Positions 1 to 43,913 of a DNA stretch of 43,913 nt are shown here, in pieces; the stretch's first letter is position 1, and each line of letters begins with the position of its first letter. The DNA lies in the NCBI GenBank assembly GCA_017461445.1, contig JAFTXW010000031.1, positions 1 to 43,913 of the forward strand, given 5' to 3'. The position numbers and the translations under genes were made by a program. Source of the stretch: Oscillospiraceae bacterium (GTDB lineage: Bacteria; Bacillota; Clostridia; Oscillospirales; Oscillospiraceae). The notes beneath the pieces are model-generated. The model was not told where the DNA came from and made no database searches. It saw only the letters and a list, made by a program, of their open reading frames with translations.

Positions 1-135
1 ACTACCGGTTCTACCAAGAAGGACATTCGTGTTGAGATCTGCTCCAAGTGCCACCCTTTCTATACCGGCAAGCAGAAGCTGGTTGACACCGGTGGACGTG
101 TTGATCGCTTCAACAAGCGTTTTGGCCTGAAGTAA
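1..135 (+). CDS. rpmE: 50S ribosomal protein L31, C-terminal part
   Basis: The window opens inside this gene and the frame runs to a TAA at 133-135. The 44 visible residues end in [20 protein letters not shown]...FGLK, the conserved C-terminal half of bacterial L31, a small protein of the large ribosomal subunit at the central protuberance. The Cys-X2-Cys pair (CSKC) is the second half of the zinc-binding motif of the zinc-containing (C+) form. The N-terminus lies outside the window. A strong hairpin terminator follows 11 bases after the stop, so it ends its transcript. Identification is by direct motif recognition and is secure. Confidence 0.95.
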
Positions 136-146
136 GACCTTAAAAT

Positions 147-178
147 CCGCACTACGGAAACGTGGTGCGGGTTTTTTT
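147..178 (+). terminator. Rho-independent terminator of rpmE
   Basis: A 10-bp stem (CCGCACTACG / CGTGGTGCGG, one T·G wobble) closes a GAAA tetraloop and is followed by seven T residues. It separates rpmE from hflX. Confidence 0.93.
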
Positions 179-197
179 ATTTGTTTACGGAAATTTG

Positions 198-227
198 TTG
201 AAGGAAACAGACATAATATGATATAAT
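198..227 (+). promoter_or_regulatory. Putative promoter of hflX
   Basis: TTGAAG at 198-203 and TATAAT at 222-227 are separated by 18 bp. Initiation would fall near 234, so the inverted heptad-repeat arms at 231-345 would lie in the transcribed leader of hflX. The -10 box is perfect and the -35 box is fair. Confidence 0.6.
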
Positions 228-230
228 GTA

Positions 231-263
231 AGTTGAAAATTGAAAATGGAAGGTTGAAAGTTG
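231..263 (+). repeat. Heptad-repeat arm, left (TTGAAAR units)
   Basis: This is a run of degenerate 7-mers of the type TTGAAAA/TTGAAAG. It is the approximate reverse complement of the arm at 313-345, and the two enclose about 50 bp that includes a small ATCCGC-TTC-GCGGAT hairpin. Related arms occur at 2253-2287, 2422-2454 and 3971-4001. Confidence 0.75.
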
Positions 264-312
264 CGGTATCCGCTTCGCGGATGATTTTAAACAATTTCCG
301 AAGGGAGTACCT

Positions 313-345
313 TAATTTTCCACTTTCAATTTTCAACTTTCAACT
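313..345 (+). repeat. Heptad-repeat arm, right (YTTTCAA units)
   Basis: A run of TTTTCAA/CTTTCAA heptads complementary to 231-263. It ends 8 bases before the hflX ribosome binding site (354-358), so pairing of the two arms in the leader RNA could affect exposure of that site (inference). Confidence 0.75.
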
Positions 346-363
346 CCCAAACACGGAGGTTTT

Positions 364-1632
364 ATGGAAGCGAATTTTGAAAATGCTGTGCAGGAGCGGG
401 CGGTGCTGGTGGGCCTGAACGCGGACTGCTTTAAAAAAGATCAGACGGCCACCGACGAGACCATCGAGGAGTTGGAGGCTCTGCTGGAAACGGCAGGCGG
501 CTTCTGCACCGGTAAGGTGCTGCAGAACCGCCATACCCCTGATTCCCATTCCTTCATCGGCGAGGGCAAGGCTCTGGAAGTGAAAATGCTGGTGGAGGCC
601 ACCGGGTCTACCATGGTAATTTTTGACAACGAGCTGTCCCCCGGCAATATCCGGGCATTGGAGGAGATCATCGGCGTGACGGTTCTGGACCGCAGCGCGC
701 TGATTTTGGACATTTTCGCCCAGCGGGCCAAGACCAAGGAAGGCCGTTTGCAGGTCGAATTGGCCCAGTATAAATATCTGCTGCCCCGGCTCTCCGGCAT
801 GGGTGCCAGCCTTTCCCGTCAGGGCGGCGGCATCGGCACCCGGGGCCCCGGTGAGACCAAGCTGGAATCCGACCGCCGTCACATCCGGGAGCGGATCAAC
901 CGGCTGGAAAATGAGCTGGAACAGGTGCGGAAGGTTCGCTCCGTCCAGCGGCAGAGCCGGATGAAGAATTCCGTGCCCGTAGTCGCCATTGTGGGCTATA
1001 CCAACGCGGGTAAATCCACCCTCTTAAACCAGCTGACCGGCGCGGGCATTCCCGCCAACAACCGGCTGTTTGATACCCTGGATACCACCTCCCGGCAGCT
1101 GACGGTTTCCGACAACCTGGATGTGATCCTGTCCGATACCGTTGGTTTTATCGCAAAGCTGCCCCACCATCTGGTGAATGCCTTCCATGCTACGCTGGAA
1201 GAACTGGAATATGCCGACCTGCTGCTTCATGTGATCGATGCCTCCGATCCCAACCGTGAGGAGCATATTGAGGTTGTAAACAGGCTGATCGCCAAGCTGG
1301 CAAAGCCCGATACTCCGGTGCTGCAGTGCTACAACAAGGCCGATCTGGTGTATCCCGAGGATATCCCCCATGGGGAGAACGTGGTTGCTATTTCTGCCAA
1401 GCGGGGGATGAACATGGATGGACTGCTGAAGGCCATCGAAAATGCACTGGGCCATGCCCGGCATCATGTTATTGTATGCCTGCCCTATTCCATGGGCGGC
1501 ATGGTGGAGACCCTGCACAACAATGCCCAGGTGAAAAATGTGGAATACACCGGGGAAGGCATTGAAGTGGAAACGATTTTGGACGACATCCTCTACGGGC
1601 GGCTCCGGGAGTATGTTGTGAAGGAGTGCTGA
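364..1632 (+). CDS. hflX: GTPase HflX
   Basis: This is a 422-residue ribosome-associated GTPase of the Obg-HflX group. In known members it binds the 50S subunit and splits stalled or stressed ribosomes. The N-terminal HflX domain (about 1-190) contains the glycine-rich GxGGxGxRGPGET-type segment at about residues 155-170. The G domain follows, with Walker A GYTNAGKST (about 211-219), DTVGFI (about 258-263) and NKAD (about 324). Length is normal for the family. The ATG at 364 is chosen because CGGAGG lies 6-10 bases upstream. The YigZ gene starts three bases after its stop, so the two are cotranscribed. Confidence 0.95.
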   Translation: MEANFENAVQERAVLVGLNADCFKKDQTATDETIEELEALLETAGGFCTGKVLQNRHTPDSHSFIGEGKALEVKMLVEATGSTMVIFDNELSPGNIRALEEIIGVTVLDRSALILDIFAQRAKTKEGRLQVELAQYKYLLPRLSGMGASLSRQGGGIGTRGPGETKLESDRRHIRERINRLENELEQVRKVRSVQRQSRMKNSVPVVAIVGYTNAGKSTLLNQLTGAGIPANNRLFDTLDTTSRQLTVSDNLDVILSDTVGFIAKLPHHLVNAFHATLEELEYADLLLHVIDASDPNREEHIEVVNRLIAKLAKPDTPVLQCYNKADLVYPEDIPHGENVVAISAKRGMNMDGLLKAIENALGHARHHVIVCLPYSMGGMVETLHNNAQVKNVEYTGEGIEVETILDDILYGRLREYVVKEC

Positions 1633-1635
1633 ACC

Positions 1636-2265
1636 TTGGACGAATACCTGGTGCCCACCCAGTTCGGTGAGGACGAGTTTTATGAGAAGAAGTCCCATTT
1701 CATCGGTAGGGCCTGGCCTGTGGAGACCGAGGAAGAGGCATTGGCGAAAATTCAGGAAATGAAGAAGCAGCACTATGACGCCACCCACAACTGCTGGGCC
1801 TATATCATCAAGGACGGCCCGGTGCGGTTTTCCGACGACGGCGAGCCCGGCGGTACCGCCGGGATGCCCATGCTGCAGGTTTTGCAGCGGGAAGGCCTTT
1901 ACAACATCGTCTGTGTGGTGACCCGGTACTTTGGCGGCATTCTGCTGGGGGCCGGGGGCCTTGTCCGGGCCTATACCAAGGGGGCCAAGATCGCCGTGGA
2001 CGCGGCGGGAAAGTCCATGAAGCGGGTGTGGACGGTGCTGTATGTGCCCTGTCCCTACCCATTCTATGAGCGGGTGAAGCTGGAGGTTGCCGCCTTCGGC
2101 GGCATCATCCGCACCTGCGACTTCGGGGCCGAGGTGGAGCTGGAGCTGCTATTCCCAGAAAACCAGGCCCAGCCCTTTTTGGATCGGCTTACCGACATGA
2201 CCTCCGGCACTGTGGAGGGGATGGAAACCGGACAGGAATACCGGGCGTTTCCAATTGAAAATTGA
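1636..2265 (+). CDS. YigZ/IMPACT family (UPF0029) protein
   Basis: This 209-residue protein belongs to the YigZ/IMPACT family. The hallmark segments are FIGRAWPVETEEEAL near the N-terminus, CWAYIIKDGPVRFSDDGEPGGTAG at about 55-78, and VVTRYFGGILLGAGGLVRAY at about 94-113, followed by the C-terminal ferredoxin-like domain. IMPACT relatives are linked to translational stress responses in eukaryotes, but the bacterial role is not settled. The start is TTG, three bases after the hflX stop, with AAGGAG inside the hflX end. The last four codons (PIEN) and the stop are supplied by the left arm of a heptad repeat, which suggests the repeat inserted at or redefined the gene's end. Confidence 0.9.
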   Translation: MDEYLVPTQFGEDEFYEKKSHFIGRAWPVETEEEALAKIQEMKKQHYDATHNCWAYIIKDGPVRFSDDGEPGGTAGMPMLQVLQREGLYNIVCVVTRYFGGILLGAGGLVRAYTKGAKIAVDAAGKSMKRVWTVLYVPCPYPFYERVKLEVAAFGGIIRTCDFGAEVELELLFPENQAQPFLDRLTDMTSGTVEGMETGQEYRAFPIEN

Positions 2266-2287
2266 AAATGGAAAATTGAAAATTTTG
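2253..2287 (+). repeat. Heptad-repeat arm overlapping the yigZ stop
   Basis: Consecutive TTGAAAA units run across the stop codon of the upstream gene (TGA at 2263-2265). It pairs in inverted orientation with 2422-2454, enclosing about 135 bp. Confidence 0.75.
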
Positions 2288-2421
2288 CAATTTGAAAATG
2301 TGCGGTTCTCTGCCTGGACACGGCCTCAAATTGCAGCTTCTTCATTCAATTTATATTGGAAATGCGACAAAAAACAATTTTAACCCTCTGCATCGAATCA
2401 TACATACCCGGTTGAAAGGAT

Positions 2422-2454
2422 AATTTTCAACTTTCAACTTTCAATTTTCAATTT
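2422..2454 (+). repeat. Heptad-repeat arm before dgt
   Basis: Units of YTTTCAA run in tandem and are complementary to 2253-2287. The arm ends 6 bases before the dgt ribosome binding site. The sequence between the two arms (2288-2421) shows no open reading frame or clear promoter. Confidence 0.75.
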
Positions 2455-2472
2455 AACCAAGGGGTGGGTAAT

Positions 2473-3486
2473 ATGACAGTACGGGAAGAATTGGAACGTT
2501 TGGAGCACCGCAGGCTGAATCCGCTTGCGGCCTTTGCGGACAAATCTGCCGGGCGGCCCCGGTATGAGGAACCACGGGAGGAGGATGTGCGTACCTGCTA
2601 TCAGCGGGACATTGACCGCATCGTTCACAGCAAGTCCTTCCGCCGCCTGATGCACAAAACCCAGGTGTTTTTGCAGCCCGAGGGCGACCATTACCGCACC
2701 CGCATGACCCACACGCTGGAGGTTGCCCGGATCGCCAGTACCATCACCCGGGCCCTGGGGCTGAACGAAGACCTGGCCGAGGCCATCGCCATGGGCCATG
2801 ATCTGGGCCATACCCCCTTCGGTCACGCGGGGGAAGCGGCTCTCACGGAATGCTGGGGAAAGCCCTTCCGGCACAATGAGCAGAGCCTCCGGGTGGTGGA
2901 TTATTTGGAGAAGGACGGCCAGGGCCTGAACCTGACCCATGAGGTACGACTGGGAATTCTGGGGCACACGGGAGAATACCATCCCGAGACGCTGGAAGGC
3001 CAGATCGTCCGCCGCTCCGACCAGATCGCCTATGTGAACCACGATATCGACGATGCCATCCGGGCGGGTATTCTGACCAATGACGATATCCCAGAGGCTA
3101 TTTCCAACGTGCTTGGCTGCACCCACTCCGTCCGCATCAATACCCTGGTCACCGATGCCATCCGTACCTCCACGGAGGCGGGTACCTTCTGCCTGTCGCC
3201 CAATGTGGAGAAGGCGTTAAAGGATTTGCGCTCCTTTATGTTCGAGCGGGTCTACCGCAATCCCGTTGCCAAGGGGGAGGAGAGCAAGGCCCGGGCTATG
3301 CTACAGCGGCTGTTTGAGTACTATATCAGGCATCCCGAAGCCCTGCCGGAGGATTTCCAGCCCCAGCTGAGCTTTGACGGCATGGAGCGTACGGTGTGCG
3401 ACTATATCGCGGGCATGACGGATAATTATGCCGTTGATAAATATACCGAGATTTTCATTCCCACGGGCTGGAATGTCCGGGGATGA
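2473..3486 (+). CDS. dgt: Deoxyguanosinetriphosphate triphosphohydrolase-like HD protein
   Basis: This is a 337-residue HD-domain dNTPase that hydrolyses dGTP (or other dNTPs) to the nucleoside and triphosphate. The metal-binding HD motifs are visible: THTLEVARIA at about 78-87 and GHDLGHTPFGHAGE at about 107-120, with further conserved sequence YVNHDIDD near 188. The N-terminal RSKSFRRLMHKTQVF-like segment is typical. The ATG at 2473 is preferred over an in-frame GTG at 2464, because the GTG lies inside GGGGTGG, the likely ribosome binding site. It is preceded by a heptad-repeat pair and followed by a small membrane protein gene. Confidence 0.9.
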   Translation: MTVREELERLEHRRLNPLAAFADKSAGRPRYEEPREEDVRTCYQRDIDRIVHSKSFRRLMHKTQVFLQPEGDHYRTRMTHTLEVARIASTITRALGLNEDLAEAIAMGHDLGHTPFGHAGEAALTECWGKPFRHNEQSLRVVDYLEKDGQGLNLTHEVRLGILGHTGEYHPETLEGQIVRRSDQIAYVNHDIDDAIRAGILTNDDIPEAISNVLGCTHSVRINTLVTDAIRTSTEAGTFCLSPNVEKALKDLRSFMFERVYRNPVAKGEESKARAMLQRLFEYYIRHPEALPEDFQPQLSFDGMERTVCDYIAGMTDNYAVDKYTEIFIPTGWNVRG

Positions 3487-3497
3487 TGTGATATAAT
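3469..3497 (+). promoter_or_regulatory. Possible promoter for the small membrane protein/dnaG transcript
   Basis: A perfect TATAAT at 3492-3497 lies 17 bp after a weak -35 (TGGAAT, 3469-3474) that overlaps the end of dgt. It is followed by the near-palindrome TAATAACCTATTATTA. Confidence 0.4.
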
Positions 3498-3528
3498 AAC
3501 CTATTATTACATATCGGGAGGAAGCCCT

Positions 3529-3972
3529 ATGAAAAAAGAGACCCTGATGAAGATCCTTCTGGTTTTGCTGCCCATTCTGGCAGTGGGATTGGCGACGACT
3601 ACGGACAGCGTGACGGTATATGATCCCGCGGCGGGTACGACGGAATACTATTCCTATTTTGAACTGCTTCCCGTGGGCAGCTTCCAGATGATCACCCCTC
3701 TGGCTGCCATCCTCAGTGCCGCCAGCGGCTTGCTGGCAGGGGCCTATGCGGCAGCAAAAAAGGAAGGCCTGCTGAAAGGCATCGTGGGTGTCTCCTTCTG
3801 CTCTGCGACTCTGGCGGCACTGCCCATCATGCTTTCCGCAGATGTGAAAATCCTGCCCAATGTGGGCTTACCCATCTTTATGGTGATCCAGCTGTTCCTG
3901 GCTTACTATATGCTGAAAAAGCCCAAGACGGAGGAAGCACGGAGAATCAACAAGCTCCAAAGCAGAAAATAA
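3529..3972 (+). CDS. Small four-TM membrane protein, function unknown
   Basis: This 147-residue protein was not recognised as a named family. It shows about four hydrophobic segments (roughly residues 8-24, 54-74, 83-104 and 110-130). A short Thr/Tyr-rich loop (about 25-48) lies between the first two segments, and the C-terminus is basic (KKPKTEEARRINKLQSRK). GGGAGGAAG lies 9 bases upstream of the ATG. It sits between dgt and dnaG, and its TAA stop abuts a heptad-repeat arm. It looks like a real expressed gene because it has a good ribosome binding site and unbroken codon bias, but no function can be inferred. Confidence 0.75.
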   Translation: MKKETLMKILLVLLPILAVGLATTTDSVTVYDPAAGTTEYYSYFELLPVGSFQMITPLAAILSAASGLLAGAYAAAKKEGLLKGIVGVSFCSATLAALPIMLSADVKILPNVGLPIFMVIQLFLAYYMLKKPKTEEARRINKLQSRK

Positions 3973-4001
3973 CTTTCAACTTTCCACTTTCAATTTTCAA
4001 C
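3971..4001 (+). repeat. Solitary heptad-repeat arm before dnaG
   Basis: Tandem YTTTCAA-type units lie between the stop of the small membrane protein and the dnaG ribosome binding site (AAGGAGGGG at 4012-4020). Unlike the other two loci, there is no facing left arm. Confidence 0.7.
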
Positions 4002-4024
4002 TACCTTAAGGAAGGAGGGGTACC

Positions 4025-5779
4025 ATGGCTTTCCCACCCGCATTTCTGGACGAACTGACCGCCCGGAATCCAATTGAAGATGTGGTTGGGCAGTATGTGA
4101 CGCTGCGGCGTTCCGGCTCCAATCTGTTCGGCCTGTGTCCCTTCCACGGGGAAAAGACCGCGTCTTTTTCTGTTGCCCCTGACAAGGGCATCTATTACTG
4201 CTTCGGATGCCACAAGGGCGGCAGTGTTATCAATTTCCAGATGGAGATCGAGGGGCTCAGTTATCCCGATGCCGTCCGTGCTTTGGCGAAGCGGGTGGGA
4301 ATGGAGGTTCCCGAGGACGAGCAGTATCAGAGCCGCTACCGTCAGCAGGAGCGGCTGTGGGCCCTCCACAAGGAGGCGGCCCGGTATTTCCACAGCTGCC
4401 TGTATGCCCCCGTGGGGGCGGAAGCTCTGAAATACGCCCAGGGCCGGGGAATGCCCAAATCCACCCTGACAAAATTCGGCATCGGCTACGCTCCCGACAG
4501 CTGGTCGGGACTGGTGGATGCCATGCGGAAAAAGGGATATACGGACGAAGAATTGAAGGATTCAGGTCTAGTGACCGTGTCGAAAAAGAACGGAAACCTC
4601 TTTGACCGTTTCCGGGACCGGCTAATGTTCCCTATCATCGATGTTCGGGGCAACGTCATTGGCTTTGGCGGACGTATTATGAACAACAACGACAAATCCG
4701 CCGCCAAGTATCTGAATTCTCCGGAAACCCTGATTTTTAACAAGCGGAAGAACCTCTTTGCGCTGAATCTGGCGAAAAAAACCAAGCTGGGGTATCTGAT
4801 TTTGGTAGAGGGCTACATGGATGCCATCGCGCTGCACCAGTACGGCTTCGACTGTGCTGTGGCCTCCCTGGGTACTGCCCTGACGGAGGACGGGGCGGCA
4901 CTGCTGTCCCGGTACACCGACCAGGTGGTGTTGATCTACGACGGTGACACTGCCGGACAGAACGCCACAAAGCGGGCAATCCCCATCCTGGAAAAGGCAG
5001 GCTTGCAGGTGAAGGTTTTGCAGATGCGGGATGCCAAGGACCCGGATGAATTTTTGAAGAAATTTGGCGCGGATCGCTTTAAACTGCTGCTGGAGGAATC
5101 CTCCAACCGGGTGGAATACCAGCTCAATGCTATTTTGAAGAAATACGACCTGCGGGACGATGACCAGCGGGTGAAATATTTGCAGGAATCCGCGGAGCTG
5201 GTCAGCACCCTGGGCAGCGCGGTGCAGCGGGAGGTCTACGGAAACCGGGTGGCGGAAGCCGCAAAAATCAGCCCGGAGGCCATGAAAATGGAGATTGACA
5301 GGGCCTTCAAGCGGCGTATTGGCCGGGAAAAGAAGAAGCAGGAGAAGATTGACCTGGCTCCCGCCCAGAAGCTCCAGCCGAAAAGCCGCACCATCCGCTA
5401 TGATAACATGAAATCCGCCATGGCGGAGGAGATGCTGTTGGCTCTGATCCTGCGGGAGCCTGCGCTGCTGGATCAGACGGCTGTCCTGTCTGCCGGACAT
5501 TTTTCCGTGCCCCTGCTGGGCCGGGCCTATGAGCAGCTGATGAAGCGGCATTTGGAGGGCCTGGATGTGTCCCTGGCGGGATTGGAGGACTTTACCTCCG
5601 AGGAAATGTCCCACATTGCGGGCATTTTGCAGCGAAATGAGGGGCCGGTATCCGACCAGGCATTGAAGGATTGCGTGAATACCATTCTGCGGGAGCATCA
5701 GACGGCCAGTGTGCAGACGGAAGAGGATATTCGGGAATATCAAAAACGTCTCCGGGAAAGAAAAGGAATCAGAGGATGA
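4025..5779 (+). CDS. dnaG: DNA primase
   Basis: This 584-residue primase synthesises RNA primers for lagging-strand replication. The N-terminal CHC2 zinc ribbon is complete (C38, H41, C59, C62 in CPFH...CFGC). The catalytic core is followed by the Toprim motifs VEGYMDA (E about 262) and YDGDTAGQ (about 304-311). The C-terminal helicase-binding part is present from about residue 440. Length is normal. The ATG follows AAGGAGGGG with good spacing. Its stop overlaps the next gene's start as ATGA, so it heads a macromolecular-synthesis type operon with two sigma-factor-like genes. Confidence 0.96.
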
Positions 5780-6645
5780 CAGAGCTTTTGGAAAAGCAGA
5801 CCGCCGTGCCCATCAGCACCGGCGAGGAGGATGTACGCCAATTCCTCAGCGAGCTGCGGGAGTACCCCCGGCTGACGGCGGAGGAAGAGCGTCAGCTTGC
5901 CCGCCGATGTGCGGAAGGGGACGAGGAAGCCATTCGGCAGATGGTAAGTGCCAATCTGCGGCTGGTGGTGTCCGTGGCCCGGGAGTATGCCGGACGGGGC
6001 GTTGCGCTGCTGGATCTGATCCAGGAGGGCAGCATCGGCCTGATCGTGGCGGCCCGGAAGTTTGACTATACCCTGGATTACCGCTTTTCTACATATGCCA
6101 CCAAATGGATCCGCCAGGGTGTGACCCGGTGCCTCGTCAATCACGGGGGCCTTATTCGGGTGCCGCTGCACACGGCGGAGCGGATGCGCAAGCTCGAAGC
6201 CGCAAAGGCGGTTTTAAAGCAGGAAAACGGCGGAGAGCCTACCGCGGAGGAGATCGCCCAGCGGACAGGCTTCCCCTTGGAAAAGGTCCGGGAACTGATG
6301 CGGCTGACACCGGAGGTTTGCTCCCTGGATGTCCGGGTTGGCGACGAGGAGGAAAACAGCCTGGGTGCCCTCCTGGAGGATGTCCACGCGCCCCAGCCCC
6401 AGGAGGAGCTGATCCGCCGGGAGCTGGAACACACCATGACGGCCCTGCTCAGCACCCTGAACCCCCGGCAGCAGCAGGTACTGCGGCTCCATTTCGGTAT
6501 GGAGGACGGGATCTGTTATTCGCTGGAGGAGATCGGAAAGCAGATGGGTGTTTCCAAGGAGCGTGCCCGCCAGATCGAGCGGCAGGCCATGGAAAAGCTG
6601 CAGAAGCTGGGTGCCAGCATGGGATTGGAGGATTTTTTGGAATGA
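5776..6645 (+). CDS. RpoD-like RNA polymerase sigma factor lacking region 1.1
   Basis: This 289-residue sigma-70 family protein lies directly after dnaG, the classical position of rpoD/sigA. It starts almost at region 1.2 ([15 protein letters not shown], about 20-34), so the acidic region 1.1 of primary sigmas is absent. Region 2 is intact: NLRLVVSVA (60-68), [12 protein letters not shown] (78-89), and the -10-recognition segment [11 protein letters not shown] (104-114). Region 4.2 has a full helix-turn-helix, [20 protein letters not shown] (about 246-265). The segment after region 2.4 ([17 protein letters not shown]) departs from canonical RpoD. It may be the organism's primary sigma in shortened form or a paralogue. 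Start and stop codons overlap its neighbours (ATGA at both ends). Confidence 0.88.
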
Positions 6646-7682
6646 ATAGTTTGGATTTTTCCTTTGAAATAAGCCCCTGGGAGGCATTCCTCAGAACGAA
6701 GCAGTCCGGGGATACCGTCTCCGCCGCTGACCTTCTGACCATGCTGGAAGGGGAAGAGGAGCAGTTCGTGGAGGACGCGCTGAACGATTTGGAGATCGGC
6801 TGCATGGTGCTGGATATTTCCGACCTGCCCAAGGCGGGCGGCACCGGGGAAGCAGCCCGCCGCCTGCGGCAGGAGATGCAGCTGGTGAAGAAAGGCCTGA
6901 ACCCCGGAGAATTGGAGGAGGGTGACCCCCTGCGGCTGTACCTGGAAGAGGTGGCCGCCATGCCCGCCTTCGGGGATGAAATGCTTCTGGCGGAAAAGGC
7001 CGCGAAGGGCGGCGAAGCCGCTATGGAGGCCCTGACCAATCTGGGCCTCAGCCGGGTCATCGGGCTGGCCGGAGAGCATGTGGGCTACGGAGTTCTGCTG
7101 CTGGATCTGATCCAGGAGGGCAGCCTGGGCCTGTGGCAGGCAATCCGCTGCTATCATGGGGGCGATTACGCTGCCCACCGGGACCGCTGGATCCGGTTCT
7201 ATATGGCGAAGGCCGTGACCTTGCAGGCAAGAGCCAACGGTGTGGGCCAGAAGCTGCGCGCCGCCCTGGAAGACTACCGTACCGTGGACGAGCGGCTGCT
7301 CAGTGACCTGGGAAGAAATCCCACCATCGAGGAGATTGCCCTGGAGCTGCACATGACCCCTGACGAAGCGGCATCCATCAAAAAAATGCTGGACAATGCC
7401 CGCCTACTGGCCCAGGCCAAGAAGGTTCCGGAGCCGGAGGAGGAACAGGAGGAAGAGGAACAGCCTGTGGAAAACACCGCCCTGTTCCAGATGCGCCAGC
7501 GTATTTCCGATTTGCTGTCCGGTCTCAACGAAGAAGATGCCAAACTGCTGACTCTCCGCTTCGGCCTGGAGGGAGGCCTGCCTCTCAGCCCGGAGGATGC
7601 GGGCCGGAAGCTGGGCCTGACCCCCGATGAAGTGGTGGCAAGAGAAACCGCCGCGCTGGCAAAGCTGCGGGGCACCAAATAA
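6642..7682 (+). CDS. Degenerate second sigma-70-like protein
   Basis: This 346-residue protein is read from an ATG overlapping the previous stop. Residues 25-65 (…[21 protein letters not shown]) resemble region 1.1 of primary sigmas. Residues 95-108 ([14 protein letters not shown]) are a near-canonical RpoD region 1.2, and [17 protein letters not shown] (152-168) is region 2.2. The -10-recognition segment is lost: where FSTYATWWIRQ is expected it reads [14 protein letters not shown] region 3-like helix-turn-helix ([17 protein letters not shown]) and an acidic linker ([12 protein letters not shown]) precede region 4. There the recognition helix ERxRQIE is replaced by PDEVVARET. It may act as a regulator or partner of the upstream sigma rather than as a stand-alone factor (inference). 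Confidence 0.8.
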
Positions 7683-7699
7683 AAGAAAGAGGAAGTATT

Positions 7700-8380
7700 A
7701 TGGCAAAGAAAATTTCCATCGCCATTGACGGCCCCGCCGGGGCCGGTAAGTCCACCATTGCCCGCCGGTTGGCAAAGGAACTGGGCTATTACTATGTGGA
7801 TACCGGGGCCATTTACCGCACTGTGGCCTATTTCTTCGACCTGTGGGGCGTTGCGCCCAAGGATATTGACGGTATTACCCGCTACATCGACGAGCTGACC
7901 ATCGGCATCGAGTACGATGAAGACGGTGTTCAGCACATGATCATGAACGGCATGGATGTAACGGATGATATCCGCACGCCTGACATTTCCCAGAAGGCCA
8001 GCCTGGTCTCTGCCCATGCGGTGGTTCGGGATATGCTGCTGGATATGCAGCGGGATGTGGCGAAGGAGCACGATGTAATCATGGACGGCCGGGATATCGG
8101 CACCGTGGTGCTGCCCAAGGCAACGGTCAAGATCTTCCTGACCGCCTCTCCCGAGGTGCGGGCAAGACGCCGCTGCGACGAGCTGCTGGCGAAGGGGCAG
8201 AAGGCAAAGTACGAGCAGGTTCTGGCGGATATCCAGAAGCGGGACTATCAGGATACCCACCGGGAGGTGGCTCCCCTGAAGATGTGCCGGGATTCCGTCA
8301 AGGTGGATACCTCCGATATGGACATCGAGCAGGTGATCGCCCACATTAAGGACATCATCGAAAAGAAGGTGTCCAAATGA
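7700..8380 (+). CDS. cmk: Cytidylate kinase
   Basis: This 226-residue (d)CMP kinase makes (d)CDP from (d)CMP and ATP. Visible motifs are the P-loop GPAGAGKST (11-19), YYVDTGAIYRTVAY (about 31-44), the NMP-binding GRDIGTVVLP (about 131-140) and the lid RARRRCDEL. Length is normal. The ATG at 7700 follows AAAGAGGAAG. The stop overlaps the ATG of the ispH-rpsA fusion (ATGA). The order cmk-ispH-rpsA is common in Clostridia, and cmk-rpsA pairing occurs in many bacteria. Confidence 0.95.
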   Translation: MAKKISIAIDGPAGAGKSTIARRLAKELGYYYVDTGAIYRTVAYFFDLWGVAPKDIDGITRYIDELTIGIEYDEDGVQHMIMNGMDVTDDIRTPDISQKASLVSAHAVVRDMLLDMQRDVAKEHDVIMDGRDIGTVVLPKATVKIFLTASPEVRARRRCDELLAKGQKAKYEQVLADIQKRDYQDTHREVAPLKMCRDSVKVDTSDMDIEQVIAHIKDIIEKKVSK

Positions 8381-10320
8381 GCGTCCGTATCGCCAAATCT
8401 GCCGGCTTCTGCTTCGGCGTCAGCCGGGCGGTGGAGCTGGTGGAGCAGACAGCCGCTGCGGGGAAGAAGGTGGCGACCCTTGGCCCCATCATCCACAACC
8501 GGCATGTGGTGGACAAGTTTGAAGCCATGGGTGTCCGGGTCATTGAGACCCCGGAGGAGGCCCTGCCCGGGGAGACCGTCATCATACGCTCCCACGGTGT
8601 CAGCCGGGCGGTTTACGAGCGGCTGGAAAAGCAGGGGGTGGAGATCATTGATGCTACCTGTCCCTTTGTCAAGCGCATCCATGGCATCGTCAGCCGGGCC
8701 GAAGAGGAGGGCCGCCTGCCCGTGATCATCGGTACGCCTACCCACCCGGAGGTGGAGGGGATCGCCGGCTGGTGCGGCGACTGCCGGGTTTTCGCGGGGC
8801 CCGAAGAGCTGGAAAAATGGGCCAAATCTCAAGAAAATCTTAAAGATTTGGCAATTTGCATGGTTTCTCAGACAACTTCCACGGAATCTTTGTGGAAAAT
8901 GTGCGGAAATTTTGCAAAAAAACAGTTTACTAACTTGAAAATTTTTGATACAATATGTAGAGCAACTGAGTATAGGCAAAGCGAGGCCGCTGAATTGAGC
9001 GGAGTCTGTCAGGCAATGGTCGTTGTAGGAGATCCCAAAAGTTCCAACACAGGCCGGTTAGCTATGATTTGCCGAGAGCACTGCGATAAGGTTTTTCTGG
9101 TGGATAACGCCGCCGAACTTAACCCAACCGATTTTCGCGGTGTCACTGATGTTGGAATCACTGCCGGTGCGTCGACTCCGGCGTGGATTATAAAGGAGGT
9201 CAACAAGACTATGAGCGAAATTACCAATGTTGAGGCTGTAATGGAGGAGAACTTCGCTGAGCTTCTCGAGCAGTCCATCAAGACTTTAAATACAGGAGAC
9301 AAGGTTATCGGCACCGTTACCGGTATCGGCAACACCGAAGTCCAGGTCGATCTGGGCACCAAGCACGCCGGCTACATCCCTTACGACGAAGTCAGCACCG
9401 ATCCTTCTGTGAAGCCTGAGGACATCCTGAAGGTTGGCGACGAGATCGAGGTCTTCGTGGTTCGTGTCAACGATCAGGAAGGCACCGTGCAGCTGTCCAA
9501 GAAGAAGCTGGATGGCCTGAAGGTGTGGGACGACATGGCCGCATGGGCTGAGGAGAAGACCACCATCGAGGGCACCATCACCGAGGAGAACAAGGGCGGC
9601 CTGGTCTGCACCGTTAAGGGCATCCGTGTGTTCATCCCCGCTTCCCAGTCCGGCATCGCCAAGGGCGGCGACATGGCTGGTATGGTCGGCAAGACTGTCA
9701 AGCTGAAGATCACTGAGGTCAACCGCGCACGCCGCCGCGTTATCGGCTCCATCCGCGCTGTTGCTTCCGAGGAGCGCAAGGCCAACCAGGAGAAGATCTG
9801 GGCTGAGATCGAGAACGGCAAGAAGTACCACGGCACCGTTAAGTCCCTGACTTCCTACGGCGCATTCGTGGATATCGGCGGCGTTGACGGCATGGTCCAC
9901 GTTTCCGAGCTGAGCTGGAACCGCATCAAGACTCCCGCTGATGTTGTGAAGGTGGGCGACGAGATCGATGTTTACGTCATCTCCTTTGACCCCGAGAAGC
10001 ATAAGATCTCCCTGGGCTACAAGACCGCTGAGATGAACCCCTGGAACCAGTTCATGACCAACTACTCTGTCGGCGATGTTGTCGATGCCAAGGTCGTGAA
10101 GCTGATGACCTTCGGTGCCTTCGCAGAGATCCTGCCCGGCGTTGACGGCCTGATCCACATCTCCCAGATCGCTGACCGCCGCATCGGCAAGCCCGAGGAT
10201 GTTTTGTCCGAGGGTCAGGATGTTCAGGTCAAGATCACCGATGTTGATGCTGAGAACAAGCGCATCTCCCTGTCCATCCGCGCCCTGCTGGAGCAGGCCG
10301 CTGAGGAAGAGGCTGAGTAA
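8377..10320 (+). CDS. ispH-rpsA: Fused HMBPP reductase (IspH) – ribosomal protein S1
   Basis: This is one 647-residue frame. Residues 1-278 are IspH (LytB), the [4Fe-4S] enzyme that reduces HMBPP to IPP/DMAPP in the MEP pathway. Its iron-sulfur cysteines are in GFCFGV (C12), DATCPFVK (about 96) and TICRAT. Residues 279-647 are S1-like, with four S1 RNA-binding domains starting near residues 306, 392, 484 and 569 (for example YGAFVDIGGVDGMVHVSEL and FGAFAEILPGVDGLIHIS). This fusion is established in Clostridia. Codon use changes sharply at the joint: the S1 part uses ribosomal-protein-like codons, while the last third of IspH is AT-rich. A promoter-like sequence (8926-8954) and a perfect ribosome binding site with ATG at 9211 suggest S1 is also made alone. 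Confidence 0.93.
   Translation: MSVRIAKSAGFCFGVSRAVELVEQTAAAGKKVATLGPIIHNRHVVDKFEAMGVRVIETPEEALPGETVIIRSHGVSRAVYERLEKQGVEIIDATCPFVKRIHGIVSRAEEEGRLPVIIGTPTHPEVEGIAGWCGDCRVFAGPEELEKWAKSQENLKDLAICMVSQTTSTESLWKMCGNFAKKQFTNLKIFDTICRATEYRQSEAAELSGVCQAMVVVGDPKSSNTGRLAMICREHCDKVFLVDNAAELNPTDFRGVTDVGITAGASTPAWIIKEVNKTMSEITNVEAVMEENFAELLEQSIKTLNTGDKVIGTVTGIGNTEVQVDLGTKHAGYIPYDEVSTDPSVKPEDILKVGDEIEVFVVRVNDQEGTVQLSKKKLDGLKVWDDMAAWAEEKTTIEGTITEENKGGLVCTVKGIRVFIPASQSGIAKGGDMAGMVGKTVKLKITEVNRARRRVIGSIRAVASEERKANQEKIWAEIENGKKYHGTVKSLTSYGAFVDIGGVDGMVHVSELSWNRIKTPADVVKVGDEIDVYVISFDPEKHKISLGYKTAEMNPWNQFMTNYSVGDVVDAKVVKLMTFGAFAEILPGVDGLIHISQIADRRIGKPEDVLSEGQDVQVKITDVDAENKRISLSIRALLEQAAEEEAE
8926..8954 (+). promoter_or_regulatory. 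Candidate internal promoter for rpsA inside ispH
   Basis: TTTACT (8926-8931) and TACAAT (8949-8954) are spaced by exactly 17 bp within a locally AT-rich part of the ispH coding region. Initiation near 8961 would give a leader of about 250 bases before the internal S1 start at 9211. Confidence 0.55.
9192..9213 (+). promoter_or_regulatory. Internal ribosome binding site and start for free S1
   Basis: AAAGGAGGT at 9192-9200 is complementary to the 16S rRNA 3' end and lies 10 bases before an in-frame ATG at 9211 (MSEITNVEAVMEENF). This start lies at the exact IspH/S1 domain boundary. Free S1 would be 369 residues. Confidence 0.75.
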
Positions 10321-10332
10321 TTTCTGAAACCG

Positions 10333-10367
10333 ATACCGGGGCCGCGCATGCTGCCCCGGTATTTTTT
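10333..10367 (+). terminator. Rho-independent terminator of rpsA
   Basis: A 10-bp perfect stem (ATACCGGGGC / GCCCCGGTAT) is followed by a run of T residues, 12 bases after the rpsA stop. Confidence 0.92.
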
Positions 10368-10383
10368 ACGAAGGAGTATTACA

Positions 10384-10653
10384 ATGAAAGCGATCGTTAC
10401 CGTTGTGGGCAAGGACCGGGTGGGCATTATCGCCAATGTCTGCACCGCCCTGGCCAACTATAATGTCAATGTTCTGGATATCAGCCAGACCGTTATGCAG
10501 GGCTATTTCACCATGATGATGGCCACGGAGGTATCCCAGTGCAATGTGCCTCTGGCAATCCTGGCCAGCGAGATGGAGAAAATCGGCAAGGACATGGGCC
10601 TTTCCATCCGCGTCCAGCGGGAGGATATCTTCGAGGCCATGCACCGTATCTGA
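10384..10653 (+). CDS. ACT-domain protein (UPF0237)
   Basis: This 89-residue protein consists of a single ACT domain: MKAIVTVVGKDRVGIIANV, then NVNVLDISQTVMQGYFTMMM. ACT domains bind amino acids or other small ligands. It is the usual partner of the UPF0210 gene that follows nine bases later, so a shared function is likely, although the biochemical role is not established. The ATG at 10384 is chosen because AAGGAG lies at 10371-10376. An in-frame ATG at 10348 falls in the loop of the rpsA terminator and is not a credible start. Confidence 0.9.
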   Translation: MKAIVTVVGKDRVGIIANVCTALANYNVNVLDISQTVMQGYFTMMMATEVSQCNVPLAILASEMEKIGKDMGLSIRVQREDIFEAMHRI

Positions 10654-10662
10654 GGTAGTACC

Positions 10663-12021
10663 ATGCTGAATCAAAAGGACATCCTGCAGACCCAGGATAT
10701 GATCGACAAGCGGCATTTGGACATCCGTACCATCACCATGGGTATCAGCCTGCTGGATTGCTGTGACCCGGATCTTAAGACCTGCTGCGAGAAAATTTAC
10801 AATAAGATCACCCGCTGCGCCAAGGATTTGGTAAAGGTGGGCGAGGAGATCGAGAAGGAATTCGGTATTCCCATCGTCAATAAGCGTATTTCCGTCACCC
10901 CCATTGCCATCGTGGCCGGCTCCTGCGAGACGGACTCCTATGTGGAGATCGCCAAGACCCTGGATGCCGCCGCCAAGACCTGCGGTGTCAACTTCATCGG
11001 CGGCTTCTCTGCCCTGGTGCAGAAGGGTGCCACCACCGGCGATTGGAAGCTGATGCGCTCCATCCCCGAAGCGATGCGGGAAACGGAACGGGTTTGCGCC
11101 AGCGTCAATGTGGGCTCCACCAAGGCAGGAATTAACATGGATGCCGTGGCTGAAATGGGCCGTATTATCAAGAAAACTGCCGAAGTTACCGCCGATAACG
11201 ACGGTTTGGGATGCGCCAAGGTGGTTGTTTTTGCCAACGCTGTGGAGGATAACCCCTTTATGGCGGGCGCGTTCCATGGCGTAGGCGAGCCGGAGTGTGT
11301 TTTGAACGTGGGCGTTTCCGGCCCCGGTGTTGTGTACCACGCCTTGCAGGGCGTCAAGGGCGAGCCCTTCGATGTGGTGGCCGAGACCATCAAGAAGACT
11401 GCCTTCCGCATCACTCGCATGGGCCAGCTGGTGGGCATGGAGGCCTCCAAGCGGCTGGGGATTCCCTTCGGCATCGTGGATCTGAGCCTGGCTCCTACCC
11501 CTGCTGTGGGCGACAGTGTGGCCCGTATTCTGGAGGAAATGGGCCTGGAGGTCTGTGGTACCCACGGCACCACCGCAGCTCTGGCTATGCTGAACGACGC
11601 GGTGAAGAAGGGCGGCGTTATGGCATCCAACCATGTGGGCGGCCTGTCCGGCGCATTTATCCCTGTGTCCGAGGACGAGGGCATGATCGCTGCCGCGGAG
11701 GGCGGTACCCTGTGTCTGGATAAGCTGGAGGCCATGACCTGCGTCTGTTCCGTAGGTCTGGACATGATCGCCGTCCCCGGCGATACCTCCGCAGCTACCA
11801 TCTCCGCCATCATTGCTGACGAAGCGGCTATTGGTATGGTCAACTCCAAGACTACCGCCGTCCGTATCATTCCTGCCCCGAACAAGGTGGTGGGCGACCG
11901 GGTGGAAATGGGCGGATTGCTGGGCAGTGCCCCTGTCATGCCCGTCCACGATAAGTCCAGCGAGGACTTCATCGCCAGAGGCGGCCGCATCCCCGCTCCC
12001 TTGCAGAGTTTGAAGAACTGA
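10663..12021 (+). CDS. UPF0210 / PFL family protein
   Basis: This 452-residue protein belongs to the UPF0210 (DUF711, 'PFL family') group, recognised from its opening ([24 protein letters not shown]) and the conserved glycine-rich body ([54 protein letters not shown]). Pyruvate-formate-lyase-like structure has been noted for the family, but no reaction is firmly known. It is likely cytoplasmic, since no signal or TM segment is seen. It forms a two-gene unit with the ACT-domain gene upstream. The ATG follows GAGGTAGTACC, and a strong hairpin follows the stop. Confidence 0.9.
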
Positions 12022-12026
12022 CAGCA

Positions 12027-12056
12027 AAAGCACCGGACGGTCTCGTCCGGTGCTTT
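12027..12056. terminator. Bidirectional hairpin terminator
   Basis: A perfect 13-bp stem (AAAGCACCGGACG / CGTCCGGTGCTTT) with a 4-base loop lies between two converging genes. The T-tracts are short (CTTTT on the minus side), so it probably serves both transcripts. Confidence 0.8.
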
Positions 12057-12061
12057 GAACA

Positions 12062-12259
12062 TTATTTTGCTTTTTTCTTTTCCAGCAGAAATTGAATCCA
12101 TCCAATTACAATGCAGATATCCCCAAGAATATAGCAGATGGTGCTGAAAGGTCTGCCGGGGTTACCCGTTTCCCAATACTCGATCAGGGCTGCCAGGTTT
12201 AGCAGCAGAACGCAAACGGTGCTGAAAATCAGGGCAATTTTACTGGGATTCTGTTTCAT
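12062..12259 (-). CDS. Small two-TM membrane protein
   Basis: This 65-residue protein has hydrophobic segments at about 8-26 and 40-58, with a polar YWETGNPGRPF loop between them and a lysine-rich end (LLEKKKAK). It is not recognised as a named family. AAGGAAAGGAG lies 7-17 bases upstream of the ATG, and it is the last gene of the tmk–mltG–U32 operon, 15 bases after the U32 gene. Its reality rests on the ribosome binding site and the plausible membrane topology. Confidence 0.7.
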   Translation of the reverse strand: MKQNPSKIALIFSTVCVLLLNLAALIEYWETGNPGRPFSTICYILGDICIVIGWIQFLLEKKKAK

Positions 12260-12274
12260 GGGAGACTCCTTTCC

Positions 12275-13492
12275 TTATTTGGCGGAGAGGTCCACGCTTC
12301 TCCGAATCATGGACAGTGCAGGTACCTGTTTGGGAAGCTGCATGGTGAACTTCATCTGGGGCGTTCGGGGCTCCTCCAGAGGATTTCCTTCCAGGTCAGT
12401 CATGCTCTCGGCAACGATGGGGAAGGGGCGCAGGTCGGGGCCTACGACCTCCAGAGCGTCGCCCTCGCGGAACTTGTTGTTCAGGGAGCAGAGGGCGAGG
12501 CCGTTTTCGTCGCAGGATTCCACCTTTGCGCAAATTTGCCATTCCCGAATATAGCGGGAATTTTCAGTATATTGGCCGGGATAGCCATAGTAGAAGCCGG
12601 TAGAATAGATGCGGTGGGAAACGTGATCCACTTCGTCCCGCCAGACCGGATCAATGGGGCGGCCTGCCATGATATCGTCAATACAGTGCCGGTAGGCTCC
12701 CGTGACGATGGCGGCATAGTAGGCGGATTTTGCCCGGCCCTCGATCTTGATGCAGTCGATGCCCGCGTCCATCAGATCCTTCAGGTGGTCGATGGTGCAC
12801 ATATCCCGGGAATTTAAGATGTAGGTGCCCTTTTCGTCCTCGTAGACGGGGAAGTATTCTCCGGGACGCTTTTCCTCCATCAGGGCGTACTGGTAGCGGC
12901 AGGGCTGGGCGCAGGCCCCCCGATTGGAGTCCCGACCCGTCATGTAGTTGCTCAGCAGACACCGTCCAGAATAGCTGACGCACATAGCACCGTGACCAAA
13001 GGTCTCGATCTCCAGTCGGGGGTCTACCTTTTGGCGGATGGTTTTGATTTCTTCCAAGGAGCATTCCCGGGCCAAAACCACCCGCTTCGCACCCAGGTCA
13101 AACCAGGCCTGGGCGCATTCGTAGTTGGCGATGGACTGCTGGGTGGAGATGTGCCGCTCGCAGCGGGGGGCGTATTTGCCTGCCAGGGTGAAAGCACCCA
13201 GGTCGGCTACGATCAGGGCATCCACGCCTGCGTCGTCCAGCTGTTCCAGATACTGGGGCAGCTGGGCAATCTCGTCGTTGCGGGGCATGGTGTTGACGGT
13301 GACGTGGCATTTGACCCCATGGTCATGGGCGAATTTCACCGCCTGCGGCAGCTCCTCCGGGGTAAAATTCCCCGCGAAGGAGCGCATACCGAAGCTGGTG
13401 CCTGCCAGATACACTGCGTCCGCACCGTACAGGACGGACATTTTCAGCCGCTCCATATCCCCGGCGGGGCTTAACAGTTCCAATTTTCTCAT
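12275..13492 (-). CDS. Peptidase U32 family protein (tRNA-hydroxylation type)
   Basis: This 405-residue protein has the U32 signature: ELLSPAGDMERL at the N-terminus, YGADAVYL, and the cysteine cluster MCVSYSGRCLLSNYMTGRD...GACAQPCRYQY at about 166-195. Relatives (YrrO/TrhP, RlhA) are now linked to hydroxylation of tRNA U34 or rRNA rather than to proteolysis, so the 'peptidase' label is historical. The start is set at the ATG at 13492, which follows GGAGTAAAGAA within the mltG end. Upstream in-frame codons overlap mltG and are not family-like. Length is normal. Confidence 0.9.
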   Translation of the reverse strand: MRKLELLSPAGDMERLKMSVLYGADAVYLAGTSFGMRSFAGNFTPEELPQAVKFAHDHGVKCHVTVNTMPRNDEIAQLPQYLEQLDDAGVDALIVADLGAFTLAGKYAPRCERHISTQQSIANYECAQAWFDLGAKRVVLARECSLEEIKTIRQKVDPRLEIETFGHGAMCVSYSGRCLLSNYMTGRDSNRGACAQPCRYQYALMEEKRPGEYFPVYEDEKGTYILNSRDMCTIDHLKDLMDAGIDCIKIEGRAKSAYYAAIVTGAYRHCIDDIMAGRPIDPVWRDEVDHVSHRIYSTGFYYGYPGQYTENSRYIREWQICAKVESCDENGLALCSLNNKFREGDALEVVGPDLRPFPIVAESMTDLEGNPLEEPRTPQMKFTMQLPKQVPALSMIRRSVDLSAK

Positions 13493-13496
13493 TTCT

Positions 13497-15254
13497 TTAC
13501 TCCAAAGACGCAATAAAGGCGTTGTGTTCATCCAGCGTAGTGGAGAACTTGTGGCTGCCGGTGGCAGGATCCAGGACGTAAAAATAGTAGTCGGTATCCG
13601 CGGGCTGCAGGGCGGCCTTGATGCTGGCAAGACCAGGGTTGGCGATGGGGCCGGGAGTCATACCGGTGTTGGTGTAGGTGTTGTAGGGGCTGTCCACCCG
13701 CAGATCCTCGGCGGTCAGCTCTGTTTTACCACCCAGGGCATAGATAATGGTGGCGTCGATGTTCAGGTAGGCAGGTGTGGTGCCCCAGCTGAACAGACGG
13801 TTGTAGATGACGGAGGCGATGGAGGGGCTTTCCTCGTTGCTGGAGGTCTCCTTCTCAATCATGGAGGCCACATTGACCACATCCCGGACGGTGAACTGGT
13901 TTGCGGCGATGAATTCCTCACTCTTGCCGTCGGCACGCATCATGGCGGTCAGCTCCGCGTTCAGCGTGTCGATCTGGCCCCGCATCTCCTCAGAGAAGCG
14001 GACATTGAAGTTATCCAGGAAACGCTGCAGGGTGACCCGGGGGTCCTCGTTTTTAAAGAACTTGTAGGTATCGGGGAACAGGAAGCCTTCCAGGCAGTTC
14101 TCACTGCCCCGCTCCACATCTTCCAGGAACCAATAGTCGTTCAGCTCGCCGTTGGCGGCCCATTCGGCCAGATCCTTGGCGGTACCGACCTTGTTCTCCT
14201 CCAGAAGGGCGAAGATCTGGGCGCAGGTGTAACCCTCGGGGATCATGACCTCCACTTCCTCGTAGATGGTACCCCGGGACATCATGGAAACCAGGGCGTG
14301 ATAGTCGTACAGGGTGTTCAGATCCCAGACACCGGGCTTGATCTCGCCCTCGTCAACGGCCAGACTGGCGTACAGCTTGAACAGGCCGGGGTAGCGGATC
14401 AGGCCGCCCTTGTGGAGCTTTTCGGTGATGTCCTCAATGGTGTCGGACTGGTAGATCGTAACGGTAACGACCCGGTCCTGGCGGCCGAAGGCCAGCACAT
14501 CGGAGGCACAGGCCCAGAGCATCCGGCCCAGGGTCACGCCTACGGTCAGGATGATGGCCAGCCAGATGGCGGTGACGGCAATGCTGGGCAGGCCGAACAG
14601 GAATTCGCCCCGCTTGCGCTTGGGACGACCCTTCCGGGTGGGACGGTCATGGGCGGGGATATCCGCCTTTTGGGCAGGCGTATTGAACATTTCCTGGAAC
14701 TCCTCACCGTTATCCCGGTATTCCTGGTCAACGGCGGGGGGAGGGGGCAGCTCCTCCAGAAGCTCCGGCTCCGCTTTGTCGGTTTCCAGGACAGGCATTT
14801 CAGAAAGGGTCACGGTGTTCTGATTATCGTCCAGGGGTTCCAGAACGGGAGCGGCTTCGGCCTGGGCTTCCAGCTTCTGTGCCACTGCGTTTTGGATTTC
14901 CTGCAAGGTGGCAGCGTCCACCATGGTCTCGTCGGAAACGGGCAGGGGAATCTCCTCTGCTGCAGGCTCCTGGGGAGCGGCTTCCGCTTCGGCCACTTCT
15001 TCGATGGGAGCGGCATCCTCTGCCGGGGGTTCTTCCGCGGGTGCTTCTTCCACAGGAAGTTCTTCGGCGGGAATCTCCAAAGCTGGAATTTCTTCCGCAG
15101 GAACCTCCTGGGCGGGAATCTCCTCAGCCAGGGGTTCTTCCGTTACCTCCGGAGCCGGCTCCGGGGCGGGTTCAGCCGGGACAGGAGGAAGGTCGGTCAG
15201 TTCCTGGGGAACCAGACCGTTCTCCTCCTGCTCGGGAAATTGATTGTTTTCCAT
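13497..15254 (-). CDS. mltG: Endolytic transglycosylase MltG with long acidic N-terminal tail
   Basis: This 585-residue inner-membrane lytic transglycosylase cleaves nascent peptidoglycan glycan strands. The first ~215 residues are cytoplasmic and built from repeated Pro/Glu/Ala pieces (EEIPAEEL, PAEEIPAL), ending in a basic patch (RKGRPKRKRGE). A single TM segment lies at about 226-250. The extracytoplasmic YceG-like domain follows, with PEGYTCAQIF, EGFLFPDTYKF, the catalytic VASMIEKE (about 465-472), IYNRL and the C-terminal TPGPIANPG. The tail is much longer than in typical MltG. GGAGGAAACC lies upstream of the ATG. It is in an operon with tmk. Confidence 0.92.
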   Translation of the reverse strand: MENNQFPEQEENGLVPQELTDLPPVPAEPAPEPAPEVTEEPLAEEIPAQEVPAEEIPALEIPAEELPVEEAPAEEPPAEDAAPIEEVAEAEAAPQEPAAEEIPLPVSDETMVDAATLQEIQNAVAQKLEAQAEAAPVLEPLDDNQNTVTLSEMPVLETDKAEPELLEELPPPPAVDQEYRDNGEEFQEMFNTPAQKADIPAHDRPTRKGRPKRKRGEFLFGLPSIAVTAIWLAIILTVGVTLGRMLWACASDVLAFGRQDRVVTVTIYQSDTIEDITEKLHKGGLIRYPGLFKLYASLAVDEGEIKPGVWDLNTLYDYHALVSMMSRGTIYEEVEVMIPEGYTCAQIFALLEENKVGTAKDLAEWAANGELNDYWFLEDVERGSENCLEGFLFPDTYKFFKNEDPRVTLQRFLDNFNVRFSEEMRGQIDTLNAELTAMMRADGKSEEFIAANQFTVRDVVNVASMIEKETSSNEESPSIASVIYNRLFSWGTTPAYLNIDATIIYALGGKTELTAEDLRVDSPYNTYTNTGMTPGPIANPGLASIKAALQPADTDYYFYVLDPATGSHKFSTTLDEHNAFIASLE

Positions 15255-15269
15255 ATTGGTTTCCTCCTG

Positions 15270-15812
15270 TCAGCGGATGACGATCTGCTTTGCGATCCGG
15301 TCCGCTTCGTCCTTGCCCTTCAGGGCTTCGATCAGTGCCAGGCCGAAGGGAATGGCGCAGCCGGCAGAGGTGCCGGTGATCAGCTTTCCATCCCGCACCG
15401 CGGCGGCGTTCTCCATCATGTTCGCACTGCCCATCTGTCCCTCACAGCCGGGGAAGCAGGTGGCGTTTCTCCCGTCTGTGATGCCAAGGTCTGCCAGCAC
15501 TGTGGGTCCTGCGCAGATGGCGGCAACGAATTTGCCATTGTCCCAGGCATAGCGCAGGGCGTGCAGGGCTTCTTTGCTTGCCCGGGCAGAGGCTACACCG
15601 CCAAGACCGCCGGGGAGAATGATCATCTCCATAGCGTCCAGTTCCATTTCCTCCGGCAGAATATCAGCCACAATGCCGATGTTATGGCTGCCGTAAACGG
15701 TCTTGCCCGTTACGCCAACGGTAGCGACCTCTACGCCTGCCCGGCGCAGAAGGTCCAGGGGAGCGATGGCTTCGGTTTCTTCAAAGCCCGTACCAAGTAA
15801 CATGTAAACCAT
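15270..15812 (-). CDS. DJ-1/PfpI family protein
   Basis: This 180-residue protein has the DJ-1/ThiJ/PfpI fold signatures: FEETEAIAPLDLLRRAGVEV with the conserved Glu, MIILPGGLGG, and the nucleophile elbow AAICAGPTVLA with its Cys at about 99. DJ-1 relatives act as deglycases, glyoxalases, chaperones or oxidative-stress sensors, and the substrate cannot be told from sequence. It starts three bases after the tmk stop, with GGAGGAC as ribosome binding site. Confidence 0.9.
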   Translation of the reverse strand: MVYMLLGTGFEETEAIAPLDLLRRAGVEVATVGVTGKTVYGSHNIGIVADILPEEMELDAMEMIILPGGLGGVASARASKEALHALRYAWDNGKFVAAICAGPTVLADLGITDGRNATCFPGCEGQMGSANMMENAAAVRDGKLITGTSAGCAIPFGLALIEALKGKDEADRIAKQIVIR

Positions 15813-15815
15813 ATA

Positions 15816-16484
15816 TTAGTCCTCCAGGCATGCCGCCACATGGCGGTAGATTTCTTCGTGAATATCTTCAATGGAACGCATTTCGCCGTCCTTTACGCAC
15901 TGGATCACCGTCCAGCCATAGTATTCGGCGGCAGTTTTTCCTGTCCGGCGGCAGGTGGCAAGGTATTCCATATCCTGCTCGTGGATGTCGGCGTGGGTGT
16001 TCGTATCCTGCTCCCGGCGGCGCATCATCTTTTCCGTGAAGTCCGTGGGGACATCCAGATAGATGGTCAGGTCGGGGCGGGGAAGGCCCAGCTTGTCGTA
16101 TTCAAAGTCGTAGAGCCAGTGCAGGAAAGCCTGCTGCTTCTCCCCGGTCTCCTTGCTGGCCTGATGCACTGCGTTGGAGGTGGTGTAGCGGTCGGAGACC
16201 ACCAGACCGCCCTGCTCATACCACTGCCCCCACACCTTTTTGTAGGAGGCGTAGCGGTCCACAGCGTAGAAGGCAGATGCGGCGTAGGCGTTCACGTCGG
16301 TGGGCTTGCTGCCAAATTCGCCACCCAAGTACATGCGGATCAGCGCGGAGCTGGGCTCGGCGTACTGGGGAAATACCAGCTTCTGAAATGTATGGTTTTC
16401 GTTTTCCAGCCGCTGTGTCAGCAGCCGGAACTGGGTGGACTTGCCGGAGCCGTCCGTACCCTCAATTACGATAAGTTTACCCAT
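15816..16484 (-). CDS. tmk: Thymidylate kinase
   Basis: This 222-residue dTMP kinase makes dTDP for DNA synthesis. It shows the P-loop IEGTDGSGKST (8-18), the DR(Y) motif VVSDRYTTSNAVHQ (about 95-108), LDVPTDFTEKMM (about 143-154) and a short lid with RRREQDTNTHADIHE. It is a little longer than average. The ATG at 16484 follows GAGGAGGACAC. It is the first gene of a five-gene minus-strand operon with a clear promoter at 16527-16555. Confidence 0.94.
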   Translation of the reverse strand: MGKLIVIEGTDGSGKSTQFRLLTQRLENENHTFQKLVFPQYAEPSSALIRMYLGGEFGSKPTDVNAYAASAFYAVDRYASYKKVWGQWYEQGGLVVSDRYTTSNAVHQASKETGEKQQAFLHWLYDFEYDKLGLPRPDLTIYLDVPTDFTEKMMRRREQDTNTHADIHEQDMEYLATCRRTGKTAAEYYGWTVIQCVKDGEMRSIEDIHEEIYRHVAACLED

Positions 16485-16526
16485 TTGTGTCCTCCTCTAT
16501 AGTATGGACATATTATCATAACCTAC

Positions 16527-16555
16527 AATATATCATAAATGGGCCGGTTTGTCCA
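16527..16555 (-). promoter_or_regulatory. Promoter of the tmk operon
   Basis: On the minus strand, TGGACA (16550-16555) and TATATT (16527-16532) are separated by 17 bp. It directs transcription of tmk, DJ-1, mltG, U32 and the small membrane protein. Confidence 0.8.
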
Positions 16556-16610
16556 CCATGGGAAGGCAGGGGATTTCTTAATTTTCTGCAAACTTCCATC
16601 AGAAAATTTG

Positions 16611-16639
16611 TTGAAAAAGGGATAGAAAGATGCTACAAT
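16611..16639 (+). promoter_or_regulatory. Promoter of the DEAD-box helicase gene
   Basis: TTGAAA (16611-16616), 17 bp, TACAAT (16634-16639). Initiation near 16646 gives a short leader before the ATG at 16679. Confidence 0.8.
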
Positions 16640-16678
16640 ATCATGACGAATTATGTACAGATAAAGGAATTATGAAAT

Positions 16679-17860
16679 ATGGACATTACGTTTGAAAGTC
16701 TCGGCCTCAGCGAGGCTATGCTGAAGGCCTTGGAGAAGAAGGGCTACGGTTATCCCACCACCATCCAGGCGGAGGCCATTCCCCATTTTATGCAGTGGAA
16801 GGACGTCATTGCCAAGGCCCCCACCGGCACCGGCAAGACCTTTGCCTTTGGCATTCCCATGATCGAGCATATCGACCCGGAAAATGCGTCTGTTCAGGGC
16901 CTGATCCTGGCCCCTACCCGGGAGCTGGCCATCCAGATCGGTGACGAGCTGCGGGGTCTGCTGACTTATTTCCAGGGCATCCGTGTGGCGGTGCTCTATG
17001 GCGGCGCGGGCATCGGCGGACAGATCAAGCAGCTGGAGCGGAAGCCCCAAATCGTGGTGGCGACCCCCGGACGGCTCATGGATCACTATAACCGCAAGAC
17101 CATCCGCCTGGACAAGATCCAGACCGTTGTCCTGGACGAGGCGGACCGGATGCTGGACATGGGCTTCTTCAAGGACGTGACCCGGATCATTGAGAAGGTG
17201 AAAAACCGGAAGAATCTGGGCCTGTTTTCTGCCACCATTTCTCAGGAGGTCATGACCGTTTCCTGGATGTACCAGCGGGACGAGGTGGAGATCACTGTGG
17301 AGCCCAAGCAGGAGGACCGCCCCGATATCGACCAGTACAGCCTGAACTGCACCCCCCTGGAAAAGGCGGAGACCACCCTGCGGCTGATCCGCAGCCAGGG
17401 CTATGAGCGGGTGATGATCTTCTGCAATACCAAGCATATGTGCCAGCGGCTCACCGACGAGTTTCAGCGGGCGGGCCTGGACTGCGACTGCATCCACGGC
17501 GATATCCGCCAGAGCCAGCGGGAAAAGACCATGCAGCGGTACCGGGACGGTAAGCTTGCCATCCTGGTGGCTACGGACGTGGCTTCCCGTGGTATCGACG
17601 TAGACGATGTGGACTGCGTCATCAATTACGATATTCCTGAGGAAAACGAATACTATGTCCACCGCATCGGCCGTACCGGCCGTGCCAAGCGGAAGGGTGT
17701 GGCTTGGAGCATGGTCAGCAACTTCCCGGAAAAGGCCAAGCTGGACGAAATCTGCAAATTCTGCAATTTTGCCATCCGGCCCATGGTTCTGGGTGCCGAC
17801 GGCAGTCTGACGGAGGAAGTGGTCAAGACCCCCGCGCCTCCCAAGAGGAGATTCCGTTGA
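16679..17860 (+). CDS. DEAD-box ATP-dependent RNA helicase
   Basis: This 393-residue helicase core has all family motifs: Q-motif region YPTTIQAEAI, motif I APTGTGKT (about 48-55), PTRELA, TPGRLMD, DEAD box VLDEADRMLDMG (about 151-162), SAT, and in domain 2 VATDVASRGIDVDDVD and HRIGRTGR. Such proteins remodel RNA in ribosome assembly, cold adaptation or mRNA decay. There is only a short basic tail (PPKRRFR) and no DbpA/CsdA C-terminal domain. The ATG follows AAAGGAA. Its stop overlaps the TTG of the next gene. Confidence 0.93.
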   Translation: MDITFESLGLSEAMLKALEKKGYGYPTTIQAEAIPHFMQWKDVIAKAPTGTGKTFAFGIPMIEHIDPENASVQGLILAPTRELAIQIGDELRGLLTYFQGIRVAVLYGGAGIGGQIKQLERKPQIVVATPGRLMDHYNRKTIRLDKIQTVVLDEADRMLDMGFFKDVTRIIEKVKNRKNLGLFSATISQEVMTVSWMYQRDEVEITVEPKQEDRPDIDQYSLNCTPLEKAETTLRLIRSQGYERVMIFCNTKHMCQRLTDEFQRAGLDCDCIHGDIRQSQREKTMQRYRDGKLAILVATDVASRGIDVDDVDCVINYDIPEENEYYVHRIGRTGRAKRKGVAWSMVSNFPEKAKLDEICKFCNFAIRPMVLGADGSLTEEVVKTPAPPKRRFR

Positions 17861-18750
17861 ATCCCCGGGAAAAGGGCTTCCTGCTGCTGACGAGCCACCT
17901 GGGAGACCCGGAGCGAAAGCCTTTGACCACTGCCCAGCTGCGCACCCTGACAGACCGGGTGCGTAATGCGGATATCCCCGATGGTGACCGGAAGCTTCAC
18001 GCCGGAGACCTGGTATCTCTGGGCTACAGCCGGGAAATGGCCCGGCGGATCGTAGAACTGCTGGAAGAGGAGGATGTGCTGGAACACTACCTCCAGCGGG
18101 GAGCCCGATTGGGCTGCGTGCCCATCACCCGGGTCAACCCGGAATATCCCTTGATCCTGCGGCAGCGGCTGGGGCTGGACAGCCCCGGATGCCTGTGGGT
18201 CAAGGGAGATTTGGCACTTCTGAACACTCCCGCTATCGCGCTGGTGGGAAGCCGGGAATTGCGGGAGGAGAACCGGGATTTTGCCGCCGAGGTGGGCCGT
18301 CAGGCGGCAATACAGGGCCTGACGCTGGTTTCCGGCAATGCCCGGGGTTCGGACCGCACGGCCCAGAATGCCTGTCTGGCATCGGGCGGACGGGTCATCA
18401 GTGTGGTTGCCGATGAATTGGCAAAGCAGCCCCTGCGGGAAAACGTGCTGTATGTCAGCGAGGAGGACTTCGACGAGCCCTTTTCCGCCATCCGTGCCCT
18501 CAGCCGCAACCGAGTGATCCACGCTCTGGGGCGGATGGTGTTCGTTGCTCAGTCCGATCTGGGGAAGGGCGGCACCTGGGACGGGACGGTGAAAAACCTC
18601 CGCTTCGGCTGGAGCCCTGTAGCCTGCTGCCGGGATGGAAGCGAAGCAAGTTTCCAATTGGAGCAGATGGGTGCGTATCTGATCGAACAGGAGGATATCC
18701 GGGACTTCGGCTCCCTCCTGCAGAAAGAAACCACATTGTTTGACCGGTGA
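17857..18750 (+). CDS. DprA/Smf-like Rossmann-fold protein
   Basis: This 297-residue protein is read from a TTG that overlaps the helicase stop (TTGA) and is preceded by GAGGAG. An N-terminal helical part (about 1-90) is followed by the DprA-type Rossmann domain: PLILRQRLG...LWVKGDL, IALVGSRE (about 128-135), LVSGNARGSDRTAQNACLASGGRVISV (about 154-180) and RNRVIHALGRMVFVAQSD. Canonical DprA has SGLA.GID at the second site; here it is SGNARGSD, and the C-terminal winged helix is absent. True DprA loads RecA on single-stranded DNA in transformation. This divergent form may be a nucleotide- or ssDNA-binding relative with another role. The terminator stem begins inside its last codons. Confidence 0.75.
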   Translation: MNPREKGFLLLTSHLGDPERKPLTTAQLRTLTDRVRNADIPDGDRKLHAGDLVSLGYSREMARRIVELLEEEDVLEHYLQRGARLGCVPITRVNPEYPLILRQRLGLDSPGCLWVKGDLALLNTPAIALVGSRELREENRDFAAEVGRQAAIQGLTLVSGNARGSDRTAQNACLASGGRVISVVADELAKQPLRENVLYVSEEDFDEPFSAIRALSRNRVIHALGRMVFVAQSDLGKGGTWDGTVKNLRFGWSPVACCRDGSEASFQLEQMGAYLIEQEDIRDFGSLLQKETTLFDR

Positions 18751-18771
18751 TGCAAATCACCGGTCTTTTTT
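18742..18771 (+). terminator. Terminator overlapping the DprA-like stop
   Basis: A perfect 10-bp stem (GACCGGTGAT / ATCACCGGTC) with a GCAA loop and six T residues. The left stem arm contains the gene's TGA stop (18748-18750). Confidence 0.92.
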
Positions 18772-18790
18772 GCGAAACCTACGTAATCCA

Positions 18791-18819
18791 TTTACATTTT
18801 CTTTTATACATGCTATAAT
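18791..18819 (+). promoter_or_regulatory. Promoter of the pullulanase gene
   Basis: TTTACA (18791-18796), 17 bp, perfect TATAAT (18814-18819). The leader is about 50 bases and ends in GAGGAG before the ATG at 18876. Confidence 0.85.
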
Positions 18820-18875
18820 TTTTAGGAAATCGGCAGGAATTTGCCAATAAAACTGTTTCGGAAAGAGGAGATCCC

Positions 18876-21050
18876 ATGAACAAGAAGATACTTGTGAGAG
18901 TTGTGGCCGCAATCCTGGCCCTGCTCCTGGTAGTGACGGCCTTTGTCCTCCCCGCCTTGGCCGCGGAGGAAGCGGAAAGCCTGTCCGCCATCTATTCCAG
19001 CGAAGCCTTCGAGGCGGAGTACACCTATGACGGTGACGACTTGGGTGCTACCTGGACGGCGGAAAACACCACCTTCCGCCTGTGGGCACCTACAGCGGAC
19101 AGCGTGAAGGTGAACCTGTACACCTCTGGCACCGCCGGGACCGATGATCTCATCGAGCAGCTGGAAATGACTGCCGATGTCAGCGGCACTTGGGTGGCAG
19201 AAAAGGAAGGAGACCTGAACGGTGTTTACTATACCTATCTGGTGAATGTAGACGGTGCGGAAAATGAAGCCTGCGACCCCTACGCCCGTACCACCGGTGT
19301 CAACGGTCAGCGGGCCATGGTCATTGACCTGGATTCCACCGACCCCGAGGGCTGGGAAAATGATGTTGACCCCCACTATGACGATGCCATCACTGATGCC
19401 ATCATCTATGAGCTGCACGTTCGGGATTTAAGCAGCGATTCCAGCTCCGGTATCCAGAACGTTGGAAAGTTCCTGGGCCTGACGGAAACCGGCACCACCA
19501 ACAGCCAGGGTGTTCCTACCGGCCTGGATCATATCAAGAACCTGGGTGTCACCCACATCCACCTGCTGCCCTCCTATGACTATGCTTCCGTGGACGAGAC
19601 TGACCCTGACGCGGCCTTCAACTGGGGCTATGATCCCGTGAACTATAATGTCCCCGAGGGTTCCTATTCCACCGATCCCTATAACGGCGAGGTTCGTGTG
19701 GCGGAAATGAAGCAGATGATCAAGACCCTCCATGACAACGGCATCAGTGTCATTCTGGACGTGGTCTATAACCATGTGTTTGACGCGGAGAGCTTCTGCT
19801 TCAACCAAATCGTCCCCGGCTATTTCAGCCGTATTACCGGCAGCGGCGTCTACTCCAACGGCTCTATGTGCGGCAATGACACCGCCTCCGAGCGGAGCAT
19901 GGTGCGCAAGTACATCGTGGATTCCGTCAAATATTGGGCGGATGAATACCACATGGACGGCTTCCGTTTTGACCTGGCGGGCCTGATCGACACCCAGACC
20001 ATCAACGAGGTTATCGAGGAAGTTCACAAGACCCATCCCAACGTGATCTTCTACGGCGAGGGCTGGACCATGGGCACCTATCCCACCAAGGAGAATGTGA
20101 CCATGACCACCCAGGCTAATTCCCAGGAGGTTCCCGAATTCGCCTTCTTCTCCGACACCGTCCGGGATTCCCTCCGTGGCTCCAACTCCAACGCCAGCAA
20201 GACCGGCTATGTGGCAGGCGCGGGCGGCTACAGCTCCGCTGTGCGGGATGCCTTCCTGGGCAAGGCCACCTGGTGCAAGAGCCCTGCTCAGACCGTCAAC
20301 TATGCCTCCTGCCACGATGGTTATACCCTCTTTGACCGCATTACTCTCTCCACCCCCGATGCTTCGGAAGCGGACCGCATCCGCATGAACAATCTGGCTG
20401 CCGCCATCTATATGACCTCCCAGGGTGTTCCCTTTATCCACGCGGGCGAGGAAATGCTCCGTTCCAAGCCTTTAGAGGAGGGCGGTTTTGAGCACAACAG
20501 CTACAAGAGCTCTGATGCTCTCAACAGCCTCAAATGGGACGACCTGAACAGCGAGACCTATCAGGATGTTTACAGCTACTACAAGGGCCTTATCGCCTTC
20601 CGCAAGGCCCATCCCGCGCTGCGGATGACCAGTGCCGAGGAGGTGGCCGAGAAGATCACCACCATCGGCGGTGTGGACTTCAACGTGGTGGCCCTGCACA
20701 TTGCGGCCGGTGCCAACGGCGAGGAAAATGAGATCGTTGCCATCTTCAATCCCCGGGCCGAGGCCACCGTGGTGACCCTGCCTGAGGGTGAATGGACCAT
20801 CTGTGTCAACGGCGAGAACGCAGGCACTGAGGCTCTGGGCACCGCCCAGGGAGAGGTCAGCGTGGATGCCATCAGTGCCATGATGCTGGTGAAGGCTCGA
20901 GAGGTAGTGGAACCCGAGACTACCGCCTCTGCCGCTGAGCCTGTGGAGTCGTCTTCCGGTATGGGTGCCGCGATGCTGCCTATGGCCGTAGCCGTGATCC
21001 TCTGCGTGGGTTTGGCTTTGATCGCTCTGAATAACAGAAAAAAGAAGTAA
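18876..21050 (+). CDS. pulA: Type I pullulanase (GH13), membrane-anchored
   Basis: This 724-residue secreted enzyme hydrolyses alpha-1,6 branches of pullulan and glycogen-type glucans. It has a signal peptide (KILVRVVAAILALLL...ALAAEE), then a CBM48-type domain (TFRLWAPTADSVKVNLY, about 65-81). The GH13 barrel shows the type I pullulanase motif YNWGYDP-like NWGYDPVNYNVPEGSYST, DVVYNH, the nucleophile in FRFDLAGLID (about D366), the acid/base in FYGEGW (about E395), and CHDGYTLFDR (about D481). A C-terminal TM helix and RKKK form a membrane anchor; no LPXTG is seen. It has its own promoter and terminator. Confidence 0.93.
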   Translation: MNKKILVRVVAAILALLLVVTAFVLPALAAEEAESLSAIYSSEAFEAEYTYDGDDLGATWTAENTTFRLWAPTADSVKVNLYTSGTAGTDDLIEQLEMTADVSGTWVAEKEGDLNGVYYTYLVNVDGAENEACDPYARTTGVNGQRAMVIDLDSTDPEGWENDVDPHYDDAITDAIIYELHVRDLSSDSSSGIQNVGKFLGLTETGTTNSQGVPTGLDHIKNLGVTHIHLLPSYDYASVDETDPDAAFNWGYDPVNYNVPEGSYSTDPYNGEVRVAEMKQMIKTLHDNGISVILDVVYNHVFDAESFCFNQIVPGYFSRITGSGVYSNGSMCGNDTASERSMVRKYIVDSVKYWADEYHMDGFRFDLAGLIDTQTINEVIEEVHKTHPNVIFYGEGWTMGTYPTKENVTMTTQANSQEVPEFAFFSDTVRDSLRGSNSNASKTGYVAGAGGYSSAVRDAFLGKATWCKSPAQTVNYASCHDGYTLFDRITLSTPDASEADRIRMNNLAAAIYMTSQGVPFIHAGEEMLRSKPLEEGGFEHNSYKSSDALNSLKWDDLNSETYQDVYSYYKGLIAFRKAHPALRMTSAEEVAEKITTIGGVDFNVVALHIAAGANGEENEIVAIFNPRAEATVVTLPEGEWTICVNGENAGTEALGTAQGEVSVDAISAMMLVKAREVVEPETTASAAEPVESSSGMGAAMLPMAVAVILCVGLALIALNNRKKK

Positions 21051-21063
21051 AAAGGCATGAAAA

Positions 21064-21094
21064 ACCGCTGTCCATATGGACAGCGGTCTTTTTT
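21064..21094 (+). terminator. Terminator of pulA (24-bp palindrome, copy 1)
   Basis: Perfect palindrome: ACCGCTGTCCA, TA, TGGACAGCGGT at 21064-21087, followed by a T run. The same 24 bp recur at 25169-25192 behind the next gene. Confidence 0.93.
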
Positions 21095-21116
21095 GCGGAA
21101 ATAACACAGGAAAATG

Positions 21117-21145
21117 TTGCATGAGCTAAGGAAATTTGGTATGAT
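21117..21145 (+). promoter_or_regulatory. Promoter of the large surface protein gene
   Basis: TTGCAT (21117-21122), 17 bp, TATGAT (21140-21145). The ribosome binding site GAGGAGG lies before the ATG at 21178. Confidence 0.75.
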
Positions 21146-21177
21146 AAGCTTGTAAATATCTGCGAGGAGGTTCCTTT

Positions 21178-24100
21178 ATGAAAAGAGTATTGGCGTGGAT
21201 CCTGAGCTTTGTGATGCTGGCCGGCCTACTGCCCGTGGTGCAGGTGCGGGCGGTGGAGGTCGTGCCACTGGAGACGGTTCCCGTTTCCTATATCAATCCG
21301 CTGTACGCGGATGTGATGGACGAATCCCAGCTTCCCCAGCCCGGTGTGATGCCGCTGGCAGAGGTGGAGTATCTGGAAACCACCGAAGAGGCTGGCACGG
21401 TCCTGCGGGAGGGCATAAAAGCCCGGCAGGAGACCATTGTGATCGGACTGAAGACAGAAGCGTATACGGACGAGCTGCTTAACCAGATCGTCGCCGAGTG
21501 CCATAAGCATACGGGCGACCCGGAAGAGGGCGACTATATTTACTGGCAGTACAGCGGCGTTGGCGGAAATGCGTCCGGCTATGAGGAGGGCGGCTATCAA
21601 TATCTGACGCTGACCCTTACGCCCAGATACTATACCACAGCCGCCCAGGAGGATCAGCTGGATACAGAGATTGCAAATCTGCTGGCTTCTTTGAACCTGT
21701 CCGGCAAGGATGACTACGGCAAGCTGAAGGCCATCTACGACTGGATGTGCGTGAACATTACTTATGACAACGAGCATCTGAATGACAGCAGCTATACCCG
21801 TATGCGCACCGCGTACGGCGCGCTGATGGACCGCACTGCAATCTGCCAGGGCTATGTGGCACTGCTGTACCGGCTGCTGCTGGAGGTGGGCATCGACAAC
21901 CGCGTTGTGGCGGGTCTCGGTGATGGTGGTGCCCACGGCTGGAACATCGTGGAGCTGAACGGCCTCTATTACAATGTGGACTCCACCTGGGATGCGACTT
22001 ATACCCAGGCGGGGGTGGACTATGCCTATTTCCTGAAGACAGACAAAGCTTTCTCCGAAGATCATGTCCGTTATGAGGAGTATACGACCGAGGAATTCTA
22101 CGCGGCATATCCCATGGCGGAGAGCGATTATGTGCCCGGTGAAACGCAGACACCTGAGGAACCCCATACGCACAGCTACACCGCGGCGGTCATCGACCCC
22201 ACCTGTACGGAAAAGGGGTATACTGTCTATACCTGCTCCTGCGGTGACAGCTATACCGATAACGAGACCGAATCTATAGGCCACAGCTGGAATGACGGCG
22301 AGGTCACCAGAGAACCAACTGTGGATACTGAGGGCGAAAAGACCTTCACCTGCACCCTCTGCAGTGAGACTATGACCGAAGCGGTGCCCAAGCTGGACGA
22401 TCATGTCCACAGCTATGAATGGCAGTATGACGAGTACGAGCACTGGCGGGAATGTGAATGCGGCGAGGTGACCGACAAGGGCTACCATGATGCCGCACTG
22501 ATGGCCTGCGGCCAGACAGCCCCCTGCGACGGCTGCGGCGTGGAGATCGTCTGGGATCGGGAGCACGAGGACGACGATGGCGACGATATCTGCGATGCCT
22601 GCGGCTGGGGCATGGAGGCAGTGGCCGGTGGCATACTGGAGGACTGCTGCTGGGTCGTCGAGAATGGCTGGCTGATGGTCTATGGTACCGAAGAAATGCC
22701 CAGCCTTGGTTCCGCTGAGGAGTATCCCTGGTATGCCTACCGGGATCTGGTGGAGGTCGTATATGTGCTTGGTATCGGCGTGGGTGACCATGCCTTCCAG
22801 GGCTACGATAAGCTGTACGGTGTCCTCGTCAGCACCGACGCGGACACGGGCCGGTCGGTTTCCGTCCTGGGCAGTGAGGCCTTCGCAGACAATGACGCTC
22901 TGGAATACATCATTTTCAAGGACGAGGCACCTGAAATCGCGGAGGATGCCTTCCGGGGTGTTACCGCCGAGGTGGAATACGACGGTACCTGGGGCGAAAA
23001 TCTGCTGCAAGACTACGGCGGAACGCTGACCTGGGCCGTTACTGGGGACGAACCCCATACGCACAGCTATGCGGAAACTGTGACCGACCCCACTTGTACG
23101 GAAAAGGGGTATACCACCTATACTTGCTCCTGCGGCGACAGCTATACCGATAACGAAACCGATCCTCTGGGCCACAGCTGGAATGACGGCGAGATCACCA
23201 AAGAACCCACTGTAGATGCCGAGGGCGAAAAGACCTTTACCTGCATCATCTGCGAGGCTACCATGACCGAAGCCATCCCCAAGCTGGATGATCACGTCCA
23301 CAGCTACGAATGGCAGCACGATGAATACCAGCATTGGCAGGTCTGCGAATGCGGCGAAACCACGGAAAAGGAAAACCACGATGCGGCGGACATGGCCTGC
23401 GGCCAGACCACCCTGTGCGAAAGCTGCGGTGTGGAGATCGTCTGGGACCGGGAGCATGAGGATGCCGACGGCGATAACTTCTGCGATGTCTGCAATTGGC
23501 GCATGGATATCATTGCGGGCGGCAGCGGTGACGGCTGGTTCTGGGGTCTGGGAAGCGGCGTGCTGCAGTTCTCCGGCTCCGGCGAGATGCCTGCCTATGA
23601 CAGTGCGGAGGAATATCCCTGGTATCGCTATCAGGATCAGGTAGAAATGGTTGCCGTCTACGGCGTGGACATCGGCGACCATGCCTTCCAGGGTTATCCC
23701 AATCTGATGTACGCGTATGCTGGAACGGATGAGGACACTGGTGCGTCTGTGTCTTCCATCGGCGCGGAGGCCTTCGGAGACTGCGCGGCCTTGGAGGAAG
23801 TAGTCTTCAGTGCCGAGGCTCCTGAGATCGCAGAGGATGCCTTTACGGCTGTCACCGCACAGGTGACCTACAACGGCACCTGGGACAGCTCCCTTTGCAA
23901 GGATTATGGCGGCAGCCTGACCTGGGTCACTGAGGGCGGCGAGGAGGAGCACACGCACAGCTACACCGAAACCGTTACCGATCCTACCTGTACAGAACAG
24001 GGCTACACCACCTACACCTGCTCCTGCGGTGACAGCTATACGGATGACTTCACCGACCCGCTGGGACACACGGAGGTCATTGATGAGGCTGTGGAAGCTA

Positions 24101-25152
24101 CCTGTACCGAAACCGGCCTGACCGAGGGCAAGCACTGCTCCGTTTGTGAAATCGTCCTGGTGGAGCAGGAGATCGTGCCGAAGAAGGATCACCAGTGGGA
24201 AGAGGGAAGATGTACAGTCTGTGGGGAAGAGGAGGATCCTACCCCGGACAATGCGGAAATTTACCGTCTGGCGGGTGCCAACCGGTTTGAGACGGCCTTC
24301 CTGGTGGCGGATCAGATGAAAGTGAACCTGGGCGTTGAGAAATTCGATGCCATCATCGTGGCAAGCGGTACCAACTTTGCGGATGCCCTGGGTGGCAGTT
24401 ATCTGTCTGCCGTCAAGAATGCACCCATCCTGCTGAGCTATAAGGGTGCCTACAATGAGATGGCGAAGAATTACATCATCGCCAACTTAAAGCCCGGCGG
24501 CACGGTGTACATCCTGGGCGGCCCCTCTGCGGTGCCTGCATCCATGGAGACCGGTCTTGGCGGCTTTACCATCAAGCGTCTGGCGGGCGAAGACCGCTTC
24601 GGCACTAACCTGGCCATCCTGCAGGAGGCGGGCGTTGGTGACAAGGATATCCTGGTCTGCACCGGTCTGAGCTTTGCGGACAGCCTTTCCGCCTCCGCTT
24701 CTGAGCTGCCCATCTTGCTGGTATGGAAGAACCTGACCGAGGGTCAGAAGGGCTTCCTGAATAAGCTGAACGGCAATAAGCTGTACATCATCGGCGGCGA
24801 GACAGCGGTCAGCTCTAATATGGAAAAGCAGGTTTCCGCTTACGGCGAAACCCGGCGGATCGGCGGCAAGAACCGCTTTGAAACCTCCGTCCTGATCGCC
24901 GAGGAGTTCTTCGACAGCCCTGATTCCGCTGTCCTGGCCTACGCCTGGAATTACCCCGACGGCCTCTGCGGCGGTGGCCTGGCGGCTGTGCTGGATGCCC
25001 CGCTGATCCTGACCATGAACAAGTTCGAGGCAAAGGCAGAGGAATACATCCAGTCCCAGGGCATCAGCAATGGCTACGTCCTGGGCACCGGGGAACTGAT
25101 TTCCGATGAAACTGTCCAAAACATCATTGGCCCGGATGTTGTGCTGAAATAA
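21178..25152 (+). CDS. Large cell-surface protein: transglutaminase-like domain, Cys-rich repeats, CWB2 repeats
   Basis: This is a 1324-residue exported protein. The signal peptide covers about 1-25. The transglutaminase-like domain has a complete triad: C223 in AICQGY, H253 in GAHGWN, and D268 in YNVDSTWD. Two tandem modules of 297 residues start at about 329 and 626, and a truncated third starts near 923. Each begins with HTHSY...DPTCTE.GY..YTCSCGDSYTD, continues with HDAA.MACGQT and WDREHED.DGD..CD.C, and ends in a BspA-like leucine-rich-type segment (GDHAFQGY...). Three cell-wall-binding type 2 repeats close the protein from about 1027 (RLAGANRFETA, RLAGEDRFGTN, RIGGKNRFETS). The role is probably as a wall-attached adhesin or protein-modifying factor; the substrate is unknown. 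Confidence 0.88.
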   Translation: MKRVLAWILSFVMLAGLLPVVQVRAVEVVPLETVPVSYINPLYADVMDESQLPQPGVMPLAEVEYLETTEEAGTVLREGIKARQETIVIGLKTEAYTDELLNQIVAECHKHTGDPEEGDYIYWQYSGVGGNASGYEEGGYQYLTLTLTPRYYTTAAQEDQLDTEIANLLASLNLSGKDDYGKLKAIYDWMCVNITYDNEHLNDSSYTRMRTAYGALMDRTAICQGYVALLYRLLLEVGIDNRVVAGLGDGGAHGWNIVELNGLYYNVDSTWDATYTQAGVDYAYFLKTDKAFSEDHVRYEEYTTEEFYAAYPMAESDYVPGETQTPEEPHTHSYTAAVIDPTCTEKGYTVYTCSCGDSYTDNETESIGHSWNDGEVTREPTVDTEGEKTFTCTLCSETMTEAVPKLDDHVHSYEWQYDEYEHWRECECGEVTDKGYHDAALMACGQTAPCDGCGVEIVWDREHEDDDGDDICDACGWGMEAVAGGILEDCCWVVENGWLMVYGTEEMPSLGSAEEYPWYAYRDLVEVVYVLGIGVGDHAFQGYDKLYGVLVSTDADTGRSVSVLGSEAFADNDALEYIIFKDEAPEIAEDAFRGVTAEVEYDGTWGENLLQDYGGTLTWAVTGDEPHTHSYAETVTDPTCTEKGYTTYTCSCGDSYTDNETDPLGHSWNDGEITKEPTVDAEGEKTFTCIICEATMTEAIPKLDDHVHSYEWQHDEYQHWQVCECGETTEKENHDAADMACGQTTLCESCGVEIVWDREHEDADGDNFCDVCNWRMDIIAGGSGDGWFWGLGSGVLQFSGSGEMPAYDSAEEYPWYRYQDQVEMVAVYGVDIGDHAFQGYPNLMYAYAGTDEDTGASVSSIGAEAFGDCAALEEVVFSAEAPEIAEDAFTAVTAQVTYNGTWDSSLCKDYGGSLTWVTEGGEEEHTHSYTETVTDPTCTEQGYTTYTCSCGDSYTDDFTDPLGHTEVIDEAVEATCTETGLTEGKHCSVCEIVLVEQEIVPKKDHQWEEGRCTVCGEEEDPTPDNAEIYRLAGANRFETAFLVADQMKVNLGVEKFDAIIVASGTNFADALGGSYLSAVKNAPILLSYKGAYNEMAKNYIIANLKPGGTVYILGGPSAVPASMETGLGGFTIKRLAGEDRFGTNLAILQEAGVGDKDILVCTGLSFADSLSASASELPILLVWKNLTEGQKGFLNKLNGNKLYIIGGETAVSSNMEKQVSAYGETRRIGGKNRFETSVLIAEEFFDSPDSAVLAYAWNYPDGLCGGGLAAVLDAPLILTMNKFEAKAEEYIQSQGISNGYVLGTGELISDETVQNIIGPDVVLK
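22162..23052 (+). repeat. Internal module repeat, copy 1 (297 codons)
   Basis: Coding repeat of the surface protein with a period of 891 bp. It begins at PHTHSY and ends before the second PHTHSY. It contains CxC and CxxC pairs and a WDREHED...CDxC calcium- or zinc-site-like stretch. Confidence 0.85.
23053..23946 (+). repeat. Internal module repeat, copy 2 (298 codons)
   Basis: Second copy of the module, clearly similar to copy 1 at both protein and DNA level in its first half. A third, truncated copy starts near 23947 and breaks off after about 40 codons into a different Cys-containing tail. Confidence 0.85.
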
Positions 25153-25168
25153 GAAATAGTATGAAAAA

Positions 25169-25196
25169 ACCGCTGTCCATATGGACAGCGGTTTTT
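25169..25196 (+). terminator. Terminator of the surface protein gene (24-bp palindrome, copy 2)
   Basis: Identical 24-bp palindrome to that at 21064-21087, preceded by an A run and followed by five T residues. The remaining gap to 25359 (about 160 bases) shows no further recognisable feature. Confidence 0.93.
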
Positions 25197-25359
25197 CGTT
25201 GGAATTGGAAAGAAGAGAGGTAGAAAAGAGGATCTATGGTGAAGAAAGGGGAGCGGTTTCGGCCTTCCACTTGCCTTTCATGTCTATAGATTACCTTTCG
25301 ATTATGACTTAGAAATAACGAAATTACAAACGAATCTGGAAGAAATTCGGAACATTTTG

Positions 25360-28300
25360 TTACATACAGTCTTCTATGGCGTTTTCTATGACCTGCCGCA
25401 GGTCGGGGCTGACGAAGGTGTATACCTGCTGGGTCTGGAAGATGCGGTAAAAGAACCGGTCATTGCCGATGTACACCAGGTCAAATTCCTCGCCGGAATC
25501 GAAGGCGATGTGGAGGGTATATTCCGCATCCTCCACATCGGGCTGGGGCTCGTCGGTGGGTACCAAAACCATGGAACCGAGAGATTCCAAAATGGTGATG
25601 GGATGCTTGCCGGTGATTTCCGTGTACGTCCAGTTTGGGTGCCATACGCCCATGCTGCCCTGGGGAAAGTCGTCCGCTGGTTCGGTCTCTGCTTCACCGG
25701 AGGGGATAGGGCCCAGCCAGTCGGCGTATTTTTCGTAGACCACATCGGGCCAGCGGTCAAGGCCGAAGAGTGCCAGCAGATCAGGAAGGCCGTTATAGGT
25801 TCCCACATCTGTGTAGCCGGGGCCGTAGTCATAAAAGCAGTTGTCGATGATGACCAGATCGCTGTCCAGCATCAGGTCGGACATAGTCTGTTCTCCGCCA
25901 ACGGCTGTCAATTCCATTGTGATGCCTGAATTATAGGTCTTGGGTTCATATCCCAGCCCCTCGGCGGCAGTCAGCAGGGCTTCCAGCTGGGCAAGGGTCT
26001 CCCCATCGGTGATAGCGGCCAGGCTTACACCATCCATTTTCAGCTCAGCTTTGCGCAGTTCTGGGATGGTGGGATGGTCGGCATAATAGAACAGGTTGGA
26101 ATAGGCCACATAATGCTCAATTAGATCACCGGATATGGAACTTGCCGCGCTGCGCCAAATCTCCTCCCAGGATGCCTCCGGGTCGTTGGTCAGGATGTAC
26201 CGCTCGCAGGCATCGTAATCCACGGAACCGTCGGTGACCTCCTCATAGAAGCGGCGCAGATACTTGTATTCTCCGTCGGGGATCACGGAGGATTCCTTGA
26301 AGTCCAGGGTGTAGATGCTTCCGTTGTAGTACAGGTCAAAGATCTCCGTTTCGTAAGCCGTCTCCCGGCGTTCGGAACTGTATTTGCAGACCCGCACGAA
26401 AGCGGGCTGGCCCCGCTTGGCATCCGACAGAAATAAGTCCCAGACTTCCTGATTCTCGTGAACACAGTCGTCGTGGATCACGAGACATCCGTCAATGCCT
26501 GCCTGCTCAGCATTGTAGTTGTTGGGAAGCTCCTCCAGCGGCGTCATGGCAACATCCGTGCCACTTTGGATGGTTCTGGTAAAGACCGCACCGTCGTACA
26601 GATTGGAGAACCAGGTCATCTCCGGGGAGGCCTCCGCGTCAAAGGCCAGGGTGTTTTCGTCCACAATGTCGAAAACATAGGTGAACATGCCGTCTTCGGT
26701 AGGCAGAAGCAGGCGGTTATTTTCGATGACATAGTCTCCGTGACCGATATAGCTGCTGAGAGGGGAGAAGGTGAGCCAGAAGGTACCGTCCTCCTGCAGG
26801 GTGACAGCTGCGGAGGAGAGGAGATCCTCCCCATTCTGGAACGCAAAGGTGGCAGGGGTGGGGATGATCGCGGCGGTCATTTCCAGCAGGAGATACGCGC
26901 CGGGGTTGTGCTTTTGAATGGTTTCCAGATCCTTTTCTGAAAGCAGAGCTTCCGTTCCCAAGCGGAAGGCATCGAACCAGTCCTGTCCGCCGCCCTTAAA
27001 GTTGCAGCTTTCGCTCCACTGTTCCATGATCTGCTGGCACAGAGTAGACATGATGTGGCCCCGCATATCGGTCTGACCGCCCTCCAGGAACTGGGAGAAG
27101 CAGTAATAGAGGGTACCCTCGCCGAAGCTCAACAGCTTTTCGTATTCCTCGGGGCTTTCGTCCAACCACATCTGGGGATTCTTGGCGGTGGCATCATAGG
27201 GGAGGATCTCGCGCAGAAGATATTCCACCGTGGTGTAGGTGGTGCCGTGCTCGGCGACATAGGCCTGCGCCTTCTGGAAATTTTCCTCCTCCAGCTGTAC
27301 GCTGTAGCCGTCGGAATCTGCCCAGACAGCATCTGCCGCTTCGCCGGGGAACTTTGCTTTGATATCGTCGGTGTAGTAGCTGCCGTCCCGGGGCTCCCAG
27401 TATTCTTTGAGGGTGTAGGCCCCATCGGTGTCTACCTTGAAGGTGATAGCGGTGGGAACATAGGTGCCGCCGTAGGCTTCCGGTTCACCGCTGTCGGTGC
27501 GGTAGCTTTCATGCATTACCAGCAGATACACCGTTTCCTCCGTCACCCGGCTTTCAATCCAGAAGAAGGGAAGCGTGGTTTTCTGCTCGTTGGCGAGAAC
27601 CACATGGCTTTCCACATGGATCAGCCCGTCCTCTGGATTGGTATCGAAGTGTGCGAGAATGGCAGCGGAGATGGCTTCCTCCAGAGAATCAGAGGCGGTC
27701 TCCGGGGCGGCGAGCTTTTTCTGGTAGCTGACCTTGTTCAGGCTAACCTGAATGTTCATTCTGCCTACCAAGTTTCTGCATACATCTACATCCACATACA
27801 GGGAAAACTGCTCACCGGGGCCTTCTCCCCGCAGAGAGACCGCATCCCAAATGACAGTCCAGTTAACCACGGGCTTGATGACGGAAACAGCATTGCCGTA
27901 GACATTTCCATCTTTTTTCCGATGCACGGATAGAACGCTTCCGTTGTCACCGATATCAAAAGAGGACTGGAACGTAAAGTACAGTTTGTCGTCACCTTCG
28001 TTGGCGGCCTGCACCCGCTTGAGCCAGATACAAGTGCTGCTGTCCTGATAGGCGATGACTTCGCCTTGCGCGAAATCCTGTCCTTCCTCGGTGTAGCAGG
28101 CATCGGTCAGGACGGAGCTGCGGATGCTCAGGGATATTTCCGCGTCCTGCTGATCGGTGACGGTATAGCCGTTTTCCATGTGAATGTCCTGAATGTCGGA
28201 GGCGGAATAATCCCCGCTGTAATGCTGGATAAAGGGCAGTGGATCATTGGTAGTGAGATCGATATACTCGTTGGTGGAATTGGTACACAGGCGGATATAC

Positions 28301-29832
28301 CAGGGGGCTTCGTCGGGAACGCCGCCCACCCGCAGATGGAACACATCGTCGATCTCATAGCGCAGGATATACAGCCCGGAACCAATTTCTTCGCTGGCGT
28401 AGCCCTCGAAATCCTCCCAGCCAAGGTTTTCGCCTTTCTCCGCAAGCTCCACGACCTTTTCCAGGCTCAGCACTTCCTTGGTTGGCTCCATGCCCTCGTC
28501 AGATACGGGGATGTCCTCGGAGAAGCTGTTCTCGTAAATGTCCAGGAATCTGGTCACAAAGCGGGCCTGTTCCTGCTGCTCCTCTGTGCCCCCGGTGACC
28601 TGCCAGCCGAACTTTTTGTAGAGGTTGGTGGTGGCCTGGGTCAGGGGCGGCAGGTCTTCCTGCTCCCGGACGAAGCGGATGCCCTCGGCATACAGCATCT
28701 TGAAGGTCTGGAAAGCCTGATGTGGATCCTTGTATACCGCCCGGCCATATTGATCCGCGCCGATGGCGAAATCGGGGCTGATGGATTCATAGTAGGCGGT
28801 GTCCACACTCCCCAGGATGTTGCCCGTACCGGGGACATACTCCTGCACCCAGGGGTTCACCACGGAGGAATTGACCGGGTTCGTCAGGAAGCACACGGCC
28901 ACCACGATGCAGGCGATGACGGCAATGAGCACGATCCAGAAGGCGGGCTTCTTGTAATTCAGCACGTTTTTCACCCGCTCTTTCACGCCCACCTCCCCAA
29001 AAGCCAGGGGACAGGCGGCGATCATGCCCCGCTTGACGCTGCATTTGAGCAATGCTTCCGAGTAGTCCGCCCGCTGGTCAGTGCCAAGGGTCTTGATTAC
29101 CTTTTCATCGCAGGCCAGCTCGATGTCCCGGCACAGCAGGATATAGGCCAGCCACAGGATGGGGTTGAACCAGTGGAAGGTCAGCAGCAGAAAGCCCAAG
29201 GGCTTCCACCAGTGGTCTTTGCGGCGGATGTGGGCCTGCTCATGGGCGATGACATGGGCCATGTCCTGCTTCCCCATGGAGAAGGGAAGATAGATCCGGG
29301 GGCGGAAAATACCCAGCACGAAGGGGGAGGGGATCTGCTCGCTCTGCCAGATATTGTCCCGCAGCCGCACGGCGGTGGATACCCGCCTGCGCAGCCTCCA
29401 GTAGCTGATAAGGGTGTAGAGCACCATCAGCGCGATGCCGGCCCACCAGAGGAAGGACAGATACATGGTATCCCACTGGATGCGCTCCACCGTCTGAGGC
29501 AGCTCCACCGAGACAGGCTCGGAGAAGGCAGGATTGGTGATGATATCGAGCCTTGCGGGTTCCGAATGCCGCACCGGGCCGTAGGTGAGAATTTCTGTTG
29601 GAAGGGTTTCCGTGCTGGGGATCAGGCTGAACACGCTCTCAATGGAGAAGGGAAGCAGCAGCCGCAGAGCCACCAGTCCCCACAGGGCAACATGTGTCCA
29701 CTTGGGTGCCTTCTTCAAAAGAAAGCGGAGAATCAGTACCGCGAGAACTACCCAGCTGGCGGTGATGCTGGCGTTGAGGATGCCGGAAAATTCCAGACAG
29801 CTTTCGAGAAAATTCGCGAACCATGCGGGCAT
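25360..29832 (-). CDS. Giant BlaR1-like M56 membrane metalloprotease sensor
   Basis: This 1490-residue protein has an N-terminal M56 (BlaR1/MecR1) unit with TM helices near 8-30, 34-52 and 104-126. The zinc-protease motif is AHEQAHIRRKDHWW (HEXXH, about residue 195), with the supporting CRDIELACDEKV downstream. A further TM segment is at about 300-322. In the family, the protease cleaves the partner BlaI repressor after sensing a ligand. The roughly 1150-residue extracytoplasmic part lacks a recognisable penicillin-binding domain (no SxxK plus KTG set seen) and looks like several beta-rich sensor modules. The ATG at 29832 is preferred over an in-frame GTG at 29841 because AAAGGG sits 8 bases before it. 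It lies one base after the blaI stop. Confidence 0.85.
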   Translation of the reverse strand: MPAWFANFLESCLEFSGILNASITASWVVLAVLILRFLLKKAPKWTHVALWGLVALRLLLPFSIESVFSLIPSTETLPTEILTYGPVRHSEPARLDIITNPAFSEPVSVELPQTVERIQWDTMYLSFLWWAGIALMVLYTLISYWRLRRRVSTAVRLRDNIWQSEQIPSPFVLGIFRPRIYLPFSMGKQDMAHVIAHEQAHIRRKDHWWKPLGFLLLTFHWFNPILWLAYILLCRDIELACDEKVIKTLGTDQRADYSEALLKCSVKRGMIAACPLAFGEVGVKERVKNVLNYKKPAFWIVLIAVIACIVVAVCFLTNPVNSSVVNPWVQEYVPGTGNILGSVDTAYYESISPDFAIGADQYGRAVYKDPHQAFQTFKMLYAEGIRFVREQEDLPPLTQATTNLYKKFGWQVTGGTEEQQEQARFVTRFLDIYENSFSEDIPVSDEGMEPTKEVLSLEKVVELAEKGENLGWEDFEGYASEEIGSGLYILRYEIDDVFHLRVGGVPDEAPWYIRLCTNSTNEYIDLTTNDPLPFIQHYSGDYSASDIQDIHMENGYTVTDQQDAEISLSIRSSVLTDACYTEEGQDFAQGEVIAYQDSSTCIWLKRVQAANEGDDKLYFTFQSSFDIGDNGSVLSVHRKKDGNVYGNAVSVIKPVVNWTVIWDAVSLRGEGPGEQFSLYVDVDVCRNLVGRMNIQVSLNKVSYQKKLAAPETASDSLEEAISAAILAHFDTNPEDGLIHVESHVVLANEQKTTLPFFWIESRVTEETVYLLVMHESYRTDSGEPEAYGGTYVPTAITFKVDTDGAYTLKEYWEPRDGSYYTDDIKAKFPGEAADAVWADSDGYSVQLEEENFQKAQAYVAEHGTTYTTVEYLLREILPYDATAKNPQMWLDESPEEYEKLLSFGEGTLYYCFSQFLEGGQTDMRGHIMSTLCQQIMEQWSESCNFKGGGQDWFDAFRLGTEALLSEKDLETIQKHNPGAYLLLEMTAAIIPTPATFAFQNGEDLLSSAAVTLQEDGTFWLTFSPLSSYIGHGDYVIENNRLLLPTEDGMFTYVFDIVDENTLAFDAEASPEMTWFSNLYDGAVFTRTIQSGTDVAMTPLEELPNNYNAEQAGIDGCLVIHDDCVHENQEVWDLFLSDAKRGQPAFVRVCKYSSERRETAYETEIFDLYYNGSIYTLDFKESSVIPDGEYKYLRRFYEEVTDGSVDYDACERYILTNDPEASWEEIWRSAASSISGDLIEHYVAYSNLFYYADHPTIPELRKAELKMDGVSLAAITDGETLAQLEALLTAAEGLGYEPKTYNSGITMELTAVGGEQTMSDLMLDSDLVIIDNCFYDYGPGYTDVGTYNGLPDLLALFGLDRWPDVVYEKYADWLGPIPSGEAETEPADDFPQGSMGVWHPNWTYTEITGKHPITILESLGSMVLVPTDEPQPDVEDAEYTLHIAFDSGEEFDLVYIGNDRFFYRIFQTQQVYTFVSPDLRQVIENAIEDCM

Positions 29833-29833
29833 A

Positions 29834-30199
29834 TCACTCACCCTTTCTGTAGCGGTCGATCATGGCCTGCACCGCATCGATCTCCTCCCGGGAGATATTT
29901 TTGTGCTTGGTGAAAGCGGCCACAAAGGCGGGCAGCGACCCTTCAAAGGTCTTTTCCACAAATTCGTCCAGCTCCGCCGCCTGAATTTCCTCCTTGGAGA
30001 CCAGGGAGGTGACGATGGTGTTTTCATTTTTCAGCACGCCCCGCTCCGACAGCCGCTTGATGACGGTGTAGGTGGTGGTGGATTTCCAGCCCAGCTGCTC
30101 CTGGCACAGGCGCACCAGCTCCTTGCTCTTGATGGGCTCATGCTCCCAGAGGATCAGACAGAAGCGGTATTCGCTTTCATATACCTTCGGTGTTTCCAT
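29834..30199 (-). CDS. BlaI/MecI/CopY-family repressor
   Basis: This 121-residue protein is a winged-helix repressor of the penicillinase-repressor family. The N-terminal domain shows YESEYRFCLILWEHEPIKSKELVRLC and the recognition region GWKSTTTYTVIKRLSERGVL (about 38-57). The C-terminal dimerisation part contains FVEKTFEGSLPAFVAAF. The start is the ATG at 30199 after AAAGGAGGTATCCCCT. The longer frame reads back through the operator region. It is cotranscribed with its M56 sensor. Two inverted repeats over its promoter indicate autoregulation (inference). Confidence 0.92.
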   Translation of the reverse strand: METPKVYESEYRFCLILWEHEPIKSKELVRLCQEQLGWKSTTTYTVIKRLSERGVLKNENTIVTSLVSKEEIQAAELDEFVEKTFEGSLPAFVAAFTKHKNISREEIDAVQAMIDRYRKGE

Positions 30200-30217
30200 A
30201 GGGGATACCTCCTTTTG

Positions 30218-30233
30218 CTCTAATCTGTTAGAG
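30218..30233. promoter_or_regulatory. Operator 1 for the BlaI-type repressor
   Basis: The palindrome CTCTAA-TCTG-TTAGAG lies just downstream of the predicted transcription start of the repressor gene. It shares the TCTAA-N4-TTAGA core with operator 2, 26 bp away centre to centre. Confidence 0.75.
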
Positions 30234-30242
30234 TGCATCTTT

Positions 30243-30271
30243 AGTCTAACCGATTAGAGTGAAAATGTCAA
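30243..30271 (-). promoter_or_regulatory. Promoter of the blaI–M56 operon
   Basis: On the minus strand, TTGACA (30266-30271) and TAGACT (30243-30248) are separated by 17 bp. Operator 2 fills the spacer and the -10 box. Confidence 0.8.
30245..30258. promoter_or_regulatory. Operator 2 for the BlaI-type repressor
   Basis: The palindrome TCTAA-CCGA-TTAGA overlaps the spacer and -10 element of the repressor's promoter, so occupancy would block RNA polymerase. It also lies upstream of the divergent promoter at 30281. Confidence 0.78.
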
Positions 30272-30280
30272 TAGAATAAT

Positions 30281-30309
30281 TTGACGGATATGCAAAAAGA
30301 TGGTAAACT
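30281..30309 (+). promoter_or_regulatory. Promoter of the divergent secreted-protein gene
   Basis: TTGACG (30281-30286), 17 bp, TAAACT (30304-30309). The leader is about 25 bases and contains AAAGGAG. Confidence 0.7.
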
Positions 30310-30338
30310 TTTAGAAGAAAGACCAAAGGAGTTCGCCC

Positions 30339-31469
30339 ATGAAAAAAGTCCTTTCCTGCCTGCTGTGCCTTTGCCTGGTGCTGAGCCTGTGTCCCCGGGC
30401 ATCGGCAAATGAGGCTGCCCCGGATCTGTCCGGCTATATTTCCAACCGGGCCAGCCGCCGCTATGTGGAGGCCATGCTGAGCTATCATCTGTGGGAGAAC
30501 AAGTCCGTGCAGAAGGCTCTGAAGCAGGGCTTTTCTGCCGTGTTCCTCTTTGAGGGCTGCTCCGACAATATGGACGACCCGGAGCTTTCGGATTTGAGCT
30601 ACTACCGGGTGTCGGCAGTCTGCATCGTTCTGCGGCTGGACGAAACGGGGGAGCCTGTGATCGCCTATTTCAATGACAATTGCAGCACCCTGCCGGACCG
30701 TCCGCTGGAATACGGAAAATGGTACATTGAAGGCGTGGGAGACGTGGGCCCCGCGACCATCTGCGACGGCACCTATGAGCTGTACTCCGTCTATCATATG
30801 GGAGCCTATGAAGCCCTGCACATCCGCACCTCCATGATGGACGAGACGCTGGAAGCGGTCTACATGACCCCGGAGGGCTATGTGACCAGCCGGGCCAACG
30901 AGGTGAACATCCATACCCGCACGGGAAATCACACCATTGAGAAGGCCATGTGGTCTGCCGGGTGTATGCTGGTGGGGGACGGGGATTTTTCTGATTTTAC
31001 GGAGCTGCTGGAATCCACCTATTATGCCGTCCATGAGAATTTCTTTACGGGCTTGAGGGTGGGCACCCTGACCATCGACCGGCAGTGCCTGCAAGAGGAG
31101 CTGCTGGAGCTGTACGGGGATCAGGGAGCGGTGGAGACCCTGCTGACCGTTTCCCGCTGCGCCCACCCGGATACCTATCTGAAACGGTGTACCGAAGCGG
31201 CTTCCATGGAGCCGAAGACCCTCCGGGCTGCTCGGGAGACGACCCTGATGACCCTGCCCTGCAGCCATGCCAACGACGCCCGGGCTATCCCCGTACTTAC
31301 CCTGCAGGAGGGGGAACGGGTGGAGGTCTCCGGCACCATCGTCAACACCGGGGGAGACCTGTGGTACCGGGTGGAGCTGCTGGACGGCACCTGCTATGTC
31401 CGCGCGGAGGATATGGAGGAGGTTCCCAAAACCTGGTGGGAACGGGTTTTAGAGTTTTTCGGGGGATAA
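30339..31469 (+). CDS. Secreted protein with C-terminal SH3-like domain
   Basis: This 376-residue protein has a signal peptide (KKVLSCLLCLCLVLSLCPRASA, cleavage near 24). The central part (about 30-305) was not recognised as a named family. The C-terminal ~60 residues look like a bacterial SH3 domain (PVLTLQEGERVEVSG, then DLWYRVELLDGTCYVRAEDM). It is divergent from the blaI–M56 operon and shares its regulatory region, so it may belong to the same envelope-stress or ligand response (inference). The ATG follows AAAGGAG. Confidence 0.75.
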   Translation: MKKVLSCLLCLCLVLSLCPRASANEAAPDLSGYISNRASRRYVEAMLSYHLWENKSVQKALKQGFSAVFLFEGCSDNMDDPELSDLSYYRVSAVCIVLRLDETGEPVIAYFNDNCSTLPDRPLEYGKWYIEGVGDVGPATICDGTYELYSVYHMGAYEALHIRTSMMDETLEAVYMTPEGYVTSRANEVNIHTRTGNHTIEKAMWSAGCMLVGDGDFSDFTELLESTYYAVHENFFTGLRVGTLTIDRQCLQEELLELYGDQGAVETLLTVSRCAHPDTYLKRCTEAASMEPKTLRAARETTLMTLPCSHANDARAIPVLTLQEGERVEVSGTIVNTGGDLWYRVELLDGTCYVRAEDMEEVPKTWWERVLEFFGG

Positions 31470-31473
31470 TTTT

Positions 31474-31499
31474 AAACGCCGCCCAACAGGGCGGCGTTT
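31474..31499. terminator. Hairpin terminator between converging genes
   Basis: A perfect 11-bp stem (AAACGCCGCCC / GGGCGGCGTTT) closes an AACA loop five bases after the + strand stop, with T-rich sequence on both sides. Confidence 0.85.
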
Positions 31500-31506
31500 G
31501 CTGTTT

Positions 31507-33747
31507 TTATTCGCTGTCACGGTGTTCCCAGCTGAGAACGGCATCCTTTAAGCCTTCCAGATCCAGAACGCCGTAGGCGAAGCCTTTTTTGACCAGCTCC
31601 TCGGGGAGGTATTCGTCGTATTTGTCGAACAGGGGCAGTTCCTTGGGGTAGACCAGCTCCATCGGGTCGATGGGCTTGCGGATCTCCTCGGATACGACCC
31701 GGAAGAAGGTCTCCGCGTCGGTCTTCATGGTGAACTGCATGTAATAGGGCCGGGCGGAATCGAAGTTTTTCAGCCCCAGCCGGTCGGCGCATTTGATCTT
31801 CAGGAACCGCTCCATGGCGAGGAAGGTATACGTTCCCACCCAGGGGAGCAGGCACCACATATTCCCGCCCAGGTTGATCAGCGGCTTTTCTCCCGCGCCG
31901 GAGTGGGAGGCTGTGTACCGGGCCTGTTCCAGCCGGGCTACGGCATTTTTCATCAGGTAGGGATACTGCCTGTCCTCCCGGAGCACCTGCCGCATACGGC
32001 ACAGGATCTTGGTGTGAAGATCGCCGGGGCACTGGCCGAAGTAGGCGGGGATACTGCCCTTCACCTGCTCGCAGTATACCAAGTGCCGCTTGTGATCCAC
32101 GTCCAGTACCTGCCAGACATGGCCCGCGATGGCCAGTTTTTCCCCCACGGGGGGCGGCAGCACCACGGTGCCCAGCTCCTGGGCCTCGCTGCGGACGGTG
32201 TATTCCTCGTTTTCCTGGAACACACCGTAAAATTTGAAGGAGTTGACCACCCGCTCTCCCGCCAGTCCTACGATCAGCCCGCCCTGCTCCGTCTGCTGGA
32301 TGTGGTCGGTCTGGATCAGGTGCCGCAGGAGCACCTTGTAATCCTCCTGGCTGATGCGGTGGAAATAATGCAGCCGCAGCACCCGGTCTGCCAAAGCCCG
32401 GGGAGAAAGCTCCCCGCAGGAGGAGAGGGTGGACATGGTCTGGTGGTATAGCAGGCTGTAGGGGAGCCGATCCAGCCGGGGCGGCTCGCACCACCGTTCT
32501 TCCAGATACAGCTGCACCAGGGCGATGCCCTGCAGCAGCTTCCAGGGGATGGTGGAGGGCAGCATGGCCCGGGCCTCGGGCTCGTCCTCCCGCATGACGA
32601 ACCACATTTCCGGGGGACTTTCCCGCCGCCCGGTGCGGCCCATCCGCTGCAAAAAAGAGGAAACCGTCCAGGGGGCATCGATCTGGAAGGCCCGCTCCAG
32701 ACGGCCGATGTCGATGCCCAGCTCCAGGGTGGCAGTGGTGACGGTGGTCATGTATTGGGAATCGTCCTTCATGATCCCTTCGGCGGTCTCCCGGTAGGAG
32801 GCAGAAAGGTTGCCGTGGTGAATGAGGAAGCGGTCCCGCTCGTGATTGTATTCGCAGTATTGGCGCAAAGTTGTGGTGACAGTCTCACATTCCTCCCGGG
32901 AATTTACGAACACCAGGCACTTTTTGCCCCGGGTGTGCTCGAAAATGTAGCCGATGCCGGGATCGGCGTTTTTTGGCGCATCGTCGGTCTTTTCTTCCAG
33001 AACGGGAAGGGCTTCAATATCTGTCCGGTCTTCAGCTGCCTGGACATCCTTCACATAGAAATGCTCCATGCTCAGCCGCCATTTACTTCCTTTGGCTTCA
33101 ATTTTGGGAATGATGGTCTTCCGCCCGGTACCGAGGGACAGGAACTGGCCCGTACCCTCCGGGTCACCGATGGTGGCGGAAAGGCCGATGCGCCGGGGGT
33201 TTACCCCCGCCAGACGGCTCAGCCGCTCAATCAGGCATAATGTCTGCCCACCCCGGTCACCCCGGAGCAGGGAATGGACTTCGTCAATGACCACAAACCG
33301 CAGGTCGCCGAAAAGCTTCGGAATGGCGGAGTGCTTATGCAGAAGCATAGCTTCCAGAGATTCCGGGGTGATCTGCAAAATGCCGGAGGGGTGCTTCATC
33401 AGCTTGCTTTTGTGGCTCTGTGCCACATCCCCGTGCCAGTGCCATACGGGAATATCCGCCTCGGCGCACAGATCGTTGAGCCGCGTAAATTGGTCATTGA
33501 TCAGGGCTTTCAGGGGGCCAATGTAGATACAGCCCACGGAAGCCGGGGGATCCTCGGAGAACAGGGTGATGATGGGGAAGAAGGCCGCTTCTGTTTTGCC
33601 GGAGGCGGTGGAGGCGGTCAGCAGCACGTTTTCGTCGGTGTTAAAAATGGCATCCGCCGCGGCCACCTGGATGGCCCGAAGATTCTCCCAGCGGTTTCGG
33701 TAGATATAATCCTGTACAAAGGGTGCGTAGCGGTCAAATGCGCTCAT
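31507..33747 (-). CDS. Lhr-like SF2 DEVH-box helicase of the TerB operon
   Basis: This 746-residue superfamily 2 helicase has motif I TASTASGKTEAAFF (about 44-57), the GPLKALINDQ segment, ITPESLEAML, motif II VVIDEVHSLLRGDRGG (DEVH), motif III LSATIGD, the conserved domain-2 motif TTATLELGIDIG, and motif VI QRMGRTGRR. The layout resembles Lhr and the BREX-associated helicase BrxHII. Such enzymes unwind DNA or RNA-DNA hybrids. It is the third gene of the operon, starting 10 bases after the ATPase stop with AAGAGGTAGG as ribosome binding site. There is no HNH or nuclease motif at the C-terminus. Confidence 0.88.
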   Translation of the reverse strand: MSAFDRYAPFVQDYIYRNRWENLRAIQVAAADAIFNTDENVLLTASTASGKTEAAFFPIITLFSEDPPASVGCIYIGPLKALINDQFTRLNDLCAEADIPVWHWHGDVAQSHKSKLMKHPSGILQITPESLEAMLLHKHSAIPKLFGDLRFVVIDEVHSLLRGDRGGQTLCLIERLSRLAGVNPRRIGLSATIGDPEGTGQFLSLGTGRKTIIPKIEAKGSKWRLSMEHFYVKDVQAAEDRTDIEALPVLEEKTDDAPKNADPGIGYIFEHTRGKKCLVFVNSREECETVTTTLRQYCEYNHERDRFLIHHGNLSASYRETAEGIMKDDSQYMTTVTTATLELGIDIGRLERAFQIDAPWTVSSFLQRMGRTGRRESPPEMWFVMREDEPEARAMLPSTIPWKLLQGIALVQLYLEERWCEPPRLDRLPYSLLYHQTMSTLSSCGELSPRALADRVLRLHYFHRISQEDYKVLLRHLIQTDHIQQTEQGGLIVGLAGERVVNSFKFYGVFQENEEYTVRSEAQELGTVVLPPPVGEKLAIAGHVWQVLDVDHKRHLVYCEQVKGSIPAYFGQCPGDLHTKILCRMRQVLREDRQYPYLMKNAVARLEQARYTASHSGAGEKPLINLGGNMWCLLPWVGTYTFLAMERFLKIKCADRLGLKNFDSARPYYMQFTMKTDAETFFRVVSEEIRKPIDPMELVYPKELPLFDKYDEYLPEELVKKGFAYGVLDLEGLKDAVLSWEHRDSE

Positions 33748-33757
33748 AGCCTACCTC

Positions 33758-35071
33758 TTATAAGTCAAATTCCGCAAACTGGGCATCGGTAGCCTCTTCG
33801 ATCACCGCGTTTTGGGCATAGGTGAACTGGTCGGAGCCCAGAAGCGTCCTGACCTTCACCCTGGGATTCTGGTACACGATGTCCAGAACCTCAATGAAGT
33901 CACGGATCACCTCCCGGGGGGTGATGTGGGTATCCGCACCGATGCGGCCAAATTCGATCTCAATGAAATCCACCATATCCTGCTGGGTGACGATCTGTTT
34001 GTACTCATATAGTCCCGCGTGGATGTCAGCCAGCTTTTCAATCAGAATCAGCATTTCCTCGTTGGTCAGGGGCTGAAGCCGGATGACAGGAGAGAGAAGG
34101 TCTTTATGCTCCCCGGAGAAGTGGCCTTCTGCCAGCCGGGAGCGGAGGGCTTCATAGCTGTAAACGCCCCGGCGGGGATCCTCCATGCACTGGGGTGTAC
34201 CGCACAGGATGAAACCCAGGTGCTGGGCCTTGCCCTGCATGGCATCATTGTACATGGTCAGAATTTTTTCGTAGTTATACTGCCGGGTGATGGCGTTGGG
34301 AATCTTATAGATGTTCACCAGCTCGTCAATCAGGATCAGCATACCGGAATAGCCCGCCTGCTTCAGGAAGGCAGCGAAAATTTTCAGATACTCATACCAG
34401 TCGTCGTCCGTAATGACGATATTGGCACCCAGCTCCTGCCGGGCTTCGGTCTTGGTGGCATATTCACCACGGAACCATTTGAGCACTTTGGCCTTCGTCT
34501 CGTCATCGCCGGAGATATGTGCCTTATAGTAGAGGGTCAAAAGCCTGGCAAAGTCAAAGCCGTGCACCATTTCATTGAGGGAATAGATCACAGCAGAAAT
34601 TTTCTTCTCCACCAGCGGAGCAAGGCCGGGATCGGTAATGCCGAGACCGGAGGCGGTCATGACCTCCTGCTGTATATTGCTGATCCACCGGTCCAGGATC
34701 AGGGACAGGGCACCGCCCTCGGGCTTGGTCTTGGTGGACATGTTGCGGATCAGTTCCTTATAGGTGGCCAGTCCCTGGCCCCGGGTGCCCTGGAGCCGCC
34801 GCTCCGGGGAAAGGTCGGCATCCACCACGACAAAATTCTTCGCCATCACATAATTGCGGATGGTCTGCAGCAGGAAGCTCTTGCCGCTGCCGTATTTGCC
34901 CACGATGAAGCGGAAGGACGCACCGCCGTCGGCAATGATCTCCACATCGTGCAGGAGCGCGTCAATTTCCGCTTTCCGTCCCACGGTAGTGTACTGCAGT
35001 CCCACCCGGGGCACAACGCCGCCTTTCAGGGAATTGATCAGGGTCTGGGCGATTCTTCTTGGAATTTTCAT
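33758..35071 (-). CDS. BrxC/BrxD-like (DUF2791) P-loop ATPase
   Basis: This 437-residue AAA/ORC-like ATPase has Walker A GKYGSGKS (58-65), a typical DUF2791/BrxD opening (RRIAQTLINSLKGGVVPRVG), and Walker B GMLILIDELVNIYK at about 242-255. A sensor-like ILCGTPQCMEDPRRGVYSYEALRSRL follows. The C-terminal part contains TPREVIRDFIEVLDI, probably a winged helix. BrxD homologues are ATPases of phage-defence BREX systems, but no other BREX gene is visible here. Its start overlaps the TerB-family stop by four bases (ATGA), which means tight stoichiometric coupling. Confidence 0.88.
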   Translation of the reverse strand: MKIPRRIAQTLINSLKGGVVPRVGLQYTTVGRKAEIDALLHDVEIIADGGASFRFIVGKYGSGKSFLLQTIRNYVMAKNFVVVDADLSPERRLQGTRGQGLATYKELIRNMSTKTKPEGGALSLILDRWISNIQQEVMTASGLGITDPGLAPLVEKKISAVIYSLNEMVHGFDFARLLTLYYKAHISGDDETKAKVLKWFRGEYATKTEARQELGANIVITDDDWYEYLKIFAAFLKQAGYSGMLILIDELVNIYKIPNAITRQYNYEKILTMYNDAMQGKAQHLGFILCGTPQCMEDPRRGVYSYEALRSRLAEGHFSGEHKDLLSPVIRLQPLTNEEMLILIEKLADIHAGLYEYKQIVTQQDMVDFIEIEFGRIGADTHITPREVIRDFIEVLDIVYQNPRVKVRTLLGSDQFTYAQNAVIEEATDAQFAEFDL

Positions 35072-36540
35072 GGGTGTACCATCTCTTTCAAATCATCGAT
35101 ATAGTCCTCCACCAGCTCCGGGGTGTCGTCCAGAACCGAGTCCAGGAACATATCATACAGTTTATCATTGATGCTGTCCGATAAAACGGACAGCATGTAG
35201 CCTTCCGTGTGTACCCAGCTGTAATCTCTGCCGTAAAGCAAACATTGGAGCAGACGGTATTCCGCCGGGGCCAGGGGAGTATCCCCGCCGGTGTCAGCGG
35301 GTGGCTCCGGGAGGACGGGCGGGGTCTCTTCCGGCGTTTCCTCTTCCAGCTCTTCGTCCACAGTCAGCTTCTCCCGGGTGATAGCCGCGTCCTGCCGGAT
35401 CTTTTCCAGTTGGGAATAGTCAATGGTGATCTTCTTTGCTTCGGCGGCTTTTTTCTTCGCTTCGGCGGCCCTTTTCTCCGTCAGGAGGGCCTGTGTCTCA
35501 TCCCGGATGATCTTAACGATCCACTTTGTATCCATTTCCCATTTGATGGGGTGGCCATAGCGGAATTCTTCCCGCATGATGGCATCGATGGTTTTCAGCA
35601 AATCTCCCAGCTTTTGACTGGAACGCTGGGGAACATGCCGCCGAACCGTCCAGAGACCGTTTTTGCAGCGGTAGACGCACCGCTCATCCAGGGCATATTC
35701 GCAGTTTCGCTTTTTCAGCGGATCGCAGAAGACGGCGGTTTCGAACAGCCGTACCTGGAATTCGGCGGGCTTTCCGAAATACTGCTCCACCATGGTCTTT
35801 TTGCAGCGGGCGGCGTAGTGGTCAGAGATGCGCCGAAAGACGCTTACGATGACCCGGTCCATATCCTCCCGGTGCTGGGAATAGAATTTTGACCGCTCCA
35901 GCCACTTCGGGGATAGCTGTTTTATGGCGTAAATGATCTTGGCTGGCTCCTGGTTCTGGATATGGTCCAGAACGGTGATGCTGCGGTCATAGACTACCTG
36001 GGGCATATCAGCCAGCAGGTTCGCATCCAGGCCATAGTATACCACAAAATCCTTCAGCCAGCTTTCCAGATAAATGAGGATGCGCGGGTCAATTTTACCA
36101 TAATCATCCCGGAACTGCGTCAGCTTTTGATAGCCTTCTGCGGCATCCGAAACACCTGCCAGGTTGATCAGCTCGTAGATATAGAGAAAGGCGAAGGACA
36201 GGGAAGCTTTCTGCAGCTGGCCCCGGCGGAGCTTGGTACGCCAGGAGAAGTAGCCGCGAAGCTCCTGATCCGTAAAGGACTGGTAGGTGGGATAATAGCG
36301 CACAAGCTCTCCCGGCAGGGGATAATCGTCCTCATAGCTTGCAAGGAGCTTTGCCTGCTTTAGAAAAATGGATTCCCGGGCCTGCCAGTACCGCTCTGGA
36401 CTGTTTTCCAGGGAGCGGGCGGCACGGAGCAGGGAGGGGGTCTTCTCCGCCGGACGTGCGGCCTGGGGACGGATGGCTTCGTCCTTGAACACATTGCCAT
36501 AGAACCACTCGGCGGCTTTTTTCATTCTGTTGGTATCCAC
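35068..36540 (-). CDS. TerB-N / TerB-C domain protein
   Basis: This 490-residue protein has a TerB-N domain at about 50-200, recognised by YYPTYQSFTDQELRGYFSWRTKLRRGQ and FLYIYELINLAG. A middle part has paired cysteines (FCDPLKKRNCEYALDERCVYRC). A charged coiled coil (LLTEKRAAEAKKKAAEAKK) and a Pro/Glu linker follow. The TerB-C-type C-terminus reads YRLLQCLLYGRDYSWVHTEGYM. TerB domains bind divalent metal and act as scaffolds at membranes. The start is the GTG at 36540 after AGAGGAA, with an ATG at 36525 as alternative. It is the first gene of the ATPase–helicase operon. Confidence 0.83.
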   Translation of the reverse strand: MDTNRMKKAAEWFYGNVFKDEAIRPQAARPAEKTPSLLRAARSLENSPERYWQARESIFLKQAKLLASYEDDYPLPGELVRYYPTYQSFTDQELRGYFSWRTKLRRGQLQKASLSFAFLYIYELINLAGVSDAAEGYQKLTQFRDDYGKIDPRILIYLESWLKDFVVYYGLDANLLADMPQVVYDRSITVLDHIQNQEPAKIIYAIKQLSPKWLERSKFYSQHREDMDRVIVSVFRRISDHYAARCKKTMVEQYFGKPAEFQVRLFETAVFCDPLKKRNCEYALDERCVYRCKNGLWTVRRHVPQRSSQKLGDLLKTIDAIMREEFRYGHPIKWEMDTKWIVKIIRDETQALLTEKRAAEAKKKAAEAKKITIDYSQLEKIRQDAAITREKLTVDEELEEETPEETPPVLPEPPADTGGDTPLAPAEYRLLQCLLYGRDYSWVHTEGYMLSVLSDSINDKLYDMFLDSVLDDTPELVEDYIDDLKEMVHP

Positions 36541-36575
36541 GTTCCTCTGCTCCTCTCGTTCATTTGTTTGCTATT

Positions 36576-36604
36576 ATCATACACTATTCCGGGTGGACAG
36601 TCAA
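36576..36604 (-). promoter_or_regulatory. Promoter of the TerB–ATPase–helicase operon
   Basis: On the minus strand, TTGACT (36599-36604) and TATGAT (36576-36581) are separated by 17 bp. It lies just downstream of the pgi terminator, so the operon is transcribed independently of pgi. Confidence 0.82.
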
Positions 36605-36615
36605 GCATATCGGCC

Positions 36616-36651
36616 ATAAAAAAGCACTCAGCGGGAAACCGCTGAGTGCTT
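36616..36651 (-). terminator. Terminator of pgi
   Basis: A perfect 13-bp stem (AAGCACTCAGCGG / CCGCTGAGTGCTT) with a 4-base loop, followed on the minus strand by a T run, 15 bases beyond the pgi stop. Confidence 0.93.
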
Positions 36652-36665
36652 ATGTATAGTGAGAA

Positions 36666-38246
36666 TTAGATGTTCAGCAGATCGCTGTAGACCTTCAGCG
36701 CACCGTCGGTGTTGTGGGCCAGAACCTTCTTGGCCAGAACCTTGCCCAGCTGGACGCCTTCCTGGTCAAAGCTGTTCAGATTCCATGCAAAGCCCTGGAA
36801 CATGACCTTGTTCTCAAAATGGGCCAGCAGGGCACCCAGAGCCTTGGGGGTCAGCTTTTCGCCGATGATGATGCTGGAGGGACGGCCGCCGGCGAAACGC
36901 TTGTTAGCGTCTTCGTCTTCCTTGCCGCAGGCGAAGGCCACGATCTGAGCGGCCACGTTGGCACACAGCTTCTGCTGGCTGGTGCTGCCCTGGATGACCA
37001 CATCGGAGCCCATCTGGCTGTTCTTGAAGCCCACGAACTGCAGGGGAACGATGTCAGTGCCCTGGTGGAGCAGCTGATAGAAGGAGTGCTGACCATTGGT
37101 GCCGGGCTCGCCGAAAATCACGGGGCCGGTGGCGTAGTTCACGGGCTCACCGAAGCGGTTGACGGACTTGCCGTTGGATTCCATATCCAGCTGCTGCAGG
37201 TGGGCGGGGAAGCGGCTCAGAGCCTGGGAGTAGGGCAGAACAGCGGTGTTCTGATAGCCCAGAACATTGCGCTCGTAAACGCCGATCAGGGCATCCAGCA
37301 TGGCAGGGTTCTGCAGCAGATCCTCATTCTTAGACAGGGCATCAGCCTCGGCTGCGCCGTCCAGGAACTGGGCAAAGACCTCGGGGCCAAAGGCCAGGGA
37401 CAGCACCGCGCCGCCTACGCCGGAGGTGGAGGAGTAACGGCCGCCGATGTAGTCGTCCATGAAGAAGGCTGCCAGATAGTCGGAGCTCTTGGCCAGGGGG
37501 GAGGTCTCGCTGGTAACGGCAATCATGTGCTTGGAGGCATCCAGACCTGCCTTTGCCAGAGCGTCCTTCACGAAGGATTCGTTGGTCAGAGTTTCCAGGG
37601 TAGTACCGGACTTGGAGACCAGAACGAAAATGGAGTGCTCCACATCGATCTTGCTCAGAACCCCGGCGGCATCGTCGGGGTCAACGTTGCTGATAAATTC
37701 GGCCTTCATCTTCAGTGTACCGTTGACCTTGGCCCAGTTCTCCAGAGCCAGATACATGGCCCGGGGGCCCAGGTCGGAGCCGCCGATGCCGATCTGCACG
37801 ACAGTGGTGAACTTCTCGCCTGCGGCGTTGGTGATCTCACCGGAGTGGACCTTGTTGGCCAGCTCAGCGATCTTCTTCTGCTCGCCAACGTAGAAATCCC
37901 GCTTGTCAACGCCGTCAGCCACAACGGCCTCGCCCAGCTGGCCGCGGCACATATGGTGCAGAACGCGCCGCTTCTCGCCTGTGTTGATGACCTCGCCGTT
38001 GTACAGGGCGGCGAACTTTTCGGTCAGCTGTGCTTCCTCGGCGAACTTTGCCAGGACAGCCAGAATGCCGTCGTCAACGGGTCTTGCGCCGTAGTTGAAA
38101 GCAAGGCCTTCGCCCATGGGAACGCTGTACTTCTTCACGCGCTCCGCGCCGTTCTCGCCGGACATGGCGGCGGCCAAATCCACGCGCTCAGCAGCCAGAA
38201 GCTCCTGATAAGCAGCCAGAGTGTCCAAGTTTTTCCAAGTAATCAT
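36666..38246 (-). CDS. pgi: Glucose-6-phosphate isomerase
   Basis: This 526-residue enzyme interconverts glucose-6-phosphate and fructose-6-phosphate in glycolysis. Motifs seen are IGIGGSDLGPRAMYLAL (about 152-168), SKSGTTLETLTNE (about 210-222), GGRYSSTSGVGG (about 268-279, containing the sugar-phosphate-binding segment) and GTNGQHSFYQLLHQGTD (about 384-400) with the catalytic Glu/His. It is of the longer PGI type rather than the ~450-residue Bacillus type. The ATG follows AGGAGGATTTCC. It has its own promoter and terminator. Confidence 0.95.
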   Translation of the reverse strand: MITWKNLDTLAAYQELLAAERVDLAAAMSGENGAERVKKYSVPMGEGLAFNYGARPVDDGILAVLAKFAEEAQLTEKFAALYNGEVINTGEKRRVLHHMCRGQLGEAVVADGVDKRDFYVGEQKKIAELANKVHSGEITNAAGEKFTTVVQIGIGGSDLGPRAMYLALENWAKVNGTLKMKAEFISNVDPDDAAGVLSKIDVEHSIFVLVSKSGTTLETLTNESFVKDALAKAGLDASKHMIAVTSETSPLAKSSDYLAAFFMDDYIGGRYSSTSGVGGAVLSLAFGPEVFAQFLDGAAEADALSKNEDLLQNPAMLDALIGVYERNVLGYQNTAVLPYSQALSRFPAHLQQLDMESNGKSVNRFGEPVNYATGPVIFGEPGTNGQHSFYQLLHQGTDIVPLQFVGFKNSQMGSDVVIQGSTSQQKLCANVAAQIVAFACGKEDEDANKRFAGGRPSSIIIGEKLTPKALGALLAHFENKVMFQGFAWNLNSFDQEGVQLGKVLAKKVLAHNTDGALKVYSDLLNI

Positions 38247-38301
38247 GTGGAAATCCTCCTCATAAATGTGTGATTTTCAAAGGAATGCTAGACTAATGAA
38301 A

Positions 38302-38330
38302 ATTATACTACTATTTTGACATAATTTCAA
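38302..38330 (-). promoter_or_regulatory. Promoter of pgi
   Basis: On the minus strand, TTGAAA (38325-38330), 17 bp, perfect TATAAT (38302-38307), giving a leader of about 50 bases. Confidence 0.87.
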
Positions 38331-38905
38331 GCATATCTGAAGAACAGTTGCGTTATTTTTCACAAACATTTTTCGTATTTCCTTCTATTTAATGCGGCAG
38401 AAGCAGAAAAACGGCAAATTTTCCTTAAAAACCTGCCGCAAAAGTATGAAACGTAGAAAAAGGCGTGAAGCGCGGATCAGCACGCTGTATTGCTCGTGAA
38501 TAGCAGGAAACGTTCCAGCTCTGCCGTATAGGCAAGCATTTCATGGGTATTCTTCTGGCGAATGGCTTTCCTGGACCGCCTGATGACCTTGTCAAAAATC
38601 CGGATCAGCCTGCGGTAGAAAATCCTTGTGCATGCCGCTTTTTCGCCGAAAAAGGATTGTCTTTCTGCGATCATCCTATTTTGGGTATAAAAAGGCACCC
38701 AGTAATATCTATCACCGGATAGCGCATTGGCATTGATTTCTACGAAGGGTAATTTATACTGATTCTTAATTAAAACCTTAAATTCGCAAGAATTGAAGGT
38801 TTTGATATGAGAATCATATGTGACGGGATTTTGCTATTTTCTTTCCGAAAATAGCAAAATCGGCAAAGTAGTATTAGGACAAATTGCATCAAACAAGGAC
38901 AGAAG
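38331..38905. other. AT-rich stretch without a confident gene
   Basis: This is the gap between pgi and the rpsI scar terminator. Base composition is clearly more AT-rich than the surrounding genes. It holds an 8-bp inverted repeat (TGCGGCAG 38393-38400 / CTGCCGCA 38433-38440) without a T tail, and the possible minus-strand remnant frame at 38477-38698. No RNA gene was recognised. Confidence 0.6.
38477..38698 (-). pseudogene. Possible remnant reading frame, unknown
   Basis: A minus-strand frame of 73 codons runs from a GTG, but protein-like sequence continues upstream in the same frame to about 38808 without an ATG and ends at a TAG there. The composition is basic and aromatic (FYRRLIRIFDKVIRRSRKAIRQ). 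No ribosome binding site precedes the GTG. It is not recognised as a family. It may be the 3' end of a decayed gene left by an older insertion, or chance. Confidence 0.3.
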
Positions 38906-38940
38906 AAAAAGCCCTGAAATCGAGTGATTCCAGGGCTTTT
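38906..38940 (-). terminator. Terminator, probably the native rpsI terminator
   Basis: On the minus strand, a stem AAAAGCCCTGGAATC / GATTTCAGGGCTTTT (one bulge or mismatch) is followed by T residues. It lies about 30 bases after the stop codon of the orphan rpsI tail, as it would after an intact rpsI. Confidence 0.85.
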
Positions 38941-38970
38941 GACAAGTTTCTGTATCGAAAAAATTCGAAA

Positions 38971-39021
38971 TCAATGCTTGCTGAACTGGGGAGCGCGACG
39001 TGCGGCCTTCAGACCGTACTC
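38971..39021 (-). pseudogene. rpsI: Orphan 3' end of rpsI (ribosomal protein S9), probable att site
   Basis: Read on the minus strand, 16 codons give EYGLKAARRAPQFSKH followed by TGA. This matches the invariant C-terminus of ribosomal protein S9 (…YGLKxARRAPQFSKR). Codon choice (GGT, CTG, AAG, CGT, CGC, TTC) is ribosomal-protein-like, unlike the flanks. Upstream codons (IPA and beyond) are not S9-like, so only the tail is present. The simplest reading is an attachment-site duplication left by an integrative element that targets the 3' end of rpsI, with the intact gene beyond the right edge. A truncated relic of a real rpsI is the alternative. Confidence 0.78.
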
Positions 39022-39137
39022 GGCCGGAATTGAAGGGAATTTCCGTTGCAGCGCAACAACTTTTCACATTTTGGATAGGCGATGACCGCTCGATTAACAC
39101 ATAAAATCAGGTGTTTTTTAGCGTAAAATCTGACTTT

Positions 39138-39182
39138 CATCGCTCATTTCGTCCATCAAAACTGGTTGATAAATGAGCGATG
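39138..39182. repeat. Long inverted repeat beside the rpsI scar
   Basis: A perfect 12-bp pair (CATCGCTCATTT at 39138-39149, AAATGAGCGATG at 39171-39182) is extended by an inner ATCAA/TTGAT pair after a 5-base bulge. No T tract follows on either strand, so it is not a standard terminator. It lies 117 bases inside the element from the orphan rpsI tail and could be a recombinase or excisionase binding site (inference). Confidence 0.7.
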
Positions 39183-39224
39183 ACTTGTAGCGGCATCCTG
39201 TAAGATAGAATCATGTATTCTCGA

Positions 39225-40625
39225 TTAGTTATCCAGCTCATCACAGAGCAACAGATCATCTCTGGACTCTGCTAATGCTTTAAGTTCGTCAGTAAAGCCG
39301 GATGCACTGAACAGTACATACCAGATTTTCCGGTTGTCCCGCTCCCATGCTACGGAATCAGACTTTGCTTCCAAATCCCGGAGGACACTTACACCAACAG
39401 GTTCCGCCCAGTATTTACATTCGCCCAAAATCAGATTCTTACCCTCCGGATCGAGGGCAGCAATATCGATCTCATCTTTGGAATCCCAATACCGGCCTAG
39501 CTTTGTAAAATTAAAAGGCCATGCATCGTCTGCGTTCAATTCCCACATCCGTTCCTTGCATACATCCTCATACACAAAAGCAATGTGATTTCTTACAAGG
39601 CTTTTCTTGATTTTGTTCATGACAATGCGGCTGTGTCCGCTTTCGATGAAGCTCATATTGGGGTAGACAAAAGCAAACCAGAACCGCAGATAATTGTCCT
39701 TGATCTTGTACAGACCTTTTTTGCTCTTTTCCGGGTTCTCCTCCGTAATGGGAACCTCCCGTTCCAGAATGTCAAGATCAATCAGCGTTTTCAGATACTT
39801 GGTCAGACTGGTGGATTTGATCTCCAGAATAGAGGAAATGGCAGACAGCTTACTATTGCCAGCGGCGATTGCCTTGATGATGGAGAAGTAGCTGCCAACT
39901 TCGCTGACTTCCTGCTGCAGCAGGAAGTGGGGCTCATCGTACAGATAGCCGGACCGGTTCAGTACGCACTTCTGAATAGCACTATAAATATCCTTGCTCT
40001 CGGAGAACAGTTCAATGTACTTCGGGACACCACCGGTAACGGAATACATTTCAATCAGTTCTTTCCGGCTTTTATTGGGGAAGAATTCATGGTAATATCC
40101 AAAGGGGATTTGCTTCAACCGGATCTGTGCTGTCCGTCTGCCGTAGAGGGGACTGCCATAGGCCAGCGTCTGGGATTCCATCATGGAGATCAAAGAACCA
40201 CAGAGAATGACCATTACAGACTTGTCTTTCAAAATTTCCTCCCAAATCCTCTGGAAGATGGAGGGGAAGGCAGGATTAGCCTTGCCTAAATACTGAAATT
40301 CGTCCAGCACGATCACGGGCTTGCTCTCAAAGTGAGTGTCCATGATGGACTTAAACAGCACGTCCCAGTTTTTAATGTCAGCGCTCCGCAGTAAGTCACT
40401 ATCGATAAATTCTGCAACCTTTTCCTTAAAGGCGTTCCGGTTCTGTGCTTCTGCTTCCTCGCTTGCAAGGAAGAACAGGGCCTTTTTATCCTTGATGAAC
40501 TCAGAGATCAGCGTAGTTTTACCAACTCTCCGCCGACCATACAGAACAACCAATGCGCTGCCGTCCCGCTCATATTCATTTTGCAGGGTTTCCATCTCCA
40601 ATTCCCGGTCAACAAATTGCTTCAT
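39225..40625 (-). CDS. Archaeal-type ATPase with DUF234 C-terminal nuclease-like domain
   Basis: This 466-residue protein belongs to the 'ATP-binding protein/DUF234' family. The N-terminal AAA-type domain has FVDRELEMETL, Walker A LYGRRRVGKTTL (about 29-40), Walker B PVIVLDEFQYLG (about 104-115) and sensor VILCGSLISMM. A winged helix follows (LSAISSILEIKSTSLTKYLKTL, about 257-278). The DUF234 end carries a PD-(D/E)xK-like set (DEIDIAAL, then ILGECKYW at about 414-421). The family is abundant in gut Firmicutes and Bacteroidetes and often travels on mobile elements; its function is unknown. The ATG follows GTGAGGTG. It is the element gene closest to the rpsI scar. Confidence 0.88.
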   Translation of the reverse strand: MKQFVDRELEMETLQNEYERDGSALVVLYGRRRVGKTTLISEFIKDKKALFFLASEEAEAQNRNAFKEKVAEFIDSDLLRSADIKNWDVLFKSIMDTHFESKPVIVLDEFQYLGKANPAFPSIFQRIWEEILKDKSVMVILCGSLISMMESQTLAYGSPLYGRRTAQIRLKQIPFGYYHEFFPNKSRKELIEMYSVTGGVPKYIELFSESKDIYSAIQKCVLNRSGYLYDEPHFLLQQEVSEVGSYFSIIKAIAAGNSKLSAISSILEIKSTSLTKYLKTLIDLDILEREVPITEENPEKSKKGLYKIKDNYLRFWFAFVYPNMSFIESGHSRIVMNKIKKSLVRNHIAFVYEDVCKERMWELNADDAWPFNFTKLGRYWDSKDEIDIAALDPEGKNLILGECKYWAEPVGVSVLRDLEAKSDSVAWERDNRKIWYVLFSASGFTDELKALAESRDDLLLCDELDN

Positions 40626-40651
40626 AAAAGCACCTCACTTTCTTTAGAATT

Positions 40652-40679
40652 ATTATACTTCAAATTATTATAATTTCAA
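40652..40679 (-). promoter_or_regulatory. Promoter of the DUF234 gene, with repeated motif
   Basis: On the minus strand, TTGAAA (40674-40679), 16 bp, TATAAT (40652-40657). The region is built of two near-identical units (plus strand AATTATTATACTTCAA and AATTATTATAATTTCAA), which may form an autoregulatory site. Confidence 0.65.
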
Positions 40680-40711
40680 GTATAACTTGCGGAATTATGG
40701 GAGATGAAAAG

Positions 40712-41671
40712 TTATCGTTCTTGGGACTTGCTTTTCCGATGGGTAATGGGGATACCCAGCTTTATGCAGAGGTAATCGTTGTAGTCCTTTCCGCAGGGTG
40801 GGGGCTGTACAGAAACCTCATATTTATCAGACAGTATTTCAACCAATGCCTTTGCCATGTATCCGCCAGCTTTATCATTATCCAGGCGCAGGGTGATCCA
40901 TTTGATATTGGGGTACTCCGATAGATACCGTTTCAAGGTAAGGGGCAGAGAACTTTCCTGCAGATTTTCTTTTGGCTTGTAGACGCCTGCCAGAGATACA
41001 AGGTGATCCCGCTGCCAGTTGCCGCCGTTCTGTTTCACCAGAGTGGCAAAGGAAAGAAGGTCGATAGCACTTTCAAACAGGTGCAGACTATCACTGTTCT
41101 GCGCCGGGATGCTGAAAGAAAACCGTTTATCACTTCCGTTGGCTTCACCGATGAAGTCTGTGCCGATACCCCGGAGGGTAGCATACCGGGGCTTGTTGTA
41201 TCGATCCAGACCCACGAATACCACATTGTGATAGGGCAGACTTTCATAGATCCTGCCAGCCTGGAAACAGTAGTCAATCAGCTCCGAATCAATGCCACGG
41301 CTGCGAAGATAGTTATAGGCATGGGTGGCGCAGCGGCTCACCTTGGGCAGTAACAGCACCTTGGGTTTCTTCTCTTTTTCTATCCGGGAAGTTGTGGGAG
41401 GGGTATATGCGGCAACTCCGCTGATTCGTTCCACCGCTTCCACAAAGGGAACATCCTTTACCTTTACAAGATAATCCAAGGCATTATAGCCGCCAAAGCC
41501 ACGGGAGAACCAGTACCATTTACCGTTGGAAATTTTAAGGGAATCATGCTCCCGTGTGCAGTAGTGATTGCCGCCGATATGCACCAGTTCGTCCGGCTCA
41601 AAGGTACGCAGATAGGTCAGTAAATCCATCTGCCTTGCCCGTTCTATGGTTTCGGGTGGAATGAATGGCAT
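40712..41671 (-). CDS. DUF3991/Toprim domain protein of mobile elements
   Basis: This 319-residue protein starts with a degenerate primase-type zinc-ribbon region (HIGGNHYCTREHDSLKI...WYWFSRGFGGYNALDYL). DUF3991 follows (NYLRSRGID...YCFQAGRIYES, about 118-145). The Toprim-like domain is HLFESAIDLLSFATL (the Glu-containing motif, about 196-210) and ITLRLDNDKAGGYMAKAL (the DxD-type motif, about 260-277). Such proteins are typical of conjugative or mobilisable elements of Clostridia, where they lie near relaxase genes and are thought to act in element DNA replication. It starts 8 bases after the DUF3848 gene. Confidence 0.87.
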   Translation of the reverse strand: MPFIPPETIERARQMDLLTYLRTFEPDELVHIGGNHYCTREHDSLKISNGKWYWFSRGFGGYNALDYLVKVKDVPFVEAVERISGVAAYTPPTTSRIEKEKKPKVLLLPKVSRCATHAYNYLRSRGIDSELIDYCFQAGRIYESLPYHNVVFVGLDRYNKPRYATLRGIGTDFIGEANGSDKRFSFSIPAQNSDSLHLFESAIDLLSFATLVKQNGGNWQRDHLVSLAGVYKPKENLQESSLPLTLKRYLSEYPNIKWITLRLDNDKAGGYMAKALVEILSDKYEVSVQPPPCGKDYNDYLCIKLGIPITHRKSKSQER

Positions 41672-41679
41672 ATTGCCGC

Positions 41680-42021
41680 CTACCTTTCTGATCTCTGTGC
41701 TGCGGCAAATTCAGCTCGCAGCACTTCACAAGAACGAGCTTCAACTGCGTTCCAAATTTTTTCTTGCTGTCTGCCATGCTCCCAGCTTGCGTATTTGTTG
41801 TAGACGTCTGCCAATGGAGTGGAGGATTTCAGCAGAGCCTTAGCCCGTGCATTATTCAGATCGTTGTTCTCCATCGCCATCAGAATGTTCTCACGGCAGA
41901 TGTACTCGCTTGCATGATCCAGAATCTGGGCAGGCGGTAAGGTAAGCAGATAAGCCTTGTATTGTTCCTGCTCTGCGTACATCTTCTGATATAACTGGGT
42001 ATTCAGCATTACGTTGGTCAT
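41680..42021 (-). CDS. DUF3848 protein
   Basis: This 113-residue protein matches the DUF3848 pattern: LYQKMYAEQEQYKAYLLTLPPAQILDHA, then YICRENILMAMENNDL and AKALLKSSTPLADVYNKY. The family is found on integrative elements of Clostridia, usually next to DUF3991/Toprim genes exactly as here. Its function is unknown and no TM or signal is seen. AAGGAG lies 8 bases before the ATG. It forms a two-gene unit with the downstream Toprim gene. Confidence 0.82.
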   Translation of the reverse strand: MTNVMLNTQLYQKMYAEQEQYKAYLLTLPPAQILDHASEYICRENILMAMENNDLNNARAKALLKSSTPLADVYNKYASWEHGRQQEKIWNAVEARSCEVLRAEFAAAQRSER

Positions 42022-42041
42022 TTCATCAACTCCTTAAATAG

Positions 42042-42080
42042 AAAAAGCCGACTGATTCCCGCATTGAAAATCAGTCGGCT
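42042..42080 (-). terminator. Terminator of the two-TM membrane protein gene
   Basis: On the minus strand, a 12-bp perfect stem (AGCCGACTGATT / AATCAGTCGGCT) with a 10-base loop is followed by a T run. It lies 16 bases beyond the stop at 42096. Confidence 0.9.
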
Positions 42081-42095
42081 ATGTACATGAATTAT

Positions 42096-42953
42096 TTATT
42101 TTGGAACGTTATAATACTCCATTGTATTTTTATCTCGAGTCAAATCTCTTCTGTGGCATACTGTTATTTGCTTAAATAGAATCATCTGTGCATCATTAGG
42201 AATCGCATTGTAATATGTTGATGGATCGTTGTTATCAACTTTCGATGTATCGTAGATCTGCACATATACATTCTCTGTTCTGTCTTTTAGTATAGCATAA
42301 GCACACGTTCGAGACATTGGGAATACTTTACAAAATGACATCTGAGCAACCAAAACGCTTAATTCTTTGCCAGCATTGACACGTTTATCGAAATCACGTT
42401 CTTGCTGCTTTAAGTTTTCTCTAACAAATGCACGCTGTACGGTGGGATAGATATGAACAGAGTATTTATGTTTATCTTCTTGTACGAGTGTAAGCTGGAT
42501 ATTTCCATCATTAACTTTCTTCCCATCATTCCATGCAAGTAATGTGTTGAAGAAATCTGTTCCTACGCTTTTGTCAGAAAATCTGAACCCAAGAAAGATA
42601 TTAGTATCATCCGTTGCGACATACATACTTGTCCACTTGCTGCCATCCCAGTTTTGGGGTAACGGCTGTACTAGCATTACTGTTCGTGTAAAAATAATCT
42701 GTTCAAAAACTTGTTCAATCAAAAAAAGTACAATGGAAAATGCAAGCGAATAGTACCATACTGGAAATGCAATAAGTGAAGATGCAATGCCAATCACTGT
42801 TATTGTCCGCAAAATCCATTTTACAGCATTTTCGTACGTCTCTCCAATTTTGATATGTGGAACCTTATCTTGTATCACAATATCAAATTTGGAGCGCCAA
42901 TAGTGGACTTTTACTTGAATTCTTCTGAAAAATCTTCGTATTATATTCATCAT
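42096..42953 (-). CDS. Two-TM membrane protein with large soluble domain, unknown
   Basis: This 285-residue protein begins with a basic segment (IRRFFRRIQVKVHYWRSKF). Two adjacent hydrophobic helices (about 47-66 and 68-88) follow, then a soluble C-terminal domain of about 190 residues with no recognised motif. Base composition is markedly more AT-rich than the housekeeping genes, consistent with transfer. GAGG precedes the ATG, which lies 14 bases after the Fic stop, so the two are probably cotranscribed. A 2TM-plus-cytosolic-domain layout is seen in several membrane effectors of defence systems, but no homology can be claimed. Confidence 0.7.
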   Translation of the reverse strand: MMNIIRRFFRRIQVKVHYWRSKFDIVIQDKVPHIKIGETYENAVKWILRTITVIGIASSLIAFPVWYYSLAFSIVLFLIEQVFEQIIFTRTVMLVQPLPQNWDGSKWTSMYVATDDTNIFLGFRFSDKSVGTDFFNTLLAWNDGKKVNDGNIQLTLVQEDKHKYSVHIYPTVQRAFVRENLKQQERDFDKRVNAGKELSVLVAQMSFCKVFPMSRTCAYAILKDRTENVYVQIYDTSKVDNNDPSTYYNAIPNDAQMILFKQITVCHRRDLTRDKNTMEYYNVPK

Positions 42954-42967
42954 CCTCTACCTCTAAA

Positions 42968-43913
42968 TCAAGTTTTAATATATCTTGCGGCTCTGGAAGA
43001 ACCAATCTTCCGAATTGTGCCAGTTTTGACCATGGCACCCAGCACAGCTTCCACGGTGGTGGGGCTGACATCGGGAAGTATTTTGCAAATGTCGGCTTTA
43101 GAAAGTGGAGTCAGGCTGTTAAGGACTGTTGCTTCCACACGAGCCTTCTTTGTGATCTTCTTTCCGTGGACAACCGCAAACCGCTTGTCCAGTTCCTTGT
43201 AGCACATATACAGCATGGATAAGAAGTTCTCCATGAACGGGAAGTAGTCGTTTTCGTTAGTTGCCCATCCTGTGGAGGACTGTTGCAGAGCATCATAATA
43301 GTATACTTTATAGTTGCTGATCTGCTCCTCAAAGGAAACATATTTACCAGCGTCATAACCATTCTTGTATAGAAGAAGCAGCGACAGTAACCGGGACATT
43401 CTGCCATTACCATCCCGGAAAGGATGGATGCAAAGGAAGTCCAGAATAACACAGGGAATCAGTAGAAGCTGATTGATATTGGCGTCGTTGCGTGCTTCCA
43501 TATATGCCAGTTCTAATTGCTCCATAGCTGCCTGAGTTTCGGTTGCAGGAGTGGGCCGGAAACGGATTCGACGGTTGCCCTGAGAATCTTCCTCCAGAAT
43601 ATAGTTATCTGTGAACTTATATTTGCCACCGTATTCATAACCGGTCATAGACATCATAATGTCATGCAGGCGGAGAATATCCGACTGGCGGAAATCAATA
43701 TATTCATGGCCCATGTGGATCTCATTCAGTGCATCTCTGTAACCGGCGATCTCCATTTCGTTATGGTTAAGTGGCGCACTATTCTGATTCACAATTTCAG
43801 CGATACGGGCATCGCTGGTAACAATACCTTCAATGGCATTGGAACTTTTAACAGACTGAATCTTTGCAATGGCTTCTAATTCTGTAAAAACCTTGATGTG
43901 TTCCTCTTTCCGA
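42968..43913 (-). CDS. Fic family protein, N-terminus beyond the window
   Basis: The frame is open to the right edge (315 residues visible); an internal GTG at 43792 is not the start. The class II inhibitory helix is seen as SSNAIEG at about visible residues 23-29 (S-x3-E-G), followed by SDARIAEI. The catalytic Fic loop HPFRDGNGRMSRLL lies at about 43389-43430 with the catalytic His. A C-terminal winged helix is present (LTPLSKADICKILPDVSPTTVEAVLGAMV). Fic enzymes transfer AMP or related groups from a nucleotide to target hydroxyls, and the N-terminal Glu blocks ATP until released. The target is unknown. It lies in the mobile-element segment next to a membrane protein. Confidence 0.9.
   Translation of the reverse strand, partial: RKEEHIKVFTELEAIAKIQSVKSSNAIEGIVTSDARIAEIVNQNSAPLNHNEMEIAGYRDALNEIHMGHEYIDFRQSDILRLHDIMMSMTGYEYGGKYKFTDNYILEEDSQGNRRIRFRPTPATETQAAMEQLELAYMEARNDANINQLLLIPCVILDFLCIHPFRDGNGRMSRLLSLLLLYKNGYDAGKYVSFEEQISNYKVYYYDALQQSSTGWATNENDYFPFMENFLSMLYMCYKELDKRFAVVHGKKITKKARVEATVLNSLTPLSKADICKILPDVSPTTVEAVLGAMVKTGTIRKIGSSRAARYIKT

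Follow-up and report, generated by a model that had tools for sequence, protein, structure and literature searches.

Introduction

The 3' end of rpsI is a known integration target. Streptococcus ICEs that use a tyrosine integrase insert at this position (PMC4701971), and IMESag-rpsI and other Streptococcus IMEs of the same site are described as mobilizable elements of about 9 kb that carry a relaxase, with tandem accretion and decayed elements also reported at these sites (PMC5704250, PMC5357655). For Enterococcus faecium, the esp pathogenicity island is described as having an imperfect repeat of the rpsI 3' end, 54 bp long, on its flanks, and in the same account rpsI is proposed as a hot spot in Gram-positive bacteria (PMC2858755). 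A putative ICE located in rpsI, ICE_RhoA2-183_rpsI, is described for the gut bacterium Roseburia hominis (PMC12904643). The literature found on insertion at rpsI concerns mostly streptococci and enterococci, with this one report from Roseburia, and what is added here is a sample drawn from across a genus and a 7-bp candidate for the core.

The DNA analysed, called the window throughout, has 43,913 nucleotides and is the entire contig C15 of a draft genome (61 contigs, 2.66 Mb, 90.8% complete, 4.3% contamination). It contains a short rpsI 3' end, or orphan tail, that is separated from the rest of the gene. Judged from sequence comparison, this tail is very probably the attR of a tyrosine-integrase element that recombined into the rpsI 3' end.

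The orphan rpsI tail and its terminator

Positions 38971-39020 of the minus strand read AG followed by 15 codons (YGLKAARRAPQFSKH) and a stop, which is the 3' end of rpsI. The minus-strand translation of the region gives ...FPSIPAEYGLKAARRAPQFSKH*, with stops upstream, and contains nothing similar to S9 to the right of 39020, as the original prediction had stated. That prediction counted 16 rpsI codons; the rpsI 3' end is real, but only 15 codons and the bases AG belong to it, given that the glutamate codon in front of them (GAG) is a product of the junction, made of one element base and two rpsI bases. Relatives have a lysine codon (AAG or AAA) at this position of rpsI. The match to the rpsI 3' ends of relatives starts at base 39020 and runs leftward, with 45 consecutive bases of the tail identical in G117.

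The homology continues past the tail through the terminator and into downstream DNA, reaching 38903 in G117 (84% over 119 bp) and 38874 in G003 (79%, E 5e-23), so that 38874-38970 (minus strand) can be assigned to native DNA from downstream of rpsI. The terminator that had been predicted to follow the tail was confirmed as an intrinsic terminator at 38907-38940 (minus strand), with a 15-pair stem and a predicted folding energy of -22.2 kcal/mol (z -6.1; none of 200 shuffled sequences was equally stable). It is homologous to the DNA downstream of rpsI in G117 and G003 and appears to have travelled with the tail. An rpsI 3' end with its own terminator therefore stands at the far side of foreign DNA, and 38971-39020 is annotated as the displaced rpsI 3' end, a putative attR-side scar. 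No Rfam family matched the window at gathering scores. Further to the left, a 114-bp sequence at 38753-38866 folds into a double hairpin (z -8.2) without an Rfam match and occurs in this genome at least 12 times in full or in part, this copy counted (12 of the 30 candidates scored); it is perhaps a small dispersed repeat or a MITE.

Orphan tails in relatives

When 136 genomes of the genus, the own genome included, were searched at the DNA level, 107 gave a match at E 1. The matches listed were taken down to E 1.7e-5, with the weaker ones (E 0.04 and above) left out; the loci analysed also include some from outside the genus, and tails were counted by distinct 90-base sequence with a pattern in which YGLKAARRAPQF was fixed and the last residues were free. 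Among the loci analysed, this gave 76 intact tails, 15 orphan tails (the window included) and 2 tails that have no sequence upstream. Apart from the window, the orphan tails number 14 and come from 13 genomes: G007, G065 (two), G067, G113, G115, G123, G132, G133, G138, G142, G144, G150, and G151. All 14, among the matches listed, break at the same codon position as the window, which shows that the junction in the window is a site used by relatives. They open with AGTACGG in 12 cases and with AATACGG in the remaining two (G142 and G065:C93).

The orphan tails are not all independent: G150 and G151 are identical over 1864 bases beyond the tail, and between G007 and G115 there are 2 differences in 55 bases of this adjoining DNA. 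The two orphan tails of G065 (G065:C1 and G065:C93; loci L185 and L187) each have an integrase pair beside them and possibly represent tandem elements at rpsI. Short copies of the rpsI end were also seen just downstream of intact rpsI, inverted in G033 (L062) and G029 (L067) and direct in G017 (L061).

The tail in the window ends in histidine, while all 76 distinct intact tails and all 14 other orphan tails among the matches listed end in arginine, making it the sole exception among the 15 orphans. The intact tail of G100:C66 also ends in arginine and fell outside the pattern count through one changed residue. Given that intact copies such as this one also show single residue changes, the change from arginine to histidine is only a modest sign of drift.

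Integrases beside the orphan tails

Tyrosine-integrase sequence was found just outside the tail in all 12 orphans with enough adjoining sequence; G115 and G138, with only 55 and 47 bp beyond the tail, stand outside this count. The integrase is full-length in nine cases (G065 twice, G067, G113, G123, G132, G133, G150, and G151), where the open reading frames end 73-232 bp from the junction and the proteins share 49-100% identity with one another. G142 and G144 have a C-terminal piece and G007 has a remnant of 37 residues. All eight integrase sequences submitted matched Pfam Phage_integrase. A second integrase lies directly upstream in G123, G150 and at both tails of G065.

For the window the result was different from that of the 12 assessable relatives. 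None of the 13 integrase queries found a match in it by tblastn (E 0.01), and the 4.9 kb to the right of the tail gave no integrase either by Pfam or by tblastn. The own genome has three integrase matches at E 1e-5, all on other contigs, with 26, 30, and 52% identity (the last over 45 residues).

A candidate crossover core

Intact and orphan copies could be compared within the same genome in seven pairs from six genomes, and AGTACGG is common to both copies in five of them. The identical block at the junction measures 7 bp in G138 and in G007, 8 bp in G123, 8 bp plus 3 on the left in G133, and 16 bp in G065:C1. G142 has 31 bp plus 7 on the left, a 38-bp block that holds AATACGG, and in G065:C93 the block is 1 bp, AGTACGG not being common to this tail and the rpsI of its own genome. 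The overlaps used by tyrosine recombinases are usually about 7 bp. Given this length and the five pairs, AGTACGG, at 39014-39020 (minus strand) and rpsI codons 119-121, is likely the crossover core. Within 50 bases of the tail, 4 to 10 positions are different between the paired copies, in keeping with an element that provides an rpsI 3' end of its own.

Strand exchange would accordingly be placed at or near this 7-bp sequence. The element would have brought a replacement 3' end and so kept the rpsI of this genome whole, while the original last 15 codons, the stop, the terminator and the downstream DNA would have been pushed to the far side of the element. The DNA to the right of 39020 would then be element, and that to the left the old downstream region of rpsI. 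The displaced tail, having no further use, would be free to drift, as its histidine may indicate, and the integrase seen beside the tails of relatives may have been lost from this end or be sited elsewhere.

DNA to the right of the junction

The G+C content is 57% on the left (1-18.7 kb) versus 44% on the right (39022-43913). The element-side arm at the junction (39021-39066, minus strand) has a moderate likeness to the arms of other orphans, at the same spacing: over positions 1-30 of the arm, 248 of the 87734 46-mers of the window score equal or higher, and over the whole 46 bp 1240 of 87734 do. The putative element end at 39021-39224 is non-coding, and no integrase remnant was found in it by tblastn with the 13 integrases at E 0.01. 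When 39021-39230 was searched in the 136 genomes of the genus, the own genome included, the longest other match was 72 bp at E 0.01.

Five genes follow, all on the minus strand. The first, at 39225-40625, has ATPase_2 and DUF234 domains and a PADLOC match to the candidate PDC-S27, and is likely horizontally moved cargo. It is followed by a DUF3991/Toprim protein (40712-41671), assigned by domain match and gene context to a type found in conjugative elements, and by a DUF3848 protein (41680-42021) whose gene adjoins the Toprim gene both here and in conjugative elements. A 285-residue protein (42096-42953) has no Pfam or NCBIfam match at E 0.001, and a Fic protein truncated by the contig end (42968-43912) matches the SoFic model below the NCBIfam cut-off. 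No Pfam match to relaxase, coupling-protein or transfer genes was obtained with the five genes; the three relaxase matches of the own genome are on C22 (two) and C25. A near-perfect palindrome (40645-40688) stands immediately upstream of the ATPase_2/DUF234 gene; blastn picked it up as a match of its own in 18 of 43 homologous loci, the majority of them from Firmicutes, and it is perhaps an operator or a cassette end.

In G150 and a Holdemania genome, the neighbourhood of the DUF3848 and Toprim/DUF3991 genes includes a relaxase and a coupling protein. The Holdemania genome has DUF3848, Toprim and ATPase in the same order as the window, with one extra open reading frame between Toprim and ATPase, and its relaxase and coupling-protein genes come after the ATPase, the relaxase within about 1 kb. 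In the window, the ATPase gene is followed by about 200 bp and then by the rpsI tail. The ATPase shares 93% amino-acid identity with that of the Holdemania genome, and 93% also with that of a Eubacteriales MAG.

This shortened gene order, the identity of the ATPase to proteins from these two genomes and the integrase not found at this end would all fit a variant of the attR reading in which the scar is real and the DNA now at its right is secondary. The integrase element would have lost part of its sequence to deletion, and a piece of a conjugative element carrying the mobile ATPase gene would have come to stand beside the tail. The arm argues the other way, since its likeness to other arms at the same spacing makes the outermost bases look like the original element end, and we give this variant somewhat less than an even chance. 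Under the attR reading itself, the insertion in this genome is probably old and decayed, given the unfound integrase, the shortened gene order and the drift from arginine to histidine. Several points weigh against the attR reading as a whole: the window has no visible integrase when all 12 assessable relatives do, the likeness of the arm is only moderate, G065:C93 and G142 depart from AGTACGG in their paired copies, some of the orphan tails are not independent, the left segment follows few of the tails, and the near-side site and the remainder of the element lie outside the assembly.

DNA to the left of the junction

Parts of the window between 0.4 and 18.7 kb lie downstream of intact rpsI in five relatives, with order and orientation kept (blastn, matches of 300 bp or more, E 1e-15). 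The DNA on the far side of the tail is thus host sequence, found elsewhere after an intact rpsI. The segment begins 16.4 kb after rpsI in G091, 14.5 kb in G117, 8.8 kb in G146, 5.5 kb in G124, and 6.1 kb in G093, and it also follows the orphan tail of G115, starting at +8.6 kb. It was seen with only 6 of 57 tails (the G115 orphan included), and with 4 of the 25 tails that have 10 kb or more downstream; therefore, the arrangement holds for part of the genus only. No second tail was found by pattern downstream of rpsI in G117 (51 kb), G146 (27 kb) or G091 (27 kb).

The original prediction had host chromosome resuming at pgi, directly to the left of the tail. The DNA there is indeed native to the rpsI downstream region, but the pgi gene (36666-38246, minus strand), of the PRK14095 type, is an accessory gene in a variable zone downstream of rpsI, and the conserved host segment, with dnaG, ispH/S1 and dprA homologues, is 1-18700. 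Close copies of pgi were found in 3 of 23 relatives of the same genus (G004, G018, and a partial one in G014). A first set of 20 rpsI loci had neither pgi nor the right-hand genes near rpsI; with wider sampling of loci, pgi appeared near rpsI in G091 (at +4.3 kb), in G117 (inverted, at +2.2 kb) and in G089. A distant second PGI match lies on contig C20 of the own genome. As an extra accessory copy, pgi was ruled out as a marker of housekeeping DNA. G004 and G018 have the same neighbours without the stretch 18.7-36.7 kb between them, pgi adjoining the 18.7 kb end, and for this reason this stretch is read as a second variable block, so that conserved host DNA begins only at about 18.7 kb. Three genes of this block (31507-36540) match Shango SngC, SngB and SngA and form a Shango-type operon.

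The rearranged neighbourhood, with pgi inverted in G117, and the inverted rpsI pieces that adjoin rpsI in G033 and G029 could also speak for a relic of rpsI duplication or rearrangement, broken near the rpsI 3' end with no integrase involved, as could the lack of an integrase match beside the tail of the window. Such a relic is very improbable, given that the break position recurs in 14 further orphan tails, integrase sequence being present beside 12 of these, and that several relatives have the DNA of the left flank downstream of rpsI, which leaves only the right side foreign. The insertion of an element at rpsI, as originally predicted, is instead favored by what is directly observed, namely these shared breaks and integrases, the relatives that carry the left flank and the drop in G+C at the junction; the exact core, the replaced 3' end of the rpsI of this genome and the decay are inferred.

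The rpsI of the genome and the assembly

The rpsI of the genome itself stands where contig C11 ends on the right, cut at codon 94 and preceded by a gene that we take to be rplM. Searches with the Pfam S9 model, DNA and protein found no second rpsI 3' end in the assembly besides the tail of the window; the own 3' end is missing because C11 ends, and the near-side attachment site is out of view for the same reason. Neither this site nor the remainder of the element is present in the assembly.

A false join is likewise very improbable, even in an assembly with this fragmentation and contamination and with two contigs of relatives (G021:C32 and G137:C13) that have one end exactly at the junction base, as expected of an assembly fork there, given that 14 other tails have their junction at this position, that the tail has a drift of its own, and that the element side has no likeness to rpsI and therefore offers no shared stretch for a misjoin.

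Implications and comparison with known systems

If the tail is an attR, the scar sets the start of foreign DNA in the contig. Within the genus, rpsI is a recurrent insertion site, and the likely crossover is narrowed to seven bases. In draft genomes, orphan rpsI tails offer a simple way to recognise such elements, and they may account for some contig breaks at rpsI. A broader scenario, which we regard as rather unlikely, would make the last 15 codons of rpsI, an essential gene, and the terminator a mobile part in the genus, swapped at the 7-bp core by often paired tyrosine integrases and feeding a defence-rich downstream hot spot, with the window as an integrase-less island still movable by sibling integrases.

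The target is the same as that of the Streptococcus rpsI ICEs, of which the tyrosine integrase is a feature. The hosts are different, and the 4.9 kb available in the window is without a visible integrase or conjugation module. Elements of the IMESag-rpsI type share the target as well, and the tandem accretion described for them invites comparison with the two tails of G065; they have a relaxase, while none was seen in the 4.9 kb of the window. The esp island, as described, is alike in its rpsI 3' end repeat and differs in cargo, and its transfer has been demonstrated, whereas the window is known from sequence only. ICE_RhoA2-183_rpsI, going by its published description, shares the rpsI target in another host.
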